From contig CAJXVW010000001.1 of NCBI GenBank assembly GCA_913062645.1, forward strand, positions 1,116,001-1,180,000: a stretch of 64,000 bases of DNA, given 5' to 3'. A program made the translations under genes and the position numbers. Shown piece after piece: positions 1 to 64,000 of this stretch. Every line of letters starts with the position of its first letter. Position 1 is the stretch's first letter. Under the pieces are notes generated by a model, which was not told where the DNA came from, did no database searches, and worked only from the letters and a program-made list of their open reading frames with translations. Source of the stretch: an uncultured Mycoplasmatota bacterium (GTDB lineage Bacteria; Bacillota_I; Bacilli_A; Izemoplasmatales; Izemoplasmataceae).

Positions 1-2
1 TC

Positions 3-659
3 ACGATCGGCATCGGCCAAAGTTTCGGCTACATCTACGAGACTAACACTCATTTCGATTTTCTGCAATTGGTGAAGGATCACGACATCACCGCGTTTCA
101 GTCCACGATCGCCCATGAGGTGCACCATGTCGGTTTCAACACAGTCATTCGCCAACTGGATTTCGATTCGATCTCGTTGGAACAGTTGTTCTACATTTAT
201 TTCGCCGGTGAAGGACTGGCCGTCAAGTACTGCAACAACGCGGAAGGCGTGTTGTCCAAAGCCATCCATCCAACCACGAAAAACGTAGGCTTGGATGCCT
301 ATACGTGGCAGTTTCTGGGCCAGGATTTCGAAACCAGCATGGCACGCTTTCATGATGTGGTGTCGCAAATCAGAGAACACAAGATAACCACCGAAGAGGA
401 ACTGCTCAAAGAACTCCAGCAGTTTTGGATGAATCCTTACATCGATGGCCAGCCGAAGGACAAACCGCCACGATTGAAGCACTTCCGTTTGTACAGTTTC
501 GGCAATGAAATCTGGGGCATCATCCATGATTGTTTCGGAAAAGACAAGGTCTATGCGACCTTGCGTGACATCAAAAAATTCCCGGACGTGTTCAACCAGG
601 CATTGCGTCAGTTGAACGCCGATCAGTACGCAATACCAAAGAGTGGCGTCCATTCGTGA
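3..659 (+). CDS. Putative zinc metallopeptidase, C-terminal part (HEXXH type)
   Basis: The reading frame is open from the left edge, so the N-terminus lies outside the window; 218 codons are visible. The motif AHEVHH fits a HEXXH zinc-binding site, in which the two His would bind zinc and the Glu would be catalytic. The rest is soluble and rich in aromatic residues, with no membrane segment. The arrangement is reminiscent of DUF5700-type putative zinc peptidases, but this is a family-level guess and the third zinc ligand was not identified. The stop codon lies inside the loop of a strong terminator, so the gene ends a transcript. Confidence 0.65.
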   Translation, partial: TIGIGQSFGYIYETNTHFDFLQLVKDHDITAFQSTIAHEVHHVGFNTVIRQLDFDSISLEQLFYIYFAGEGLAVKYCNNAEGVLSKAIHPTTKNVGLDAYTWQFLGQDFETSMARFHDVVSQIREHKITTEEELLKELQQFWMNPYIDGQPKDKPPRLKHFRLYSFGNEIWGIIHDCFGKDKVYATLRDIKKFPDVFNQALRQLNADQYAIPKSGVHS

Positions 660-673
660 CGCCACTCTTTCTT
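641..673 (+). terminator. Rho-independent terminator overlapping the peptidase stop
   Basis: A perfect 10-bp stem (GAGTGGCGTC / GACGCCACTC) with a 7-nt loop is followed by TTTCTTTT. The left arm and loop are still coding sequence of the peptidase. Confidence 0.85.
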
Positions 674-786
674 TTCTACTTATCCATGATGGATACTCCT
701 GTTCGTGTCCGCAAATTATTGTGGTACGCAGTTGAAACAGGGTTCCACTTGACTGACAGTCAAATAAAAAATAGCTCCCTTCATCA

Positions 787-811
787 AAGCGGCATGTGGC
801 GCATGCCGCTT
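787..811. repeat. Perfect 10-bp hairpin in the gap between peptidase and mannosidase
   Basis: AAGCGGCATG and its exact complement flank a 5-nt loop. Read on the minus strand, a T-run follows only about 12 nt later, so it is not a textbook terminator. It may still end the minus-strand mannosidase transcript. No convincing gene lies in the 280-bp gap. Confidence 0.4.
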
Positions 812-941
812 CGATGTTCGGAAGCTAGTTCGATTGTGCCTGGGTCGCAAGTCCCTTTTTCTAAGATCATGCGTTCGTTTGGTCGATACGTTGTTCCGCT
901 GATGCACACACAACTTCTTTCTGTCAAAACAGTTCACATGT

Positions 942-3890
942 TTACTTGATCAATTTCAATGTGCGGATTTCATAGGGCTTCAACGTGATCGCGTTCAAAT
1001 CGATCGGACGCGGATTGTCCTCCATCAAATCCGTTGCGTACGTTTCACGGAATGATATGCCGGTTGTGATCCGAGTTGTCGTTGTTTGTCCTGCGCTTTC
1101 GTATATGCGCACGACAACGCCATGTCCGTGATCACATGGCTTGATGGTTTCGATCACGATGTTGTGCTTGGAACTCGTGACGAGGTTCGCCAGCGGCATG
1201 GTGCCTCTGGAACGTCCACGGTACACGATGAAATCGTGATTGTAGTTGTACGCTTGTTCGGTCACGTTGGTGGGATAGTCCCGCCGATCGTGGGCAAACA
1301 GCGCGTACTCGAACGTATGGCGTACCAGATCGCCATAATTGTCGTCGTGGTATTCTGGTTGTTCCTTGATTCCGATCTCGGACCCGTTTTTCTGTTGACT
1401 GCGCAACACGGTGAGTTCCAGCGCCTGTTCCTTCACGTAAAACCCGTATTTGCTTTTGGAGAGCATCGCGATGCCTCGTTCGTGGTCGCTGATGTCGATG
1501 AACTTGTGGGCGGAGATTTCCGACTTGGCGCGTGCGATGGAATCGTTGTTGTGCGTCGGTCTGGATATGTTTCCAAACTGGATGTTGCACAACACCTCGT
1601 CGCTTTTGATGCGGATCGGATGATGGATTTTCACAGTGGTGTTGAGATCCTTCCAGTCCGTCGTGATCTCGTAGCGCAATAGGTCATCGTTCAGCAGAAA
1701 CACCTTTTTGCGAATGGTGGAGTCATGGTACTGGTAGTGGAACGTAATGCTTTGTTCCGGTCCGTCCGATGCCTGGGACACATCCGTCAATCGTGGATGA
1801 TGGTGTGTCTTGAGGCGATATCCTTCTTCGAAATCCCATGCCGGGTACATGTCGGACTTCTCGATGTATATGGTGATGTCGTCATCGACCCGTTCGCGAT
1901 CGATGAACTCTTTGTCAAGCTGTTTGTTGTAGAGCGACGTGAGACTTCCTTTATCATTGAACTTGGCGATGATCGATTCGTTTTCCAAATACGCTTCTTG
2001 GCTCTGGAAGGACTTTGCCGGTTGTGGAATCACCGTGCCGATCGAGTACGGATCGGCTGCCACTTTGTACCATTGGTCATCGAACTTGATCCAGTCGCAT
2101 TTCGAAAACGGCGACGGGTTCAGAACCATCAGGTCGCCATCGTAGCGAAGTGATTTCGAAAGCTGTTTCAGTTCGCGGTCGATGATGGCGTTCATCTTGT
2201 CAATCAGCTGTGGATACCGTTGTCTGGTGAGATGATAGACGCGCATGATCGAGGTTCCCGGCAGGATGTCATGGAACTGATAGGTCAGCATTTCTTTCCA
2301 GACTGGATCGATTTCATCGATGTGGACCGGATCGTCCAGCAAGAGGTGGCGTAGTGACGTCAGAAACAAATAGTTGTGAATCAAATATTCAAGGTTGCGG
2401 TTGGCTTGTTTGTTGAGGACTTCGGTGGTATAGCAGCCGCGATGACGTTCAAAATACAGTTCCCCTTTGACGGTCGGCAAGTGATCTCTGGCCGCCAGCA
2501 ACATACTGGCATAGGTATCCACCCGGGAACTGTGAACCGGCGGCAATCCATTCAGTTTCGCGATTCTGGCCAACCGTTCGATGTGTTCCTCGCCGGGACC
2601 GCCGCCGCCATCGCCAACGCCGTACACCATCATCGCATGGGGGAAGATGTCTTGCTCGATGTAATTGTCTTTGATCTTTGCAAGCGACTCCGGTCGCACT
2701 TTCGAATCATAGGTGTCTTCCGGAAAGTGATGACAGGTGATCACGGAATCATCGATGCCTTCCCAGTTGAAGGTGTGATGGGGGAACTTGTTCATTTGAT
2801 TCTGCGACAGTTTTTGCGAGAACATCACCTCGACACCGGATTGTTTCAACAGTTGCGGGAGCGCGCCGGTGAAGCCGAACACATCGGGTTCCCACAAGTA
2901 ATCGATGTCGAGATTGAACTCGTCTTTGACAAACTGTTTGCCATAGTATATTTGGCGGATCAGCGATTCGCCGGAGGGAATGTTGAGGTCCGTCTCGACC
3001 CAGAACACACCTTGCAGTTCGAACTGGCCGATCTTGACCTTCTCTTTCAGTCTCTGAAACAGATCGGGATTGTCCTCCTTGACCCATTCAAACAACTGAT
3101 ATTGACTCGCGCCGAAGATGTAATCGTCGTACTTGTCCATGTTGTGAAGCGCGGTGGCGAAGGTTCGCAGCGCCTTGCGGCGTCCTTCCCGCAACGGCCA
3201 CAGCCAGGCGATGTCAAGATGGGCATGGCCCGTGGCATAGACCTGCAGGTCGTCTTTGGTCGTGGCCTGGTTGTAATATGCATCCAACATGGCGGACACC
3301 GCGGGCAGCTGGTTCATGTCGGCGTGGAGTCGTTCGAAGCTCTCCTGGATGAGATCCGAAACGGAATCATCGATGGTCCGAAACGCAATCAACGTCTCCA
3401 GGTCATACAACACTTTTTTCAATCGTTTGTTCTCTTTGGCGATGTATGCAGCGGAAATCTTGCCGCCATCCTGAACGTAGCCCATCAAGTCATTGCAGCT
3501 CGCATCCACAAAATAGGTTAGCAAATCTCCCTTTTGGTAGTTGCTCAACTCCACCACATACTTCCCGGGTTTTTCGGGAGGAATGCCGTAGGACGATTGT
3601 TTATTGGTTAGTCCGGTCACAATCTTCATGTCGTGATCGTACACCAACCCTTCGCCGCCAACATCAATCAGCAACACCAAATCGACATCGTCGGAGGGGA
3701 TGATTCCTTCCAGTTTAAACCACGCACAATCAAACAGTTCGCCCCATTGTTCTCCGATTCCAATGTCCTGAAACGGCAGATTCCGATCAAACGCAATCGG
3801 GTCTTTGTCCTTGACATAACCGATCTTCATCGTATCAAGGATGGTGTAGACTTGTGCGCCAAGTTTGTTCAGTTCATCTGTGAAGTTCAT
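942..3890 (-). CDS. Alpha-mannosidase, glycoside hydrolase family 38
   Basis: A cytosolic-looking enzyme of 982 residues, close to the usual length of bacterial GH38 proteins. It has no signal peptide. Family signatures are visible: GHAHLDIAWLWPLREGRRK (zinc-binding His and Asp near residue 225), WEPDVFGFTG with the probable nucleophile Asp, and the glycine-rich GDGGGGPG loop, followed by the mannosidase middle domain and C-terminal beta domains. GH38 enzymes release alpha-linked mannose from glycans and oligosaccharides. I placed the start at the ATG giving MNFTDEL because the AAGGTGA ribosome site sits 6-7 nt before it and overlaps an earlier in-frame GTG. The gene stands alone, without a visible sugar transporter or regulator. 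Confidence 0.93.
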   Translation of the reverse strand: MNFTDELNKLGAQVYTILDTMKIGYVKDKDPIAFDRNLPFQDIGIGEQWGELFDCAWFKLEGIIPSDDVDLVLLIDVGGEGLVYDHDMKIVTGLTNKQSSYGIPPEKPGKYVVELSNYQKGDLLTYFVDASCNDLMGYVQDGGKISAAYIAKENKRLKKVLYDLETLIAFRTIDDSVSDLIQESFERLHADMNQLPAVSAMLDAYYNQATTKDDLQVYATGHAHLDIAWLWPLREGRRKALRTFATALHNMDKYDDYIFGASQYQLFEWVKEDNPDLFQRLKEKVKIGQFELQGVFWVETDLNIPSGESLIRQIYYGKQFVKDEFNLDIDYLWEPDVFGFTGALPQLLKQSGVEVMFSQKLSQNQMNKFPHHTFNWEGIDDSVITCHHFPEDTYDSKVRPESLAKIKDNYIEQDIFPHAMMVYGVGDGGGGPGEEHIERLARIAKLNGLPPVHSSRVDTYASMLLAARDHLPTVKGELYFERHRGCYTTEVLNKQANRNLEYLIHNYLFLTSLRHLLLDDPVHIDEIDPVWKEMLTYQFHDILPGTSIMRVYHLTRQRYPQLIDKMNAIIDRELKQLSKSLRYDGDLMVLNPSPFSKCDWIKFDDQWYKVAADPYSIGTVIPQPAKSFQSQEAYLENESIIAKFNDKGSLTSLYNKQLDKEFIDRERVDDDITIYIEKSDMYPAWDFEEGYRLKTHHHPRLTDVSQASDGPEQSITFHYQYHDSTIRKKVFLLNDDLLRYEITTDWKDLNTTVKIHHPIRIKSDEVLCNIQFGNISRPTHNNDSIARAKSEISAHKFIDISDHERGIAMLSKSKYGFYVKEQALELTVLRSQQKNGSEIGIKEQPEYHDDNYGDLVRHTFEYALFAHDRRDYPTNVTEQAYNYNHDFIVYRGRSRGTMPLANLVTSSKHNIVIETIKPCDHGHGVVVRIYESAGQTTTTRITTGISFRETYATDLMEDNPRPIDLNAITLKPYEIRTLKLIK

Positions 3891-4004
3891 GATTGTCACC
3901 TTTTTCTGTCATCATTATCGTATTCAGTCCGTGTGGTTCCGTTTGTGATGGTACGGTTTTTTCTTTCATTCATACTTCTATTCCATTCGGATTTTCCTTG
4001 TCTC

Positions 4005-4013
4005 ATTATACCA
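4005..4013 (-). promoter_or_regulatory. Extended -10 promoter, probably for the mannosidase gene
   Basis: The minus strand reads TGGTATAAT, an extended -10 element, without a good -35 box. It lies about 115 bp upstream of the mannosidase start, which implies a leader of roughly 105 nt. Confidence 0.5.
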
Positions 4014-4130
4014 TTTTCAAAGCAAGAAATACATACAAGTCAACCAACTTATTGACGTTTTTGGTGCAATCGCACGACCATGTTCCATCCACTTCGAACC
4101 ATGAATGAATTCTGAAAACCTATGAATAAC

Positions 4131-4160
4131 AAAAAAGGTCTGATACCGTAGTATCAAACC
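4131..4160 (-). terminator. Terminator of the tRNA-Gly pair
   Basis: On the minus strand the stem GGTTTGATAC / GTATCAGACC, with one mismatch, is followed by six T. It lies just downstream of tRNA-Gly(TCC). Confidence 0.85.
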
Positions 4161-4173
4161 TATGTGTTCAACA

Positions 4174-4247
4174 TGGAGCAGGTGAAGGGAATCGAACCCT
4201 CACAGTCAGCTTGGAAGGCTGAAGTTCTACCATTAAACTACACCTGC
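4174..4247 (-). tRNA. tRNA-Gly (anticodon TCC)
   Basis: The 74-nt minus-strand sequence folds as a cloverleaf. The acceptor stem starts GCAGGTG and pairs with CACCTGC, the anticodon loop is CTTCCAA, the T-arm contains GGTTCGATTCC, and CCA is encoded at the 3' end. It is cotranscribed with tRNA-Gly(GCC) upstream. Confidence 0.95.
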
Positions 4248-4298
4248 ACTTTGCTTTCATGCGGGGGAACAAGCGAATGGCCCCCTGAAAGAAAAAAA

Positions 4299-4372
4299 TG
4301 GAGCAGTAGAAGGGAATCGAACCCTCAACTCCACCATGGCAAGGTGGTGTTTTACCGTTAAACTACTACTGC
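4299..4372 (-). tRNA. tRNA-Gly (anticodon GCC)
   Basis: A 74-nt minus-strand cloverleaf: acceptor stem GCAGTAG / CTACTGC, anticodon loop TTGCCAT, T-loop GGTTCGATTCC and encoded CCA. It is the first gene of a two-tRNA transcript and shares much of its body sequence with the TCC isoacceptor 51 nt downstream, which suggests an old tandem duplication. Confidence 0.95.
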
Positions 4373-4391
4373 TTCTTCGGGTAGCAAAAAT

Positions 4392-4420
4392 ATCTTAACA
4401 CAACTACCCTGGGATGTCAA
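4392..4420 (-). promoter_or_regulatory. Promoter of the tRNA-Gly pair
   Basis: The minus strand has TTGACA, a 17-bp spacer and TAAGAT with a TG extension (TGTTAAGAT). It lies 20 bp before the first tRNA, as expected for a stable RNA promoter. Confidence 0.8.
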
Positions 4421-4429
4421 TATCATTGA

Positions 4430-5362
4430 TTAGTTTTTTCGCTTTTTGATGGCCCGGAGTTTCGCGCTGTGGGCGCGGTTGTTCGCGGCCAGTTCCGCGT
4501 CCGAAGCGGTGATCACCTTGCGGTGAAGAAGTTCGAACGGTGCGTCGGGACGGGGCGGCAGGGGGAGGTTCTTGGGCACGGTCACCGTCGACTTGTCGCG
4601 GAACATCCGTTTGGCGATCCGGTCTTCGAGACTGTGGAACGTGATGACGACGATGCGGCCGTCTTCATTCAACAGGTCGAAGGCTTGTTCGAGCGACTCT
4701 TCAAAGACGCGCAACTCGTCGTTGACAGCGATGCGCAACGCCTGGAAGGTTTTTTTCGCAGGATGCCCCTTTTTGGATAGAACCTTGTGCGGCAACGCAC
4801 TCTTGATCACGTCGACGAGTTCGAACGTCGTCGTGATCGGCTGACTGCGGCGGACCTGTTCGATCCGGCGGGCGATCTGTTTGGCGAAGGGCTCTTCGCC
4901 GTAGCGTTCGAGAATGTGCTTGATGTCGTGGAACGAATACTCGTTGACAATCGTTTCCGCCGTCAGCGTCTGACGCTGATCCATGCGCATGTCGAGCGGC
5001 GCGTCGTGGTTGTACGAGAAGCCGCGCTCCGGCATGTCGAAATGAAACGACGAGACGCCGAGGTCGTACAGAATCCCGTCGACCTGAGTGATCCCGCGTT
5101 TGGCGAGTTCGGCTTTGAGGTCGACGAAGTTGGCGGGAATGATCGTGAATCGATCGCTGTAATCCCGCAGGCGTTGATCGGCGCGTTGGATCGCATAGTC
5201 GTCCTGGTCGAAGGCATACAGATGGCCGTTGGCGGAGAGTTGGGTCACGATCGCGAGCGAATGCCCGCCCCCACCGAGCGTACAGTCGACGTAGATGCCG
5301 TCCGGTTTGACTTGGAGATATTCGAGTGCTTCGTTGAGAAGCACGGGGATGTGTTCGTACAT
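4430..5362 (-). CDS. rsmH: 16S rRNA m4C1402 methyltransferase RsmH
   Basis: A protein of 310 residues, normal length for RsmH (MraW), which N4-methylates C1402 of 16S rRNA in the decoding centre using SAM. The N-terminus MYEHIPVLLNEAL and the SAM motif DCTLGGGGHS are diagnostic, and further conserved blocks include YDLGVSS and ITFHSLEDR. The start is the ATG preceded by GAGGTGG at 7 nt rather than an in-frame TTG five codons upstream. No mraZ, ftsL or other division genes flank it; it sits between the tRNAs and rpmF under its own promoter. Confidence 0.96.
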   Translation of the reverse strand: MYEHIPVLLNEALEYLQVKPDGIYVDCTLGGGGHSLAIVTQLSANGHLYAFDQDDYAIQRADQRLRDYSDRFTIIPANFVDLKAELAKRGITQVDGILYDLGVSSFHFDMPERGFSYNHDAPLDMRMDQRQTLTAETIVNEYSFHDIKHILERYGEEPFAKQIARRIEQVRRSQPITTTFELVDVIKSALPHKVLSKKGHPAKKTFQALRIAVNDELRVFEESLEQAFDLLNEDGRIVVITFHSLEDRIAKRMFRDKSTVTVPKNLPLPPRPDAPFELLHRKVITASDAELAANNRAHSAKLRAIKKRKN

Positions 5363-5381
5363 GGTTCCACCTCGCAATCCA

Positions 5382-5411
5382 ATCGTATCACGAAACGAAA
5401 AAATTGTAAAA
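5382..5411 (-). promoter_or_regulatory. Promoter of rsmH
   Basis: The minus strand reads TTTACA, an 18-bp spacer and TACGAT with a TG extension (TGATACGAT). The leader would be only about 15 nt. Confidence 0.6.
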
Positions 5412-5437
5412 GAAAAACGCTGGTTTCAGCGTTTTCT
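5412..5437 (-). terminator. Terminator after rpmF
   Basis: The minus-strand stem AAAACGCTG / CAGCGTTTT with a 4-nt loop is followed by a T-rich tail. It separates rpmF from rsmH. Confidence 0.8.
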
Positions 5438-5445
5438 TTCGGAAA

Positions 5446-5643
5446 CTAGTCTTCGAGGACGTCGTCGTCCTTCGGCTGTACGACCACTCTACCGTCGTAG
5501 TGTCCGCATTCTTTGCACACGCGATGCGAGAGTTTCATTTCTCCGCAATTGGGGCAAACAACCATGCCGGGCACGCTGATCTTGTAGTGTGTACGCCGTT
5601 TCCGCTTAGCCGTCTTGGATGTTCTGCGAAACGGTACTGCCAC
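5446..5643 (-). CDS. rpmF: 50S ribosomal protein L32
   Basis: A 65-residue basic protein starting [10 protein letters not shown], as typical L32 proteins do. It carries a zinc-binding four-cysteine pattern CPNCG...CKECG, so this is the zinc-containing form. The GTG start is preferred because TAGGAG lies 9 nt before it and the resulting N-terminus matches the family; the upstream TTG directly abuts the ribosome site. An acidic tail (DDDVLED) ends the protein. It is cotranscribed with the DUF177 gene 12 bp upstream, a widely conserved pairing. Confidence 0.96.
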
Positions 5644-5655
5644 TTGAGTCAACTC

Positions 5656-6114
5656 CTAATTGTTGTAGTCTTTGAGATCGGCGAATGCGTTGGTGGTTTC
5701 CTCCTCCACTTCGGTGGTTTCGTAGTCAACCTCGTCATAGGCGTTCTCGCTTACGACCCGCATTGGCTTTTCCAATAATATATTAGACCATATTATCGGC
5801 AATAAGTCAACAGTTATTCCTTCAATTCGATTGGAATCGTCGTCGGGATCGTTCACAAACGCCTCTTCGATATCGAGATCGATGGGGTACGCCACTTCCT
5901 TCAACGTCACCGCGCAGGGAAGCGTCAACGTCGCTTCGATCCTCAGGTAGAACACGAATTCCTGGTTGTCGTAGATCTCGAACTCACCGCTCACACGAAC
6001 CGGACTGATGGCGAGAATGTCGGTGCCTTCGATGAACTCCGACAGATCGAGCGTGACGTCGATCGTGTTGTCCCGATTGTATTGTTTGATCAGCTCGTAC
6101 GTCGTCCATTTCAT
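5656..6114 (-). CDS. yceD: DUF177 / YceD family protein
   Basis: A 152-residue acidic soluble protein with the DUF177 pattern: an N-terminal beta-rich part, then CAVTLKEVAYPIDLDIEEAF in the conserved centre and an acidic C-terminus. The family is almost always next to rpmF and has been linked to 23S rRNA or ribosome maturation; its exact biochemical role here is not shown. The ATG has a GGAGGTG site 6 nt upstream. It is the first gene of the DUF177-rpmF operon. Confidence 0.88.
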   Translation of the reverse strand: MKWTTYELIKQYNRDNTIDVTLDLSEFIEGTDILAISPVRVSGEFEIYDNQEFVFYLRIEATLTLPCAVTLKEVAYPIDLDIEEAFVNDPDDDSNRIEGITVDLLPIIWSNILLEKPMRVVSENAYDEVDYETTEVEEETTNAFADLKDYNN

Positions 6115-6142
6115 GGGTGCACCTCCTCGTCATTGTGAGTAA

Positions 6143-6171
6143 ATTATACTTTCTAGGGGCGATTTTGTCAA
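6143..6171 (-). promoter_or_regulatory. Consensus sigma-A promoter of the DUF177-rpmF operon
   Basis: The minus strand has a perfect TTGACA, a 17-bp spacer and a perfect TATAAT, about 28 bp upstream of the DUF177 start. This is a full consensus housekeeping promoter, fitting a ribosomal protein operon. Confidence 0.92.
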
Positions 6172-6200
6172 TCATACGGTATAATGAAGTCGGTGATCAC

Positions 6201-7343
6201 ATGAAAACCGTCGGAATCATTGTTGAATACAATCCGCTCCACAACGGACACCTGCATCACATCGAGGAGACTCGACGCCTTTCGTCGTGTGACACGCTCA
6301 TCGCGGTGATGTCGAGTTCGTTCACGCAACGCGGCGAACCGGCCGTGATCGACAAGTTCACGAGAACCAAGATGGCACTCGAAAACGGCGTCGATCTGGT
6401 GGTCGAACTGCCGTTCGTGTTTGCCGTGCAAAATGCCGACATCTTCGCCGAAACGGCCGTCCGGACCTTGGATCTGCTCGGTGTCGACGAGATCTGGTTC
6501 GGTAGCGAGCACGGTGACATCGCGGCCCTTCAAACGATCGGCGACGTGCTCGAAAGCGACGCCTACAACGACTTGGTCCGCCGGTATCTCAAAGACGGCA
6601 ACAGCTATCCGACGGCCTCCGACAAGGCAATGCGCGACCTCCACCCCAACGACATCTTCGACCAACCCAACAACATCCTCGGCATCCAGTACCTTCTCGC
6701 CGGACGTCACGTCAACCCGGGGATCAGCTTTCACACGATTCCCCGTCACAAGAGCGGCTATTACGACGACATCGCCGACGGCGAGGCGATCCAGAGCGCG
6801 ACGGCGATCCGCCGGATGATGGTGGAGGGCGAAGACATCTCCCCCTATGTCCCCGCGAGCGTCGCCAAGCGTCTGTTCGGCCGACGAGCGGTCACCTACG
6901 AGGATTTCCATGAGCCGCTACAGGCGATTCTCGGCCGCGCTACGGCCGACGAACTGTATCAGATCTTCCACGTCACCGAGGGCCTCGAACACCGCATCTT
7001 GAACATTTCCTCGTTCCATAGCGTCCAGCACCTCATCGATCAGATCCTGACGAGACGCTACACCAATTCCAAGGTCCGTCGCACGCTCGCCTTCATCCTC
7101 GCCAACGTCAAGGAAAGCGATGTGCCGGATTTCGAAGTCCCCTATCTCCGCATCCTCGGCATGAACGACGCGGGACGAGCCCATCTCAACACCATCAAGA
7201 AGGATCTCGCGGTCCCGCTCGTGACCAATGTCAAGGAGGGCATCCACCCCTATCTGGACATCGAACTGCGCGTATCGAAACTCTATTCGATCGCGAGTGA
7301 CATCGACGTCTTCCAAGCCGAATTCAAGCGACTGATATTTTAG
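6201..7343 (+). CDS. tmcAL: tRNA(Met) cytidine acetate ligase TmcAL (YlbM)
   Basis: A protein of 380 residues with the nucleotidyltransferase start MKTVGIIVEYNPLHNGHLHH, whose HNGH is the HIGH-like ATP-binding motif. TmcAL activates acetate with ATP and transfers it to C34 of elongator tRNA-Met, giving N4-acetylcytidine. Other family blocks are VMSSSFTQRGEPA and the C-terminal FEVPYLRILGMN. The start at 6201 is chosen over an upstream ATG because it has GGTGA 5 nt before it and gives the family N-terminus. In Bacillus the ylbM gene is likewise next to the DUF177 gene and rpmF; here it is divergent from them. Confidence 0.93.
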   Translation: MKTVGIIVEYNPLHNGHLHHIEETRRLSSCDTLIAVMSSSFTQRGEPAVIDKFTRTKMALENGVDLVVELPFVFAVQNADIFAETAVRTLDLLGVDEIWFGSEHGDIAALQTIGDVLESDAYNDLVRRYLKDGNSYPTASDKAMRDLHPNDIFDQPNNILGIQYLLAGRHVNPGISFHTIPRHKSGYYDDIADGEAIQSATAIRRMMVEGEDISPYVPASVAKRLFGRRAVTYEDFHEPLQAILGRATADELYQIFHVTEGLEHRILNISSFHSVQHLIDQILTRRYTNSKVRRTLAFILANVKESDVPDFEVPYLRILGMNDAGRAHLNTIKKDLAVPLVTNVKEGIHPYLDIELRVSKLYSIASDIDVFQAEFKRLIF

Positions 7344-7351
7344 TGTATCGG

Positions 7352-7380
7352 TTGCTTTTTTCTTGACACGAAGGTATGAT
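7352..7380 (+). promoter_or_regulatory. Probable promoter of the Mrp-like gene
   Basis: TTGCTT, a 17-bp spacer and TATGAT lie just upstream of the gene. The predicted transcript start (about 7387) falls at or after the first in-frame ATG (7386), which favours the next ATG at 7398 as the true start. Confidence 0.5.
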
Positions 7381-7397
7381 TTTAGATGGGTGATTAT

Positions 7398-8411
7398 ATG
7401 TACACAAAAGAACAAGTCAAAGACCGCATCAACCAGCTCATCGACCCCTCCTGCGAGAAAACCCTCGGCGCAACCGGAGGCGTCAAACACATCGACATCG
7501 ATGACGACAAAGACAGCGTCACGCTGATCATCGGTCTCGAGAGCGACAAGGACGAGTACAAGCGCCATCTGACGCGCCAGCTCGCCAAACTGATCAAACT
7601 CGATCTGGGATTCAAGGGCATGAAGGCGGAGTTCCAGCTGAACAAGAAAGACGATTCGATCCTCGCCCGCGAAGTCAAGTACATCGGCGTCGCATCGGGC
7701 AAGGGCGGCGTCGGCAAATCGACCGTCACGGCCAATCTCGCCTACGCCTTGAAACGTCTTGGCAAGACGGTCGGCATCATCGACGCCGACGTCTACGGCT
7801 CGAGCATCCCGACGATCCTCGACATGGAGATCACACCGCCCAAAGGCACCAAGGATGAGAAGATCATTCCCTACAACGTCGACGGCATCGAACTGATCTC
7901 GACCGAATTCTTCCTACAGCCGGACAAGCCGCTGATGTGGCGCGGTCCAATGCTCGGCAAGATGCTGACGCACTTCTTCTACGACGTGGTGTGGAGCGAC
8001 GACATCGAGTACATCCTCGTCGATTTGCCGCCCGGTACCGGCGACGTTGCGCTCGACATCCAGAACTTCATTCCCCAGTGCAAGATGATCATCGTCACGA
8101 CGCCGCATCCGAGTGCGTCGCACATCGCTGTCAAGGCCGGCTTCGCCGCGGAGCAGTTGAAACACGATCTGCTCGGCGTCGTCGAAAACATGAGCCATCT
8201 CGAACACAAGGGCGAGACGCTGAAGATCTTCGGCGAAGGTGGCGGCCAGATCGTCGCCGACAAACTGAAGACCGATCTCTTGGCCTCGATTCCCATCGGC
8301 CAACCACAGGATCACTTGTCGATTTTCGGCATGAAGGAGCCGATCGGCGTCGACTATCTCGGTCTCGCCAACAAGATCATCAAAGCCATGCAAGCAAAAA
8401 CCACCGACTAA
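7398..8411 (+). CDS. Mrp/NBP35-family P-loop ATPase (ApbC or SalA-like)
   Basis: A protein of 337 residues with a short N-terminal DUF59/MIP18-like domain (about 1-85) and a MinD-type ATPase domain. The deviant Walker A is GKGGVGKST, followed by IIDADVYGSSIP and VDLPPGTGD. Mrp/ApbC proteins carry and transfer Fe-S clusters through a CxxC pair near the C-terminus. That pair is absent: the expected stretch reads ENMSHLEHKGE, and only two distant Cys exist in the whole protein. It may therefore be closer in role to regulatory members such as Bacillus SalA than to a cluster carrier; this is inference. GGGTGAT lies 2-9 nt before the chosen ATG. Confidence 0.88.
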   Translation: MYTKEQVKDRINQLIDPSCEKTLGATGGVKHIDIDDDKDSVTLIIGLESDKDEYKRHLTRQLAKLIKLDLGFKGMKAEFQLNKKDDSILAREVKYIGVASGKGGVGKSTVTANLAYALKRLGKTVGIIDADVYGSSIPTILDMEITPPKGTKDEKIIPYNVDGIELISTEFFLQPDKPLMWRGPMLGKMLTHFFYDVVWSDDIEYILVDLPPGTGDVALDIQNFIPQCKMIIVTTPHPSASHIAVKAGFAAEQLKHDLLGVVENMSHLEHKGETLKIFGEGGGQIVADKLKTDLLASIPIGQPQDHLSIFGMKEPIGVDYLGLANKIIKAMQAKTTD

Positions 8412-8424
8412 TCGGTGGTTTTTT
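8396..8424. terminator. Bidirectional terminator between convergent genes
   Basis: The stem AAAAACCACCGA / TCGGTGGTTTTTT has the Mrp-like gene's stop codon in its loop. A-rich and T-rich flanks let it act for both the Mrp-like gene and the converging XRE-TPR gene, whose stop is at its edge. Confidence 0.88.
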
Positions 8425-9688
8425 AGTGGAGAATGCGTCGAATCTTCTGCACTTCCTTGCGGTATTTGTGGTAGTGCTGGATGGCTTCCTTGTAGCGCGA
8501 TGAATCGGCGCACAGGCGCATCATCTCGTTGGTGTATTCTTCGAGTCGACGATAGTCCTCGACGTTGATCGCGAACGGAATGGCGATGTCGCGCAGATAT
8601 TCCTTGCGTCCCTGCGGATCGGTCTGAATCAGATAGTGATAGTGGATCTTGTCGTTCATTTGTGTTTTGTCCGCTTTGTACTCTTTGAGCTTGCTGCGGA
8701 TCCGATCGATCATGTCGTGATCGTCCTCGATCACGCAGATTTGCAGCAACAACGTCATCTTGCGCAGGTAAAGGTGCGACGTGCTGGGAATCGCTTTGAG
8801 CGCCAGCGTTGACTCATTGTAGCGTTCCTGCGCGAACAGTGCCGATGCCTTTAAAAAGTGATGCTGGTCGCGGTTGCGATCATCGAGAAGATCGATGCGG
8901 ACCATATCGAGCATCGCGAGCGCCCTGGTCGGATGTTCTTCGACGATCCATGTGATCTTCTGCAGGGCGAGCCGGATCACCCGCGTCACGTTGTGATACT
9001 TGTTGTAGAGATTCATCGCGTGCTGGTAATTCTCGGATGCCGAGTTCTTGACGCCGAGTCGTTGTTTGACGGCGTAGGCGAGATCGTGGAACATCGCCGC
9101 CAGGTATTCGTTTTGCTGGGGCAATGATTCCTGAAGGACGATCAGTTCGAGGGCCGTCTTGAACTTTGCTTGCTTGGAAAAATAAACGGCCGCGAAATAG
9201 AGATACAACCGGACTTCGAGATCGGTCATGTTGTTGATGAGATGCTCGAGCATCATCACATACTGGTTTTCATCTTCCCGATTAAAGAACACGATGTAGC
9301 CGAGTTTGCATAGGTTGATGATGGTGTTGTGCTCGATCGATTGGATCTCGTCATAGATGGCGGTGATCGCCTTGTCGTCCATCTGGAAGTAGGCCAGAAT
9401 CATCCGGTTCACGTAATGCTTGTCCTTGAGACTCGTTTCGAAGACGCTTTTGTCGACTTCGAGTTTGTCGAGTAACTCACGGACATAGTATTCGTTGGGG
9501 ACGATCTGGTTGTTTTCCAGTTTGGACAGATAACTGTGACTACAGGTTCCGCTTGACAGTTCATCCTGTGTCACATTCAACTCCATGCGCCGTTTTTTGA
9601 TGAAACTGCCGATGTCCGAATAATCTTGTTTCCGGTTACGCAAATTGGCGCGTTTGTGAATCCGATGCTTTAGACTGTGTATGCTCAT
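8423..9688 (-). CDS. XRE-family regulator with C-terminal TPR-like repeats
   Basis: A protein of 421 residues. Residues about 20-85 form an XRE helix-turn-helix (IGSFIKKRRMELNVTQDELS...SYLSKLENNQIVP), and the remaining 330 residues are all-helical, resembling the TPR arrays of Rgg/PlcR/PrgX-type regulators. In those, the repeats bind a peptide pheromone. No small secreted-peptide gene with a signal sequence was seen next to it, so peptide sensing is only a possibility. The ATG has a perfect AGGAGGT site 7 nt upstream. A basic N-terminal extension (HSLKHRIHKRANLRNRKQ) precedes the HTH. Target genes are unknown. Confidence 0.82.
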   Translation of the reverse strand: MSIHSLKHRIHKRANLRNRKQDYSDIGSFIKKRRMELNVTQDELSSGTCSHSYLSKLENNQIVPNEYYVRELLDKLEVDKSVFETSLKDKHYVNRMILAYFQMDDKAITAIYDEIQSIEHNTIINLCKLGYIVFFNREDENQYVMMLEHLINNMTDLEVRLYLYFAAVYFSKQAKFKTALELIVLQESLPQQNEYLAAMFHDLAYAVKQRLGVKNSASENYQHAMNLYNKYHNVTRVIRLALQKITWIVEEHPTRALAMLDMVRIDLLDDRNRDQHHFLKASALFAQERYNESTLALKAIPSTSHLYLRKMTLLLQICVIEDDHDMIDRIRSKLKEYKADKTQMNDKIHYHYLIQTDPQGRKEYLRDIAIPFAINVEDYRRLEEYTNEMMRLCADSSRYKEAIQHYHKYRKEVQKIRRILH

Positions 9689-9941
9689 GTGGTTTACCTC
9701 CTGATACCATTGTAGCCAACATTCTTCCAAAAATCGTCGTTTGCCAATGGAAAAAATCGCTCACAAACCATCCCTTTTTTCGTTTCGTGGCTCAAAGTCG
9801 TCATTTTCATCAATTCGTCCATGGTTACAATACCTTCAATTTTCTTGTATAAGTGGTTGCATTGGTGACATTTCTGTCATAATTAAAATCGTAATAAGCA
9901 ACCCAGCAAAGGGCTTAAGTCATATTTTTATCTCAAGCTAC

Positions 9942-9970
9942 TTGACAAATTTCCGATAATTCGATATAGT
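9942..9970 (+). promoter_or_regulatory. Sigma-A promoter of groES-groEL
   Basis: TTGACA, a 17-bp spacer and TATAGT lie directly before the CIRCE element. The rest of the 350-bp gap (9689-9941) shows no convincing gene. Confidence 0.9.
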
Positions 9971-9974
9971 ATTA

Positions 9975-10001
9975 TTAGCAATCGCACTTAATGAGTGCTA
10001 A
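9975..10001 (+). promoter_or_regulatory. CIRCE operator (HrcA binding site)
   Basis: TTAGCAATC, nine bases and GAGTGCTAA match the CIRCE consensus TTAGCACTC-N9-GAGTGCTAA with one mismatch in the left arm. It overlaps the expected transcription start, so HrcA binding would block initiation until heat stress. hrcA itself is not in the window. Confidence 0.95.
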
Positions 10002-10036
10002 ATCATAATTTCATACATTTTCAAGGAGGTTATGTC

Positions 10037-11945
<1,909 letters not shown>

Positions 11946-11955
11946 GCCCAAATTA

Positions 11956-11988
11956 AAGACTGATTCCGCTTTGGAATCAGTCTTTTTT
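11956..11988 (+). terminator. Terminator of groESL, possibly bidirectional
   Basis: A perfect 12-bp stem AAGACTGATTCC / GGAATCAGTCTT with a 5-nt loop and following T-run. A-rich sequence on the other side may also let it end the converging lipoprotein transcript. Confidence 0.9.
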
Positions 11989-11992
11989 CCAT

Positions 11993-13843
11993 TTAGTTGA
12001 ACGCATCCATCGTGATGCCGGCTGCTTCGAGGAGATCCTCGACGAAGGCCGCGAAGTACTCGATCGAGGATACCGCCGCTTCGAACCGGCTCGCCTCGGT
12101 CGTGACGTTGGAATCGAAGAACGTTACGTTGTAGGTCGCTGTGAGGACGTTGCCCTCGACGGTCAGATCGGTGTTGATCTGATAGCCGAAGTTCTCGTCG
12201 ACGCTGTAGGTGTAGTCGACGTCCCAGTTGTCATCGATCGTGATCACGCTGTCGAAGTTGCGATAGCCGCCGTCCCCTTCTTCGACGGTATGCTTGTCAT
12301 AGATGAATACTCCAGTGTCGACGTGTACGATGTAGGTGAAGCCGCTCGCAATCTCGTACTCGCAGACATTGCCGGTGCATGTGAACTCCCACGCAATCAA
12401 GACGTCCTTGAGTGTATCGATAATTACTTCACCGCTGTTGGTTTGCTCGGTCCATTTGGCATAGAGCGTGATGTCTTCGTACTGATACCACATGTAGTAG
12501 GGATTCGTCAACGCTTCGTCGGTATACCAACCATCGAAATCGTAGCCGGTTTTTACCGGATCGTCCGGTTGATCGACCATCCGGCCGACGCCGGCCCAGA
12601 TCGGATAGACATAGCTGCCGCCGTTGGAATCGAAGGTGAACACGACGATGTCGGCGAACGCTTCGTACTTGGCGTAGAATGTCATGTCCGACGTCGCGGC
12701 GATGCCCAGCGGGGCACGACTGGTGAGCGTTGCGTTGTAATACCAGGCGAAGAACGCGTGGCCTTCCAGATAGGTGTGGGTCGGAAGCAAGGTGTAGACG
12801 CCCGGTTCCACCCACAGATCGTCGATCGGCGTGCCGTCGAACGTTTCAAAGCTGAGCCGGACCATGCCGGCCGTATCCTCCACCCATGCCGCGTATAGCG
12901 TGAAGTCGCTCGTCGGCGCGTCGTCGAAGCCGTAGGCGTTCGTCAGCTGACTGTCGGTGAACCAACCGTCGAACACGAAGTTGTCCTTGGTCGGATCGAC
13001 CGGTGGTGTGATGTTCTGTCCTTTGGTCTGTACGACAGGCTCGATGAACGAACCGCCATTCGATTCAAAGGATACGGTGTAGACCAGATCGGCCGGGTTG
13101 ATCCACTTGGCGTAGACATCGGTGTCCACATCCGGCATCACCGTGGGAATCTCGTATGCGGTCGTCAGGGCGCTGTCGGCGTACCAGCCGCCGAACACGA
13201 AGCCCTCCTTGATCGGTTCCGCCGGCGGACCGATGGCGTCGCCTGGCTCGGCGACGATCGCGTTGACGATCGAACCACCGTTGGTGTGGAACGTGATCGT
13301 GACGGTGTCCACCGTCGCGGCGATCCATTTGGCGTAAAGCGTCACATCGTTCTGTGGCATGTCATCAAACGTGAATGGCGTGGTGAACGAGGCATCGGTG
13401 TACCAACCGCCGAACACGAAGCCCTCGCGCGTCGGTGCCGCGGGTGCCGTGACTGGGCTCCCGGCGTCGGCCGTGATCGGGGCGACGGCGCTGCCGCCGT
13501 TGGATACGAACGTGATCGTGGTTTCGCTGATGGGATCATCGGGATCGTCGTCGGTGTCTTCGACCCATTTCGCGTAGAGCGTCAAATCGCCCGTGATCGG
13601 ATTGGCGAAGTCATAAGCGTTGCGATAGTTCTCGTCCAGATACCATCCATCAAAGACGTAGCCCTCCTTGACGGGATCATCAGGAGCACTGACGGGGTCG
13701 GCCAGATCGACGGTGATCGCGTCGATTTCGGATCCTCCCATCGTATCAAAAAAGACTTCGAAACTCGTGGTCTCGGCCGGTGCGTCGCACGCACCGAGGA
13801 GACCCGCCAGCAGCAAAGTCACTAGAATTAATAGTCGTTTCAT
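11993..13843 (-). CDS. Surface lipoprotein with six InlB-type B repeats
   Basis: A protein of about 616 residues. A signal peptide (MKRLLILVTLLLAGLLGAC) ends in the lipobox LGAC, so the mature protein should be lipid-anchored outside the membrane. Residues about 28-465 hold six repeats of about 70-75 residues with the Listeria-Bacteroides (Flg_new/B-repeat) pattern: F.SNGGS...P...P...GY.FDGWYTD..L...Y...LYAKW. The fifth repeat is the most divergent (FYAKYE). The last 150 residues form an unrecognised domain containing a CTGNVC pair. B repeats are beta-grasp modules often used in adhesins; the ligand is unknown. The second of two nearby ATGs (13843) is preferred because the AGGAG site is only 3 nt from the first. 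Confidence 0.85.
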   Translation of the reverse strand: MKRLLILVTLLLAGLLGACDAPAETTSFEVFFDTMGGSEIDAITVDLADPVSAPDDPVKEGYVFDGWYLDENYRNAYDFANPITGDLTLYAKWVEDTDDDPDDPISETTITFVSNGGSAVAPITADAGSPVTAPAAPTREGFVFGGWYTDASFTTPFTFDDMPQNDVTLYAKWIAATVDTVTITFHTNGGSIVNAIVAEPGDAIGPPAEPIKEGFVFGGWYADSALTTAYEIPTVMPDVDTDVYAKWINPADLVYTVSFESNGGSFIEPVVQTKGQNITPPVDPTKDNFVFDGWFTDSQLTNAYGFDDAPTSDFTLYAAWVEDTAGMVRLSFETFDGTPIDDLWVEPGVYTLLPTHTYLEGHAFFAWYYNATLTSRAPLGIAATSDMTFYAKYEAFADIVVFTFDSNGGSYVYPIWAGVGRMVDQPDDPVKTGYDFDGWYTDEALTNPYYMWYQYEDITLYAKWTEQTNSGEVIIDTLKDVLIAWEFTCTGNVCEYEIASGFTYIVHVDTGVFIYDKHTVEEGDGGYRNFDSVITIDDNWDVDYTYSVDENFGYQINTDLTVEGNVLTATYNVTFFDSNVTTEASRFEAAVSSIEYFAAFVEDLLEAAGITMDAFN

Positions 13844-13961
13844 TGTCATCCGCTCCTCCCAAGTTGCCCGACCGGTTGTCGGTCGTTGCTACCATTGTAT
13901 CATAGTTTCGTAGTCAAACCAAAAGTATTTCGCTTGATAAAGCCGTATTTGGAATAAATAT

Positions 13962-13997
13962 GAAAAAAAAGAGCGAATGACTCGCAGTCATTCGCTT
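13962..13997 (-). terminator. Terminator of the dnaD-nth operon
   Basis: On the minus strand AAAGCGAATGACT / AGTCATTCGCTCTT with a 3-nt loop is followed by a long T-run. The nth stop codon lies inside the stem. Confidence 0.88.
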
Positions 13998-14635
13998 TGG
14001 TCTTGCCAGTCGTAGCGCTGTTTGTATTTGCACAGGTCGATCAGCTTGCAGTCCCTGCAGTCGGGTTTCCGGGCACTGCAGTGATAGCGACCGAAGAAGA
14101 TCATCTGATGGTGCGTCTTGCTCCAGCGGTCACGGGGGATCTTGCGCATCAGTTTCTCTTCGACCTTGACGACCGAGTCCTTTTCGTAGGCCAGCTTGAG
14201 GCGTTTGCTGATCCGTTCGACGTGAGTGTCGACGGCGATGCGGGGCACCCCGAACCAGACGCTGAGCACCACGTTCGCGGTCTTGCGACCGACACCGGGA
14301 AGCGTTTCGAGGTGTTCCTGACGGTGTGGCACCTGGCCATCGAACTCCTCGATCAGCATCTTGCACATCTTCTGCAGGTTGCTGGCCTTGTTCTTGTAGA
14401 GTCCGATCGACCGCAGGTCGTTTTGGAGTTCGGTGATGTCGACATCGAGGTAATCCTGCGGGGTCTTGTACTTCTGAAATAGGGAATCCGTCAACAAGTT
14501 GACGGATTTGTCGGTGGTTTGGGCGCTGAGCATGACGGCGACGAGCAGTTCGAACCCATTGGTGTGATTCAGTTCGCACTGGGCAGCGGGGAACATCTCG
14601 TCGAGAACATGGAGGATCCGGTCTACTCGGTCCAT
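13988..14635 (-). CDS. nth: Endonuclease III (DNA glycosylase/AP lyase)
   Basis: A protein of 215 residues, standard for Nth, which removes oxidised pyrimidines and nicks the abasic site in base excision repair. The helix-hairpin-helix LPGVGRKTAN contains the catalytic Lys118, and VDTHVER contains the catalytic Asp136. The Fe-S cluster ligands are all present as C186-x6-C193-x2-C196-x5-C202. The gene overlaps the end of dnaD by 13 bp, and its ribosome site (AGAAG) is weak, so translation is probably coupled. dnaD-nth adjacency is shared with Bacillus. Confidence 0.97.
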   Translation of the reverse strand: MDRVDRILHVLDEMFPAAQCELNHTNGFELLVAVMLSAQTTDKSVNLLTDSLFQKYKTPQDYLDVDITELQNDLRSIGLYKNKASNLQKMCKMLIEEFDGQVPHRQEHLETLPGVGRKTANVVLSVWFGVPRIAVDTHVERISKRLKLAYEKDSVVKVEEKLMRKIPRDRWSKTHHQMIFFGRYHCSARKPDCRDCKLIDLCKYKQRYDWQDQSE

Positions 14636-15258
14636 ATCTTCTTCAGGTCCTTGATTAATGTCGTCTGGTTGTACTTCTTCTTGTCACTTGGTTCCTCGTC
14701 CTGACGAAGGAGGATGGCGTCGACGTACTTGATCGAGAGCTTGCGCGCCTTGGCCGCTTCGTAGAGGGCGTTCTTGATCTGATCATAGGTGTAGTTGTCG
14801 TTCAGCCATTTGGTGATGGTCTGGATGTCGAGCACGCTGAGCGGGCGGCGGAATTCGGTTTCAAACAGTTGCACGAGGCGTTTTTCCACCGTGTCCTCGT
14901 CCTCTTTGGTGCTCATCTTGTCTTCAAAATCGGCCTTGATGATGCGTTCGATGACGGTGTCGAGGTTGAACACTTCGGTTTCCTTGCCGTTGCCGTTTGG
15001 TTTCAGTTCGATGTTGATGTAGCCGGCGTCGATCAGGTTGTTGATGCGTTTGGTGGTGGTGCCGGCGGAAATGCTCAGCATGTCGGCCAGCTTCTTGGGA
15101 TGGATGAAGGTGATGTTGCGGTTCAGCAAGTAGTTGAGTTTGATGATGATCACCGCGTCGGTTTCGTCCAGTCCGATTTTATGATAATTGTTCAACACCA
15201 GTTCGCTGAAGTCGACGATGTTTTGTTTGATCAGTTGTTTGATGTTCATCGTGTCCAA
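14623..15258 (-). CDS. dnaD: DnaD-family replication initiation protein
   Basis: A protein of about 211 residues with a winged-helix N-terminal domain (about 15-95, including MLSISAGTTTKRINNLIDAGYI) and a C-terminal DnaD domain ending in the family's LSIKYVDAILLR...-type motif. DnaD remodels DNA and helps load the helicase during initiation and restart. The start codon is uncertain. A TTG with GAGGTG 6 nt upstream is chosen; an ATG three codons later has a spacing of about 15 nt, and a GTG three codons earlier overlaps the ribosome site. It is the first gene of the dnaD-nth operon. Confidence 0.88.
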   Translation of the reverse strand: MDTMNIKQLIKQNIVDFSELVLNNYHKIGLDETDAVIIIKLNYLLNRNITFIHPKKLADMLSISAGTTTKRINNLIDAGYINIELKPNGNGKETEVFNLDTVIERIIKADFEDKMSTKEDEDTVEKRLVQLFETEFRRPLSVLDIQTITKWLNDNYTYDQIKNALYEAAKARKLSIKYVDAILLRQDEEPSDKKKYNQTTLIKDLKKIWTE

Positions 15259-15282
15259 TCTGTTCACCTCGCTTGGAAGTCT

Positions 15283-15291
15283 ATTATATCA
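15283..15291 (-). promoter_or_regulatory. Extended -10 promoter of dnaD-nth
   Basis: TGATATAAT on the minus strand, about 25 bp before the dnaD start, with only a T-run where a -35 box would be. Confidence 0.55.
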
Positions 15292-15302
15292 TAAAAAAAG
15301 TG

Positions 15303-15330
15303 AAAAAAAAGACTATTTTCCAATAATCTT
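15303..15330 (-). terminator. Terminator after rnc
   Basis: The minus-strand stem AAGATTATT / AATAGTCTT contains one G-T pair. A run of eight T follows, then the dnaD promoter. Confidence 0.75.
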
Positions 15331-15332
15331 TT

Positions 15333-16013
15333 TTAGAATTTGATTGACCGGATGGCGAGCTTTTTGAGCGCCATTTCGGCCGCGTTTTGTTCGGCTTCCT
15401 TCTTTGTTTTGCCCTTGCCTTCGCCCATCAGAATCTGGTCCATGTAGACGCGCGTGACAAACGTCTTGTCGTGCGAGGGGCCGTATTCGTCGATGATCTT
15501 GTATTCGAGCGTACGCTTGTCGGACTGGACGAGCTCCTGGAGATAGGACTTGTAGTCAATGAAGTCGTCGGCGCGATCTTCTTCGACGAGCGGGATCACG
15601 ACCTTGTCGAAGATCTTGTAGCACTCGTTGAAACCTTTGTCCATGTAGACGGCGCCGATCAGGGCTTCGAAGGCGTCGGCCTGGAGTGCGGTGCGGGTTC
15701 GACCACCACTCTTTTCCTCGCCTTTTCCGAGCAACAAATATTTGTTCAGTTTGCACGCCTTGGCGTATTCGACAAGGGCGCTTTCACAAACATTCTTGGC
15801 GCGAAGTTTGGTGAGTTGGCCTTCGTTGTAGTTCGGATACTTTTCATAGAGGTACTTGCCCATCATCACGTCCAAGACGGCGTCGCCGATGAATTCGAGC
15901 CGTTCGTTCGAGTCGCAGTTGTTCTCGTTGGCGTAGCTCGAATGCGTCAGCGCCGTCGTCAGCAGATCGAGATCGGAAAACGACAATCCGAAGAACTCTT
16001 GGAGTTTCTTCAT
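15333..16013 (-). CDS. rnc: Ribonuclease III
   Basis: A protein of 226 residues. The catalytic domain carries the signature NERLEFIGDAVLD near residues 37-49 and the second acidic site DAFEALIGAVYMD. The C-terminal 70 residues form a double-stranded RNA-binding domain ending GKTKKEAEQNAAEMALKKL. It processes rRNA precursors and other double-stranded RNA. The ATG for MKKLQEFFG has AAGGAG 10 nt upstream. It starts 1 nt after the plsX stop, so the two genes are coupled; acpP, which often lies between them, is absent. Confidence 0.97.
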   Translation of the reverse strand: MKKLQEFFGLSFSDLDLLTTALTHSSYANENNCDSNERLEFIGDAVLDVMMGKYLYEKYPNYNEGQLTKLRAKNVCESALVEYAKACKLNKYLLLGKGEEKSGGRTRTALQADAFEALIGAVYMDKGFNECYKIFDKVVIPLVEEDRADDFIDYKSYLQELVQSDKRTLEYKIIDEYGPSHDKTFVTRVYMDQILMGEGKGKTKKEAEQNAAEMALKKLAIRSIKF

Positions 16014-16014
16014 T

Positions 16015-17013
16015 CTACTCGAACTCCTTCTCAATCACCGCGGTGACTTTGGCGAGCACGTCGTTGCGACAGATCACGGCCGCCTGGCGGATGCCGTTGT
16101 AAAAGCCGACGGCTTTCGAGGCGCCCTGCGCCTTGACGACCACGCCGCGGAGTCCGTAGATCATCGCGCCGCCGATTTCTTCGGCACTGAGGCGACTCTT
16201 GAAGCGCTTGAGGTTGCCGAGTGAGAGAACGAGACCGAGTTTGCCGAGAATGCCGCGGGACAGTTCCTGTTTCAACATCTTGCCGATGCCCTTGGCCGTT
16301 CCTTCGACGGTTTTCATCACGATGTTGGCGGTGAACCCGTCGGAAATCAGGATGTCGCATGGCGGATCGAGCACGTCTTTCGGTTCGACGTTGCCGACGA
16401 AGTTGAGGATCTTGTCTTGTTCGAACATCTTGTAGACTTCCTGATCGAGGTCGCGGCCCTTACCGGCTTCGGTGCCGATGTTGACGAGACCGATCTTGGG
16501 CTCGGCAATGCCCATCACTTCATGGGCGTAGATGTGCGCGAAGTACGCCTGATGCAGCATGTACTCCGGTTTGATTTCGATGTTGCCGCCGGCATCCAGG
16601 AGAATCGTGTTGGTGCCTCTGACGGTCGGGATGAGCGGGGCGATCGCAGTCCGTTTCATCGCTTTCAAGCGGCCGACGAGAATGTGCGCGCCGGCGATCA
16701 AGGCCTGCGTCGCGCCACTGGACACGACGGCGTCGCAGTCGCCCTTGCGGACGACGGTGAGGGCCATCGCCATCGAGCTCTTGCGGTTGCTGCGGATCGC
16801 CGAAATGGGATCCTTTTCACCCATCGCGATGACTCCTTCGGTGTGCACGACGGTGATCCGTTCGTCATTGGTGAGAAGACTTTTGACCGTCGGTTCGTCG
16901 CCGAACAGCGTGATTTCAATGTCGGGGATCTTCCGGATGGCGAGCATGGCGCCTTCGATTTGTTCCTTGGGGGCGTAGTCGCCACCCATGGCATCTACTG
17001 CGATTTTGATCAT
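16015..17013 (-). CDS. plsX: Phosphate acyltransferase PlsX
   Basis: A protein of 332 residues beginning MIKIAVDAMGGDYAP, the PlsX hallmark. PlsX converts acyl-ACP to acyl-phosphate, the donor for PlsY in the first step of phospholipid synthesis, and acts at the membrane surface. Other family blocks seen are GGNIE, NIGTEAGKG and ISDGFTANIVMKTVEG. The ATG at 17013 follows AGAGGTGA at 5 nt; an in-frame GTG upstream overlaps that site. It lies 35 nt after recG and 1 nt before rnc. Confidence 0.97.
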   Translation of the reverse strand: MIKIAVDAMGGDYAPKEQIEGAMLAIRKIPDIEITLFGDEPTVKSLLTNDERITVVHTEGVIAMGEKDPISAIRSNRKSSMAMALTVVRKGDCDAVVSSGATQALIAGAHILVGRLKAMKRTAIAPLIPTVRGTNTILLDAGGNIEIKPEYMLHQAYFAHIYAHEVMGIAEPKIGLVNIGTEAGKGRDLDQEVYKMFEQDKILNFVGNVEPKDVLDPPCDILISDGFTANIVMKTVEGTAKGIGKMLKQELSRGILGKLGLVLSLGNLKRFKSRLSAEEIGGAMIYGLRGVVVKAQGASKAVGFYNGIRQAAVICRNDVLAKVTAVIEKEFE

Positions 17014-17048
17014 GGTTGTCACCTCTTTGTGAGATTATTATAGCACAA

Positions 17049-19061
17049 TCAGTCGAGATTGGTGCGTCGAATTGCGTTCTTGAGATATTTGAACAACAGT
17101 TGATACGCGGTATCGTAGTAACTGGCTTTGTCGGTGAGGATGTCCAGGGCGTCCTGTTTGGCGATTTCGAGGATGTGCACGTCCCGGACGATGTCGGCCT
17201 GGTCGAACTTCATGTCGCCGCTTTGGCGATAGCCGAAGAACTCACCGGGCCCGCGCAGGCGCAAGTCCTCTTCACTGAGTCGGAAGCCGTCGTCGGTCCG
17301 TTCCATGATTTCGAGCCGTTCCTTGGCTCCTTCGGTGTCGTTGTAGACCAGCAGGCAGTAGCTCTTCTTGTCGCTGCGGCCGATCCGGCCGCGGAGCTGG
17401 TGAAGCTGGCTGAGACCGAAGCGTTCGCTGTCGAAGACGACCATCAAGGTCGCGCCCTTGACGTCGACGCCGACTTCGATGACGGTCGTCGAGACGAGAA
17501 TGTCGATCTCGCCCTGTTCGAACATCTCCATCACCTTGTCCTTGTCCTCCTGACGAATCTTCGAATGCATCAGCCCGACCATGTTGTTCGGGAACTGTTT
17601 CTGCATCTGCGAAAACACCCGCTGGGCGTTGGACAAGTCGCTCGATTCGCTTTCGAGGATGAGTGGCGTGACGACGTAGATCTGATGGCCCTTGCGGAGC
17701 TCGTCGTCGATCATGATGTATACCATGTCGAGCTGATCGGTGGTGAACAGTTTGGTGTCGACAGGCTGTCTGCCGCTGGGCTTTTCGCGGATCGTCGTGA
17801 TGTCCATGTCGCCGAACAGGCTGATCGCGAGGGTACGCGGAATCGGGGTCGCGGTCATGTACAGAACGTCGGGGTTGAAGCCCTTCTCGCGGAGCTTACG
17901 GCGTTGTTCGACGCCGAAGCGATGTTGTTCGTCGGTGATGACGTAGCCGAGGTTGTTGTAGACGATGTCGTCACTGAAGAGTGCGTGGGTGCCGATGATC
18001 ATTACGTTATTGTGGTACTCGATGAAATCCTTGGCCAGCTGGCGGTCCTCGCGGGACAGTTTGCCGGTGAGCAGGATGACTTTGTAATCGGTGTCCCGGA
18101 ATAACTCACTGAAGGTGCGGTGGTGTTGTTTGGCGAGGATTTCCGTCGGCGCCATCATCGCCACCTGGAAGCCGGCCTCGAGAACGGCGAGCACGGTGAT
18201 CGCGGCGACAACGGTCTTGCCGCTGCCGACGTCGCCCTGGAGGAGGCGGTTCATCACGTAGGGCGACTTGATGTCCTTCATGATTTCGTTGGTCGCCTTC
18301 TTCTGATCGTTCGTCAGTTCGTAGGGAAGTCGATCGATGAAGTTGCGGAGTACGTTCACGTCGTAGCGTTTGATCTCGGACTTCTTCGATTTGTTTTTAA
18401 GGCGGGTGTACTGCATCTTGAACTGGAACTTGAACAGTTCTTCGTACTTGACGCGGCGGGTGATTTTGTCGAGTTCCTTCATCGTCTTGGGACGATGAAC
18501 GATCTTAATCAGATCGTGGTAGCTGATCAATTTATACTTCGTTATCAAGCGTTTCGGCAGGTCGTCTTCGATGAGATGACCGTATTCCTCGATCGCCTTC
18601 TGGACGAACTTGCTCATCTGGTTGTTCGAAACGCCGTCGACGTTGTAAACGGGTTCGATTTCGTTCTTGAAGTTTTCTTTGAGTTTCAAGGTCGTTGCGG
18701 TGAACGAGTTGTGGACACGGTCGATCGTGCCGGTGAGCACGATGTCGGCACCGAGGTCGAGAATGTTCTTCAGGTAGTCGCGGTTGAAGATCGCGACCTT
18801 GAAGGTGCGTCCTTCAATCGTGACGTCGAAACTGAGACGGTTGAAGTTCTTGCGAATGTAGGCGACTTTGGGCACACTCGTGACTTTGGCTTCGATCGTG
18901 ATGCGGACGCCGTCGGCGGCGTCCTTGAGCGTTGTCAGGTGATAGACTTCGTAGCGCGAGGGAAAGCGTCGGATCAAGTCGAAACAATCGTAAATGCCGT
19001 TACGATTGAATTTCTCCTTGAGTTTGGGGCCGATGCCTTTGATGCTTTCCAGACGGCTCAT
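17049..19061 (-). CDS. recG: ATP-dependent DNA helicase RecG
   Basis: A protein of 670 residues, standard for RecG, which reverses stalled forks and branch-migrates Holliday junctions. An N-terminal wedge/OB domain (about 1-230, including GIGPKLKEKF) precedes the helicase core. Walker A is GDVGSGKT, the DExH-type box is ITDEQHRFG, motif III is MTATPIPRT, and VSTTVIEVGVDV and QLRGRIGRS mark motifs V-VI. The C-terminal block FFGYRQSGDMKF is also typical. The ATG has GAGGTGA 6 nt upstream. It heads the recG-plsX-rnc operon. Confidence 0.97.
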   Translation of the reverse strand: MSRLESIKGIGPKLKEKFNRNGIYDCFDLIRRFPSRYEVYHLTTLKDAADGVRITIEAKVTSVPKVAYIRKNFNRLSFDVTIEGRTFKVAIFNRDYLKNILDLGADIVLTGTIDRVHNSFTATTLKLKENFKNEIEPVYNVDGVSNNQMSKFVQKAIEEYGHLIEDDLPKRLITKYKLISYHDLIKIVHRPKTMKELDKITRRVKYEELFKFQFKMQYTRLKNKSKKSEIKRYDVNVLRNFIDRLPYELTNDQKKATNEIMKDIKSPYVMNRLLQGDVGSGKTVVAAITVLAVLEAGFQVAMMAPTEILAKQHHRTFSELFRDTDYKVILLTGKLSREDRQLAKDFIEYHNNVMIIGTHALFSDDIVYNNLGYVITDEQHRFGVEQRRKLREKGFNPDVLYMTATPIPRTLAISLFGDMDITTIREKPSGRQPVDTKLFTTDQLDMVYIMIDDELRKGHQIYVVTPLILESESSDLSNAQRVFSQMQKQFPNNMVGLMHSKIRQEDKDKVMEMFEQGEIDILVSTTVIEVGVDVKGATLMVVFDSERFGLSQLHQLRGRIGRSDKKSYCLLVYNDTEGAKERLEIMERTDDGFRLSEEDLRLRGPGEFFGYRQSGDMKFDQADIVRDVHILEIAKQDALDILTDKASYYDTAYQLLFKYLKNAIRRTNLD

Positions 19062-19085
19062 AAAATCACCTCGTTCCTCGTTAAA

Positions 19086-19094
19086 ATTATAGCA
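19086..19094 (-). promoter_or_regulatory. Extended -10 promoter of recG-plsX-rnc
   Basis: TGCTATAAT on the minus strand, about 25 bp before recG, with a poor -35 region. Three 15-bp dyad repeats lie about 50-110 bp upstream of it. Confidence 0.5.
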
Positions 19095-19142
19095 CAAATA
19101 GACGCTTTATTCGGACGCTTTTCGTATTTCCATTTAAAAAAG

Positions 19143-19200
19143 GTGAATCATGATTCACTGAATCGTAATTCACTGAATCACAATTCAGCACGATTCAAAC
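19143..19200. repeat. Three tandem 15-bp dyad repeats between fakA and recG
   Basis: TGAATCATGATTCAC, TGAATCGTAATTCAC and TGAATCACAATTCAG follow each other exactly, with a partial fourth copy (CACGATTCAAAC). The first copy plus one base is a perfect 16-bp palindrome. Each unit is a dyad TGAATC-NN-RATTCA, the shape expected of a dimeric regulator binding cooperatively. Confidence 0.75.
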
Positions 19201-19226
19201 AAAAAAAGAGGATTTCTCCTCTTTTT
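19201..19226 (-). terminator. Terminator of fakA
   Basis: The minus-strand stem AAAAAGAGGA / TCCTCTTTTT with a 4-nt loop continues into T residues just after the fakA stop. Confidence 0.85.
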
Positions 19227-19231
19227 GGATG

Positions 19232-20896
19232 TTATTCTACGGCGATGATGTAGGCGTAGACCGCCTGGTTGCCTTCGATCAGTTCCACTTCGAGGTCGGG
19301 ATAGTGACTGTTGAGGTGGAGATTGACGGCTTCGAGTTCCTCTTCGTCGACTTCGTTGCCGTACATGATCGTGATGATTTCACTGTCGTCGTGAACGAGT
19401 TCCTTGATCAGGTTGTTGACGGCGTCCTGACGGCTGTCGACGGCGGTGACGATATCTCCGTTGGCGATGCCGATGAACTGGTCCTTCTTGATCTTGATGC
19501 CCTTGTACTCGGTGTCACGAATGGCGTAGGTGACTTCGCCGCTGTTGACGTTCTCGATCAGTTCCTGCATTTCCGCGAGGTTCTCCTCGAGTTCCTGGTT
19601 GGCGTCGAACATCGTCAAGGACGCATAGCCCTGGGCGATTGTCTTGGCGGGGACGACGTGAACACTCTTGTCTTCCATGAACTGGGCGGCGTGTTGCGCG
19701 CTCAGCATGACGTTGCCGTTGTTGGGAATGATGATGATGTGGTCGGCCTTGATGTTCTCGACGGCTTCGATGAAGTCCTCGGTCGAAGGGTTCATCGTCT
19801 GACCGCCGTCGATGATGCAGCTGACGCCCATTTCCTTGAAGGTTTCTTTCAGACCTTTGCCGTTGACGACGGTGATGATGCCGTATTTCGAGCTCGGTCC
19901 TTCGTAGTGGACGTGTTTGTGTCCGCAGTCCTGGCCGTCTTCGCCTTCGTGTTCGGTGTGGAGCAGCGTTTCACTGTGCTGGAGCGTCATGTTTTCGATC
20001 TTCAGCGTTGCGAAATTGCCGTACTGTTGTCCGAAGTTGAGGACGTCACCGGGCGTTTTGGTGTGGATGTGGACCTTGCAGATCTGGTCGTCGGCGACGA
20101 CGACGAGGCTGTCGCCGAAGCGGCTGATCCGCTTGGTGAATTTGTCTTTGTTGAATTTGGCACCGTCTTTGAGCTGAACGATGAACTCGGTGCAGTACCC
20201 GAAGTCTTCGGTCGACTCGTACGTGCCGATTTCCTGGGCGACCGATGGCACGGTCGAAAACTTGCTGTCTTCGAGGATCTGGCCTTCGAGGGCCCAGATC
20301 ATGCCGTCGACGATGACGTTGAATCCGGCGCCGCCGCTGTCGATGACGCCGGCTTCTTTCAAGACGGCGAGCAGATCGGGCGTGCGTTCGAGTGATTCGT
20401 AGGCTTCGTCGATGTAGACGTGCAAGATGTCCAGCAATCCGGATTCGTCGGTGGCGACTTCGAGCGCCTTCTCCGCGGCTTCACGGGCGACGGTGAGAAT
20501 CGTTCCTTCGACCGGATTGATGACGGCGCTGTAGGCTTGTTTGACGCCTTGCAGCATGCCTTCAAAAAATTCTTTGGTGTTGACCTGTTCTTTGCCCTGG
20601 AACACTTTCGCGAATCCGCTGAAGAGCTGCGACAGGATGACACCGCTATTTCCCCTTGCCCCCATGAGCAATCCCCGTGACAATACTTTTGCGACTTTGT
20701 CGATCGTTTCGTTTTCGAGCGCTGAGATCGCTTTGACACCGCTCATCATCGTCGACTGCATGTTGCTGCCGGTGTCCCCATCGGGAACCGGAAAGACGTT
20801 CAGTTCGTTGATGCGTTGATGATCGTTGCGGAGTGCGATGGTACCATTCGTGATCAACAGTTTGAGCAGATTGCCATCAATTACAGTTGGGTTCAT
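19232..20896 (-). CDS. fakA: Fatty acid kinase catalytic subunit FakA (DAK2-domain protein)
   Basis: A protein of 554 residues, typical for FakA/YloV. The N-terminal Dak-type kinase domain shows NVFPVPDGDTGSNM and GARGNSGVILSQ, the metal and nucleotide sites. The central region includes a histidine- and cysteine-bearing segment, and the C-terminal third is the DegV-like extension. FakA phosphorylates fatty acids held by FakB (DegV family), making acyl-phosphate that PlsX and PlsY use; plsX is two genes away. No fakB is visible here, though fakB genes are often unlinked. GGAGG precedes the ATG by about 9 nt. Confidence 0.93.
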   Translation of the reverse strand: MNPTVIDGNLLKLLITNGTIALRNDHQRINELNVFPVPDGDTGSNMQSTMMSGVKAISALENETIDKVAKVLSRGLLMGARGNSGVILSQLFSGFAKVFQGKEQVNTKEFFEGMLQGVKQAYSAVINPVEGTILTVAREAAEKALEVATDESGLLDILHVYIDEAYESLERTPDLLAVLKEAGVIDSGGAGFNVIVDGMIWALEGQILEDSKFSTVPSVAQEIGTYESTEDFGYCTEFIVQLKDGAKFNKDKFTKRISRFGDSLVVVADDQICKVHIHTKTPGDVLNFGQQYGNFATLKIENMTLQHSETLLHTEHEGEDGQDCGHKHVHYEGPSSKYGIITVVNGKGLKETFKEMGVSCIIDGGQTMNPSTEDFIEAVENIKADHIIIIPNNGNVMLSAQHAAQFMEDKSVHVVPAKTIAQGYASLTMFDANQELEENLAEMQELIENVNSGEVTYAIRDTEYKGIKIKKDQFIGIANGDIVTAVDSRQDAVNNLIKELVHDDSEIITIMYGNEVDEEELEAVNLHLNSHYPDLEVELIEGNQAVYAYIIAVE

Positions 20897-20957
20897 TTTG
20901 GTTTTCCTCCATTGGTGTTGCTGTAGTCAATTGTTTGTAGTTTTTATGACTTTGTTC

Positions 20958-20986
20958 ATTTTATCACATAATTCTGGGATTTGCAA
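20958..20986 (-). promoter_or_regulatory. Promoter of fakA
   Basis: TTGCAA, a 17-bp spacer and TAAAAT with a TG extension (TGATAAAAT), about 60 bp upstream of the start. Confidence 0.65.
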
Positions 20987-21062
20987 CACTTACAGCATTT
21001 CCTTTTGTTAAGCCAAGAACATATGAAAGAACACTCATATTTTGAACATCAAAGAATTCATC

Positions 21063-21644
21063 CTAAATCGGCGTTACGGATGCCACACCATAGAAGAATA
21101 CGGTGTTCATGAAACGGCCGTTTTCTTCGAGATCAAAGCCGTTGTCGAGCAGACTCTTGTGAAAATCCTTGGTCAGCGAACAGCCGTGACTGAACAGCCG
21201 CCAGACCGGATTGATGCCTCTGAAGAGCCGCCGCCATCCCTGCTTTTGCGGTAGAACGTGCTCGATGAAGACGAGTTTGCCCCCTGGTTTCAACACCCGC
21301 TTGATCTCCTGGAGTCCCTTGTCGACATCGGGGATGCTGCAAAAGACGAGCGTGTGCACGACGGTGTCAAAACTGTCGTCGTCAAACGGAAGATCAATCG
21401 CATCCGCTTCCAAAACGGTGATCAGTTGGGCGTGTTTGTTGGCCAGATGCTTGTTGACCACCTTGTCGGTTACGGTCACGTCAGTGACGCAGTCAGCGTT
21501 GTAGTGCGCGACGTTCGCGCCGGTTCCGGCGCCGATCTCGAGCACCTTGCCGCAGGCCTTCTTGATCAGTTCACGGCGGGCTTTTCGAATGCCGCGCTGT
21601 TCCAAGGGACGCATGAACAAATCGTACAGGGACACCATGTTCAT
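21063..21644 (-). CDS. Class I SAM-dependent methyltransferase
   Basis: A protein of about 193 residues with a Methyltransf_11 fold. Motif I is VLEIGAGTGANV, the acidic loop is ADAIDLPFDDDSFD, and the post-motif KRVLKPGGKLVFIEHV is present. The extra segment after it (FRGINPVWRLFSHGCSLTKDF) resembles small-molecule or lipid methyltransferases of the UbiE/METTL7 type, but the substrate cannot be told. Two in-frame ATGs (21644 and 21638) have equally weak ribosome sites; the first is used. It stands between fakA and rpmB. Confidence 0.85.
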   Translation of the reverse strand: MNMVSLYDLFMRPLEQRGIRKARRELIKKACGKVLEIGAGTGANVAHYNADCVTDVTVTDKVVNKHLANKHAQLITVLEADAIDLPFDDDSFDTVVHTLVFCSIPDVDKGLQEIKRVLKPGGKLVFIEHVLPQKQGWRRLFRGINPVWRLFSHGCSLTKDFHKSLLDNGFDLEENGRFMNTVFFYGVASVTPI

Positions 21645-21684
21645 CACTTCACTTTCTATACTTATTATATCAATAACCACCCTC

Positions 21685-21705
21685 TGGCGCACGACGAATG
21701 CGCCA
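21685..21705. repeat. 7-bp hairpin upstream of the methyltransferase gene
   Basis: TGGCGCA and TGCGCCA pair across a 7-nt loop in the divergent region between the methyltransferase and rpmB. No T-run follows on either strand at the right distance, so a terminator role is doubtful. Confidence 0.35.
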
Positions 21706-21731
21706 TTTGTAAAAAAACTTAAGTTTAGGGC

Positions 21732-21759
21732 TTGATTTTTCGCTTGTTTGTGGTATTAT
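21732..21759 (+). promoter_or_regulatory. Promoter of rpmB
   Basis: TTGATT, a 16-bp spacer and TATTAT with a TG extension (TGGTATTAT), 37 bp before rpmB. Confidence 0.65.
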
Positions 21760-21796
21760 TATTTATGCTGTTAAATCCGACGAAGGAGGTTCTACT

Positions 21797-21988
21797 ATGG
21801 CCAGAGAATGTTACGTAACCGGTAAAAAAGGTATGAGCGGCAACAGTCGTTCGTTCTCGCTCGCAACGACCAAGAAACGTTGGAAAGCGAACCTGCAGAA
21901 AGTCCGCATCGTCGACGAAGACGGCACGATCAAGAAAGTTTACGTGTCCACTCGCGCACTCAAGAGCGGACTGGTAAAACGCGCTTAA
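21797..21988 (+). CDS. rpmB: 50S ribosomal protein L28
   Basis: A 63-residue basic protein beginning [19 protein letters not shown], the L28 signature. It ends [11 protein letters not shown] as usual. A strong AAGGAGG site precedes the ATG. It forms a single-gene transcript with its own promoter and terminator. In Bacillus rpmB also lies between thiN and the fakA homologue; here it points the opposite way to both. Confidence 0.97.
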
Positions 21989-21997
21989 ACTGCTTGC

Positions 21998-22023
21998 AAA
22001 AAGCCGTTTATCGGCTTTTTTTA
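21998..22023 (+). terminator. Terminator of rpmB
   Basis: AAAAAGCCG / CGGCTTTTTTT with a 5-nt loop, just after the rpmB stop. Confidence 0.9.
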
Positions 22024-22068
22024 TGCCTCACCAGCAACACCTTCATAATCTCCCTCCCTTTCTTTTTT

Positions 22069-22096
22069 GAAAAAGAGCTCTCGCGAGCTCTTTTTT
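22069..22096 (-). terminator. Terminator of the rsgA-rpe-thiN operon
   Basis: A perfect AAAAGAGCTC / GAGCTCTTTT stem with a TCGC loop and T-rich tails on both sides, so it can stop transcription from either direction. Confidence 0.88.
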
Positions 22097-22103
22097 CGTA
22101 CGT

Positions 22104-22709
22104 TTATTCGTTTTGATGTATGACGAGGAGGAGTCCCGCGTCGAAGGAGATGTGGCCTTCGCCCTGGTTGGAGACACCGAGCGGATCGCCGACCTTGAGA
22201 TCAACGTGATCCAGATCGTACTTGAATCCTTTCAAAGTGAGTCCTGTTATGTCTTCAATGGCGAAGAGCGAAATGTATTTGTAGTGATTCTCGATGTCAT
22301 AGGTATTCGGAGACAGCATGTACATGATCACGTCGTCGGTGACGAGCGTGACATTGCCACGGCGTAGAAGCGATAGATTCGCAAGCGAGTGGTCAAATCG
22401 TCCACCGAGTCCGCCGTAGACGATAATCTTCTCCGCGTTCATGTCTTGGGCGTGCTGCACGGCGAGATCGGTGTCGGTTTCATCTTTCTCGCTTGGAACG
22501 CGTTTCACGTCATTGGCGTATTTGGTGATCAGTTCGAGTTCGGCGCGACTCACGCTGTCGAAGTCGCCGAGGGCAAGATCGAACGTGTGACCGTGTTTCG
22601 CGAGAAACAGTGCGCCCTGATCGGCGCCGATCACATAATCTCCCTGTTGTGGCTTATAATGGCGGTTGATGTCGTAGTTGTCGGGTCCCGTGAAAATCAG
22701 ACATCTCAT
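22104..22709 (-). CDS. thiN: Thiamine pyrophosphokinase
   Basis: A protein of 201 residues. Thiamine pyrophosphokinase transfers pyrophosphate from ATP to thiamine, making the coenzyme TPP. Family motifs present are ADQGA, LALGDFDS, EKDETDTDLA and GGLGGRFDHSLAN, followed by the C-terminal beta-rich thiamine-binding half. Its ATG overlaps the rpe stop as ATGA, so the genes are translationally coupled. The rsgA-rpe-thiN order is the same as in Bacillus. Confidence 0.95.
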   Translation of the reverse strand: MRCLIFTGPDNYDINRHYKPQQGDYVIGADQGALFLAKHGHTFDLALGDFDSVSRAELELITKYANDVKRVPSEKDETDTDLAVQHAQDMNAEKIIVYGGLGGRFDHSLANLSLLRRGNVTLVTDDVIMYMLSPNTYDIENHYKYISLFAIEDITGLTLKGFKYDLDHVDLKVGDPLGVSNQGEGHISFDAGLLLVIHQNE

Positions 22710-23338
22710 CGGAGATCGTTCATCCGGGCGGCGGGATTCTTGTCCTTGAAGATGTACGAGCCAGCGACGAGCACGTCGACCCCGGCCTCCTTGCAGAGGG
22801 CGGCCGTTTCTTTGTTGATGCCGCCGTCGACTTCAATCAAGTAGTTGTTATCGATGACCTTGCGGAGGGTCACGAGCTCCTTGATTTTCTCCACGGCTTC
22901 CGGCATGAAGTCTTGTCCGCCAAAGCCTGGTTCGACGCTCATCACAAGCACCTGGTCAACGTACTCCAAGACTTTCAGAAGCACCTTGACATCAGTCTTC
23001 GGTTTGATCGAAACACCGACTTTAACACCGAGTTTCTTAATCTCCTCGGCCGTCTTGATCGCATCCGATACGGCTTCGAAATGGAAGGTGATGCGATCGC
23101 TGCCGGCGTCGACATACGCTTTCGTGTACTTGAGCGGATCGGTGATCATCAGATGCGTGTCGAGGACCTGCTCGGTGATGCCGCGCAGTCCTTTGACAAC
23201 GACCGGACCGATCGTGATGTTGGGCACGAAGTGGCCGTCCATCACGTCGACGTGCAACCATTCGGCGTCCTTGACGGGTTCGATGCTCTTCTCGAGATTG
23301 CCGAAATCGGCGGATAGGATCGATGGTGCGATTATCAT
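22706..23338 (-). CDS. rpe: Ribulose-phosphate 3-epimerase
   Basis: A protein of 210 residues with a TIM-barrel fold, interconverting ribulose-5-phosphate and xylulose-5-phosphate in the pentose phosphate pathway. Signatures are APSILSADFGNL, the metal-binding HVDVMDGHFVPNIT, and MSVEPGFGGQ; EVDGGIN carries the second catalytic Asp. The start is the ATG for MIIAPSILSADF, preceded by AGAGGTGAT. It lies 10 nt after rsgA and overlaps thiN by 4 nt. Confidence 0.97.
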   Translation of the reverse strand: MIIAPSILSADFGNLEKSIEPVKDAEWLHVDVMDGHFVPNITIGPVVVKGLRGITEQVLDTHLMITDPLKYTKAYVDAGSDRITFHFEAVSDAIKTAEEIKKLGVKVGVSIKPKTDVKVLLKVLEYVDQVLVMSVEPGFGGQDFMPEAVEKIKELVTLRKVIDNNYLIEVDGGINKETAALCKEAGVDVLVAGSYIFKDKNPAARMNDLR

Positions 23339-23348
23339 GTCATCACCT

Positions 23349-24215
23349 CTAGTATTTTGGTTTCTGAGTCTTGATCTCGTCATGAATCATGACGTAATTG
23401 TCATAGCGGCTTTGCAGGATGTTGCCGTTGGCCAGTTCTTCTTTGACTTTGCACTTGGGTTCGTTGATGTGGGTGCAGGCACGGAACTTGCACTGATGCG
23501 ACAGCTCGAAGAAATCGACGAAGTTGATCGGTACGTTGTCGATGTCGATGTCGTAGAAGTCGAGCCGGCTGAAGCCGGGCGTGTCGGCGACGAGGCCGCC
23601 GAGCAGCTGGTGCAGTTCGACGTGACGCGTCGTGTGCCGACCGCGGCCGAGCGCTTTGGAGATCTCACCGGTTTCGAGATCGAAATCGGGATGCAGGGCG
23701 TTCAAAAGACTGCTTTTGCCGGCGCCGGTCTGGCCGGCGAAGACGCTGACCTTATCTTCGAACAAATGATTCAGTTCCTCCACGTGCTCGCCGGTCTTGG
23801 GACTGAGGTAGAGGACCTGGTAGAACTGTTCGTAGTATTTGAGTTGCTCTTTCAACTCGTTCAGTTCGTCGTCTGACATCAGATCGATCTTCGTGACGAC
23901 GATGATCGGTTTGATGTCCTCGTTCTCGATCAGCATCAAGAATCGATCGAGCAGCATGAAACTGAAATCCGGCTGTTTGGCACTGTTGATCAGGAGTGCC
24001 TGATCGACGTTGGCGATCGGCGGGCGATGCAGGTTGTTGCGCCGTTCTTCCACCGTCTGAATCAGATCGTCGTCGAACGTGACGAGATCGCCGACCTTGG
24101 GACTCTCGTTGATATGGCGAAACTTCCCGCGCGCTTTCCGCTCGTGGGTGTGTCCCGCCTTGTCCAATACGGTGTAGAGTCCACCGATCAGTTTGATGAT
24201 CCGTCCGTCCTTCAA
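23349..24215 (-). CDS. rsgA: Ribosome small-subunit GTPase RsgA
   Basis: A protein of 288 residues, a circularly permuted GTPase that checks late maturation of the 30S subunit. It has an N-terminal OB domain, then TKID (G4) ahead of the P-loop GQTGAGKSS (G1) and DTPGF (G3), which is the permuted order. A C-terminal zinc region CKFRACTHINEPKC is also present. I chose a TTG start (KDGRIIKLIGG follows) because AGGAG lies about 8 nt before it; an upstream in-frame ATG has no ribosome site and overlaps the promoter region. Confidence 0.94.
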   Translation of the reverse strand: MKDGRIIKLIGGLYTVLDKAGHTHERKARGKFRHINESPKVGDLVTFDDDLIQTVEERRNNLHRPPIANVDQALLINSAKQPDFSFMLLDRFLMLIENEDIKPIIVVTKIDLMSDDELNELKEQLKYYEQFYQVLYLSPKTGEHVEELNHLFEDKVSVFAGQTGAGKSSLLNALHPDFDLETGEISKALGRGRHTTRHVELHQLLGGLVADTPGFSRLDFYDIDIDNVPINFVDFFELSHQCKFRACTHINEPKCKVKEELANGNILQSRYDNYVMIHDEIKTQKPKY

Positions 24216-24242
24216 ACAAACAGCTCCTTTCCAGTCAACCAT

Positions 24243-24251
24243 ATTATATCA
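24243..24251 (-). promoter_or_regulatory. Extended -10 promoter of rsgA-rpe-thiN
   Basis: TGATATAAT on the minus strand with a weak -35, about 28 bp before the rsgA start. Confidence 0.55.
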
Positions 24252-24309
24252 CAAAACGGTGCATCGGCTAGGGATTTTGTCGTCTGTTGGCTTGTTTTCG
24301 TGAAAGTCG

Positions 24310-24318
24310 TGATATAAT
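24310..24318 (+). promoter_or_regulatory. Extended -10 promoter of the BusR-like gene
   Basis: TGATATAAT on the plus strand, 17 bp before the ATG, so the leader is very short. It is divergent from the rsgA promoter about 60 bp away. Confidence 0.55.
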
Positions 24319-24334
24319 AATACATGGTGATATC

Positions 24335-24958
24335 ATGAAACAACCCGAAACCCAACCGCGCTATCTCGAGATCGCGATCGATCTCGCGCAACAGATCAAA
24401 CAGCGCAAGATCAAGACCGGACAGAAACTGAAAGGACGCAGCCTCGCCGCGTCCCATTACAACGTGTCGCCCGAAACGATTCGCAAGTCGCTCCACCTCT
24501 TAGCCGAATTTCAGATCATCACGATCAAGGACAAGAGCGGCGCGTTCGTCGAATCGCGCGACGCCGCGATCGATTTCCTCGCGTTCTATCGCAAGCGGCG
24601 CAAGGTCGACCAGACATTCCAGACCATCTCCGAACTGATCCAGACCCGCAAGCGCGTCGACCGCGAACTCGAACATCAGCTCAAGACGATCAAGAACCAT
24701 GTCCACACGGCCCAGACGACAATTCCGATCGAACATTTCGCCGTGACGCTCCATGCCGACCACGACCTGGTGGGGACACCCGCTGGCGACACCGACTGGC
24801 CATCGACAAGTGGCGCGACATTGTTCGGCGTCGAGTCCGTCAGCCGTGGCATATTGTCGTCGGTCCCGCGTGACTACGTATTCCAAGCCGGTGACGTGCT
24901 GCATTTTAGCGGAACGTATGAAATATCACAAAAAACCATTGATTTCATAAAAAAATAG
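24335..24958 (+). CDS. busR: BusR-like regulator: GntR winged helix plus TrkA_C (RCK_C) domain
   Basis: A protein of 207 residues. The N-terminal part (about 8-75) is a GntR-type winged helix (YLEIAIDLAQQIKQRKIKTG...VSPETIRKSLHLL). A helical linker (about 85-125) follows, then a TrkA_C/RCK_C domain (about 127-205) ending in YVFQAGDVLHFSGT, a pattern typical of these domains. This architecture is that of BusR, the cyclic di-AMP-responsive repressor of betaine uptake in Lactococcus and Streptococcus. The next genes encode a glycine betaine transporter, which supports the assignment. GGTGA precedes the ATG. Ligand binding is inferred, not seen. Confidence 0.85.
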   Translation: MKQPETQPRYLEIAIDLAQQIKQRKIKTGQKLKGRSLAASHYNVSPETIRKSLHLLAEFQIITIKDKSGAFVESRDAAIDFLAFYRKRRKVDQTFQTISELIQTRKRVDRELEHQLKTIKNHVHTAQTTIPIEHFAVTLHADHDLVGTPAGDTDWPSTSGATLFGVESVSRGILSSVPRDYVFQAGDVLHFSGTYEISQKTIDFIKK

Positions 24959-24982
24959 TGATAGTGTTTTCATCGACAAGAT

Positions 24983-25005
24983 AGGCGCATAAAGCGCCTT
25001 TTTAT
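24983..25005 (+). terminator. Terminator of the BusR-like gene
   Basis: AGGCGC / GCGCCT with a 5-nt loop followed by TTTTTATTT. Confidence 0.82.
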
Positions 25006-25028
25006 TTGCTTTAAGGACAGTCTGTGGT

Positions 25029-25057
25029 TTGTAAATCTGACAACTTTGTGCTATATT
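25029..25057 (+). promoter_or_regulatory. Promoter of the betaine transporter operon
   Basis: TTGTAA, a 17-bp spacer and TATATT with a TG extension (TGCTATATT). A small dyad ACAG-T-CTGT lies just upstream near 25016-25024 and could be part of a regulator site, though this is weak. Confidence 0.7.
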
Positions 25058-25090
25058 ATAGGTTGTATAAATCAAAGGAGTGAAACACAC

Positions 25091-26038
25091 ATGAAGAAAG
25101 TAATGACACTATTCGCAGGATTCCTGTTCGCATTCGCCCTCGCCGGCTGTGCCCAGGAAGAGGTCATCGTCATCGGCGAAGGCAACTGGGATTCCAACGC
25201 CTTCCACGATGAAGTGGCCAAGATCATCATAGAAGAAGGATACGGCGTCACCGTCGACATCGTTCCCGCCGACACATCGATCATGGTGTCCGGACTGAAG
25301 AGCCAGGACGTCAATCTGACGATGGAACTGTGGAGCGACAACATCGTGACCTACGACGACGACATCGCCAATGGCGACTACCTCGAAGTCGCGACCAACT
25401 TCGACGACAACCAGCAGGGTCTGTACATCCCGGCCTATCTCCAGGAACAGTATCCCGACCTGACGCACGTCGAAGACCTGAAGGACTACGCAGACTTGTT
25501 CCCCAACCCCGAAGGCGGGGATCTGGGCATCATCTACGGCGGACCCGAAGGATGGAGCGCAACGGTCTTCCTTTATGACAAGATGGAAGCATACAGCCTC
25601 GACGACTTCTTCACCTTCAAGACAATTGATTCGAGCGCAGCGCTCAACGCCACGTTGGCGAGCGCCTACGCCAACGAAGAGCCGTGGGTCGGCTACAACT
25701 GGGAACCGACCTGGGCGATTGGCCTGTACGACATGGTCCTGCTTGATGACAGCCCCTACAGCGCCGACGATTTCGCACAGGGCATCGGTGCCTTCCCGTC
25801 GGTTGACGTGAACGTCGCCGTCGATCCCGACTTCCCCGACAACTACCCCGAAGTCTACGCCTTCTTGCAAAACTACGAAACCTCGTCCGGCATCACCTCG
25901 TCCGCCCTCGCCTACATGCAGGAAAACGAAGTCGAAGCCTATGACGCGGCCGTCTGGTTCCTCTTAGAGAACACCGATCTCTGGGGCGACTGGGTCACCA
26001 CCGAAGCGTACGACAACATCATGGAAGCCATTCAATAA
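25091..26038 (+). CDS. Glycine betaine/proline-type substrate-binding lipoprotein (OpuAC/ProX family)
   Basis: A protein of 315 residues with a lipoprotein signal peptide (MKKVMTLFAGFLFAFALAGC) ending in the lipobox LAGC. The mature part has the OpuAC fold: GEGNWDSNAFHDEVAKIII at the start, TMELWSD in the first lobe, and PWVGYNWEPTWA, where aromatic residues usually cage the quaternary amine. It should capture compatible solutes outside the membrane and deliver them to the permease. AAAGGAGTG lies about 9 nt before the ATG. It is the first gene of a three-gene operon and is followed by a hairpin that may reduce readthrough. Confidence 0.92.
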   Translation: MKKVMTLFAGFLFAFALAGCAQEEVIVIGEGNWDSNAFHDEVAKIIIEEGYGVTVDIVPADTSIMVSGLKSQDVNLTMELWSDNIVTYDDDIANGDYLEVATNFDDNQQGLYIPAYLQEQYPDLTHVEDLKDYADLFPNPEGGDLGIIYGGPEGWSATVFLYDKMEAYSLDDFFTFKTIDSSAALNATLASAYANEEPWVGYNWEPTWAIGLYDMVLLDDSPYSADDFAQGIGAFPSVDVNVAVDPDFPDNYPEVYAFLQNYETSSGITSSALAYMQENEVEAYDAAVWFLLENTDLWGDWVTTEAYDNIMEAIQ

Positions 26039-26060
26039 ACAGTGCGCCGCACTGTTTATT
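26038..26060 (+). terminator. Intra-operon hairpin, possible attenuator
   Basis: AACAGTGC / GCACTGTT with a 3-nt loop followed by TATTTT, starting at the last base of the binding-protein stop codon. A leaky terminator here would give more binding protein than permease. Confidence 0.6.
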
Positions 26061-26081
26061 TTCCTTGTGAGGTGAATTACA

Positions 26082-26934
26082 TTGTTAGAATATCCTGATT
26101 TTCTGAAATTCTCGATCGCCCCGATTTTCGATGTCATCGTCGACTGGATTCTGACGAATCTGTCGGCGCTGTTCGATTTCATCACGCTGGTGATCGCCAA
26201 TCTGTTCAACGGCGTCGAAGCGGCGCTGTCGTTCGTACCGTGGTGGCTGTTTGTCATGATCGTCTTCCTGCTTGGCAAGAAGTACTACGATTACAAGATG
26301 GCGAGTCTGCTCGGCGTGATGATGTTCGCGATCGGCATGTTTGATCTCTGGGACAGCATGATCTACACGATCGCGATCGTCCTCATCAGTGTCATCGTGT
26401 CACTCGTCGTCGGACTTCCCGTCGGCATCCTGATGGCGAAGAACGAACGCATTGAACAGATCTTGAAACCAGTCCTCGACGCGATGCAGACGATGCCGTC
26501 GTTCGTGTATCTGATTCCGGCCGTCATGCTGTTCGGACTGGGCCGCGTGCCGGCCGTGTTCGCGACCACGATCTACGCGATCCCACCACTGATAAGATTA
26601 ACCTATCTCGGCATCACCGGCGTCGACAAGGAAGTCATCGAGGCCGGCAAGGCCTATGGCTCGACCCCGGCGCAGATGCTGTTCAAGATTGAACTGCCCC
26701 AAGCCCTCGCCACGATCATGACCGGCGTCAACCAGACGACGATGATGGCGATGGCGATGGTCGTCATCTCCTCGATGATCGGTGCCGAAGGCATCGGCGA
26801 AGAGGTCCTGATCGCAATCCGCCGACTCGAAGTCGGACGCGGCTTCCAGGCCGGGTTCGCGATCGTGTTTTTGGCCATCATCCTGGACCGTCTGCTGCAA
26901 GGGGCGGCCAACTCGCTGGAAGGAGGAACCGTCC

Positions 26935-26945
<11 letters not shown>
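26082..26945 (+). CDS. Glycine betaine ABC transporter permease (OpuAB/ProW family)
   Basis: A membrane protein of 287 residues. An N-terminal segment and about six to seven hydrophobic helices precede the inner-membrane-component domain with the EAA-type loop EAGKAYGSTPAQMLFKIELP, which contacts the ATPase. The block MVVISSMIGAEGIGEEVL is typical of ProW/OpuAB. The start is TTG, supported by GAGGTGA 6 nt upstream; no suitable ATG exists. The last 11 bp overlap the ATPase gene. Together with its neighbours it imports osmoprotectants such as glycine betaine. Confidence 0.93.
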
Positions 26946-28116
<1,171 letters not shown>

Positions 28117-28123
28117 CCACAAA

Positions 28124-28151
28124 AAAAAGGCTCACGATTGTGAGCCTTTTT
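28124..28151. terminator. Bidirectional terminator after the betaine operon
   Basis: A perfect 12-bp stem AAAAAGGCTCAC / GTGAGCCTTTTT with a GATT loop between the converging transporter and TetR genes. Confidence 0.92.
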
Positions 28152-28157
28152 GATTGC

Positions 28158-28724
28158 TTAGCGATGCGCGAGACCATTCCACAACATCTCGAACGCGGAG
28201 CGGATGAACGGTTCGACGTCGTCGATGTCGTTTTGCAACAAGAACCTGGTCGCCGCGTGCAGAGCGTTGTCGATGTAGCGTAGCACGTAGTCAGGGTAGT
28301 TGTCGCATACGGTGTCGGGCGTTACCTTTTTGAGAATCTCTTCCTGAAACACCTTGTAGGCTTCGAGTGATTTCTCAGTGCGGTAGGTACTGCGAAACGG
28401 CGAATGACAGAACAGTTCAAGATACTTGAATTCTTCGGGATTCTCAACGCCCCACATGATGATCGCACGCCACATTGAGAAGAGTGAGTCGATTTCGGTG
28501 TCCTGCGGTTCCAAATGCTCTAGGAAACTCATCTTCGAATGGAGCTTGATGTGGATGTAGATCGCCTCGATCAGTTCTTCTTTCGTGGCGAAATAGTTGA
28601 ACAGCGTACCGACACTCACGCGCGCCCTCTTGGCGATCTTCGACGTCGGCGTTCCATGGTAGCCAAACTCATTGAACAGTTTCATCGCAGCGTCGATGAT
28701 GCGCAGTCGTTTTTCAGCAATCAT
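28158..28724 (-). CDS. TetR-family transcriptional regulator
   Basis: A protein of about 188 residues. The N-terminal 50 residues hold the TetR helix-turn-helix: RLRIIDAAMKLFNEFGYHG...SKIAKRARVSVGTLFNYFATKEEL. The rest is a helical ligand-binding domain of unknown specificity. The ATG giving MIAEKRLRII is chosen because AAGGAA lies 8 nt upstream. The gene is divergent from a cation/proton antiporter, and the region between them contains two identical 14-bp dyads that could be its operators. Confidence 0.88.
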   Translation of the reverse strand: MIAEKRLRIIDAAMKLFNEFGYHGTPTSKIAKRARVSVGTLFNYFATKEELIEAIYIHIKLHSKMSFLEHLEPQDTEIDSLFSMWRAIIMWGVENPEEFKYLELFCHSPFRSTYRTEKSLEAYKVFQEEILKKVTPDTVCDNYPDYVLRYIDNALHAATRFLLQNDIDDVEPFIRSAFEMLWNGLAHR

Positions 28725-28759
28725 TGATACATTCCTTCTTTCTGGCAAGACCGATTGTT

Positions 28760-28788
28760 ATTGTACTCCTGTCAAAGGATTTTGTCAA
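28760..28788 (-). promoter_or_regulatory. Promoter of the TetR gene
   Basis: Minus-strand TTGACA, a 17-bp spacer and TACAAT, about 36 bp before the TetR start. Confidence 0.82.
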
Positions 28789-28843
28789 CTTTTTCCATCG
28801 AAAAAAACGACGCTGAAAACCATGTCAACACTTACATTGACCA

Positions 28844-28870
28844 TATTAATATTTCATCGAAATATTAATA
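28844..28870. repeat. 27-bp perfect inverted repeat in the TetR-antiporter region
   Basis: TATTAATATTTC and GAAATATTAATA are exact complements with a 3-nt centre (ATC). Such a long AT-rich dyad without a T-tail suggests a protein-binding site rather than a terminator. Confidence 0.7.
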
Positions 28871-28903
28871 GTGAAAATGATAGCGATTACATCATGTAAA
28901 AAC

Positions 28904-28917
28904 TGACTATTCAGTCA
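28904..28917. promoter_or_regulatory. Putative TetR operator, copy 1
   Basis: TGACTATTCAGTCA, a dyad with 5-bp arms. The identical 14-mer occurs again 112 bp away in the same intergenic region. Confidence 0.6.
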
Positions 28918-29015
28918 CTATATCAAGTTAAATCGGCTTAATAAAGCCATATATTTTTTATGAAAATTTTTCATTGGGAGTTCATCGCACAGCGTAAACA
29001 TTTTTGACCAGTGAT

Positions 29016-29029
29016 TGACTATTCAGTCA
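29016..29029. promoter_or_regulatory. Putative TetR operator, copy 2
   Basis: A second TGACTATTCAGTCA, 21 bp upstream of the antiporter -35 box. Binding here could block or modulate the antiporter promoter. Confidence 0.6.
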
Positions 29030-29050
29030 TTTTTTTCGTTATCAAACCCC

Positions 29051-29078
29051 TTGATTTTCCTAAAAATCGGAGTATAAT
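29051..29078 (+). promoter_or_regulatory. Promoter of the antiporter operon
   Basis: TTGATT, a 16-bp spacer and TATAAT. The transcript would have a leader of about 95 nt. Confidence 0.75.
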
Positions 29079-29180
29079 CACAAGTGGTGAAAGTCACCGA
29101 ACCGATCCAATTTGCTAGTTAACGAGAAGGACAGTTCGACGAACTCGATTCTGTGTTTCTTTTCATTGGGAGTGAACATC

Positions 29181-30470
29181 ATGAATGTCATGTTACTGAA
29201 CGCCGCCGTCCACGGCGACCTGGCCAAAGCCATCGTCAATCTGGGCATCATCATCCTTGCCGGCCTATTCATGGGCCGGGTCTTCGAATACTTGAAAATC
29301 CCGTCCATCACCGGCTATCTCGTCGCCGGACTGTTCCTTGGTCCGATCACCGGCTTCATCAGCCTCGATGACGTCGCCGATCTGTCGGTCCTGTCCGACA
29401 TCGCGCTCGGATTCATCGCCTTCCAGGTGGGGAACGAGCTGTGGTTCGGCAAACTACGGAAATCGGGCTCCAAGATCGCCATCATCACCGTCATCCAGGC
29501 GATCACCACCACCGGCATCGTCATCTTCGTCACACAATTCTTCGTCAGTCTCCCGATCGCGTTGATCCTCGGCGCCATCGCCGCGGCGACCAGCCCGGCG
29601 GAGATCATGATGTTGAACAAGAAATATCGCACCAAAGGCGAACTCACCGATACGATCCTGCCTGTCGTCGGGCTCGATGACGCGGTTGGTGTCATCCTCT
29701 TCGGCGTATTGCTGTCGATCAGCATGAGCCTGCTTGGAACCGAAACCGCGGGCGTGTCGTTTGGACATCTGTTGATCGAACCGCTCCAGGAACTCGGTCT
29801 CAGTGCCTTGTTCGGCATCGGCATCGGCCTCATCAGCGGCCTCGCCGTCCGGACCATCTCACACGGCAGCGACCGCAAGGAAAAAAGCCTCAACGTCGTC
29901 ATCATCACCGTGTTCCTGACAACCGGTGCCGCGATGTTGTTCGGCGCCAGTCCGATCCTCACACCGATGATCGCCGGAACCGTCGTCACCAATCTCATCA
30001 ACAAGGAATGCTACGTGCTGGAAGAAGAAACGATCCGCTTCTTCGTCCCGCCGATCATGATCACGTTCTTCACATTGGCCGGCGCGCAACTGCAGTTTGA
30101 CGTCGTCCTCGCCGCTGGCGCGGTGGGCATCGTCTACATCCTCGGCCGGGTCGCCGGCAAATTCTCCGGCGCCTATCTGGGAGCCACGCTCGTCAAGAGC
30201 GGTCCGAACGTGAAGAAATATCTCGGCATCGGCTTGTTGCCGCAATCGGGGGTCGCCATCGGTCTCTCGTTCGCGACCTTCACCGAAGTCGCGACCGTCA
30301 ACTACGACGCCGCATCGACCATTTTGAACGTCATCCTGGCAGCGGTCCTGATCTTCGCTCTGACCGGACCGATGCTGGTCAAGATCGCCTACTTCAAAGC
30401 AGGCGAAGTGACACTCCATGAAGAAGAGAAGGTGAAACAATGGAAAAATACTCCCGCGTATCAAAAATAA
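29181..30470 (+). CDS. CPA2-family cation/proton antiporter
   Basis: A membrane protein of 429 residues with about 12 hydrophobic helices. The region IPSITGYLVAGLFLGPITG near the N-terminus is typical of KefB/GerN-type Na+/H+ exchangers. The GLDDAVGVILFG stretch carries the Asp-Asp pair used by electrogenic CPA2 members for ion and proton binding. No C-terminal TrkA_N domain is attached. The start at 29181 follows GGGAGTGA at 4-5 nt. A small soluble protein gene overlaps its end. Control by the divergent TetR protein is inferred from shared operators. Confidence 0.88.
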   Translation: MNVMLLNAAVHGDLAKAIVNLGIIILAGLFMGRVFEYLKIPSITGYLVAGLFLGPITGFISLDDVADLSVLSDIALGFIAFQVGNELWFGKLRKSGSKIAIITVIQAITTTGIVIFVTQFFVSLPIALILGAIAAATSPAEIMMLNKKYRTKGELTDTILPVVGLDDAVGVILFGVLLSISMSLLGTETAGVSFGHLLIEPLQELGLSALFGIGIGLISGLAVRTISHGSDRKEKSLNVVIITVFLTTGAAMLFGASPILTPMIAGTVVTNLINKECYVLEEETIRFFVPPIMITFFTLAGAQLQFDVVLAAGAVGIVYILGRVAGKFSGAYLGATLVKSGPNVKKYLGIGLLPQSGVAIGLSFATFTEVATVNYDAASTILNVILAAVLIFALTGPMLVKIAYFKAGEVTLHEEEKVKQWKNTPAYQK

Positions 30471-30733
30471 CGCACGACTATCTGCATGGCAAACTGGCCC
30501 GTCTCAAAATCGACTACGAAGATCAGAACTTGATGTCGCTCAGCATCGTCTACGAAGACACCAACCACTACTGGTTCGACTATGACATCACGCTCGATCT
30601 TGCCAACCAACAGGTCGAACACGCCTCCCATTATTCGGAAGGATACCTGAACAAAGTCAACCTGAACCGCGAAGTCGACTTCGAAAAAGCCATCTGCAAC
30701 GAGCTGTTCGAGCTCAAACCGCAACTCAGCTAA
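30440..30733 (+). CDS. Small hypothetical protein coupled to the antiporter
   Basis: A 97-residue soluble protein of unknown family, rich in charged and aromatic residues (MEKYSRVSKITHDYLHGK start). It begins 31 bp before the antiporter stop in another frame and has a good GAAGGTGA site 4-5 nt before its ATG, which makes it a likely real, coupled gene. It might be an accessory subunit of the exchanger, but nothing in the sequence shows this. Confidence 0.7.
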   Translation: MEKYSRVSKITHDYLHGKLARLKIDYEDQNLMSLSIVYEDTNHYWFDYDITLDLANQQVEHASHYSEGYLNKVNLNREVDFEKAICNELFELKPQLS

Positions 30734-30774
30734 CTCCTCTCTTTCTAATACAAATGGTGCACGCACACCAAAAC

Positions 30775-30801
30775 AAAAAGCGGTCTATGGACCGCTTTTT
30801 G
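30775..30801. terminator. Bidirectional terminator
   Basis: ACAAAAAGCGGTC / GACCGCTTTTTGT with a 4-nt loop, between the antiporter operon and the converging hydrolase gene. Confidence 0.9.
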
Positions 30802-30807
30802 TTTGCC

Positions 30808-31518
30808 TTATTCACTCAGATGATTGAGAATCAACAGGACAACGGCATCGAGTTGTTCCTTACTTGTGATCGTCGCATCACCGTCGCCATCCTGTTCGCC
30901 GTACCATCCGAAGCCGGCGTGGTTGCCTCCTTGGATCTCGTACTCGGTTGGATCGGACACAAGACTCTTCGCTTCCTCATAGGCATCCATGTCAAGAACC
31001 AGATCGTTCTCGCCGGTGATGAGCAACACGTCCTTGTCCGATAGATCACGGAACGCATAACTGCCAAGCAATACGACCGTGCTCACCCGGTCGTCGCCGC
31101 TGGCGACGATCGATCCGACGGTGCCGCCGAGACTGTGGCCGATGACGATGTTGTCGAGATCATCCGACAGAAATCTCGATGCATAGTTGGGCGTCAGAAT
31201 CGCCAGATGAAACAACGTCTTGAAGATCGTCACGTCGTATCCCGCCTCGGCCAGTTTTGCGCCGAGATAGCGATAGGCGTTTGCGTCGACAAGTCCACCG
31301 GGAATGATCACGACGTTGGCGATGGGATCGTCCACGGTGAAACGGATCTCGTCCATGTCTTCATCCACATCGACTGCGGTCAGAGCCAGATCGTCGATCG
31401 CGTTGTACATCGCTTCTTCTGCTTCGTAGGCAGTGCTGGCGTAGACCGCCAGACCGGCGACCATCAATACGACAATGCCACCCAAAACAATACCCGTCCA
31501 TTTCAATACTCGTTTCAT
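30808..31518 (-). CDS. Membrane-anchored alpha/beta hydrolase
   Basis: A protein of 236 residues. Residues about 5-28 form one hydrophobic helix without a lipobox, probably an N-terminal anchor with the enzyme outside. The hydrolase domain shows VIIPGGLVDANAY near the oxyanion region, the nucleophile elbow GHSLGG with Ser, LLITGENDLV with a probable acidic residue, and GGNHAGFG with the catalytic His. Substrate unknown; similar proteins are annotated as YqiA/BD-FAE-like or generic esterases. GAGGTGAT precedes the ATG. Confidence 0.8.
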   Translation of the reverse strand: MKRVLKWTGIVLGGIVVLMVAGLAVYASTAYEAEEAMYNAIDDLALTAVDVDEDMDEIRFTVDDPIANVVIIPGGLVDANAYRYLGAKLAEAGYDVTIFKTLFHLAILTPNYASRFLSDDLDNIVIGHSLGGTVGSIVASGDDRVSTVVLLGSYAFRDLSDKDVLLITGENDLVLDMDAYEEAKSLVSDPTEYEIQGGNHAGFGWYGEQDGDGDATITSKEQLDAVVLLILNHLSE

Positions 31519-31569
31519 GTCATCACCTCTTATTACATTATACCTTACAATTGTATAAATCCATTACAA

Positions 31570-31603
31570 AACGAAATGGCATCCGCAACGGATGCCATTT
31601 TTC
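31570..31603 (-). terminator. Terminator of the LLM oxidoreductase gene
   Basis: A perfect 12-bp stem AAATGGCATCCG / CGGATGCCATTT with a 3-nt loop. On the minus strand it is followed by CGTTTTG, a modest T-tail. Confidence 0.7.
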
Positions 31604-31604
31604 A

Positions 31605-32633
31605 TTATTTGACGAGTTTGCGAACTTCGGTTCCAAGCAGTTCAATCGTCTTCATCACCTTGTCGTGATCCATGTAGCCCATCGGGACGTGGAGCGCGAA
31701 GCGATCGACACCCAGATCTTTCTTGACCTTGTTGATCTTCTTGGCGACGTACTTGGGATCGCCGACGTAGAGGGCGCCGTCCATGCTGATGGCGTGTTTG
31801 TATGTCTGCATCGTGTAGGGACCCCAGCCGCGTTCGCGGCCGATCTTGCTCATCGCCGGTTCGATCGACGGGAAGTAATCCATGATCGCCTTGTGGTGAT
31901 CGGTGTCGATGTAACCGTGACTGTGGACACTGACGAACATCTTCGATTCGTCGTGACCGTATTCGCGGTACACTTGTTTGTACAGTTCGACGAGCGGCCG
32001 GAAGCGGGCCGGTTCACCACCGATGATGGCGAGGAAGAGCGGCAGGCCGAGTCGTCCGGCACGGACGACGCTGCTTCTCGTGCCGCCGACGGCGATTGCG
32101 ATGCTCAAGGGATCGCTCGGGCGGGGATAGACGCCGAGACCATCGATCTTCTCTCTGGTTTCCCCTTCCCAGGTAACGATCTCGTTGTCACGGATGTTGA
32201 GCAACAGATCGAGTTTTTCACTGAACAGTTTGTCGTAATCACGCAGGTCGTATCCGAACAGCGGGAAGCTTTCGATGAACGAGCCGCGGCCGGCAAGCAG
32301 TTCCGCTCGTCCGTTCGAGAGGGCGTTCAAGGTCGCGAAGTTCTGATAGACGCGAACCGGGTCCTCGCTGGAGAGGACGGTAACGGCGCTGCCGAGTTTG
32401 ATCTGTTTGGTGAGGGGTGCGGCCGCGGCGAGGATCATGTGCGGCGCACTCGCGGCGAAGTCAGCGCGGTGATGTTCGCCGACGCCGAAATATTCCAGAC
32501 CGAGTTTGTCGGCAAGGACGATTTCATCAACGACCTGACGGATGCGTTCGTCGTAGGTCGGGGTCTTCCCGGTTTTGGGATCGGGCATCACTTCGGCGAA
32601 GGTGGTGATGCCGAGTTCAAGATGGTTGCTCAT
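31605..32633 (-). CDS. LLM-class (luciferase-like) flavin oxidoreductase
   Basis: A protein of 342 residues with the bacterial luciferase-like TIM barrel: LELGITTFAE at the start, LEYFGVGEHHRADFAASAP, the GRAELLAGRGSF block and IAVGGTRSS. Such enzymes use reduced FMN or F420 to oxidise small molecules; the substrate is not evident and no flavin reductase lies next to it. The ATG at 32633 follows AAGGAGTGA, and an in-frame GTG upstream overlaps that site. Monocistronic, with its own terminator. Confidence 0.9.
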   Translation of the reverse strand: MSNHLELGITTFAEVMPDPKTGKTPTYDERIRQVVDEIVLADKLGLEYFGVGEHHRADFAASAPHMILAAAAPLTKQIKLGSAVTVLSSEDPVRVYQNFATLNALSNGRAELLAGRGSFIESFPLFGYDLRDYDKLFSEKLDLLLNIRDNEIVTWEGETREKIDGLGVYPRPSDPLSIAIAVGGTRSSVVRAGRLGLPLFLAIIGGEPARFRPLVELYKQVYREYGHDESKMFVSVHSHGYIDTDHHKAIMDYFPSIEPAMSKIGRERGWGPYTMQTYKHAISMDGALYVGDPKYVAKKINKVKKDLGVDRFALHVPMGYMDHDKVMKTIELLGTEVRKLVK

Positions 32634-32705
32634 GGTTGTCACTCCTTTGTTATCTTACCCCTATATTGTAAAACAATCTTGATATCAAGACAAATCAAAC
32701 GCAAC

Positions 32706-32737
32706 AAAAAACGAACAAGCCGGATTGGCTTGTTCGT
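32706..32737 (-). terminator. Terminator of the Opp-type permease gene
   Basis: Minus-strand ACGAACAAGCC / GGCTTGTTCGT with a 5-nt loop and a six-T tail. Confidence 0.9.
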
Positions 32738-32743
32738 GGGTGT

Positions 32744-33655
32744 TCATTCCGCTAGACGGATGCGCGGATCGATGACCATGATCAAGACGTCGGTGATCAT
32801 GTTCATGCCGAGCGACAGCACGCTGTAGAACACGACGATCGCCATCACCATCGCGATCTGGATCGAGGGATACCAGACATCGAACGGTCCGAGTGCGAAC
32901 ATCGAGTCGAAGAACATCTGGGCGACCCCGGGGATGCGATAGATGAGTTCCACCATGAAGCTTCCGGTGAGCGTGTAGAGGAACACTTCGGGGATCATCG
33001 GCACGACCGATGTCATGCTGTTGCGGAGCGAATGCCGGAGCTTCGCCCGGCGGCGCGTCATGCCTTTGATGAGGGCGAGTTCCAGATACTGTTCGGTGTC
33101 GCTTTCGATCAGTTCGCTGCGGATCACCCGGTTGAGCTGGGCGATCGGATAGAGCGTCAGGGCGATGAGCGGAATCGGGTAGTTGCGGATGCCGTAATGG
33201 CCCACGTACTTGAAAAACCAGATCCGCCAGAAGACACCGAGGTAAATCACCAGCAGGAACATGATGATATAGAGCGGGATCGATCCCATCACGGCGTTGT
33301 AGACGGTGACGAGCTTGTCGAAGATGCTCCGCGGATAGAGTCCGGCAATGATGCCGATGCCGATCCCGACGGGCAGATAGATCGCGAACGAGATCAGATT
33401 GTACTTGAGGGTGAGGATGATCCGATCATGCAGCACGTCCCACACCGGTTCGCCATCATAGGTGCCCCAATTGCCATGCATGACGCCGTCAAGGTAGGCC
33501 TTGAATCCGGCCCACGACATGCGCAAATAATCGCCGAACGGCGACCCGACCCAAAACGCGTCGATCGCGTAGCGCAAGGCAAAATACATCACCATCATGA
33601 TGGCAAGCAGCGTGATGAAAAATGCAATGAATCGAAATAGGACGTATCTGGTCAT
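32744..33655 (-). CDS. Orphan OppB/DppB-type ABC permease
   Basis: A protein of 303 residues with about six membrane helices and the DppB/OppB architecture. An N-terminal helix (LFRFIAFFITLLAIMMVMYF) comes first. The permease domain follows, with the EAA loop TEQYLELALIKGMTRRRAKLRHSLRNS, and then the family end ELIYRIPGVAQMFFDS. Normal peptide or nickel importers also need OppA, OppC, OppD and OppF; none is next to this gene. It may be a leftover or use distant partners. AGGGGGTGG precedes the ATG. Confidence 0.85.
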   Translation of the reverse strand: MTRYVLFRFIAFFITLLAIMMVMYFALRYAIDAFWVGSPFGDYLRMSWAGFKAYLDGVMHGNWGTYDGEPVWDVLHDRIILTLKYNLISFAIYLPVGIGIGIIAGLYPRSIFDKLVTVYNAVMGSIPLYIIMFLLVIYLGVFWRIWFFKYVGHYGIRNYPIPLIALTLYPIAQLNRVIRSELIESDTEQYLELALIKGMTRRRAKLRHSLRNSMTSVVPMIPEVFLYTLTGSFMVELIYRIPGVAQMFFDSMFALGPFDVWYPSIQIAMVMAIVVFYSVLSLGMNMITDVLIMVIDPRIRLAE

Positions 33656-33736
33656 GTTCCCACCCCCTTCCGTATCTCTTTATCGTACCAAACAAGCGCT
33701 TTTCAGACAATACACACTTTTTAGGAATTTGTCACT

Positions 33737-34213
33737 TCACAGTGTTAATATCATCTCATAGTGCTTGTCGGTTTCGCTGGTGACTTGATACCCGAGCGAC
33801 CGGTACAGATGATGCGCGGGGTTGTTCTTCAGCACCGACAACAGGATATTGTTGTAGCCGTGTTCCGTCATCTTGCGGTGGCCCGCCTCGAGCAACTGCC
33901 GGCCATAGCCTTGGCCGCGATGGCTCTGTTTGATGACGATGTCAAAGAGCAGCACCGATCCTTCCGGTAGATTGGGAATCGTCCCAAACCACAAAAAGCC
34001 AACGTCCGCACCCTCATCATCTTCCATCAGATAAAAATGGTGATTGGCTGTTTCCAGCCCATCCGGGAGCAGATGCGGCAGCATCGCCCGCAGTCGTTCT
34101 TCTTCCAGTTCCTTGTCACTGTCATTCACGTAGGCGCGATCCATCGCCTGTCGTTTGGTCGAATGATCCAACCAGTCTTCGTATTTGTCTTTGGTCATGT
34201 CAATGATGTTCAT
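33737..34213 (-). CDS. GNAT-family N-acetyltransferase
   Basis: A protein of 158 residues. The acetyl-CoA binding motif A is DIVIKQSHRGQGYGRQLLEAG, with the Q/RxxGxG/A pattern as RGQGYG, and motif B is LYRSLGYQVT. Substrate unknown. AAAGGAGG lies 4 nt before the ATG. It is a single gene; about 220 bp upstream (34214-34431) hold AT-rich sequence with no recognised gene. Confidence 0.88.
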   Translation of the reverse strand: MNIIDMTKDKYEDWLDHSTKRQAMDRAYVNDSDKELEEERLRAMLPHLLPDGLETANHHFYLMEDDEGADVGFLWFGTIPNLPEGSVLLFDIVIKQSHRGQGYGRQLLEAGHRKMTEHGYNNILLSVLKNNPAHHLYRSLGYQVTSETDKHYEMILTL

Positions 34214-34431
34214 GGGTCCTCCTTTCGTATCAACTTTATATCGCTTTGCGTTATATCGTTACACTTTATATATTACGGTTCGCGATCGTTCCTGTCAACC
34301 ACAAATATCAAAACGACCTCACCATCCACATCGTTCATCCTCCCATTCACCCACCACATGGCCGATCCAAGATATTTTGCACAACAAGTTTGAAATATGA
34401 ACAAGTTTTCAGAATTTGTCATATCCATGAA

Positions 34432-34466
34432 AAAACACCCGCTCCGAATGGGAACGGGTGCATTTG
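34432..34466 (-). terminator. Terminator of the TetR-ABC operon
   Basis: On the minus strand CACCCG-T-TCC / GGA-G-CGGGTG pair around a short loop and are followed by TTTTTTC. The stem has one internal mismatch. Confidence 0.75.
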
Positions 34467-34475
34467 GACAATGGA

Positions 34476-36869
34476 TCAGACTTGATACATCTTCATCGCT
34501 TCTTGAAGCGCGATGTGTTCCAGTTTCTTCTTGGCGCTGTAGGCGCCGATGTAGAACAGGACAATGTAGATCACGATGCCGATGACGGCGTGCCACCAGT
34601 AGAATGCGAGCGGCATCGACAGGTCGTACATCCGGCTGAACAGCATCTCGAGCAGCTCGAATGAAACGATCGCGACGGGAATCGTCACCAGGAAGATGGC
34701 GATGCCGTAGAGGAGATAGCCACCGAGCACGATCTGATCGATTTCCTTGTTGTCGTAGCCGATGACCTTGAACAGACTGATGTTGTAGAAGTTGTCTTCG
34801 ATCGTCATCACCGTCAGGATGTAGATGATGATCGCGCCGATGACGATTGACACGACCACGAGCAATCCGACGGTGACGTCCATCAGCACGTTCATGTTGT
34901 CGGCCTGTTCGATGATGTTATCGACGTCGATGACAACCCGGTAGTCGTCTTCGGACAGCTCGGTCGCGCTGAACACGGTATTGTAGTAGTCGGCGGTGTC
35001 GGTGAGCACCTGTGACAATGTCACGCGATCGATGTAGACGCGGTTACCGGTGTAGTCTTCGCTGATGCCGGTAATCTCATACGTGACGGTGTCATCGCCG
35101 ATCAGGATCTCAAGCTCGTCACCGACGTCATAGCCGCGGTTGATCGCGAGCGCTTTGCTGACGATTACCCCGTCAGCGAGATCGTTGGTGATGACGTTGT
35201 GACGTTTGTCATACAATGGATGAATTTCAGACCCTGTTTCGATCCCGAGCAGCGAGGCGTCCTCGTCGTTGACGACGACGCTCGGCAATTCGATCACTTC
35301 TTCGGCGTCGTAGTCACTACCGGTCGGTACGGGACAATCGCCTTGGTAATCGCAATAGCCAATGTAGTTGTGATGGGTGTCTTCGTAGTAGTTGAACAGC
35401 ATCCGGTCGAACACGCCGTTCATGCTGAAGGAAAAGAGAATCAGGAACGCGGCGTAGAACATCGCTGTCAGGAACACGATGAACTTGACGATGCTGCGGA
35501 AGAGTAACAGTTGTTGGAGCTTGCGGGTGATCTTGAACCCTTTGAGACGCCTGGAGATCCAGGTCGCCAAGCGACTGGTGCTCGAGGTCGCTTCGGGGTT
35601 GAGCAACGTCACCGGTTTCTGTCGCAACAGCCGCAGGATGATCACATAACTCAGCGCGACGATGAACACGAATGGCACGATGATGGAAATCAATACGACG
35701 CTCCAGGACTGAGCGATGTCCTGATAGGGAAGTACATAGAACTCCAGGTAAGCCATCATCATCGGTCGTGCCCCGAGCAGCCCAATGAAGTATCCGGCAA
35801 TCAGCGTCGGTAGACTCATCAAGGCGATGAAGAACAGATAGGGACGAGCGATCTGACCGTTGGTGTAACCCATCGACTTGAGAATGCCGATCGGTCCACG
35901 CTGGGCGTGGAGCACGCGTGACACCATGATCGAGACGATCATGAGCGCGATCGAAGCGATCAAGAGACTGAGGAAAATGCTCATGCCCTTGCCGCCTTCG
36001 AGTTCGGCGTAGATCGCCCCGCTGCGCATGTTGTTAATGGTGAGAACGATTTGGGTGATGAAGCCCAGCTCGTCATGATTGCGGAAATTGCGGATGACCT
36101 CTTCTTCGAAGGTGTCATCGGTGTAATCGCCGGTATACACGCCGGCGATTTCGGCGTCGATCCGTTCGTCGAGTTCGTCGAACGCATTGTCGGTCATCAG
36201 CACGAGCGACTGCGTCTGGTTGTCGATGATCAGTTCCGTACCGAGTAGCGTCAGGCTGTAGTCGGGAAATAGAACGTATCCACTGACGGTGTAATCCGTC
36301 CCGTTGACGGTTATGGTGTCACCGATGGCAAGATCGTTCTTGCGTCCGAACACTTCGCTGACGGCGATGTCATCGTCGTCGGCCGGTTTGACGCCCTCTA
36401 CCATGTAGCTTTGATTGATCCGGTCCATGTCGTCCAGGACACGGAACCGGTAGGATTCGTTGTTGTGATTGAAATAGATGTCCTTGGATTTGCGCACCTC
36501 GAGATCGATGCCGTCGTAGACGTCTTCGATTGCCTGGAGACGATGATCGAGGAAGTCCTGATAACAGGTCTCGTCGATGGTGTAGATGACGCTCATCGTG
36601 AACGGCCAGTCGGCCTGTGGAAGGCTGGCGATGGTGGGACAGTTGGCGCCGATGAACGCATAGTCATCGGGGGCGAGGACATCGCGCATCGAGATTGCGA
36701 AGTCCTCCTGGTTGGCTTCGTCGAAGTAGGATTCGGTGGGTTCGAGCGTACCGCTGATGGCGTAGTCCATCACGGTGTAGATGAAACTGCTCAAGAGGAT
36801 CATCACCCCGAGCAGGATCAGCTGGACCCAGCGTTGTTTGAGCGTCCGTAAGACGTTTCGAAACAACAT
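34476..36869 (-). CDS. ABC transporter permease of the FtsX/MacB type
   Basis: A protein of 797 residues. One helix near the N-terminus (VQLILLGVMILLSSFIY) is followed by a large extracytoplasmic domain (about 45-280), a first FtsX domain with three helices (about 300-430), a second helix and external domain (about 470-665), and a final FtsX domain (about 675-780). The two-FtsX plan is that of large extrusion or envelope-stress permeases. External regions hold cysteines (GANCPTIAS, GYCDYQGDCPVP) that could form disulfides. Its ATPase is encoded 2 bp upstream. The cargo is unknown; lipids, lipoproteins or antimicrobial peptides are possible. Confidence 0.88.
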   Translation of the reverse strand: MLFRNVLRTLKQRWVQLILLGVMILLSSFIYTVMDYAISGTLEPTESYFDEANQEDFAISMRDVLAPDDYAFIGANCPTIASLPQADWPFTMSVIYTIDETCYQDFLDHRLQAIEDVYDGIDLEVRKSKDIYFNHNNESYRFRVLDDMDRINQSYMVEGVKPADDDDIAVSEVFGRKNDLAIGDTITVNGTDYTVSGYVLFPDYSLTLLGTELIIDNQTQSLVLMTDNAFDELDERIDAEIAGVYTGDYTDDTFEEEVIRNFRNHDELGFITQIVLTINNMRSGAIYAELEGGKGMSIFLSLLIASIALMIVSIMVSRVLHAQRGPIGILKSMGYTNGQIARPYLFFIALMSLPTLIAGYFIGLLGARPMMMAYLEFYVLPYQDIAQSWSVVLISIIVPFVFIVALSYVIILRLLRQKPVTLLNPEATSSTSRLATWISRRLKGFKITRKLQQLLLFRSIVKFIVFLTAMFYAAFLILFSFSMNGVFDRMLFNYYEDTHHNYIGYCDYQGDCPVPTGSDYDAEEVIELPSVVVNDEDASLLGIETGSEIHPLYDKRHNVITNDLADGVIVSKALAINRGYDVGDELEILIGDDTVTYEITGISEDYTGNRVYIDRVTLSQVLTDTADYYNTVFSATELSEDDYRVVIDVDNIIEQADNMNVLMDVTVGLLVVVSIVIGAIIIYILTVMTIEDNFYNISLFKVIGYDNKEIDQIVLGGYLLYGIAIFLVTIPVAIVSFELLEMLFSRMYDLSMPLAFYWWHAVIGIVIYIVLFYIGAYSAKKKLEHIALQEAMKMYQV

Positions 36870-36871
36870 CG

Positions 36872-37576
36872 TTACGATCCCCAGACGATTTCGCTGGCCG
36901 GGCGTTTGTCCTTGTTTTTGATGTCGTCGACGACTTCGCCGCTGTTCAGTTTGATGACGCGGTCGGCCATGATCCCGATCGCCGGGTTGTGCGTGATCAG
37001 GATGACGGTCGTGCCGTAGGTTTCATTGAGTTTCTGGATGATGCCGAGGATCTCCTTGGCATTGTCTTCGTCGAGCGCGCCGGTCGGTTCGTCGCAGAAC
37101 ATGATCTTCGGGTTCTTGACGACGGCGCGGGCGATCGACACGCGTTGTTGTTCGCCACCGGAGAGTTGATAGGGATACTTGTCGATGTTGGGCGTCAGTC
37201 CGACTTGTTCGACGACTTCTTCGACGGTGAACGGCTCGAGCGACACTTCGCGTCCGACTTCGACGTTCTCGCGGACACTGAGGGTCTGCAGCAGGTTGTA
37301 CTGCTGGAAGATGAAGCCGAGGTTGTCGCGACGGAACTTGGTGAGTTGTTTGCTGGTCATGTCGCTGATGACGTCATCGTCGATCTGGATCTTGCCGGAC
37401 GTGGGAACGTCCAGACCGCTGCAGACATTGAGCAAGGTGCTCTTGCCCGAGCCCGACGGGCCCAAGAGGACGATGACTTCGCCTTTTTCGATGCTGAGCG
37501 TGACGTCCTTGAGTGCGACGGTTTCCACTTCGCCGGTGGTGTAGATCTTGGTTACTTGTTCGAGTTTGATTGCCAT
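36872..37576 (-). CDS. ABC transporter ATPase of the MacB/LolD type
   Basis: A protein of 234 residues. Walker A is GPSGSGKST, the Q-loop is in [13 protein letters not shown], the signature is [14 protein letters not shown] and Walker B is [12 protein letters not shown]. The DEPTGALD form and the FtsX-type partner place it in the MacB/LolD/FtsE group. AGGAGG precedes the ATG. It lies between its TetR regulator (12 bp gap) and the permease. Confidence 0.95.
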
Positions 37577-37588
37577 TGTGTTGTCCTC

Positions 37589-38200
37589 CTATTTGATGTA
37601 GCCCTGCAACAGGACCGTCAGTTTGGTTTTGATGTTTTGCATCAATGTGTCTTTCGTTACCTCGTTGTCGTACAGATACATGATGAACTCGTAGAGTACG
37701 ATCGAGTAGATGATCTCACTTTGTTTCTGGGTGTCCATCTCCTTGAGTAGTCCCCAGACGATGAGATCGTCGAGGAACTGTTTCATGTCGGCCATGTACT
37801 TGAAGTCGAGTTCGATGAACTTCTTCATCTGTTCCGGTCGTTTCTTGGAAAACCGGATCGTCGCGATCATCAGTTCGGTTAGGATCCGCTTGGGCATCCT
37901 GAACAGGATCTTCGTCAGCTTCTCGAGATGGTTGTAGATAATGTCGACGAGATCGCTCGTCAGATCAATGTCGTACTCCGGTTTGATCGTCGCTTCGGTG
38001 AAGTGTTCGGCGAACGATTCCAAAAACAGATGCACCTTCGAATCGAAATAATTGAACAGCGTCCCCTCGGCGATGCCGACGGTCTTGGCGATGTCCTTGG
38101 TCGAGACGTTCTCGAACCCGTGTTCGAGGAACTTCTCATAGGCCACCACCAGCGTCTTCTCGCGGATGCGGGCCTGTTCTTCTTTGGATATGCGAGCCAT
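37589..38200 (-). CDS. TetR-family repressor of the ABC operon
   Basis: A protein of 203 residues. Residues about 10-58 hold the HTH (EKTLVVAYEKFLEHGFENVSTKDIAKTVGIAEGTLFNYFDSK), followed by a helical ligand-binding domain. GGAGGG precedes the ATG at about 5 nt. As first gene of the operon under a promoter with two matching palindromes, it very probably represses itself and the ABC genes, being relieved by an unknown ligand that the transporter may export. Confidence 0.9.
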   Translation of the reverse strand: MARISKEEQARIREKTLVVAYEKFLEHGFENVSTKDIAKTVGIAEGTLFNYFDSKVHLFLESFAEHFTEATIKPEYDIDLTSDLVDIIYNHLEKLTKILFRMPKRILTELMIATIRFSKKRPEQMKKFIELDFKYMADMKQFLDDLIVWGLLKEMDTQKQSEIIYSIVLYEFIMYLYDNEVTKDTLMQNIKTKLTVLLQGYIK

Positions 38201-38222
38201 GGGATCCCTCCGATCACAAAAA

Positions 38223-38265
38223 TGAGCACACTCACATTATAATATGAGCGCGCTCACTTTGTCAA
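38223..38265 (-). promoter_or_regulatory. TetR-ABC operon promoter with double operator
   Basis: Minus-strand TTGACA (38260-38265), an 18-bp spacer and TATAAT (38236-38241). A perfect 12-bp palindrome TGAGCGCGCTCA fills the spacer (38245-38256), and a near copy TGAGCACACTCA lies just downstream of the -10 (38223-38234). Their centres are 22 bp apart, about two helical turns. Confidence 0.85.
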
Positions 38266-38310
38266 ATACAATTGTAATTCAACAAGCATTCGTTTCTGAG
38301 ATTTTTGATT

Positions 38311-39039
38311 CTATATTAGCATCCCTGAGTCTATCCAATCGTTGAAATCTGTAATTATCACATCTCCAAAATAGCAATTATGATTGTAATCACGTTTCAT
38401 TAACTCTGCCGATTTCGAATCAACATCCTTTAGATTATCGTAAACGCAAATGCTAATTGCTATTGGCTTTGTACGATTATATGCACCTTTATTTGTTATA
38501 CCAGATAATCGATCTGCTTCTGCCACACATTCTCCAATCCAAATTTTATCATTAATACCCGTGCCTTTACGTCCAACCTTGGCAATCAAGTCTTTTGATG
38601 AAGCCATGCCAATACCTGCTCTTAAGGTATCAAATCCCTCTTGCTGGAGGAGTTTGTTCAGCATGTTCATATACGTATTTATGTAGCAAACCAAACCGAA
38701 TACTTTAGATATATCATTTTTTTTCGGAGTCGAAAAGATGGCATATATTCCATCACCCCTGACCCCTATCTCTCTAACCAAATCTGAAGAATGAAGAATT
38801 TCAATAACTTCAGAGGCATATGCTCTTAATGTTTTTGTTACCACTACACTATCTGCATCATTGAAAAATTTGGTTGAATCACGCAGATCGACAAAAACAG
38901 CTGAAATCCAGCATTCAAGTGCATTGTCGTATGTCCACTCGCTATCTTGTTTGGGTATAGAATCCTTTTCAATAACCTTTATTGACTTCTTCAAAATGTT
39001 AAGAACGCGCTGTTTTCCATCCAGATAATTGTAACTCAT
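38311..39039 (-). CDS. Class III nucleotide-cyclase-like protein (larger)
   Basis: A soluble protein of 242 residues, third gene of an AT-rich operon. It has one cyclase homology domain. AVFVDLRDSTKFF holds a probable metal-binding Asp51, IGVRGDGIYAIF holds the second Asp96, AGIGMASSKDLIAKVG matches the beta4-beta5 region, and IGECVAEADRL matches the region that normally reads VNxAxR. There Arg177 is kept but the usual Asn is Ala173. No sensor or membrane domain is attached. A minimal cyclase with a membrane-protein neighbour recalls PycC of Pycsar defence, but the substrate (ATP, GTP, CTP or UTP) cannot be read from the sequence. The ATG at 39039 follows GGGGTGA at 6 nt. Confidence 0.75.
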   Translation of the reverse strand: MSYNYLDGKQRVLNILKKSIKVIEKDSIPKQDSEWTYDNALECWISAVFVDLRDSTKFFNDADSVVVTKTLRAYASEVIEILHSSDLVREIGVRGDGIYAIFSTPKKNDISKVFGLVCYINTYMNMLNKLLQQEGFDTLRAGIGMASSKDLIAKVGRKGTGINDKIWIGECVAEADRLSGITNKGAYNRTKPIAISICVYDNLKDVDSKSAELMKRDYNHNCYFGDVIITDFNDWIDSGMLI

Positions 39040-39103
39040 CTGTCTCACCCCCCTCCCATATTAACAAATATAATATTCGTGATTACTGTTGTTTTTACCT
39101 ATA

Positions 39104-39853
39104 TTATGTGAATAAGACAAAGTATAGATATCCCACTGCGATCATCAAAAAGGATGATAAGTTACCAATGATGAACGAGTTGCGAGAAACAATAGCGGAA
39201 TTTTGCTCCCTGTACCCAGAAAATACTTTGATAGCAACGATAGCAAGTACAACTTCAAAAAAGCCAAAAATAATTGCAGGTGTAATCAACATTCGCTCTA
39301 ATATACCGATGGTTTTTGCCGTTGAAAAGTTTTGGCTATCACTATGATACTCCGAACAGGTATGAATGAGAAACAATTTGATGAACTCATGGCCAAGGTA
39401 CGTTGAAATTAGCACAGCATTAATAAGAATAATTATATCAACTCTATCTACCAAAACTTCAGAGATATCAATTATCTGCAATATACCCCAAATACTTGAC
39501 AAATGGAGTAGTTGATCAATGACAAAACCATAAATATCAACCCTAGTGTGAGTTTCTTTCTTTAAATTAAGTTTCGAATCGATCCATTTGAACGCGTATG
39601 TTTTTATGAAATCAATTACTATATGAAGAGCTGACAAGATTGTAACTATGATGAGAATATCGATCAAAGAGCCCACTGCCAGTTGATCAATTATTGCCAA
39701 GTATATTACAGCAAGAATTATATAGACAATGAATGTTTTCTTAATATGCTGAATGTTTCCCAAAAAAGGGTGGTCTGACTTTGCGGCGACATCCTTATCA
39801 CTTTGAACTATAAAATCTCCAACGATGTGAAAAAACAATAGAATATGAAACAT
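39104..39853 (-). CDS. DUF3307 multi-pass membrane protein
   Basis: A protein of 249 residues with about six to seven hydrophobic helices. It shows the DUF3307 pattern: FHIVGDFIVQSD (His9, Asp13, Gln17), LHIVIDFIKTYAFKW (His77, Asp81, Lys84), FVIDQLLHLSSIW (Asp113, Gln114, His117), and a late ILERMLI. Repeated His/Asp/Gln in helices look like a buried functional site, so an enzyme or channel is possible; the family's function is unknown to me. Placed between two cyclase-like genes, it could be the membrane effector or target of a cyclic nucleotide. AGGAGGAAGG precedes the ATG. Confidence 0.82.
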   Translation of the reverse strand: MFHILLFFHIVGDFIVQSDKDVAAKSDHPFLGNIQHIKKTFIVYIILAVIYLAIIDQLAVGSLIDILIIVTILSALHIVIDFIKTYAFKWIDSKLNLKKETHTRVDIYGFVIDQLLHLSSIWGILQIIDISEVLVDRVDIIILINAVLISTYLGHEFIKLFLIHTCSEYHSDSQNFSTAKTIGILERMLITPAIIFGFFEVVLAIVAIKVFSGYREQNSAIVSRNSFIIGNLSSFLMIAVGYLYFVLFT

Positions 39854-39872
39854 ACGCCTTCCTCCTAGCTGT

Positions 39873-40451
39873 TTATTTTAATGATACATGCTGAATTTTA
39901 TATGCCGATATACCTGAAGCTTTTTTTAATGCGATTGGTTTTGTTAATCCATTTTTTTGCATAAAATCGCTAATCGTTTTTGTTGTTAGTATGCCTTCAA
40001 AAATAAACTCATCATGACTCAACGTTTTTCTGTTATGATAATATGCGTATTTTGATGAAGTATTTACGCACTGACCAATAAGAAAAACCAAAGACTCATC
40101 ATTTGGTTCACTTACGATCATCTTCAGTTTAGAAGCATGCATACCTATCCCATACCCTAAGTCAAGATTCGGTTTTCCATTCCTCAGATTATTTATGAAA
40201 GATGAAACACTCTTAATTATACTGTTTATAGTTTCATAATGATTCATTAACCAACTAGATTCATAGATTAGGATTTGACCATCCCCTGTTGACTGAGAGT
40301 ATATGGGTTCACCAGCAGAACGCATAATCAGACTATGAAATTCCGTCAAAACACTCTCTGCAAAATCAAAATCATCTGAATCAAGTAAGTTGGATGAATT
40401 TCTCATATCAATAGTGATTGCAATTGTATTGTCTATTACCATTGACTCCAT
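39873..40451 (-). CDS. Class III nucleotide-cyclase-like protein (smaller)
   Basis: A soluble protein of 192 residues, first gene of the operon. AITIDMRNSSNLL (Asp15) and YSQSTGDGQILIY (Asp57) match the two metal-binding motifs of class III cyclases, GYGIGMHASKLKM matches the next conserved strand, and IGQCVNTSSKY matches the VNxAxR region, here with Asn130 kept but Lys134 in place of Arg. It is not a near-duplicate of the larger cyclase-like protein, though both share the same motif order. It might also be related to SatD-type proteins, which look like reduced cyclase folds; this needs a profile search. AGGATGA lies 6 nt before the ATG, and 20 bp separate it from the DUF3307 gene. Confidence 0.68.
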   Translation of the reverse strand: MESMVIDNTIAITIDMRNSSNLLDSDDFDFAESVLTEFHSLIMRSAGEPIYSQSTGDGQILIYESSWLMNHYETINSIIKSVSSFINNLRNGKPNLDLGYGIGMHASKLKMIVSEPNDESLVFLIGQCVNTSSKYAYYHNRKTLSHDEFIFEGILTTKTISDFMQKNGLTKPIALKKASGISAYKIQHVSLK

Positions 40452-40650
40452 GCATTATCATCCTAACCATGTTTTGGTTTACTTTCAAAAAATCAAAAAC
40501 TACACACATGAATAGTCTATATTTCATTCATTGAAAGTTAAAGGTCATATGTGAACCAAAAAAACAAACTTAAGTAGTTCGGAATACACAAACAACTTGT
40601 GTAATTATGCTGATCATGTAATAATTTGCAAATTCAAGAAACTAAGATTG

Positions 40651-40679
40651 AAAAAAAGAATGCGCCAAGTGGCGCATTC
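40651..40679 (-). terminator. Terminator after rlmN
   Basis: Minus-strand GAATGCGCC / GGCGCATTC with a 4-nt loop and a seven-T tail. Between it and the cyclase operon (40452-40650) is AT-rich sequence in which no clear promoter was found. Confidence 0.88.
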
Positions 40680-40684
40680 GCTCG

Positions 40685-41707
40685 TTAATTCAGATTCTTA
40701 CTTCTCAGTTGCCCACAGGCGGCGTCGATGTCGCCGCCTTTCTCATGGCGCAGGGTCGCTGTGATGCCGCGATCCATGAGCCGGTGATGAAAGGCTCTGG
40801 CCTTGTCTTCTTCGGTTCCTTCGTAAGAGAACTCATCGACGGGGTTGTAGCGGATCAGATTGACATAGCAGTTCAATCCTCGTAAGAGATCCGACAGTTC
40901 GTCGGCGTGCCACAGTTCGTCGTTGATGCCTTGTAGTAGTATGTATTCGAAGGTGACGCGGCGGTTGGTTTCCTGGACGTAGTGTTTGGCCGCCTGGATG
41001 ACGTCATAAATCGGATAGACGTTGTTGATCTTCATGATGCTGCTTCTGATGTCATCGTTCGGGGCATGGAGACTGATCGCCAGGTTCACCTGACGCGGCT
41101 CCTTGGCGAAGGCGTAGATCTTCGGGACGATGCCGGAGGTACTGACGGTGATGTGTCTGGCTCCGATCTCCAGACCATGCGGATCATTGATGATGTCAAT
41201 GAACCGCATCGTCTCGTCGTAGTTGTCGAAGGGTTCGCCGATGCCCATGATGACGACATGACTGATCCTCTCACCGATGATGTCCTGAACGGAGAGAACT
41301 TGTTGGACCATCTCGCCGGTAGTCAGATCCCGTTTCTTTTTGTGAAGACCTGAAGCACAAAAGGTACAACCAATATTACATCCGACCTGTGAAGTAACAC
41401 ATACACTATTGCCATAATCATGGCGCATTAAAACGGTCTCGATATGATTCTCATCACGCAATGCAAATAGGAACTTCTCAGTTCCATCCGCAGAAACTTG
41501 TCTGGTAATCAGTCTAAATGGATTATTTATGATTTTCTTCGAAAGATACTCCCTTAGTGCGATACTTAGGTTTGTCATCTGATCAAAAGATACTACACGT
41601 TTCTTGTAGTACCACTGAAACAACTGCTGTGCATTGAAAGATTTAAAACCATGTTTTACGAGCAGTTTCGATAATTCGCTCCTTGAATAGTCCTCAATAA
41701 TACTCAG
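40685..41707 (-). CDS. rlmN: Dual-specificity rRNA/tRNA methyltransferase RlmN (apparent CTG start)
   Basis: A radical-SAM enzyme that methylates A2503 of 23S rRNA and A37 of some tRNAs. The cluster motif is CNIGCTFC, the SAM region is GIGEPFDNYD, and the C-terminal catalytic Cys is in AACGQLR. The usual N-terminal domain is present only if translation begins upstream of the first TTG (41623): 28 more codons read SIIEDYSRSELSKLLVKHG, which fits RlmN. The only well-placed start is CTG at 41707, with GGAGTGA exactly 6 nt upstream and an in-frame TGA before it; ATT at 41701 is an alternative. Base composition changes inside the gene near 41.33 kb: the 3' part is GC-rich and the 5' part AT-rich. 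Confidence 0.9.
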   Translation of the reverse strand: MSIIEDYSRSELSKLLVKHGFKSFNAQQLFQWYYKKRVVSFDQMTNLSIALREYLSKKIINNPFRLITRQVSADGTEKFLFALRDENHIETVLMRHDYGNSVCVTSQVGCNIGCTFCASGLHKKKRDLTTGEMVQQVLSVQDIIGERISHVVIMGIGEPFDNYDETMRFIDIINDPHGLEIGARHITVSTSGIVPKIYAFAKEPRQVNLAISLHAPNDDIRSSIMKINNVYPIYDVIQAAKHYVQETNRRVTFEYILLQGINDELWHADELSDLLRGLNCYVNLIRYNPVDEFSYEGTEEDKARAFHHRLMDRGITATLRHEKGGDIDAACGQLRSKNLN

Positions 41708-41723
41708 AAGAAATCACTCCAGG

Positions 41724-42860
41724 TCAGTTAGATTTGCCCACAAACATATTAACATAGTGAGCAACACGCTCAATGTCATCCTTTGTCATATACGGGTGCA
41801 TCGGTAGAGATAAAACTCGCTTGCAAAGGTCGGTAGAAACTGGAAAATCTTCATCTTTCAAATTCATATCTGCATAAGCTGTTTGCTGATGCATTGTTTT
41901 TTTATAGTAAATCATTGAGGGAATATCATTTTGCTTCAGAAAGAGTTGAAGATCTTCTCTCTGTTTCTGAGACTTCAATTTGATGGTGTATTGAGCAAAA
42001 CTTGAGCGATAACACTCTGGAATTATTGGTTTTTCTATCTTTTCAACAAGCAGTTCATTGTATGAATCATAAACTCGATTAACGTCATCCAGTTCGTGAT
42101 TGATTAATGCTTTTAGTTTAACATTCAAAATAGCGGCTTGAATACTATCAAGTCTGGAGTTAACCCCGATTCGAATGTTATCATACTTGTCTTCACCTTT
42201 ACCATGCACTTTGTAGGATCGAATCAACCCTGCAAGTTCATCGTCATTGGTAAAGATTGCACCTCCATCGCCATAGCAACCAAGTGGCTTTGCCGGAAAG
42301 AAAGATGTAGTGGCCGCATCGCCAAAACTGCATGCTCTCCGATCCTTGTATGTAGCTCCGAATCCTTGAGCACCATCTTCTAATATTTTCAAATTATATT
42401 CTTCTGCTACTAATTCAATTGAATCATAGTCCGCTAATAATCCAAATAAGTCAACAGGCATGATTAATTTGGGGCTTAGGATGCCCTCATCAATTGTTTT
42501 CTTGATAGTTGACTCAAGTTTTTTGGCATCAATATTGAAGGTAAAATAATCAACATCAACGAAAACAGGTGTTGCACCAACCATTGACACAACTTCCGCC
42601 GATGCGAAAAAAGTAAAGTTGGGAACAAACACTGCATCTCCCTTGCCAATGCCCCAGGCTCGCAGTACAAGATAAAGTGCATCCGTTCCGTTCGCACAGG
42701 TAATACAATGATTTACACCGACATATGTTGCCAAGGAAGATTCTAACTTCCGCACGTGTTCTCCACCAATAAAAACAGCAGACTTCATTACATCTTGGGT
42801 AAGAGAATCAATTTCATTTCTATACTTCAAGTATTGAGCTTTTAGATCGCGAAACTCCAT
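41724..42860 (-). CDS. wbpE: DegT/DnrJ/EryC1 sugar aminotransferase, WbpE-like
   Basis: A PLP enzyme of 378 residues. The N-terminus MEFRDLKAQYLKYRNEID and the PLP-lysine segment FFPAKPLGCYGDGGA fit WbpE/WlbC. These transfer an amino group from glutamate to the 3-keto group of UDP-2-acetamido-2-deoxy-3-keto-glucuronate. ANGTDALYLVLRA holds the phosphate-binding Thr. It is the last of four adjacent genes that together match the wbpA-B-D-E pathway. AGAGGAATGATG precedes the ATG; the gap to the acetyltransferase gene is 4 bp. Confidence 0.9.
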   Translation of the reverse strand: MEFRDLKAQYLKYRNEIDSLTQDVMKSAVFIGGEHVRKLESSLATYVGVNHCITCANGTDALYLVLRAWGIGKGDAVFVPNFTFFASAEVVSMVGATPVFVDVDYFTFNIDAKKLESTIKKTIDEGILSPKLIMPVDLFGLLADYDSIELVAEEYNLKILEDGAQGFGATYKDRRACSFGDAATTSFFPAKPLGCYGDGGAIFTNDDELAGLIRSYKVHGKGEDKYDNIRIGVNSRLDSIQAAILNVKLKALINHELDDVNRVYDSYNELLVEKIEKPIIPECYRSSFAQYTIKLKSQKQREDLQLFLKQNDIPSMIYYKKTMHQQTAYADMNLKDEDFPVSTDLCKRVLSLPMHPYMTKDDIERVAHYVNMFVGKSN

Positions 42861-42864
42861 AACA

Positions 42865-43431
42865 TCATTCCTCTAACTTTGTAATAGAACTCATATCCTT
42901 CATATAACTACGACCACAAGTATCACATCGAAGATTTTCTGGCAAGGTTTTTCCACATTCGCAAACCCAACCGATCTGCTTCGCAGGCACACCTGCCATT
43001 AATGCATAATCAGGAACATCTTTTGTTACAACTGCACCTGAAGCAATCATTGCCCATCGCCCAATCGTGTTTCCACAAACAATTGTGGCATTTGCCCCAA
43101 TTGTCGCACCATAGAGAACCGTAGTATTAATGTAACCCTCAGGACCTTTTGGGTATTTACTTCGTGGAGTAAGATCGTTCGTAAAAACCATGGAAGGCCC
43201 ACAAAAAACGAAGTCTTCAAGTATTACGCCTTCATACACTGAGACATTGTTCTGAATTTTCACATTGTTGCCAACCACCACATTATTCGCGATATTTACA
43301 TTCTGACCTATTGTACAGTTTTCGCCAATTTTACTCCCACTCTGGATGTGAGAAAAATGCCAAATTTTGGTCTTGTCTCCAATGCAAACATTTTCATCCA
43401 CATAACTACTCTCGTGAACATAGAAACTCAT
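42865..43431 (-). CDS. wbpD: Left-handed beta-helix N-acetyltransferase, WbpD-like
   Basis: A protein of 188 residues made of hexapeptide repeats ([26 protein letters not shown] and similar), as in trimeric acyltransferases. It fits WbpD/WlbB, which acetylates the 3-amino group of UDP-2-acetamido-3-amino-2,3-dideoxy-glucuronate. A C-terminal CECG...CDTCG pattern looks like a small zinc ribbon, seen in some members. Its start codon overlaps the stop of the preceding dehydrogenase gene by 1 nt. Confidence 0.9.
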
Positions 43432-44510
43432 TAGTCAAACCTGCCTTCAAAATCCGTTGTTGAGATTCCATTTATTGGCAACTTAACCGGCTTTCCTGTA
43501 CTCGCCGACAAGTATATTGCTAAAACCAGTTCTAGTGCATTCCTACCATCCACAGCAGTAACGTAGGGTTGTCGTTGATTTCTTATTGCATCAATTACAT
43601 CGGCATATAAAGGAGTGTGACCGAACCCGTAAACGGAGGGCGGATTCTCTTTGTACTCATTCTTGACTTGATCTGGATCATCTAGACCATCCTTGAAGAG
43701 CCACTCTTCAATAATATTAACGCTCTTTCCACCAGCTTTAACCGTCCCATTTTGACCAAAGATAAACAGAGTTTCTTCTAGATTTGAAGGAAAAACATTC
43801 GTTGTGCCCTCAATCAAGCCATAAGATCCGTTCTTAAACCTAACAATCGCCAAACCAAGATCTTCTGCCTCGATAAATGGATGATTCAAATTATCAGTAT
43901 AAGCGAATACTTCAACGACCTCGTTTCCCATCATCCAACGAAGTAGATCAATATTATGTATGCATTGATTCATTAATGCACCACCATCTTGCGACCAAGT
44001 TCCACGCCAAGGTGCTTGTGAGTAGTAAGATTCACCACGATTCCACCGAATGTGAGCAGCTCCATGCAACAATTGTCCGAATCGGTCGTTCAAAATGGCT
44101 TCTCGAATCTTTTGAATAGATTTGTTAAAGCGATTCTGATGGCATGCACTAACTACAAGATTATTCATTTTTGATAGTGAAATAATCTCGTCTGCATCGT
44201 CTAAAGATAATGAAATCGGTTTTTCAATGATCAGATTCACACCTTTTTGTAGACAGTACTTGGCAATCTCCGCATGGTTTCCGCTCTCTGTTGCGATTGA
44301 TATCAGTTGGATGTCTTCTTGTTCTAACATATCTTTGTAGTCGACATACTTCATCACATCCGAAGTTAGTTCAGTTGACTCAATCAAATACTCGATTTTC
44401 TTTAAATCAAGATCACACAAGGCTACAATTTCCAGATTATTATTGATTGCCGCCCTAATGTGATTTGGAGAAATCCTACCACAACCTATCAAGGCAAACT
44501 TAATTGACAT
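43431..44510 (-). CDS. wbpB: Gfo/Idh/MocA dehydrogenase, WbpB-like
   Basis: A protein of 359 residues with an N-terminal Rossmann fold ([17 protein letters not shown]) and the catalytic IIEKPISL Lys-Pro motif of the Gfo/Idh/MocA family. With wbpA, wbpD and wbpE homologues adjacent it is best read as WbpB/WlbA, the NAD-dependent 3-dehydrogenase of UDP-GlcNAcA. The [16 protein letters not shown] stretch and [17 protein letters not shown] are typical of this subgroup. The gap to the upstream wbpA homologue is 12 bp. Confidence 0.9.
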
Positions 44511-44522
44511 TACGTCACCCCT

Positions 44523-45827
44523 CTAAAGCAATTCAATATTGTCTCTGTTCGCTACGTTCTTCATTGCGTTCTTGGTATCAAATATTATTTCTGCATTGTT
44601 TTGAACAAGATTGTAATCAACATTTGTATGCGCAGTTGTCACAACAACCAAATCGGATTCTCGCAATACCTTATCTGTTAGATCATCAAGCCCCTTTTTG
44701 ATTTCACCATGTTCTCTGTACTCTTTGATGTATGGATCATAGAAAATGACTTCTGCTCCAAGTTTTTCCAACTCCTTGATAACATCTATCGCAGGACTTT
44801 CTCTATAATCATCAATGTCTTGCTTATATGCAACTCCCAATACAAGTATCTTGGAGCCGTTTACAGATTTTTTGTATCGATTAAGAATCTTCGAGCTTCT
44901 CTCCGCACAGTATTCTGGCATTTTGTCATTAATCATCATCGAAGATTCAATCATGGATGTATGAAAACCGTACTCTCTTGCTTTCCAAGATAGGTAATAT
45001 GGATCAAGAGGAATACAATGTCCACCCAAGCCAGGTCCGGGATAGAATGCTTGAAATCCGTAGGGTTTTGATTTCGCAGCTTCGATAACTTCCCAAATAT
45101 TGATTTTCATCTTCTCACACAGCATTGCAAGTTCATTAACTAACCCTATGTTAATATTTCTATATGTGTTTTCTAATATTTTTTCCATCTCGGCTATGGC
45201 TGGAGATGAAACCCTATGAACAGGAGCATCTAAGATATTTTCATACATAAGAGCTGCCACTTCGGTACACTTTTTTGTAACACCTCCAACAACTTTTGGT
45301 GTGTTTTTCGTTTTATATATCAAGTTTCCCGGATCAACACGTTCCGGTGAAAAGGCCAAGTAAAAATCTTCACCACATGTTAGACCAGATTTTTCCAAGA
45401 TTGGTTTCAATAATTCTTCTGTTGTGCCAGGGTATGTTGTCGATTCTAAAACAATCAACATGTCTTTGTGCATATATGGTACAATGCTTTCGGCAGATTT
45501 TTTAATATAGCTAATATCGGGTTGCTGATACTGATCAAGTGGTGTAGGTACTGCGATACAAACTGCATCAGCAGATGCTACCTCTGCAATATCAGTAGTA
45601 GCCCTTAATTTACCATCACTAACGATCTTGTAGAGATCCTCATTGACTACGTCACCAATATAGTTCACACCCGAATTGACCATATCCACCTTCTCTTTTT
45701 GAATATCAAAACCAATCGTTTCAAAACCAGCTTTCGCTTTTTCAACAGCCAAAGGCAAGCCAACATAACCCAGACCAACAACACCTAAAATCGCATTTCT
45801 TGAACTCAACTTGTATTTTAAGCTCAT
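44523..45827 (-). CDS. wbpA: UDP-N-acetylglucosamine 6-dehydrogenase, WbpA-like
   Basis: A protein of 434 residues, close to WbpA's usual length. It oxidises UDP-GlcNAc to UDP-GlcNAcA with two NAD. The NAD-binding start is GVVGLGYVGLPLAVEKAKAG; ESTTYPGTTEE and the nucleophile Cys in GPGLGGHCIPLDPYYL are conserved. The ATG giving MSLKYKLSS has AAAGGAGA about 10 nt upstream and starts 4 nt after the wzx stop. It feeds the B-D-E enzymes and makes the first committed precursor. Confidence 0.93.
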   Translation of the reverse strand: MSLKYKLSSRNAILGVVGLGYVGLPLAVEKAKAGFETIGFDIQKEKVDMVNSGVNYIGDVVNEDLYKIVSDGKLRATTDIAEVASADAVCIAVPTPLDQYQQPDISYIKKSAESIVPYMHKDMLIVLESTTYPGTTEELLKPILEKSGLTCGEDFYLAFSPERVDPGNLIYKTKNTPKVVGGVTKKCTEVAALMYENILDAPVHRVSSPAIAEMEKILENTYRNINIGLVNELAMLCEKMKINIWEVIEAAKSKPYGFQAFYPGPGLGGHCIPLDPYYLSWKAREYGFHTSMIESSMMINDKMPEYCAERSSKILNRYKKSVNGSKILVLGVAYKQDIDDYRESPAIDVIKELEKLGAEVIFYDPYIKEYREHGEIKKGLDDLTDKVLRESDLVVVTTAHTNVDYNLVQNNAEIIFDTKNAMKNVANRDNIELL

Positions 45828-45831
45828 AGTT

Positions 45832-47241
45832 TCAAATCTCCTTTCTTCCAAATACTAAAGATTGAACATAATAATTTTTATAAATATGTAAAAGATTCCA
45901 ACAAAACACAAACAAAAACAAAACTACTCTGATCACAACGAAATCACTGATATAAGTTGCGATTATAAGCAAAGTGACTATGCCTATGCTGATTATGAAT
46001 CTACTCATTGGAATATAAAAGCTATATATTTTTTTAGATCCTAGATATCTTAACACAAACAAAATAATGAAACTCAATGATGTCGCTAAGGCGGCTCCGA
46101 TTGTTGAGAAGAATGGAATTAGTAGAAAGTTAAGCAGGAGATTGAGTGTTGCTGCTGACACAGTAGATAAAAACAGTTTCTTTGTTGAATATGAGGAAGT
46201 GTAGATGCTTTCCAAGAACACAGCCAATGAAAAAAACAAATATCCCAAAATTAGAATAGGAACTACAGTCCATGCCTCATAAAAGCCCTTTTGAAATAGC
46301 AACTCAGCAATGTTCTTAATAAAAAAGACTATTAGTGAAGCAATCACGAGATTACATGACAAAATTAAATTGATGGTATCCGAGAAGAGTTTTCTATTAC
46401 CATCACTACCAAAGTCCTCTACTGAAGCAATATACCATGCGGACATGATCATACCCATAATTATTGATAAAATACTTGGAAGTTTATACCCAACAGCATA
46501 TACACCAACTACAGCAGGTCCAAGAATAAAGGTTAGTATTATTTTGTCAGAAGCGTTGATAACCCACCAGCTCAATGCATTAGGAATCATTGGAATGGAG
46601 TATTGCGACATGCGGACTAGCAAATCTTTATTGAAAAATATCACACTATTAAGCAATCCTTTAATATTCTTTATTGCTAAAACAAAAATCGTTAGAATAA
46701 TAAGAAAATGACCTAATATATTTGCCAGTAGAAATCCATTTAGCTTCATGTTAAATACTACTAAAAAAACAATATTCAAGATTATGGTGATGAGTGTACT
46801 GACTATTCCGAGAACAGCATATAGCTTAATTTGATTAGTACCCTTTAAGAACTGATTTAACAACATATGAAGATTTCGAAGTACGAAAAACACAAAGAAC
46901 CAATAATATAAGTCCTCAACGTCAATAAACATACGTACTGCGGGAAAAATCAAGATTAAGATTGTACTACCAATGATCAATACAAACAATGCAACAGCAA
47001 GAATTTGGATTGGGTTAGAATTCTTCTCTAGGGAGAAACGAACTACTGGTTCTGTCATTTGAAGAGTAAGAATTGGTGAGATTAGAAGAGTAATGGTGAG
47101 TATAATATCGAAAATACCGTAATCGGTGGTTGACAAGTAAGTTGTATACAAAGGCAATAAGAGAAAGACTAAAACCTTACTAGAGAATTGGCCAACGGAA
47201 ATCCAACTTAAGTTCTTTACGAACTTTAGATGTCTAGACAT
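45832..47241 (-). CDS. wzx: Wzx-type polysaccharide flippase
   Basis: A membrane protein of 469 residues with about 12-14 helices and the polysaccharide-transporter start VKNLSWISVGQFSSKVLVFLLLPLYTTYLSTTDYGIFDI. MOP-superfamily Wzx proteins flip lipid-linked repeat units across the membrane. GGAGCTGATTT precedes the ATG. It lies between the wbpA homologue and the candidate polymerase, the classical Wzx/Wzy arrangement. Confidence 0.9.
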   Translation of the reverse strand: MSRHLKFVKNLSWISVGQFSSKVLVFLLLPLYTTYLSTTDYGIFDIILTITLLISPILTLQMTEPVVRFSLEKNSNPIQILAVALFVLIIGSTILILIFPAVRMFIDVEDLYYWFFVFFVLRNLHMLLNQFLKGTNQIKLYAVLGIVSTLITIILNIVFLVVFNMKLNGFLLANILGHFLIILTIFVLAIKNIKGLLNSVIFFNKDLLVRMSQYSIPMIPNALSWWVINASDKIILTFILGPAVVGVYAVGYKLPSILSIIMGMIMSAWYIASVEDFGSDGNRKLFSDTINLILSCNLVIASLIVFFIKNIAELLFQKGFYEAWTVVPILILGYLFFSLAVFLESIYTSSYSTKKLFLSTVSAATLNLLLNFLLIPFFSTIGAALATSLSFIILFVLRYLGSKKIYSFYIPMSRFIISIGIVTLLIIATYISDFVVIRVVLFLFVFCWNLLHIYKNYYVQSLVFGRKEI

Positions 47242-47279
47242 AAATCAGCTCCGTTCTATCTAGGATCAAGTTAGTTTAA

Positions 47280-48629
47280 TCAAATCAAAATAACGTAAAT
47301 GACTGCGCCGAGCATTCCTATAATCGTTACGACTACGAGATTATTTATAATAGCTTTCTGTGATGAACTAGCAAGTCCTATGGCAGATAGTATAATCATG
47401 AAAGGATACAATAAAACAAAATGCCTAAATGTAAATGTCGTAAAAGCAATAATTGATAACAGGAGTAAAAACAGAATCAAAAAATAGTTGACTTTCTTTA
47501 TATTTTTAAACAAGAATGGCAATAAGTAGATTTGATATATCGTTCCAATTGATACAATAATATTAATAAGATTCATGGCACTTAATCTTAATGAAAAGAT
47601 GCCTATAACATATGAAGGAAAAGGAGAAATTAAGGCGTAGCCATATCGGAGGATGAAACCGAACGGAAATAGATCACTGCCAAAAACAAAATTTGACAAT
47701 CCATCACTACGGTTGAGTCGATAATCGGTATAACTACTAAATCTAGAAATAATAATATCTACTAAATCTAAACTGAAAACCACATAAATAGCAATTAGCG
47801 AAACAGCTAATGTAATAAGATTCCTTTTCAACCTATTAAACGGAACCTTTCTTGTCTTAAACAACATTAATATCATTACACTAGATAGCGAGATGAATAT
47901 CATCTCAAATCTAGCAAAGTAGAGTAAATATGCAATATATGCGGTCAAGATTACATGAAAAAACGTTATTCTATTTCTAGTAATGCCAAGATCCCAAATA
48001 TTTATCATCACAACCAACAAGAACAAAACGTATACATCTCTAAAAACATGAGCTGAAATAAACAAAGCGTTAGGGAAAATTGCGATTGAGTAAAATATGA
48101 ACAGTGAGAAGTTTTTCTTGCAATCAAAATTTCTGTAGAACATGCCTAAAGAAATTAAAGCAACAGAGTTCAAAAAGTAAATGTTAAGCATTCTTGGAAT
48201 AACTGTGTCGTAACTACCGAATAGTTCTGCAAATCTGGTTACCCAAACCAAAAATACAATATAGCCTTTGGAGTTATTTGCATACTCTAAATAAGTACCT
48301 ATCAATTGTAAGTTACTCGAAATTTCTTCATCAACTAGTAGCTTGCGAGCTAGTTCAAATCTATAGTCGTCTGTTCCACCACTCATAAACGGAACACCAT
48401 ACATCCTTAAATACTCGAAATACAATATCGAAACAAATGCAAACCCCACAAACTGAGCTATAGTGATATGCAAAAGAAGATTGGGATTCACTTTGTCTTT
48501 GGGTAATAATTTATAGAAAAAAATCAACATTGGAACTCCCAAAAATGTAGTTGAAAGTACACCCAAGGAACCAAAAGCAATACTAAATAAAATTCCAATA
48601 ATCAAAGAAACAACTATAAATAAAGCCAT
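47280..48629 (-). CDS. wzy: Candidate polysaccharide polymerase (Wzy-like membrane protein)
   Basis: A protein of 449 residues, almost entirely hydrophobic, with about 11-12 helices and a long loop after the third or fourth helix holding YGVPFMSGGTDDYRFE. The block FISAHVFRDVYVLFLLVVM resembles O-antigen polymerase-like or EpsG-like proteins. Polymerases are poorly conserved, so the call rests mostly on topology and position beside wzx. TAGGAG lies 9 nt before the chosen ATG. Confidence 0.7.
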   Translation of the reverse strand: MALFIVVSLIIGILFSIAFGSLGVLSTTFLGVPMLIFFYKLLPKDKVNPNLLLHITIAQFVGFAFVSILYFEYLRMYGVPFMSGGTDDYRFELARKLLVDEEISSNLQLIGTYLEYANNSKGYIVFLVWVTRFAELFGSYDTVIPRMLNIYFLNSVALISLGMFYRNFDCKKNFSLFIFYSIAIFPNALFISAHVFRDVYVLFLLVVMINIWDLGITRNRITFFHVILTAYIAYLLYFARFEMIFISLSSVMILMLFKTRKVPFNRLKRNLITLAVSLIAIYVVFSLDLVDIIISRFSSYTDYRLNRSDGLSNFVFGSDLFPFGFILRYGYALISPFPSYVIGIFSLRLSAMNLINIIVSIGTIYQIYLLPFLFKNIKKVNYFLILFLLLLSIIAFTTFTFRHFVLLYPFMIILSAIGLASSSQKAIINNLVVVTIIGMLGAVIYVILI

Positions 48630-48993
48630 AGTGCAACTCCTAACTGCTAAAATCCACTTCAACAATAGATCAAAAGCTCGATATGGGGTAACTGCATTTC
48701 ATTAGGTCTTTCTGCGAAATAACAGAATTCTACATTTTGAAGGCTTGAATGTGATATCTCTTCTTCTACCAGATAATAAATCTCAATTTATCCTAATATA
48801 TCGGATGTTATTCACTTATAACACTGCATGATTCAGGTGATTATAGCTCAAATGCTGTTAACCCCTCACTCAATCTGATTAATCTCCAGAGTATTCAGCA
48901 TACCAATGTATATGTTGTAGATAGTTACTCTTAGTGGATATTGGTAACCTGTTACTATAATTTTTCCTCATCTACTTGACATCTATGCTGAAG
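48630..48993 (-). other. 364-bp gap without a recognisable gene
   Basis: AT-rich sequence between the candidate polymerase and the next glycosyltransferase. I see no ORF with a ribosome site, no strong terminator and no clear promoter. It is the only long gap inside an otherwise tightly packed locus, so it may hold a promoter, a transcript leader or gene remains. Confidence 0.5.
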
Positions 48994-50082
48994 TCAACCA
49001 ATAGTATCGCTAATTTGATTTATCAAATCATCATATCTGGCCTTTTTACTGAAGTTAGATACAAATTTAATCGTATTACTTTTATAAAACGAGTAATCAC
49101 TTCTGACCTGTTGTAATGCAGCTGAAATGTCACTACTACTAACACCAACACCAAATTTTTTACATAAATTCTGTAATGGTGGGTTTTCGGAAGTTACTAT
49201 TGGAGTGAGTTCGAATAAACTCTCATATACTTTCCCAGAAGCACAATATTTATTGTTTAACGTATCCATTCCATAAACAGAAATGCTTACATCCGACATT
49301 GAATAAAGGTACCTTAATTCTGACAAACTAACGAACCCCAAGTATACGATATTACTTCCTTGATATGATTTCATGAACTCATGGAATCTATCATACTCGC
49401 GATTTTCAATTGAACCAACAATTATAAGCTTGTATGAGTCATCGAGTTGGGATACGGCTTTGACAATACTCATAGTTTGTCTCTGTTTTGAAATTCCTCC
49501 TGAGTAGATAATTGTAAACTTGTCTGTTCGAAACTGATCCTTTATGTTGTCACTAACATGTTCGGGTACTATTGCGTCCTTTATTGGATGTATATTGTCA
49601 AAAACGTATGGTAATTTGTTCAAGGAGAAATAATCCTGCATTATTTTGGCTCTTTCCAAATTCGCAGCAAAAACAAGATCAACATGTTTTAAGTACTTTT
49701 TCTCATAGTATCTCATGAAGAATGACAGTTTCTCTTTTAAAGATTTTGCTTTTACATTTATATATAGTTCAGCAGAGTCATAAATTATAATTATATTCGG
49801 GAAAAATCTCTTGATGCATTTGATTAATATTGCTGTTTGATTATTGTTTAAAACCACCCACCTAGGTTTGTACTTCCTAATTGCCGACATCGCTGTCAAA
49901 ATAAAGGAAAAATATTTGAAATACCCCTGTTTAGATTTTAGCAACGTTGATTTCGAATCACCAGGTAAATCCCATGGTGAAATTACAAGATTACTTCCAG
50001 ATACATCTTCTACTGCTTCAAGCAATTCAATGTTTCGCATACTTCGAGAAATATTTTTGTAAGTTATTAGAATAGATTCCAT
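48994..50082 (-). CDS. Glycosyltransferase (GT-B fold, GT4-like)
   Basis: A protein of 362 residues. The C-terminal half has FTIIYSGGISKQRQTMSIVKA, LIIVGSIENREYDRF and a Glu-containing block ASGKVYESLFELTPIVTS, the pattern of retaining GT4-type enzymes. The N-terminal half (ILITYKNISRSMRNIELLEA) is the acceptor domain. Donor and acceptor sugars are unknown. The ATG at 50082 has AAAGGTCA upstream. Confidence 0.8.
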   Translation of the reverse strand: MESILITYKNISRSMRNIELLEAVEDVSGSNLVISPWDLPGDSKSTLLKSKQGYFKYFSFILTAMSAIRKYKPRWVVLNNNQTAILIKCIKRFFPNIIIIYDSAELYINVKAKSLKEKLSFFMRYYEKKYLKHVDLVFAANLERAKIMQDYFSLNKLPYVFDNIHPIKDAIVPEHVSDNIKDQFRTDKFTIIYSGGISKQRQTMSIVKAVSQLDDSYKLIIVGSIENREYDRFHEFMKSYQGSNIVYLGFVSLSELRYLYSMSDVSISVYGMDTLNNKYCASGKVYESLFELTPIVTSENPPLQNLCKKFGVGVSSSDISAALQQVRSDYSFYKSNTIKFVSNFSKKARYDDLINQISDTIG

Positions 50083-50134
50083 AGCTTGACCTTTCTTAGA
50101 AAAACTACTATTAATTTGCATGAATGCTAATTTT

Positions 50135-51295
50135 TTAATTCTTATAAATCCTTTTTGCTAACATACTATAATCAAGGTATTTTTTTGCAATGATATATGA
50201 GTTCTTCTCCATTCTTGGAATATCTCTCCGGTGTACACTTATGCTTTCAAAAATTTGTATCATATTACATAAATCTTCAATGATATATCCATTATTGTCA
50301 AAGAATGGCATATAACTATCGTGTGGAGGAATAACAATTGGACAACCACAACAAAGTGCGTTTTGGAGCGATGCAGATTGATTGCCTGGTTGTATGTATA
50401 TATCACAAGCACACATAAGTTGGATCAAATTATCTCTGTTTTGCCATCCCATATATATGATTTTTGGATTAGCTTCAATCAGAGATACTACTTCATCATG
50501 AATGTCCTCTGAAATTGCTCCAGCGACAATCAAAAGCGAGTCTTCATTATTGAAATTGTTGAACTGCCTTAATAATTCTATGGTTTTCTTATATTTCGTG
50601 AGTCTTCCTGTGTGAAGATACACAATTGTATCATCTGTAATGCTCAACTTGTCCCGATTTTTTTTCCTAATCAGTTGTTTTTTATCCTTTTCAACAATAT
50701 TTCCACCAAGTGGGAAAAGCTCTGATTTACTATGACTAGATGGTATATCATAAACTTTTTCCATGAAATATTGACACTCGATTGAAATACTAAATAGCTT
50801 TTCAATATATTCTAAATTTCTTGATAAGATCGGCTTAAAAAAGAACTTATGGAACAAAACTCTAAGCCTTTTGCCTATTTTTGATTTGTAACCAGCCTGA
50901 CCAAACCAAGTGTGGTTGTCTATAAATAGAACAACTTTTTTGTTCTTATTTTTGATATACTTGATAACCCTTTTTAAATCTACGGAGTTTACACCATGGA
51001 AGAATATAATATCAGGCCCAAAATCTTCAAGCTGATCTTCAAATCTTATCAGCTTATTAATTTTTTTGCTAAATGGCATTCTAGAAAATGGTACTCTCCT
51101 AACTTGTATACCATCTGGATTCACATAATCATTAGTTTTCTCATAGTGAACTTCAGTGCCGTTCTTCAATGTTTTGGTGGAGGCAATAATCATTACTTCA
51201 TGGTTATCAATGACATTTTGCCTAGCCAATGCGTTTTCTTGATAATTATAACCTTCAACATAGTAATTTGCGATACAAAAATGTAAGATTTTCAT
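50135..51295 (-). CDS. Glycosyltransferase family 4-like protein
   Basis: A protein of 386 residues with a GT-B fold: MKILHFCIANYYVEGYNYQENALA at the start, then DTIVYLHTGRLTKYKKTIELL, IYMGWQNRDNLIQLMCACDIYIQPGNQS and CGCPIVIPPHDS. Specificity unknown. It overlaps the upstream CapK-like gene by 4 bp (ATGA), so the two are translationally coupled. Confidence 0.82.
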   Translation of the reverse strand: MKILHFCIANYYVEGYNYQENALARQNVIDNHEVMIIASTKTLKNGTEVHYEKTNDYVNPDGIQVRRVPFSRMPFSKKINKLIRFEDQLEDFGPDIIFFHGVNSVDLKRVIKYIKNKNKKVVLFIDNHTWFGQAGYKSKIGKRLRVLFHKFFFKPILSRNLEYIEKLFSISIECQYFMEKVYDIPSSHSKSELFPLGGNIVEKDKKQLIRKKNRDKLSITDDTIVYLHTGRLTKYKKTIELLRQFNNFNNEDSLLIVAGAISEDIHDEVVSLIEANPKIIYMGWQNRDNLIQLMCACDIYIQPGNQSASLQNALCCGCPIVIPPHDSYMPFFDNNGYIIEDLCNMIQIFESISVHRRDIPRMEKNSYIIAKKYLDYSMLAKRIYKN

Positions 51296-52662
51296 ACTTG
51301 ATCATTACCAAAATGTTGCTTACAAACTTTATTTATCACTAGCCTGTGTTTCCCACTATCTGATGCTATCATATGCCCTCCATAGTTTATCCTAATAGGA
51401 TGGGTAAAATTCATTGCATTCCTGAAGAAATCAAGTATCTTCTTCTCATCACTGGTGCCATAAGCATTACTTGTGGATAAATTAATGTCTATAGAATAGT
51501 CGACGTTTTGAACTACCTGAGCTGCAATGATCCCTTGGGAATACATAAAAGCCCTGGATATCCGGCCAAACTTTCTGCCATCAGATGAGAGGAGGTAATC
51601 TTCAATTCTTCCATCAATTGATAAAATCTTTCTCCCTTGTTTCGTTTCAACTATTGTGGCTAGGTCTTGAGTATCATATCTAAGGAGTGGCATTGCGTAA
51701 TTTGATAAGTTGGTTCCAATAATCTTATGTGTTCCATTGTTCGGATAGAACTCTACTGCACAAAAATCACTATCTATTTCAAACTCACCCTTTTCATTTT
51801 GTGAGATGTTTGCAACTCCTTCAGCTAAACCATAATGTTCAAAAACTTCGCTCCCGAACGCCCTTTCAATGGCTTGCTTTTGATACTCTAGCAGTGACTC
51901 TCCACCAGTTGTAATATGTTTGATTTGACCAAACATATCGATCCTATTAGCTATAATATAATTTGCCAATATTGCAACAACTGAAGGAAATCCATGAATC
52001 CAGATAATTTTGCGTCGTTTAATCTCCTCTACATAAGATAATAGGTTTGAGTCTTTCATATGAAAAGCACTAAACAGTATCTGTTTCCCAGGATAGTTTA
52101 TTCTCCAGTAGGGTGGCTTGTGCTGTTTTGCTGGCACAATTGGGTTACTGGAAAAATGGGCACACCATGTACTCATCTGAATCCCATGCAACCTTCTAAA
52201 ACGCCACCATACAGCCCATTGCTCATTTATGGATTGCTTAGTTTTGAGAAACGCAAACCCTGATCCTGTTGTTCCACTGGTTTTGGATTGTACACATTGG
52301 TCTCTTGTAATATTTTCCGCTAGAAGCTGATGATAATTGTCTCTCACAATATCTTTTGTAAGTATTGGCAAAGCTTCGAGTTTTTCAACTGAGTCAATTT
52401 GCTTGTAATCAATCGAATTATCATCAAACATTCTCCTGTAGTATGGGACATTGTTATAGCAGTGGCTGATCAGTTCAATAATCTTTTTTGATTGTATTCG
52501 TGAGATATCACTGGATGATAGTTTATTATTTTTCTCGTACTGTTCTAAATACTCATAAAACTTTCTATTGTAGCGAGATTTCCTTTTTTTATAACCATCT
52601 AGAGAGCAGATCAGATTTTGTAGAAGTACTGGCATTTTGTTATATAACTGCATGTATTTCAT
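51292..52662 (-). CDS. CapK/PaaK-like adenylate-forming enzyme
   Basis: A protein of 456 residues. TSGTTGSG is the ATP-binding P-loop of the ANL superfamily, followed by HYGLAEGVANIS (the Y-GxxE block) and LRYDTQDLA. CapK proteins are frequent in capsule and O-antigen loci and may activate a carboxylate (acyl, amino acid or uronate) for attachment to the glycan. The product is unknown. The N-terminal 60 residues are basic and helical. AAAGGTAA precedes the ATG. Confidence 0.82.
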   Translation of the reverse strand: MKYMQLYNKMPVLLQNLICSLDGYKKRKSRYNRKFYEYLEQYEKNNKLSSSDISRIQSKKIIELISHCYNNVPYYRRMFDDNSIDYKQIDSVEKLEALPILTKDIVRDNYHQLLAENITRDQCVQSKTSGTTGSGFAFLKTKQSINEQWAVWWRFRRLHGIQMSTWCAHFSSNPIVPAKQHKPPYWRINYPGKQILFSAFHMKDSNLLSYVEEIKRRKIIWIHGFPSVVAILANYIIANRIDMFGQIKHITTGGESLLEYQKQAIERAFGSEVFEHYGLAEGVANISQNEKGEFEIDSDFCAVEFYPNNGTHKIIGTNLSNYAMPLLRYDTQDLATIVETKQGRKILSIDGRIEDYLLSSDGRKFGRISRAFMYSQGIIAAQVVQNVDYSIDINLSTSNAYGTSDEKKILDFFRNAMNFTHPIRINYGGHMIASDSGKHRLVINKVCKQHFGNDQV

Positions 52663-52667
52663 TACTA

Positions 52668-54779
52668 TTACCTTTGCATTGTAGTCAGTAGATGTTCAGT
52701 TGCACTAAAAACGTCAACAATTTGATTATTAGTTGACTTACCACTCAAAATATTACTGTAATTTGTGTACTGCTCCACAAAACCCTTATTTTGCCTCAAT
52801 TTAAATTTGGTTCTAGAGAACAAACTAAACCTTTTGATATGCAGATAGTTATTGAGTTCAATTACCTGGCCATTACTGAAAACGCGCAAAAACTCTTTCG
52901 GATATTTCTTTGATCCCATTGATGTATAAATAATATTCGCTATTGCTCCAGATGAGAACTTAATGTTAATTATGGCATTATCTTTTGAAGGATATGCTGC
53001 ATTATTTGCGAAGGTAATATTCATGGAACTAATTTCTGATCCATCTAAATACTGTATGACATCAATAAAATGTACAGCCTCGCCAATTATTCTACCTCCA
53101 CCTAAGGATTCATTTTGAGTCCAGTGATCTTTGGGTAAAAACCCGGCATTTGCTATATACTCATATACCGCTGGTATTTTGTTTGTCTTCAGATCCATTT
53201 TTATTCTTTGTATCAGAGGTGAATGCCTCCGATTTAATCCCACAAATAACTCAGATTCAGATTTTGCATATGCTTGCTTAATTTCAGTCAGTTCAGATGT
53301 TGTTAGACACAAAGGTTTTTCACAATAAACATGTTTATCGTGTGACAACGATTCAATAATTAGTTTCGCATGTGTATTGTGAGGTGTTGATATAGCAATT
53401 AGATCAATCGATTCGTCCTCTAACAGTTTTCTATAATCATTTGTTATATATTCAAAGTCAAACAACTTGTTCATTTGAGCTGAACCAACTCCGCCGGTCG
53501 TCGCTAAAGCAACTAAGTTGTACCTTTTGGCAGCCAACATATTTGGTACTAGAGTATTTTTGGCAAAGTTCCCGGCGCCAATTATTCCTACATTAATTTT
53601 TCGATCATTAATTATTCTTTTTGCTTTTTTGTTTTTCCCATTAACAGTATCTACTAGTTTTTTCTCATTACTACTATACTTAAGTAAAATTCCAATGTAA
53701 TCTTCATTACCCGAGGTAATCATATCATAAGCTTTCTCAGCTTCAACGAAGGGTATCTCGTGTGTAATCAAATCAGAAAAATCAACTCGCTTTTCATGAA
53801 TCAGTCGGACAAACTCTTCCAAATTCCTACCTTCGGTGAATCTAACGTATCCAATTGGATAATCAATTCCTTTTTCTTCATAATCCGTTTCATATCGTCC
53901 TGGTCCATACGAGCGAGCAAGGGTGAAAGTTAGCTCCTTCTCATAATAGGGCCGTCTATCGATATTCATTTGTGTAACTCCAACCATGCAAATAATGCCA
54001 CGATCCCTAACGATTTTAGCTGCTAAATCCATCGGTTGATTACTATTTGTGGCCGCAGTAATAATTACCTTATCAACACCTCTGAATTTTGTGAATCCTT
54101 TTGTGGTCTCTTCTATATTGGGATCAGAAGATAATATAAAAGTCTGCAAATCAGTTTTATCTAATTGTTTATCGGTAATATCATAACCAATAACGTTGCA
54201 TCCGTATGCATTCAAAATTCTAGCCGTAATATGTCCAAGTAAACCCAATCCAATTACAGCAATTGACTCACCCGGTTCAACTTTTGCTTGATGTATCCCT
54301 TGCAAAGCAATTCCACCAAGTGCGCAAAGAGCCGCTTGCCTTGGATCACCAAAATCCTTATGCAGTTTGACGATGAGATTTCGATTGACTCGATTGATTT
54401 CACTATGATACGCCTGTCCTGCCATAGCGACTAAATCACCGACATCAATGTCAGTAATCCCTTTACCACACTCAATAACTCTCCCTACACCTGAATATCC
54501 AATAGGAAATGGTTCTTTGAGTTTGTTGAACGCAGCGTCAATTGTTGTCAAGATGCCATCTGTACTCATCTTGTCAATGACTTGCTTAACCTGGTCAGGT
54601 CTTTCTTTTGCTTTTTGGAGTAAGTTCTTGCTTCCAAAAGAAGCCAAACCACGCTCTGTGCCAGAACTGATTGTTGAATACAATGTTTCAACTATGACGT
54701 AGTTTGTCTTCACCTTGGGCGCCGGTGTTTCAATAAGTTCCACAGATCCATCGTTAACCATCAAGAATAATTGTTTCAT
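52668..54779 (-). CDS. Bi-domain oxidoreductase: zinc-type dehydrogenase fused to Gfo/Idh/MocA
   Basis: A protein of 703 residues. Residues 1-355 form an MDR-type alcohol dehydrogenase domain (ISSGTERGLASFG, GYSGVGRVIECGKGI, Rossmann motif VIGLGLLGH). Residues about 385-700 form a Gfo/Idh/MocA domain (VGIIGAGNFAKNTLVPNM, VYCEKPLCLT, GGGRIIGEAVHFID). This fusion recurs in surface-polysaccharide loci together with a heparinase-like protein and a glycosyltransferase, as here. The reaction is undefined. Its ATG overlaps the stop of the epimerase gene by one base (TAATG). Confidence 0.9.
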   Translation of the reverse strand: MKQLFLMVNDGSVELIETPAPKVKTNYVIVETLYSTISSGTERGLASFGSKNLLQKAKERPDQVKQVIDKMSTDGILTTIDAAFNKLKEPFPIGYSGVGRVIECGKGITDIDVGDLVAMAGQAYHSEINRVNRNLIVKLHKDFGDPRQAALCALGGIALQGIHQAKVEPGESIAVIGLGLLGHITARILNAYGCNVIGYDITDKQLDKTDLQTFILSSDPNIEETTKGFTKFRGVDKVIITAATNSNQPMDLAAKIVRDRGIICMVGVTQMNIDRRPYYEKELTFTLARSYGPGRYETDYEEKGIDYPIGYVRFTEGRNLEEFVRLIHEKRVDFSDLITHEIPFVEAEKAYDMITSGNEDYIGILLKYSSNEKKLVDTVNGKNKKAKRIINDRKINVGIIGAGNFAKNTLVPNMLAAKRYNLVALATTGGVGSAQMNKLFDFEYITNDYRKLLEDESIDLIAISTPHNTHAKLIIESLSHDKHVYCEKPLCLTTSELTEIKQAYAKSESELFVGLNRRHSPLIQRIKMDLKTNKIPAVYEYIANAGFLPKDHWTQNESLGGGRIIGEAVHFIDVIQYLDGSEISSMNITFANNAAYPSKDNAIINIKFSSGAIANIIYTSMGSKKYPKEFLRVFSNGQVIELNNYLHIKRFSLFSRTKFKLRQNKGFVEQYTNYSNILSGKSTNNQIVDVFSATEHLLTTMQR

Positions 54780-55891
54780 TAATTTCTCCCCCCACTCAGC
54801 TCGGTCTCTAGAATGTCAGCTATCCTGACAGAAGCAAAGCCATCACCATAAGGATTGCTTGCCTGGCTCATACGTTCATATTCAGTATGATTTTCCAAAA
54901 GTTCTTTAAAAGACAAATATATGTTTTCTTCATTTGTACCAACGAGTCTGAGCGTTCCCGCTTCAACTCCCTCTGGACGTTCTGTGGTGTTTCTCATAAC
55001 CAACACTGGTTTTCCCAAGCTAGGTGCTTCTTCTTGAATTCCTCCGCTATCAGTTAAAACCAAGAATGCTTTTGCTAAAAAATTGTGAAAATCAATAACA
55101 TCCAATGGTTCAATAATTCTGATCCGATTTGTGTCTCCTAATATCTCATTTGCAGCAGCCCGAACGGCCGGGTTTAAGTGGATTGGATATATCGCCTTAA
55201 TATCGTCAGTCTCATCCAAGATGCGTTTTATTGCTCTAAACATGTTTCTCATAGGCACTCCTAGATTCTCTCTCCTATGAGCAGTTATCAAAATCAACCT
55301 TGAGTCTTGTGCCCAATCTAAATGCTCATGAGCGTAATCATTCATTACGGTTGTTCGTAAAGCATCTATAGCAGTGTTACCAGTAACATAAATTCTATTT
55401 TTGAGTTTACCTTCTTTTATTAAATTAGCTTTCGAGACTTCGGTAGGTGCAAAATTATATGATGAAATTATGCTAACCGCTTGACGATTGAATTCTTCAG
55501 GAAATGGCGAATCCAAATTATATGTTCTTAGGCCAGCTTCAACATGACCGACTGGAATTTTTAGGTAAAAGCAAGCTAAAGCAGTAACGAAAGTTGTGGA
55601 AGTATCGCCATGAACTAAAACAATGTCAGGGTCAACTTGTTGAAGAACTCGTTTCATCTTATCAAGAATGCTAATCGTAACATCGAAAAGGGTTTGCTGA
55701 ACTTTCATAATGGATAAATCAAAATCCGGTTTCACATTGAAAGTTTCCAACACCTGATCAAGCATTTCCCTGTGTTGCCCAGTCACACAAACCACTGTGT
55801 TTATCGATTTTCTCTTCTTTAGTTCGTTTACTAGCGGGCACATTTTTATTGCCTCAGGTCTTGTACCAAAAACTACCATGATTGATTTCAT
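54779..55891 (-). CDS. wecB: UDP-N-acetylglucosamine 2-epimerase (non-hydrolysing)
   Basis: A protein of 370 residues. The start MKSIMVVFGTRPEAIKM, the VHGDTSTTF and GHVEAGLRT blocks, ITAHRREN and LTDSGGIQEEAP are all standard for WecB/MnaA. It converts UDP-GlcNAc to UDP-ManNAc. The next gene in the pathway (wecC) is directly upstream in the operon. A paralogue role acting on the diacetamido uronate (WbpI-like) is possible but less likely from the N-terminal motif. AGAGGTG precedes the ATG. Confidence 0.94.
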   Translation of the reverse strand: MKSIMVVFGTRPEAIKMCPLVNELKKRKSINTVVCVTGQHREMLDQVLETFNVKPDFDLSIMKVQQTLFDVTISILDKMKRVLQQVDPDIVLVHGDTSTTFVTALACFYLKIPVGHVEAGLRTYNLDSPFPEEFNRQAVSIISSYNFAPTEVSKANLIKEGKLKNRIYVTGNTAIDALRTTVMNDYAHEHLDWAQDSRLILITAHRRENLGVPMRNMFRAIKRILDETDDIKAIYPIHLNPAVRAAANEILGDTNRIRIIEPLDVIDFHNFLAKAFLVLTDSGGIQEEAPSLGKPVLVMRNTTERPEGVEAGTLRLVGTNEENIYLSFKELLENHTEYERMSQASNPYGDGFASVRIADILETELSGGRN

Positions 55892-55907
55892 ATTTGCACC
55901 TCTATAA

Positions 55908-57128
55908 TTACAGTTTGTAAACACCTTTTACTGATGTAATATTTTTGGTATCAAGGATGTATAGATCTTTGATATCATTTATCTTCTCTAGTATCTCATT
56001 GTGAGCAACCATGATTACCATCAATTCTATCGAGTTGATGAACTCATCAAACTGAAACAATTGATTCGAAACTAGTTGTTCTTTTATATATGGATCATAT
56101 ACTTTATATCCATGTAACAGATTCTTTTCAAGTTGAGTTATCAATTGTAAGGTTGGGCTTTCTCTAGTATCATCAACATTTTCTTTGTATGTTATCCCAT
56201 AAAGTCCGACCTTTGAAAAATCTTTCATACGATGTTCTTTCATAATGAAACGAATCCTATCAAGAACAAATCGAGGCATTGAATCATTCACTTCTCTTGC
56301 TGATAATATTAGTTTTGTTAGTTTTGGGTAATCTCCAACTAAGAACCAAGGATCAACAGAGATACAATGACCACCCACTCCAGGTCCAGGTCTTAAAATA
56401 TTCACTCTTGGGTGCTTATTCGCAATTCGAATTATCTCATAAACATCCATGTTGTCAGCTCTGCAAATCTTTGCAAGTTCATTGGCAAACGCGATATTAA
56501 CATCACGGAATGTATTTTCAACCACTTTTGACATCTCTGCAGATCTAATATCTGTCAACACAATTTCACCTTGACAAAACTTTTTGTAGATATTTTTTAC
56601 CTTTTCAGCTGTTTCAAGATCATCTGCACCAATTGTTCGCGAGTTATTAACCAACTCATAAATCATATTCCCAGGAATTATTCTCTCAGGTGCATGAACT
56701 AGATGAATATCAGTGCCAACGGTTAGCCCATTTCGTTCAACCTCAGGTCGAATGTACTTGTCAATAGATCCAGGTGATATGGTTGATTCAATTATTATAA
56801 TTGAACCCATCTCGCAGACTTCAATAATCGAGTTTATCGCTGATATCACGTATGACGGATCCAACTTTTTATTCAAGTGAAGATACGGAGTTGGAACTGC
56901 AACAATATAAAGGCTTGTTTTGTGGTACTCTGTCGTGAACTCGATATTTCCGCTCGCAGCATTAAAGAGCTCACTCAAACCTTGTTCTTCGAATGAAAGT
57001 TTCCCTTCAGTGAGTTTTTCTACCAATTTTTCATCATAATCTGTACCTACAACCCTGATTCCACTTTTCGCCAACATCAATGCAGTTGGCAAGCCAATGT
57101 AACCCAAACCAATAACATTCACAAACAT
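55908..57128 (-). CDS. wecC: UDP-N-acetyl-D-mannosamine dehydrogenase
   Basis: A protein of 406 residues. VNVIGLGYIGLPTALMLAKSG is the NAD site, VAVPTPYLH and IIESTISPGS follow, and GPGVGGHCISVDPWFLV contains the catalytic Cys. The SVDPWFLV form fits ManNAc dehydrogenases rather than UDP-Glc dehydrogenases. It makes UDP-ManNAcA from the WecB product. GAGGTGA lies 5 nt before the ATG. It differs clearly from the WbpA-like dehydrogenase elsewhere in the locus. Confidence 0.93.
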   Translation of the reverse strand: MFVNVIGLGYIGLPTALMLAKSGIRVVGTDYDEKLVEKLTEGKLSFEEQGLSELFNAASGNIEFTTEYHKTSLYIVAVPTPYLHLNKKLDPSYVISAINSIIEVCEMGSIIIIESTISPGSIDKYIRPEVERNGLTVGTDIHLVHAPERIIPGNMIYELVNNSRTIGADDLETAEKVKNIYKKFCQGEIVLTDIRSAEMSKVVENTFRDVNIAFANELAKICRADNMDVYEIIRIANKHPRVNILRPGPGVGGHCISVDPWFLVGDYPKLTKLILSAREVNDSMPRFVLDRIRFIMKEHRMKDFSKVGLYGITYKENVDDTRESPTLQLITQLEKNLLHGYKVYDPYIKEQLVSNQLFQFDEFINSIELMVIMVAHNEILEKINDIKDLYILDTKNITSVKGVYKL

Positions 57129-57132
57129 ACCT

Positions 57133-58998
57133 TCACCTCGATAATAAGTTGATTTTTATTTTGCTCCGAAATATGTTGTCTCTCTCTTTCAGCATCTGGA
57201 AAGAAACTCTTGAACAGTTTTTCTTGTCTAAATATCGGCCACTATAAATACATTGACTAATCTCCCACTTGCAGTTTGAAGTCACCAATGCTAAAATCTT
57301 TCCTTCGAATGATATTTGAATCGCATCGTCAATTATTTGAAGATCACAACAGGTATGAAAATTTACAAATGCGTTGTTTTCTGTTGTAGATACTTTATCA
57401 AAAATGTCAACACTATCCATTCCACAAATAGCTTTTCGTTCATGCAAATAGCCATTTCTTGACTCATATGATCCAATATACTGGTTCCCATTCAGTTCTA
57501 CACTCTTCCTTTTTGACCAGTCAAAAACCATAAATGGTGGTAGATAGTTCATTTGCTGTATCCCGTGGATACTTACCGTGTTGTGCGAGAGATTGCTCAG
57601 TAAGATTGGCATCAAATCACTAGAGTATGAATATGTTCCTAAATCACATAACAGGTTTGTGTCTCCTAGCCACATGTCAACATGATTTTGATCCATATGC
57701 GACGGACGAGACTTAAAATTATTGTTTATGACCATCAGCCTTACTCTATCATTCATAAGGGTAAAAATACCAGCCTCATCATATGCATTATTTGAGGAAT
57801 TAATTTCTTTATAAATACTGCTAGGCTTTCCCATCCATATTCTTTTTTCTGAGTGAGTTCCGTACTTGTATGGAGTGGTGTTATCAATCAATGCAAGCAC
57901 AGTATCTATCGTACTACGATAATCTCTATTGTCTGAACTAGTAATCGGGAACAACAATGCCCCATCATTTGGACCATAATTTGGTACAAATCCTTCGGGA
58001 CTAGAATTATTATACAATAAATGAGCGCTATTTCTAATTTTCGCTAGATTTTTGCTTGAAATCAGGTTCTCTATTTGGAAAATCGTCATCAAGAAGGAGA
58101 GTAAATCCAAAACAAATCTTTGGTAGTTGAATGACTTTTGGATATATCCTCCATCTAATGAAAACTGGTAATCAATCTCTTTGTTGAGCAGTTTGACTGA
58201 CCGATGAAATCTAGGGTAGTTATTCTCTAAATGTGATCCAATCAAAAGTCCTGCAATTTCAGATAGTGTATGATTGTTTCTGATGCACCGGTGTGCATAG
58301 AAAAAATTTGATAATACTTTTCGATAACTATCATTTACAATTTTTGTAACATTCTTATCATCAAAAGAAGTTGTGAGTCCATAAGATTTGAAAACAGAAT
58401 ATACAACTAGGATATTGATACTTCGAAGCGTTGCCTCCTGCCCACACTTAAAATTTGCACCAAAAGAGTATTCGTTTTTCTTCACCCAGTCTGAAATTTG
58501 ATCAGAAAAAGACTGATAGTACTTTTTATCTTTTGTCAGGATGTATGCTCGTGCAAGTGGATACGCATGAGAGAATCTGGAAGCTTCCCATATAAGTTTT
58601 ATATCGCCTCTAACAGGATCAAAATCTGATATCTGAAACCATTTCTTATTTCTGTCTTCTGTTTCATTATTCATCGGATTCATATGCCAGTTAATGGGAT
58701 AACCATAATCTAAATCCAGCCACCCAAACGCTTTAATTGTTCCGTTTAGCACATTATTAGCTTCCGAGACAATCTTATCTTTCTCATTTCCTGGCAGATC
58801 ATCTAAAAATCTCTCGACCTCATCGCGAGGAAATGTATATAGATCCAAATCCCATATTTGTGATTTATGTTCAAAAATAAAATCTAGACTTGGGATTCTT
58901 CTTAGCACAAATAGTTTTATGCTATAGAGGGTGCGAAAAACTACCCAGGGAAGCCCATAATCGCGAATGATTGACAAGATTGTAATCATCTTTTTCAT
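57133..58998 (-). CDS. Heparinase II/III-family protein
   Basis: A protein of 621 residues. It has a helical alpha/alpha toroid N-terminal half (FGWLDLDYGYPINWHMNP, IRNNHTLSEIAGLLIG, DGGYIQKSFNYQRFVLD) and a beta-sandwich C-terminal half. The Asn-His and Tyr positions of the lyase active site appear present. There is no clear signal peptide, only a hydrophobic N-terminal stretch. Family members cleave uronate-containing glycans; in biosynthesis loci their role may be epimerisation, trimming or release. Given two uronic acid pathways in the same operon, a uronate-containing product is plausible. The start overlaps the stop of the next glycosyltransferase gene. Confidence 0.87.
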   Translation of the reverse strand: MKKMITILSIIRDYGLPWVVFRTLYSIKLFVLRRIPSLDFIFEHKSQIWDLDLYTFPRDEVERFLDDLPGNEKDKIVSEANNVLNGTIKAFGWLDLDYGYPINWHMNPMNNETEDRNKKWFQISDFDPVRGDIKLIWEASRFSHAYPLARAYILTKDKKYYQSFSDQISDWVKKNEYSFGANFKCGQEATLRSINILVVYSVFKSYGLTTSFDDKNVTKIVNDSYRKVLSNFFYAHRCIRNNHTLSEIAGLLIGSHLENNYPRFHRSVKLLNKEIDYQFSLDGGYIQKSFNYQRFVLDLLSFLMTIFQIENLISSKNLAKIRNSAHLLYNNSSPEGFVPNYGPNDGALLFPITSSDNRDYRSTIDTVLALIDNTTPYKYGTHSEKRIWMGKPSSIYKEINSSNNAYDEAGIFTLMNDRVRLMVINNNFKSRPSHMDQNHVDMWLGDTNLLCDLGTYSYSSDLMPILLSNLSHNTVSIHGIQQMNYLPPFMVFDWSKRKSVELNGNQYIGSYESRNGYLHERKAICGMDSVDIFDKVSTTENNAFVNFHTCCDLQIIDDAIQISFEGKILALVTSNCKWEISQCIYSGRYLDKKNCSRVSFQMLKERDNIFRSKIKINLLSR

Positions 58999-60248
58999 AA
59001 GCCTTCAAACACCTTTGCTAGCTTAATAGTCAATGATTTGAAATCAAAGTCTCTCGCACCTAATTGCCCGTTAATACCAAAGGACTCTAATTGCGCCTTA
59101 GGTTGTTCAAACATAGCAATAATTGCCTTAGCAATATCTACACCCGAAGGATTTGACAACTCAATACCACAATTATATTTTTCAATTATGGAGTATCCCA
59201 TCTTTACTGTCGAGAGTATTGGTTTGCCTGAAGCCATATATTCGAACAACTTATTTGAACTACTACCTCTCTCCCAATTGTATTTCGTTTGTGAGTAGTT
59301 TAAAATATTGAGAGATGATTTGCTCAAAATATATGGGATCATTTCCTTTTTTACTTGACCTTTAAATACAATGTTATTCAAGCCTTCGCTTGTAATAATA
59401 CTCTCAAGTCTCTCTCTTTCACTTCCGTCACCATAAATTAGGAACTTGATACGATCTTCGTTCCTCAACGCAATCGCTGCATCTACAATCTTCTCCAAGT
59501 TATTAACAGGTCGTATTGCACCTACATAAATAACTTTGAACAACTCGGATTTTAAATCCTCATCATATAATTCTGTACTCTCGATTTGGCTGAAATATTG
59601 GTGTAAATCGATTCCATTATTTATATAATGGACTCTCTGAAGGTCGATCGGTCCACCTTGTTCGATTGTCCATCCTCTCTCAACAAGATATTGATGATCC
59701 CCCTCCTTTAAGAATATGATCGAATTTGATTTCTTATACATCCATTTTTCACCAAGAACTAATAATCTACCTAAAATGCTTTTTTCTTTTGCTCTATCAA
59801 AAGCAAATATTGCCTCAGGCCATAAATCCCTAATCTCTGACACGACAGGTACGTTTAGTCTATTTGCAATCTTTATACCTGCTACAATGGTCAATGGATG
59901 TACGCTAGATGCATAAATAATATCAGGTTTTCCATAAATCTTCATGATTTCTTTATAACTTAACATCAAGTTCACATAGAATGATATCATATTCTTTAAT
60001 CGAGACAAACCATTACCTTTATATGACGAAGATTTGACAAACACAAACGGGACTTCTTTGTCAGATCTATTAACTATCCTGTTTCGCGTTTTAGTAATTT
60101 GAGCGTCTACTGTATGTAGAGTGCTAGCTGATATTATTAGTGGTGAGTAGCCGGATTTTGACAAGTATTTTGCAAACCAATAGTGTCTACCACCTTCGTT
60201 TATATACATTTCGGTTGCATAGTGGTTCATGATCCAAACATTCTTCAT
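58995..60248 (-). CDS. Glycosyltransferase family 4, WbuB-like
   Basis: A protein of 417 residues. The start VWIMNHYATEMYINEGGRHYWFAKYL, VVSEIRDLWPEAI, VIYVGAIRPVNNLEKI and RGSSSNKLFEYMASGKPIL fit the WbuB group that typically adds N-acetyl-fucosamine-type or related amino sugars. Its position next to the initiating transferase suggests it adds an early sugar. It starts inside the stop of the 34-residue ORF (ATGA overlap). Confidence 0.88.
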   Translation of the reverse strand: MKNVWIMNHYATEMYINEGGRHYWFAKYLSKSGYSPLIISASTLHTVDAQITKTRNRIVNRSDKEVPFVFVKSSSYKGNGLSRLKNMISFYVNLMLSYKEIMKIYGKPDIIYASSVHPLTIVAGIKIANRLNVPVVSEIRDLWPEAIFAFDRAKEKSILGRLLVLGEKWMYKKSNSIIFLKEGDHQYLVERGWTIEQGGPIDLQRVHYINNGIDLHQYFSQIESTELYDEDLKSELFKVIYVGAIRPVNNLEKIVDAAIALRNEDRIKFLIYGDGSERERLESIITSEGLNNIVFKGQVKKEMIPYILSKSSLNILNYSQTKYNWERGSSSNKLFEYMASGKPILSTVKMGYSIIEKYNCGIELSNPSGVDIAKAIIAMFEQPKAQLESFGINGQLGARDFDFKSLTIKLAKVFEGL

Positions 60249-60349
60249 ATTCTAAACCCTGGTCCATCTGGAATATTTTCAGATTTCTCATTTTTCTTGA
60301 TAGTTATTATTTCAATGGATTTAGGTCCAATAATGAGTTTTGATTTCAT
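60245..60349 (-). CDS. 34-residue ORF with strong ribosome site
   Basis: A short reading frame fills the gap between the initiating transferase and the WbuB-like gene. It has a perfect GGAGGT site 4-5 nt before its ATG and ends by overlapping the next ATG as ATGA. The peptide is MKSKLIIGPKSIEIITI followed by a charged, Gly/Pro-rich tail ending GPGFRI. It matches nothing I recognise. It could be a functional small protein, a leader that tunes translation of the glycosyltransferase, or the remains of a larger gene. Confidence 0.6.
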   Translation of the reverse strand: MKSKLIIGPKSIEIITIKKNEKSENIPDGPGFRI

Positions 60350-60364
60350 ATGTACCTCCATTTT

Positions 60365-60991
60365 TTATCGAACATCACCTTTAAATTTTTCCATCGTAAC
60401 AGATGTGTTCGATGATATTCCAGATCGATTAAGGACTTTTTTGATTGTTTTCAGAACCAAAACTAAGTCGAAAACGAAGGAAATATTATCAATGTATTTA
60501 ATATCCAGTTCAAACTTTTGATTCCAACTTATCGCATTTCTCCCCTCAACCTGTGCTAAACCAGACAATCCTGGTCTTACTTCGTGTCGGCGTTTTTGCT
60601 TACTGTTATATAACGGAAGATACTCCACTAATAATGGCCTTGGGCCAATAATACTCATATCACCTTTAAGCACATTCCATAGGCTGGGCAACTCATCAAT
60701 ACTTAGTGATCGGATAAATTTCCCTACTTTTGTTAATCTGTGCTTATCTGGCAATGGGTGCCCTTCTTTATCACAATCATTCGTCATTGATCTAAATTTA
60801 TATAACTTGAACAAACTTTCGTCTTTTCCAGGCCTTTCTTGAATAAATAGAACTGGTGAGCCTAATGCTACACGAACAACTAAAGCAACAATAAGCAACA
60901 AGGGACTAAGTATTATGAGTGCAACTAACGATAGAACTATATCCAGCAAACGTTTGAAAAATCTCTCGTATAGACCTTTTCGCCTAATCAT
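60365..60991 (-). CDS. Initiating phosphoglycosyltransferase (bacterial sugar transferase)
   Basis: A protein of 208 residues with one N-terminal membrane segment (LLDIVLSLVALIILSPLLLIVAL). It is a monotopic PglC/WcaJ-type enzyme: QERPGKDESLFKLYKFRSM, SIDELPSLWNVLKGDMS with the catalytic Asp-Glu pair, and IGPRPLLVEYLP and RHEVRPGLSGLAQV. It transfers a sugar phosphate to undecaprenyl phosphate, starting the repeat unit. The small size fits PglC-like members that use bacillosamine-type sugars, matching the adjacent aminotransferase. Overlaps that gene by 4 bp. Confidence 0.93.
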   Translation of the reverse strand: MIRRKGLYERFFKRLLDIVLSLVALIILSPLLLIVALVVRVALGSPVLFIQERPGKDESLFKLYKFRSMTNDCDKEGHPLPDKHRLTKVGKFIRSLSIDELPSLWNVLKGDMSIIGPRPLLVEYLPLYNSKQKRRHEVRPGLSGLAQVEGRNAISWNQKFELDIKYIDNISFVFDLVLVLKTIKKVLNRSGISSNTSVTMEKFKGDVR

Positions 60992-62103
60992 TTCCTATAT
61001 AGTCCCAATATTCTTTCAATGACAGTCTTTTGAACAGTAATATTCATTTTGGTATCACTAGGTAGACAAATGCCATTTCGAAATAATGTGTCTGCAACAT
61101 TTGCACCCACAAAATCATACATCTCGAAAACTGGCTGCCTGTGCATCGGCTTCCAAAGTGGACGCGATTCAATATTCTCTTCATTTAGGGATTCAATAAT
61201 GTGATTTGGTCTTACAGACCCTATTAACGTTATTGAGGAAAGCCAGCAATTCGGACTATTCCAATCGTTAATTGGCATAAAAGTGATATCAGATATACCT
61301 TTCAATCGCTCCCTGTAGTAGTTGAAAATTTCTTGTTTCCTTTTTACTCTCTCATCTAAAACCTTCATCTGTCCTCTACCGATCCCAGCAAGTACATTAC
61401 TCATTCGATAGTTATATCCAATCTCACTATGTTGGTAGTGTCTAGCTTTGTCTCTTGATTGTGTTGCCCAAAAACGTACTTTTTCTATATGTTCTTTGTT
61501 TTTTGAAACTAACATGCCGCCACCAGATGTTGTGATGATCTTATTTCCATTAAAACTAAATATGCCAAAATCACCAAACGTGCCAGTGTGTTTACCTTTA
61601 TATGTTGTACCAAGTGATTCTGCTGCATCTTCAATCAAGGTAACATTGTACTTTTTGCACAGTTCGACAATCTTATCCATATCAGCCGCCAAACCATACA
61701 AATGAACCACAATGACCGCTTTGGCTTGGGGGTATTTGATAAGTGCTTGTTCCAAATATTTCGGACTCATATTCCACGTTTCATAATCGCTATCAACAAA
61801 CACTGGAATCGCCTTCTCATAAATGATCGGGTTTGCAGTAGCTGAAAAAGTTAAGGATTGACAAATGACAATATCCCCTTGACTCACACCAGCAGCCTTA
61901 AGAGCCATATGAATCGCAGCCGTACCAGAGATTAATGCAGCTGCGTGTTCAGCGCCAACATATTCTGCAAACTCCTTTTCGAACATGTCAACGTTAGGTC
62001 CCAACGGAGCGATCCAATTGGTATCAAAGGCTTCTTTAACATATTGAAGCTCAAATCCTTCTTCACTCATGTGTGGAGAAGATAAGTAGATTTTTTCTTT
62101 CAT
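60988..62103 (-). CDS. DegT/DnrJ aminotransferase, EpsN/PglE-like
   Basis: A PLP enzyme of 371 residues. The start KEKIYLSSPHMSEEGFELQYV...FDTNWIAPLGPNVDMFE closely matches the EpsN/PglE type, which forms UDP-4-amino-4,6-dideoxy-GlcNAc on the way to N,N'-diacetylbacillosamine. ISGTAAIHMAL and FSFNGNKIITTSGGG (PLP Lys) are present. The 4,6-dehydratase (PglF/EpsC) and acetyltransferase (PglD/EpsM) are not in the window and may lie beyond the right edge. The second of two adjacent start codons (ATG) is used. Confidence 0.9.
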   Translation of the reverse strand: MKEKIYLSSPHMSEEGFELQYVKEAFDTNWIAPLGPNVDMFEKEFAEYVGAEHAAALISGTAAIHMALKAAGVSQGDIVICQSLTFSATANPIIYEKAIPVFVDSDYETWNMSPKYLEQALIKYPQAKAVIVVHLYGLAADMDKIVELCKKYNVTLIEDAAESLGTTYKGKHTGTFGDFGIFSFNGNKIITTSGGGMLVSKNKEHIEKVRFWATQSRDKARHYQHSEIGYNYRMSNVLAGIGRGQMKVLDERVKRKQEIFNYYRERLKGISDITFMPINDWNSPNCWLSSITLIGSVRPNHIIESLNEENIESRPLWKPMHRQPVFEMYDFVGANVADTLFRNGICLPSDTKMNITVQKTVIERILGLYRK

Positions 62104-62133
62104 CAATTACTCATCCTTCATACAGTTTGACTA

Positions 62134-62826
62134 CTAGATAGTTTTGTCATTTTCGATAGATTCACACAATATTCGTTTTATCTCAACTAGAGATTGAACG
62201 GCATATTTTTCTTTAACATTCTGATAGTATTCTTTATCTTTGTAGTAACTATCTCTGTAGATTCTGACAGTAGTTATAGGCAACTGAGAACCCACATAAA
62301 AGTCCTTCTCCGGATTGTCCCCTATGTACATCATTTCAGTGTAATCGACTTGTAATTTCTCTTTAGCTTTTTCAAATGGGAGCAAATCTGGTTTCCAGTG
62401 TTCTCTTCCAAATTCATCTGATAGAATGATTGCTTTGAATGAATAGCTCATTTTGAGAGCGTTTAGTTTTTTTTGCTGCGTTTCCAAATAACCATCCGAA
62501 ATAATACCAAGTATGTAATCTTCCTGTGCCAAATAATCCAAAATTGCTTCAGCGTCGGGAATCAACTGGATGTTTGGCGAATGACACCGATATTCTTGCA
62601 CCAAATCATCAACAGACACATTCTTAAGATCCAAACATTCAATCAGTCTATCAAATACCTTTACTGGACTATCATGATGTAAATCCATTAGTGTATTAAA
62701 AATCTCATTTTCACTAGTTCCGGATACGTCTGATATATAATTAGAAACATGCTTGAATCCACTCAAAACATAATCCTTTTCATAGATTAGAGTGTCATCT
62801 AAATCAAAAATAACAGCCTTGATCAT
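62134..62826 (-). CDS. HAD-family hydrolase
   Basis: A protein of 230 residues. Motif I is IFDLDDTLIYEKD, motif II is GIISDG, the Lys is in GREHWKPDLLPFE, and motif IV is MMYIGDNPEKD. A helical cap lies between motifs I and II, so it is a C1-type phosphatase of small molecules. Its place next to an ATP-grasp protein in a glycan locus suggests action on a sugar or sugar-substituent phosphate; the substrate is unknown. It overlaps the ATP-grasp gene by 4 bp. Confidence 0.88.
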   Translation of the reverse strand: MIKAVIFDLDDTLIYEKDYVLSGFKHVSNYISDVSGTSENEIFNTLMDLHHDSPVKVFDRLIECLDLKNVSVDDLVQEYRCHSPNIQLIPDAEAILDYLAQEDYILGIISDGYLETQQKKLNALKMSYSFKAIILSDEFGREHWKPDLLPFEKAKEKLQVDYTEMMYIGDNPEKDFYVGSQLPITTVRIYRDSYYKDKEYYQNVKEKYAVQSLVEIKRILCESIENDKTI

Positions 62827-63794
62827 GAATCAAAATCCTGAAGTCTGATGCTTTGATCAAATCTTAAGAAAACCGTCTTATCTTCATAATCGTCTTGGTA
62901 CTCGAGACTTTTGCCCATCAAGAGCAAATAGAGATTTTGACATGAATTTGCACCATTCATTATGCTCATCGGAGCACCGCCGCCAAATCTGGGGTTGACT
63001 TCAATGTATTTTATGTCTGTAGGTGATTTCATCAATTGAACAGTGACATGACCTATTGGCTTAAGCACATTCATCAAGCGAATCACATCAGCGATGATTT
63101 CTTCGTCTTTGACAATCATACCTTTGGAGATTTCTCCAGCTCTTACAGCCATACGTAATCTAGGTACAACTGATATGATCTTGGAATCAAAGTCTAGGAA
63201 AACATCTACAGTGAACTCCTGTCCAGTTAAATACTCCTGAACCATCGGTTCTTTTGTTGTTTTCAGTAGGAACCGAAGTTCATCCGCGTCATTCACCCGT
63301 TTTGCTCCAATACTAGAGCTTCCACTTTTGGGTTTAATAAAGAGTGGAAACTCCATTTTTGAAAAATCCATACTTGACGGATCATAAACCTTGGGACTTC
63401 CAAACCTATGTTCCACTAGAAACTCATGCGTCAGTAACTTATCAGCGCAAATTGATATCACACTAGGATTGGATACCAGAACAATCGCTCCCGATTCATC
63501 TCTTATTCGCTCTCTATTTCTCGAAAGCAATTCCAACTCAGTATCGATAGTAGGTACTACCAATCGAATAGACTCATGGATGCAAATGTTGATAATCTCG
63601 TCAATGTATGTTGAGCCGTCTATACGTGGAAGAAGGTAACGTTTGTCAGCAAAATATAGTGCTGGCGCATATTTAGAACAGTCTCCAGCAACAATTTGAC
63701 TTTGTATGCCAAGCGATTTTGCTGCACCCTTGAATAAATTTACCAGTTCAACTCTTCTACCTGCGCTTAATATTAGGACATTGTAGGTTTCCAT
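62823..63794 (-). CDS. ATP-grasp ligase (carbamoyl-phosphate-synthase-like)
   Basis: A protein of 323 residues. NVLILSAGRRVELVNLFKGAA is the PreATP-grasp start, FPLFIKPKSGSSSIGAKRV holds the ATP-binding Lys, MVQEYLTGQEFTVDVFLD follows, and YIEVNPRFGGGAPMS carries the metal ligands. Similar enzymes ligate amino acids or other carboxylates. Together with the neighbouring HAD phosphatase it could add a substituent to a sugar, or belong to a nucleotide-sugar side branch. AAGGGTGAT precedes the ATG. Confidence 0.87.
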   Translation of the reverse strand: METYNVLILSAGRRVELVNLFKGAAKSLGIQSQIVAGDCSKYAPALYFADKRYLLPRIDGSTYIDEIINICIHESIRLVVPTIDTELELLSRNRERIRDESGAIVLVSNPSVISICADKLLTHEFLVEHRFGSPKVYDPSSMDFSKMEFPLFIKPKSGSSSIGAKRVNDADELRFLLKTTKEPMVQEYLTGQEFTVDVFLDFDSKIISVVPRLRMAVRAGEISKGMIVKDEEIIADVIRLMNVLKPIGHVTVQLMKSPTDIKYIEVNPRFGGGAPMSIMNGANSCQNLYLLLMGKSLEYQDDYEDKTVFLRFDQSIRLQDFDS

Positions 63795-63818
63795 TAAATC
63801 ACCCTTTGTAATGAATGA

Positions 63819-64000
63819 CTAGTTAAAGAAAGATAGTACTTTAGAATCCGGTTCATTGAGATTCTTCAATCTGGCAATGATCATTGTTTGATTTGTGTAA
63901 CTAGAGACTAGTACTCCGTCATGGTTGATGTTGGCGAGTTCAGATGGGGGAAGGATGTTTGATCCTACAATCTGTGTTCCATACTTTTCCTCATTATCGT
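63819..64000 (-). CDS. C-terminal end of a gene continuing beyond the right edge
   Basis: An open minus-strand frame enters from the edge and ends with TAG at 63819-63821; 59 residues are visible. It includes DGVLVSSYTNQTMIIARLK, a Rossmann-like beta-strand/helix pattern seen at the end of some sugar-modifying or methyltransferase-type proteins. The family cannot be assigned. It ends 24 bp before the ATP-grasp gene, so it belongs to the same operon. Confidence 0.65.
   Translation of the reverse strand, partial: DNEEKYGTQIVGSNILPPSELANINHDGVLVSSYTNQTMIIARLKNLNEPDSKVLSFFN

Follow-up and report, generated by a model that had tools for sequence, protein, structure and literature searches.

The ATT start of infC, the gene for IF3, is a widely conserved and regulatory near-cognate start codon. 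CUG starts have been quantified as well. They account for 0.024% of bacterial starts and reach ~0.86% of the AUG yield when assayed in E. coli (both figures as cited in PMC11497404), and AUG-to-CUG switches were found at 2 of 61,358 ancestral AUG starts (Belinky et al. 2017, PMC5622118). Since 0.024% of the starts of ~1,900 genes amounts to about half a CUG start, one example in a genome is not astonishing. Here we analysed a window of 64,000 nucleotides from an uncultured Mycoplasmatota bacterium (contig CAJXVW010000001.1, positions 1,116,001 to 1,180,000), in which translation of rlmN most likely starts at a CTG, judging from the sequence around it and from homologous genes. Our overall reading, which we consider distinctly probable, is that rlmN is intact, functional and translated from this CTG, that insertion of a foreign operon removed its promoter and replaced ~125 codons, and that rlmN, now at the distal end of this operon, is translated by coupled re-initiation. 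The gene and its start region comprise the following features.

40685..41707, minus strand: rlmN, 340 codons from CTG, matching TIGR00048 with 417.5 bits (cut-off 290)
40685-40687, minus strand: rlmN stop codon
40658..40679, minus strand: intrinsic terminator 3' of rlmN, a 9-bp stem with a T-run
41705..41707, minus strand: proposed rlmN start codon CTG, homologous to the canonical starts in 34 relatives
41714..41720, minus strand: Shine-Dalgarno (SD) motif GGAGTGA, with a 6-nt spacer to CTG and an in-frame TGA as its final three bases
41621..41623, minus strand: TTG, codon 29, the first canonical in-frame start, which lacks an SD motif and is judged not to be the start

The rlmN product is predicted to be the dual-specificity 23S rRNA A2503 / tRNA A37 C2-methyltransferase. 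Read from CTG, the protein has 340 aa, of which residues 4-338 match TIGR00048 well above its equivalog cut-off, in keeping with the original prediction that this reading fits RlmN. The RlmN_N domain (PF21016, residues 6-58, 5e-15) is whole only with the CTG reading, the radical SAM CxxxCxxC motif is present as CNIGCTFC (residues 110-117), and so is the catalytic C-terminal cysteine region (DIDAACGQL). This is the sole copy, as the organism's own genome gives a single rlmN match and no second one. All 34 highly conserved residues among the first 120 positions are kept, including all 26 invariant ones, as are 85 of 85 highly conserved residues in the C-terminal part, and the reading frame is intact, with no frameshifts or internal stops in rlmN or its neighbours. 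The complete retention of conserved residues in the N-terminal part argues that rlmN is not a decayed gene.

The minus strand around position 41707 reads TCT AAC TGA CCT GGAGTGA TTTCTT CTG AGT ATT ATT GAG GAC TAT, and the coordinates, motif and spacer first described for it are all exact: GGAGTGA lies 6 nt before CTG 41707, and the in-frame stop said to precede the CTG is TGA 41716-41714. Only TTT and CTT separate this TGA from the CTG, so RlmN can begin at most two codons before the CTG. Entry into rlmN from the upstream gene by frameshift or read-through was considered and rejected because both frames are closed, one by the stop of the upstream aminotransferase gene at 41724 and the other by the in-frame TGA at 41714. 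The ribosome site of the CTG is ordinary in strength: its SD:anti-SD duplex has a predicted energy of -8.5 kcal/mol, where 275 sampled genes average -10.1, and there is no unusual amount of structure around the start, which is less structured than shuffled sequence (z +1.38). GTGAT is kept in GGAGTGATTTCTT and matches the GGTGAT leader of rlmN in relatives. A start at TTG 41623 has in its favour that no other canonical start codon precedes it in frame. However, as originally claimed, it has no ribosome site (+1.4 kcal/mol) and removes 28 residues of the N-terminal domain, leaving a 312-aa protein in which RlmN_N would be halved, as the position of the domain implies. Codons 2-28 moreover keep the conserved residues K22 and Q28, and no relative starts there, which together make a shortened RlmN very improbable. 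Scarcely probable at all is a start at one of the ATT codons at positions 3 and 4, which are near-cognate too and recall the apparent ATT start with a strong SD at 6 nt in infC of the same genome; for them the SD would lie 12 or 15 nt away, and the start position homologous to that of relatives is the CTG codon.

The comparison of start codons covered 34 rlmN genes, drawn from the family, the order and a few outgroups, with the position counted back from conserved residues. In nearly all of them the start is at the codon homologous to CTG 41707, and it is canonical throughout (29 ATG, 3 GTG and 2 TTG), whereas none starts at the codon homologous to TTG 41623. The usual leader in these relatives consists of TATAAT, 10-20 nt, GGTGATnnn and the start codon, and a CTG start of rlmN was seen in this genome only. 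The homologous start position, the strength and spacing of the SD, the halving of RlmN_N otherwise and the 34 of 34 conserved N-terminal residues thus all uphold the proposal that rlmN starts at CTG. The same comparison bears on whether the C at 41707 arose in sequencing or assembly and hides a canonical codon. A single base separates CTG from the ATG, GTG and TTG of relatives, and AUG-to-CUG switches are very rare (the 2 in 61,358 of PMC5622118); against this stand an assembly of two contigs that is 99.7% complete and the absence of frameshifts and internal stops in rlmN and its neighbours, and we regard such an error as rather unlikely, though it is the chief doubt about the CTG start. A separate observation concerns the distribution of the gene in the family, where no rlmN match was found in four genomes (G007, G022, G028 and G034; 0.7-1.0 Mb, 81-96% complete) that make up all four of genus g5, a pattern suggesting that rlmN was lost in a reduced lineage.

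This organism seems to follow the usual rules for starting translation. The anti-SD is present and canonical (GGATCACCTCCTTTC), the initiator tRNA has GGGCTCATAACCC, i.e., the normal three G-C pairs, and IF3 (infC) is present. As all three are ordinary, a relaxed recognition of start codons in the organism was rejected as an explanation. The apparent start codon of infC (infC region, genome C1 987355-987855) is ATT, which GAGGAGGTG precedes by 6 nt, and autoregulation of IF3 via a near-cognate start thus seems to have been kept. A scan of ~400 kb of the genome found no other convincing non-canonical start, the scan being weak for low-GC genes and leaving rlmN itself unflagged.

The second finding is that the likely cause of the CTG start, which the original prediction had missed, lies in the neighbourhood of the gene: the sequence points to replacement of the promoter and 5' end of rlmN by a horizontally acquired polysaccharide operon. 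The relevant features are as follows.

41724..42860, minus strand: DegT/DnrJ/EryC1/StrS aminotransferase gene (PF01041, E 1.2e-101), the last gene of the polysaccharide operon
41724..64000 and on to about genome position 1180439, minus strand: low-GC polysaccharide-biosynthesis operon, recognized by low GC, gene list and synteny
Genome C1 1180604-1181677: tyrosine recombinase (PF00589), flanked by the polysaccharide operon on one side and the displaced flavodoxin gene on the other
Genome 1181823-1182251: displaced flavodoxin gene, beyond the polysaccharide operon and the tyrosine recombinase
37589..38200, minus strand: tetR, native downstream neighbour of rlmN, 59% identity, in the order rlmN-tetR-ABC-permease as in G002
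36872-37576: ABC ATPase, native downstream neighbour of rlmN
34476-36869: permease, native downstream neighbour of rlmN

In two relatives of the same genus, G002 and G003, a divergent flavodoxin gene lies upstream of rlmN, which has its own TATAAT-type promoter and GTGAT leader; in G002 the gap between the two genes is ~100 nt and lacks the polysaccharide operon. Downstream of rlmN, tetR, ABC ATPase, permease and further genes follow in G002, and the ABC ATPase in G003. In our window the same tetR, ABC ATPase and permease genes lie downstream, separated from rlmN only by a low-GC insert at 38311-40451. As the downstream neighbours are those of G002 while the upstream ones have been replaced, rlmN is still at its ancestral site, with everything 5' of it new. 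The operon spans ~23-24 kb at a GC of 0.32-0.41, compared with 0.49-0.58 elsewhere in the window, and the stop codon of the aminotransferase gene (TGA 41726-41724) lies 16 nt before the CTG of rlmN. Its content is that of an exopolysaccharide or capsule operon, with glycosyltransferases, a flippase, UDP-sugar dehydrogenases and DegT aminotransferases. A promoter of the G002 type is absent both upstream of rlmN and beside the displaced flavodoxin gene, no native 5' remnant of rlmN was found in the organism's own genome or in the stretch beyond the island, and a search for the same operon end in 60 relatives gave no homologue of the aminotransferase at E values up to 1e-80. Of the traits of an integrase-borne island, foreign composition, broken native synteny and an integrase at one end are all present, whereas att repeats are not (no exact repeat of at least 12 nt between the island ends). 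The tyrosine recombinase has a GC of 0.61, unlike that of the polysaccharide operon. A rearrangement of this size, with promoter and leader lost right beside the CTG, is a reason in its own right to expect an altered start region and argues against a base error. The insert between rlmN and tetR (38311-40451, minus strand) is a Pycsar-like anti-phage locus. It encodes two cyclases, a PycC (PDLC02368, E 1e-79) and another with weak PycC similarity (E 6e-6), together with a DUF3307 membrane protein. Our literature search found no link between DUF3307 and Pycsar.

The composition of rlmN itself is mosaic, with two parts.

41333..41707, minus strand: low-GC 5' part of rlmN, about codons 1-125, GC3 0.36
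40685..41332, minus strand: native-composition 3' part of rlmN, GC3 0.72

The GC3 change point (LLR 21) falls at about codon 121-130, at or just after CNIGCTFC. The native genome has a GC of 46-56% in 17 sampled stretches of 20 kb, and among 224 long ORFs a stronger GC3 switch was seen in four only. Judged from their translations, these four are apparently ORFs with spurious upstream extensions, and with them set aside the switch in rlmN is the strongest in the sample. RlmN residues 128-340 are 80% identical to G002, and the terminal branch of RlmN is 1.13 long for the first 120 residues (median 0.37) versus 0.15 for residues 129-340 (median 0.19). The low-GC 5' part therefore probably came with the upstream island, an import that is well supported by composition and less so by phylogeny. 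As the phylogenetic conflict of the first 120 residues is not significant and a native origin is not rejected (p-AU 0.45), the case for import is made by composition and branch length. The search for a donor of the 5' part gave no close match, the best DNA match being 79% over 156 nt (same order) and the best protein match 63% (same class).

The scenario that we infer, covering CTG use by rlmN, transcription from the operon, coupling, lowered yield and the crossover mechanism, would begin with insertion of the ~23-24 kb foreign polysaccharide operon between rlmN and the divergent flavodoxin gene. In this event the promoter of rlmN was lost, and low-GC sequence would have taken the place of roughly the first 125 codons. 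The junction on the rlmN side would probably come from crossing-over between homologous sequences within the highly conserved CxxxCxxC region, since the GC3 break at CNIGCTFC falls in one of the most conserved stretches, the likeliest place for a crossover between diverged copies. With native promoter and 5' end replaced, rlmN would now stand at the end of a foreign operon, start at a near-cognate codon and be transcribed by read-through from the polysaccharide genes up to the terminator at 40679-40658. Ribosomes finishing the aminotransferase would re-initiate with fMet at GGAGTGA-N6-CTG, re-initiation by upstream-gene ribosomes being probable at a distance of only 16 nt. Reduced expression of rlmN from CTG is plausible, and a low RlmN dose could be tolerated because E. 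coli that has lost RlmN is little affected in growth and shows no obvious defect in it (PMC10117853). The same tolerance, together with the loss of both promoter and canonical start, the long branch of the N-terminal part and the family genomes without an rlmN match, would also fit a hypomorph or early pseudogene whose start was destroyed by the insertion and which is hardly translated. This is unlikely given the intact frame, the kept SD and the full set of highly conserved residues in the N-terminal (34/34) and C-terminal (85/85) parts. A bolder version of the coupled re-initiation that we favour, in which the island-borne 5' end rebuilt rlmN under operon and CUG control, RlmN dosage is low, polysaccharide-coupled and IF3-sensitive, and the CTG is a selected dosage setting rather than damage, is a speculation to which we give little credence.

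These findings link the near-cognate start of a conserved gene with one particular event, in which an acquired operon took the place of promoter and leader. They are relevant to how start codons disappear after horizontal transfer and how such losses are tolerated. There is also a practical side, since gene callers would mis-annotate this rlmN as a 312-aa protein. Like infC with its AUU start, rlmN is conserved and translation-related, and its near-cognate start has an SD at 6 nt; unlike the ATT of infC, which is widely conserved and regulatory, its CTG was found in this genome only. Islands with a tyrosine recombinase that land beside or in housekeeping genes likewise show a change in composition, an integrase at the far end and a disrupted pair of conserved genes, but the rlmN island has no att repeats and its rlmN-side junction resembles an intragenic crossover rather than site-specific recombination. 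Natural bacterial CUG starts (PMC5622118) share with rlmN a single near-cognate change in the first base of the homologous canonical start and retention of the SD, the difference being that in rlmN, a housekeeping gene, the switch coincides with a foreign operon replacing promoter and 5' end. The CTG of rlmN leaves the knowledge of initiation unchanged and is probably a further example of the known rare AUG-to-CUG switches, to which it adds a recombination event as the likely explanation.
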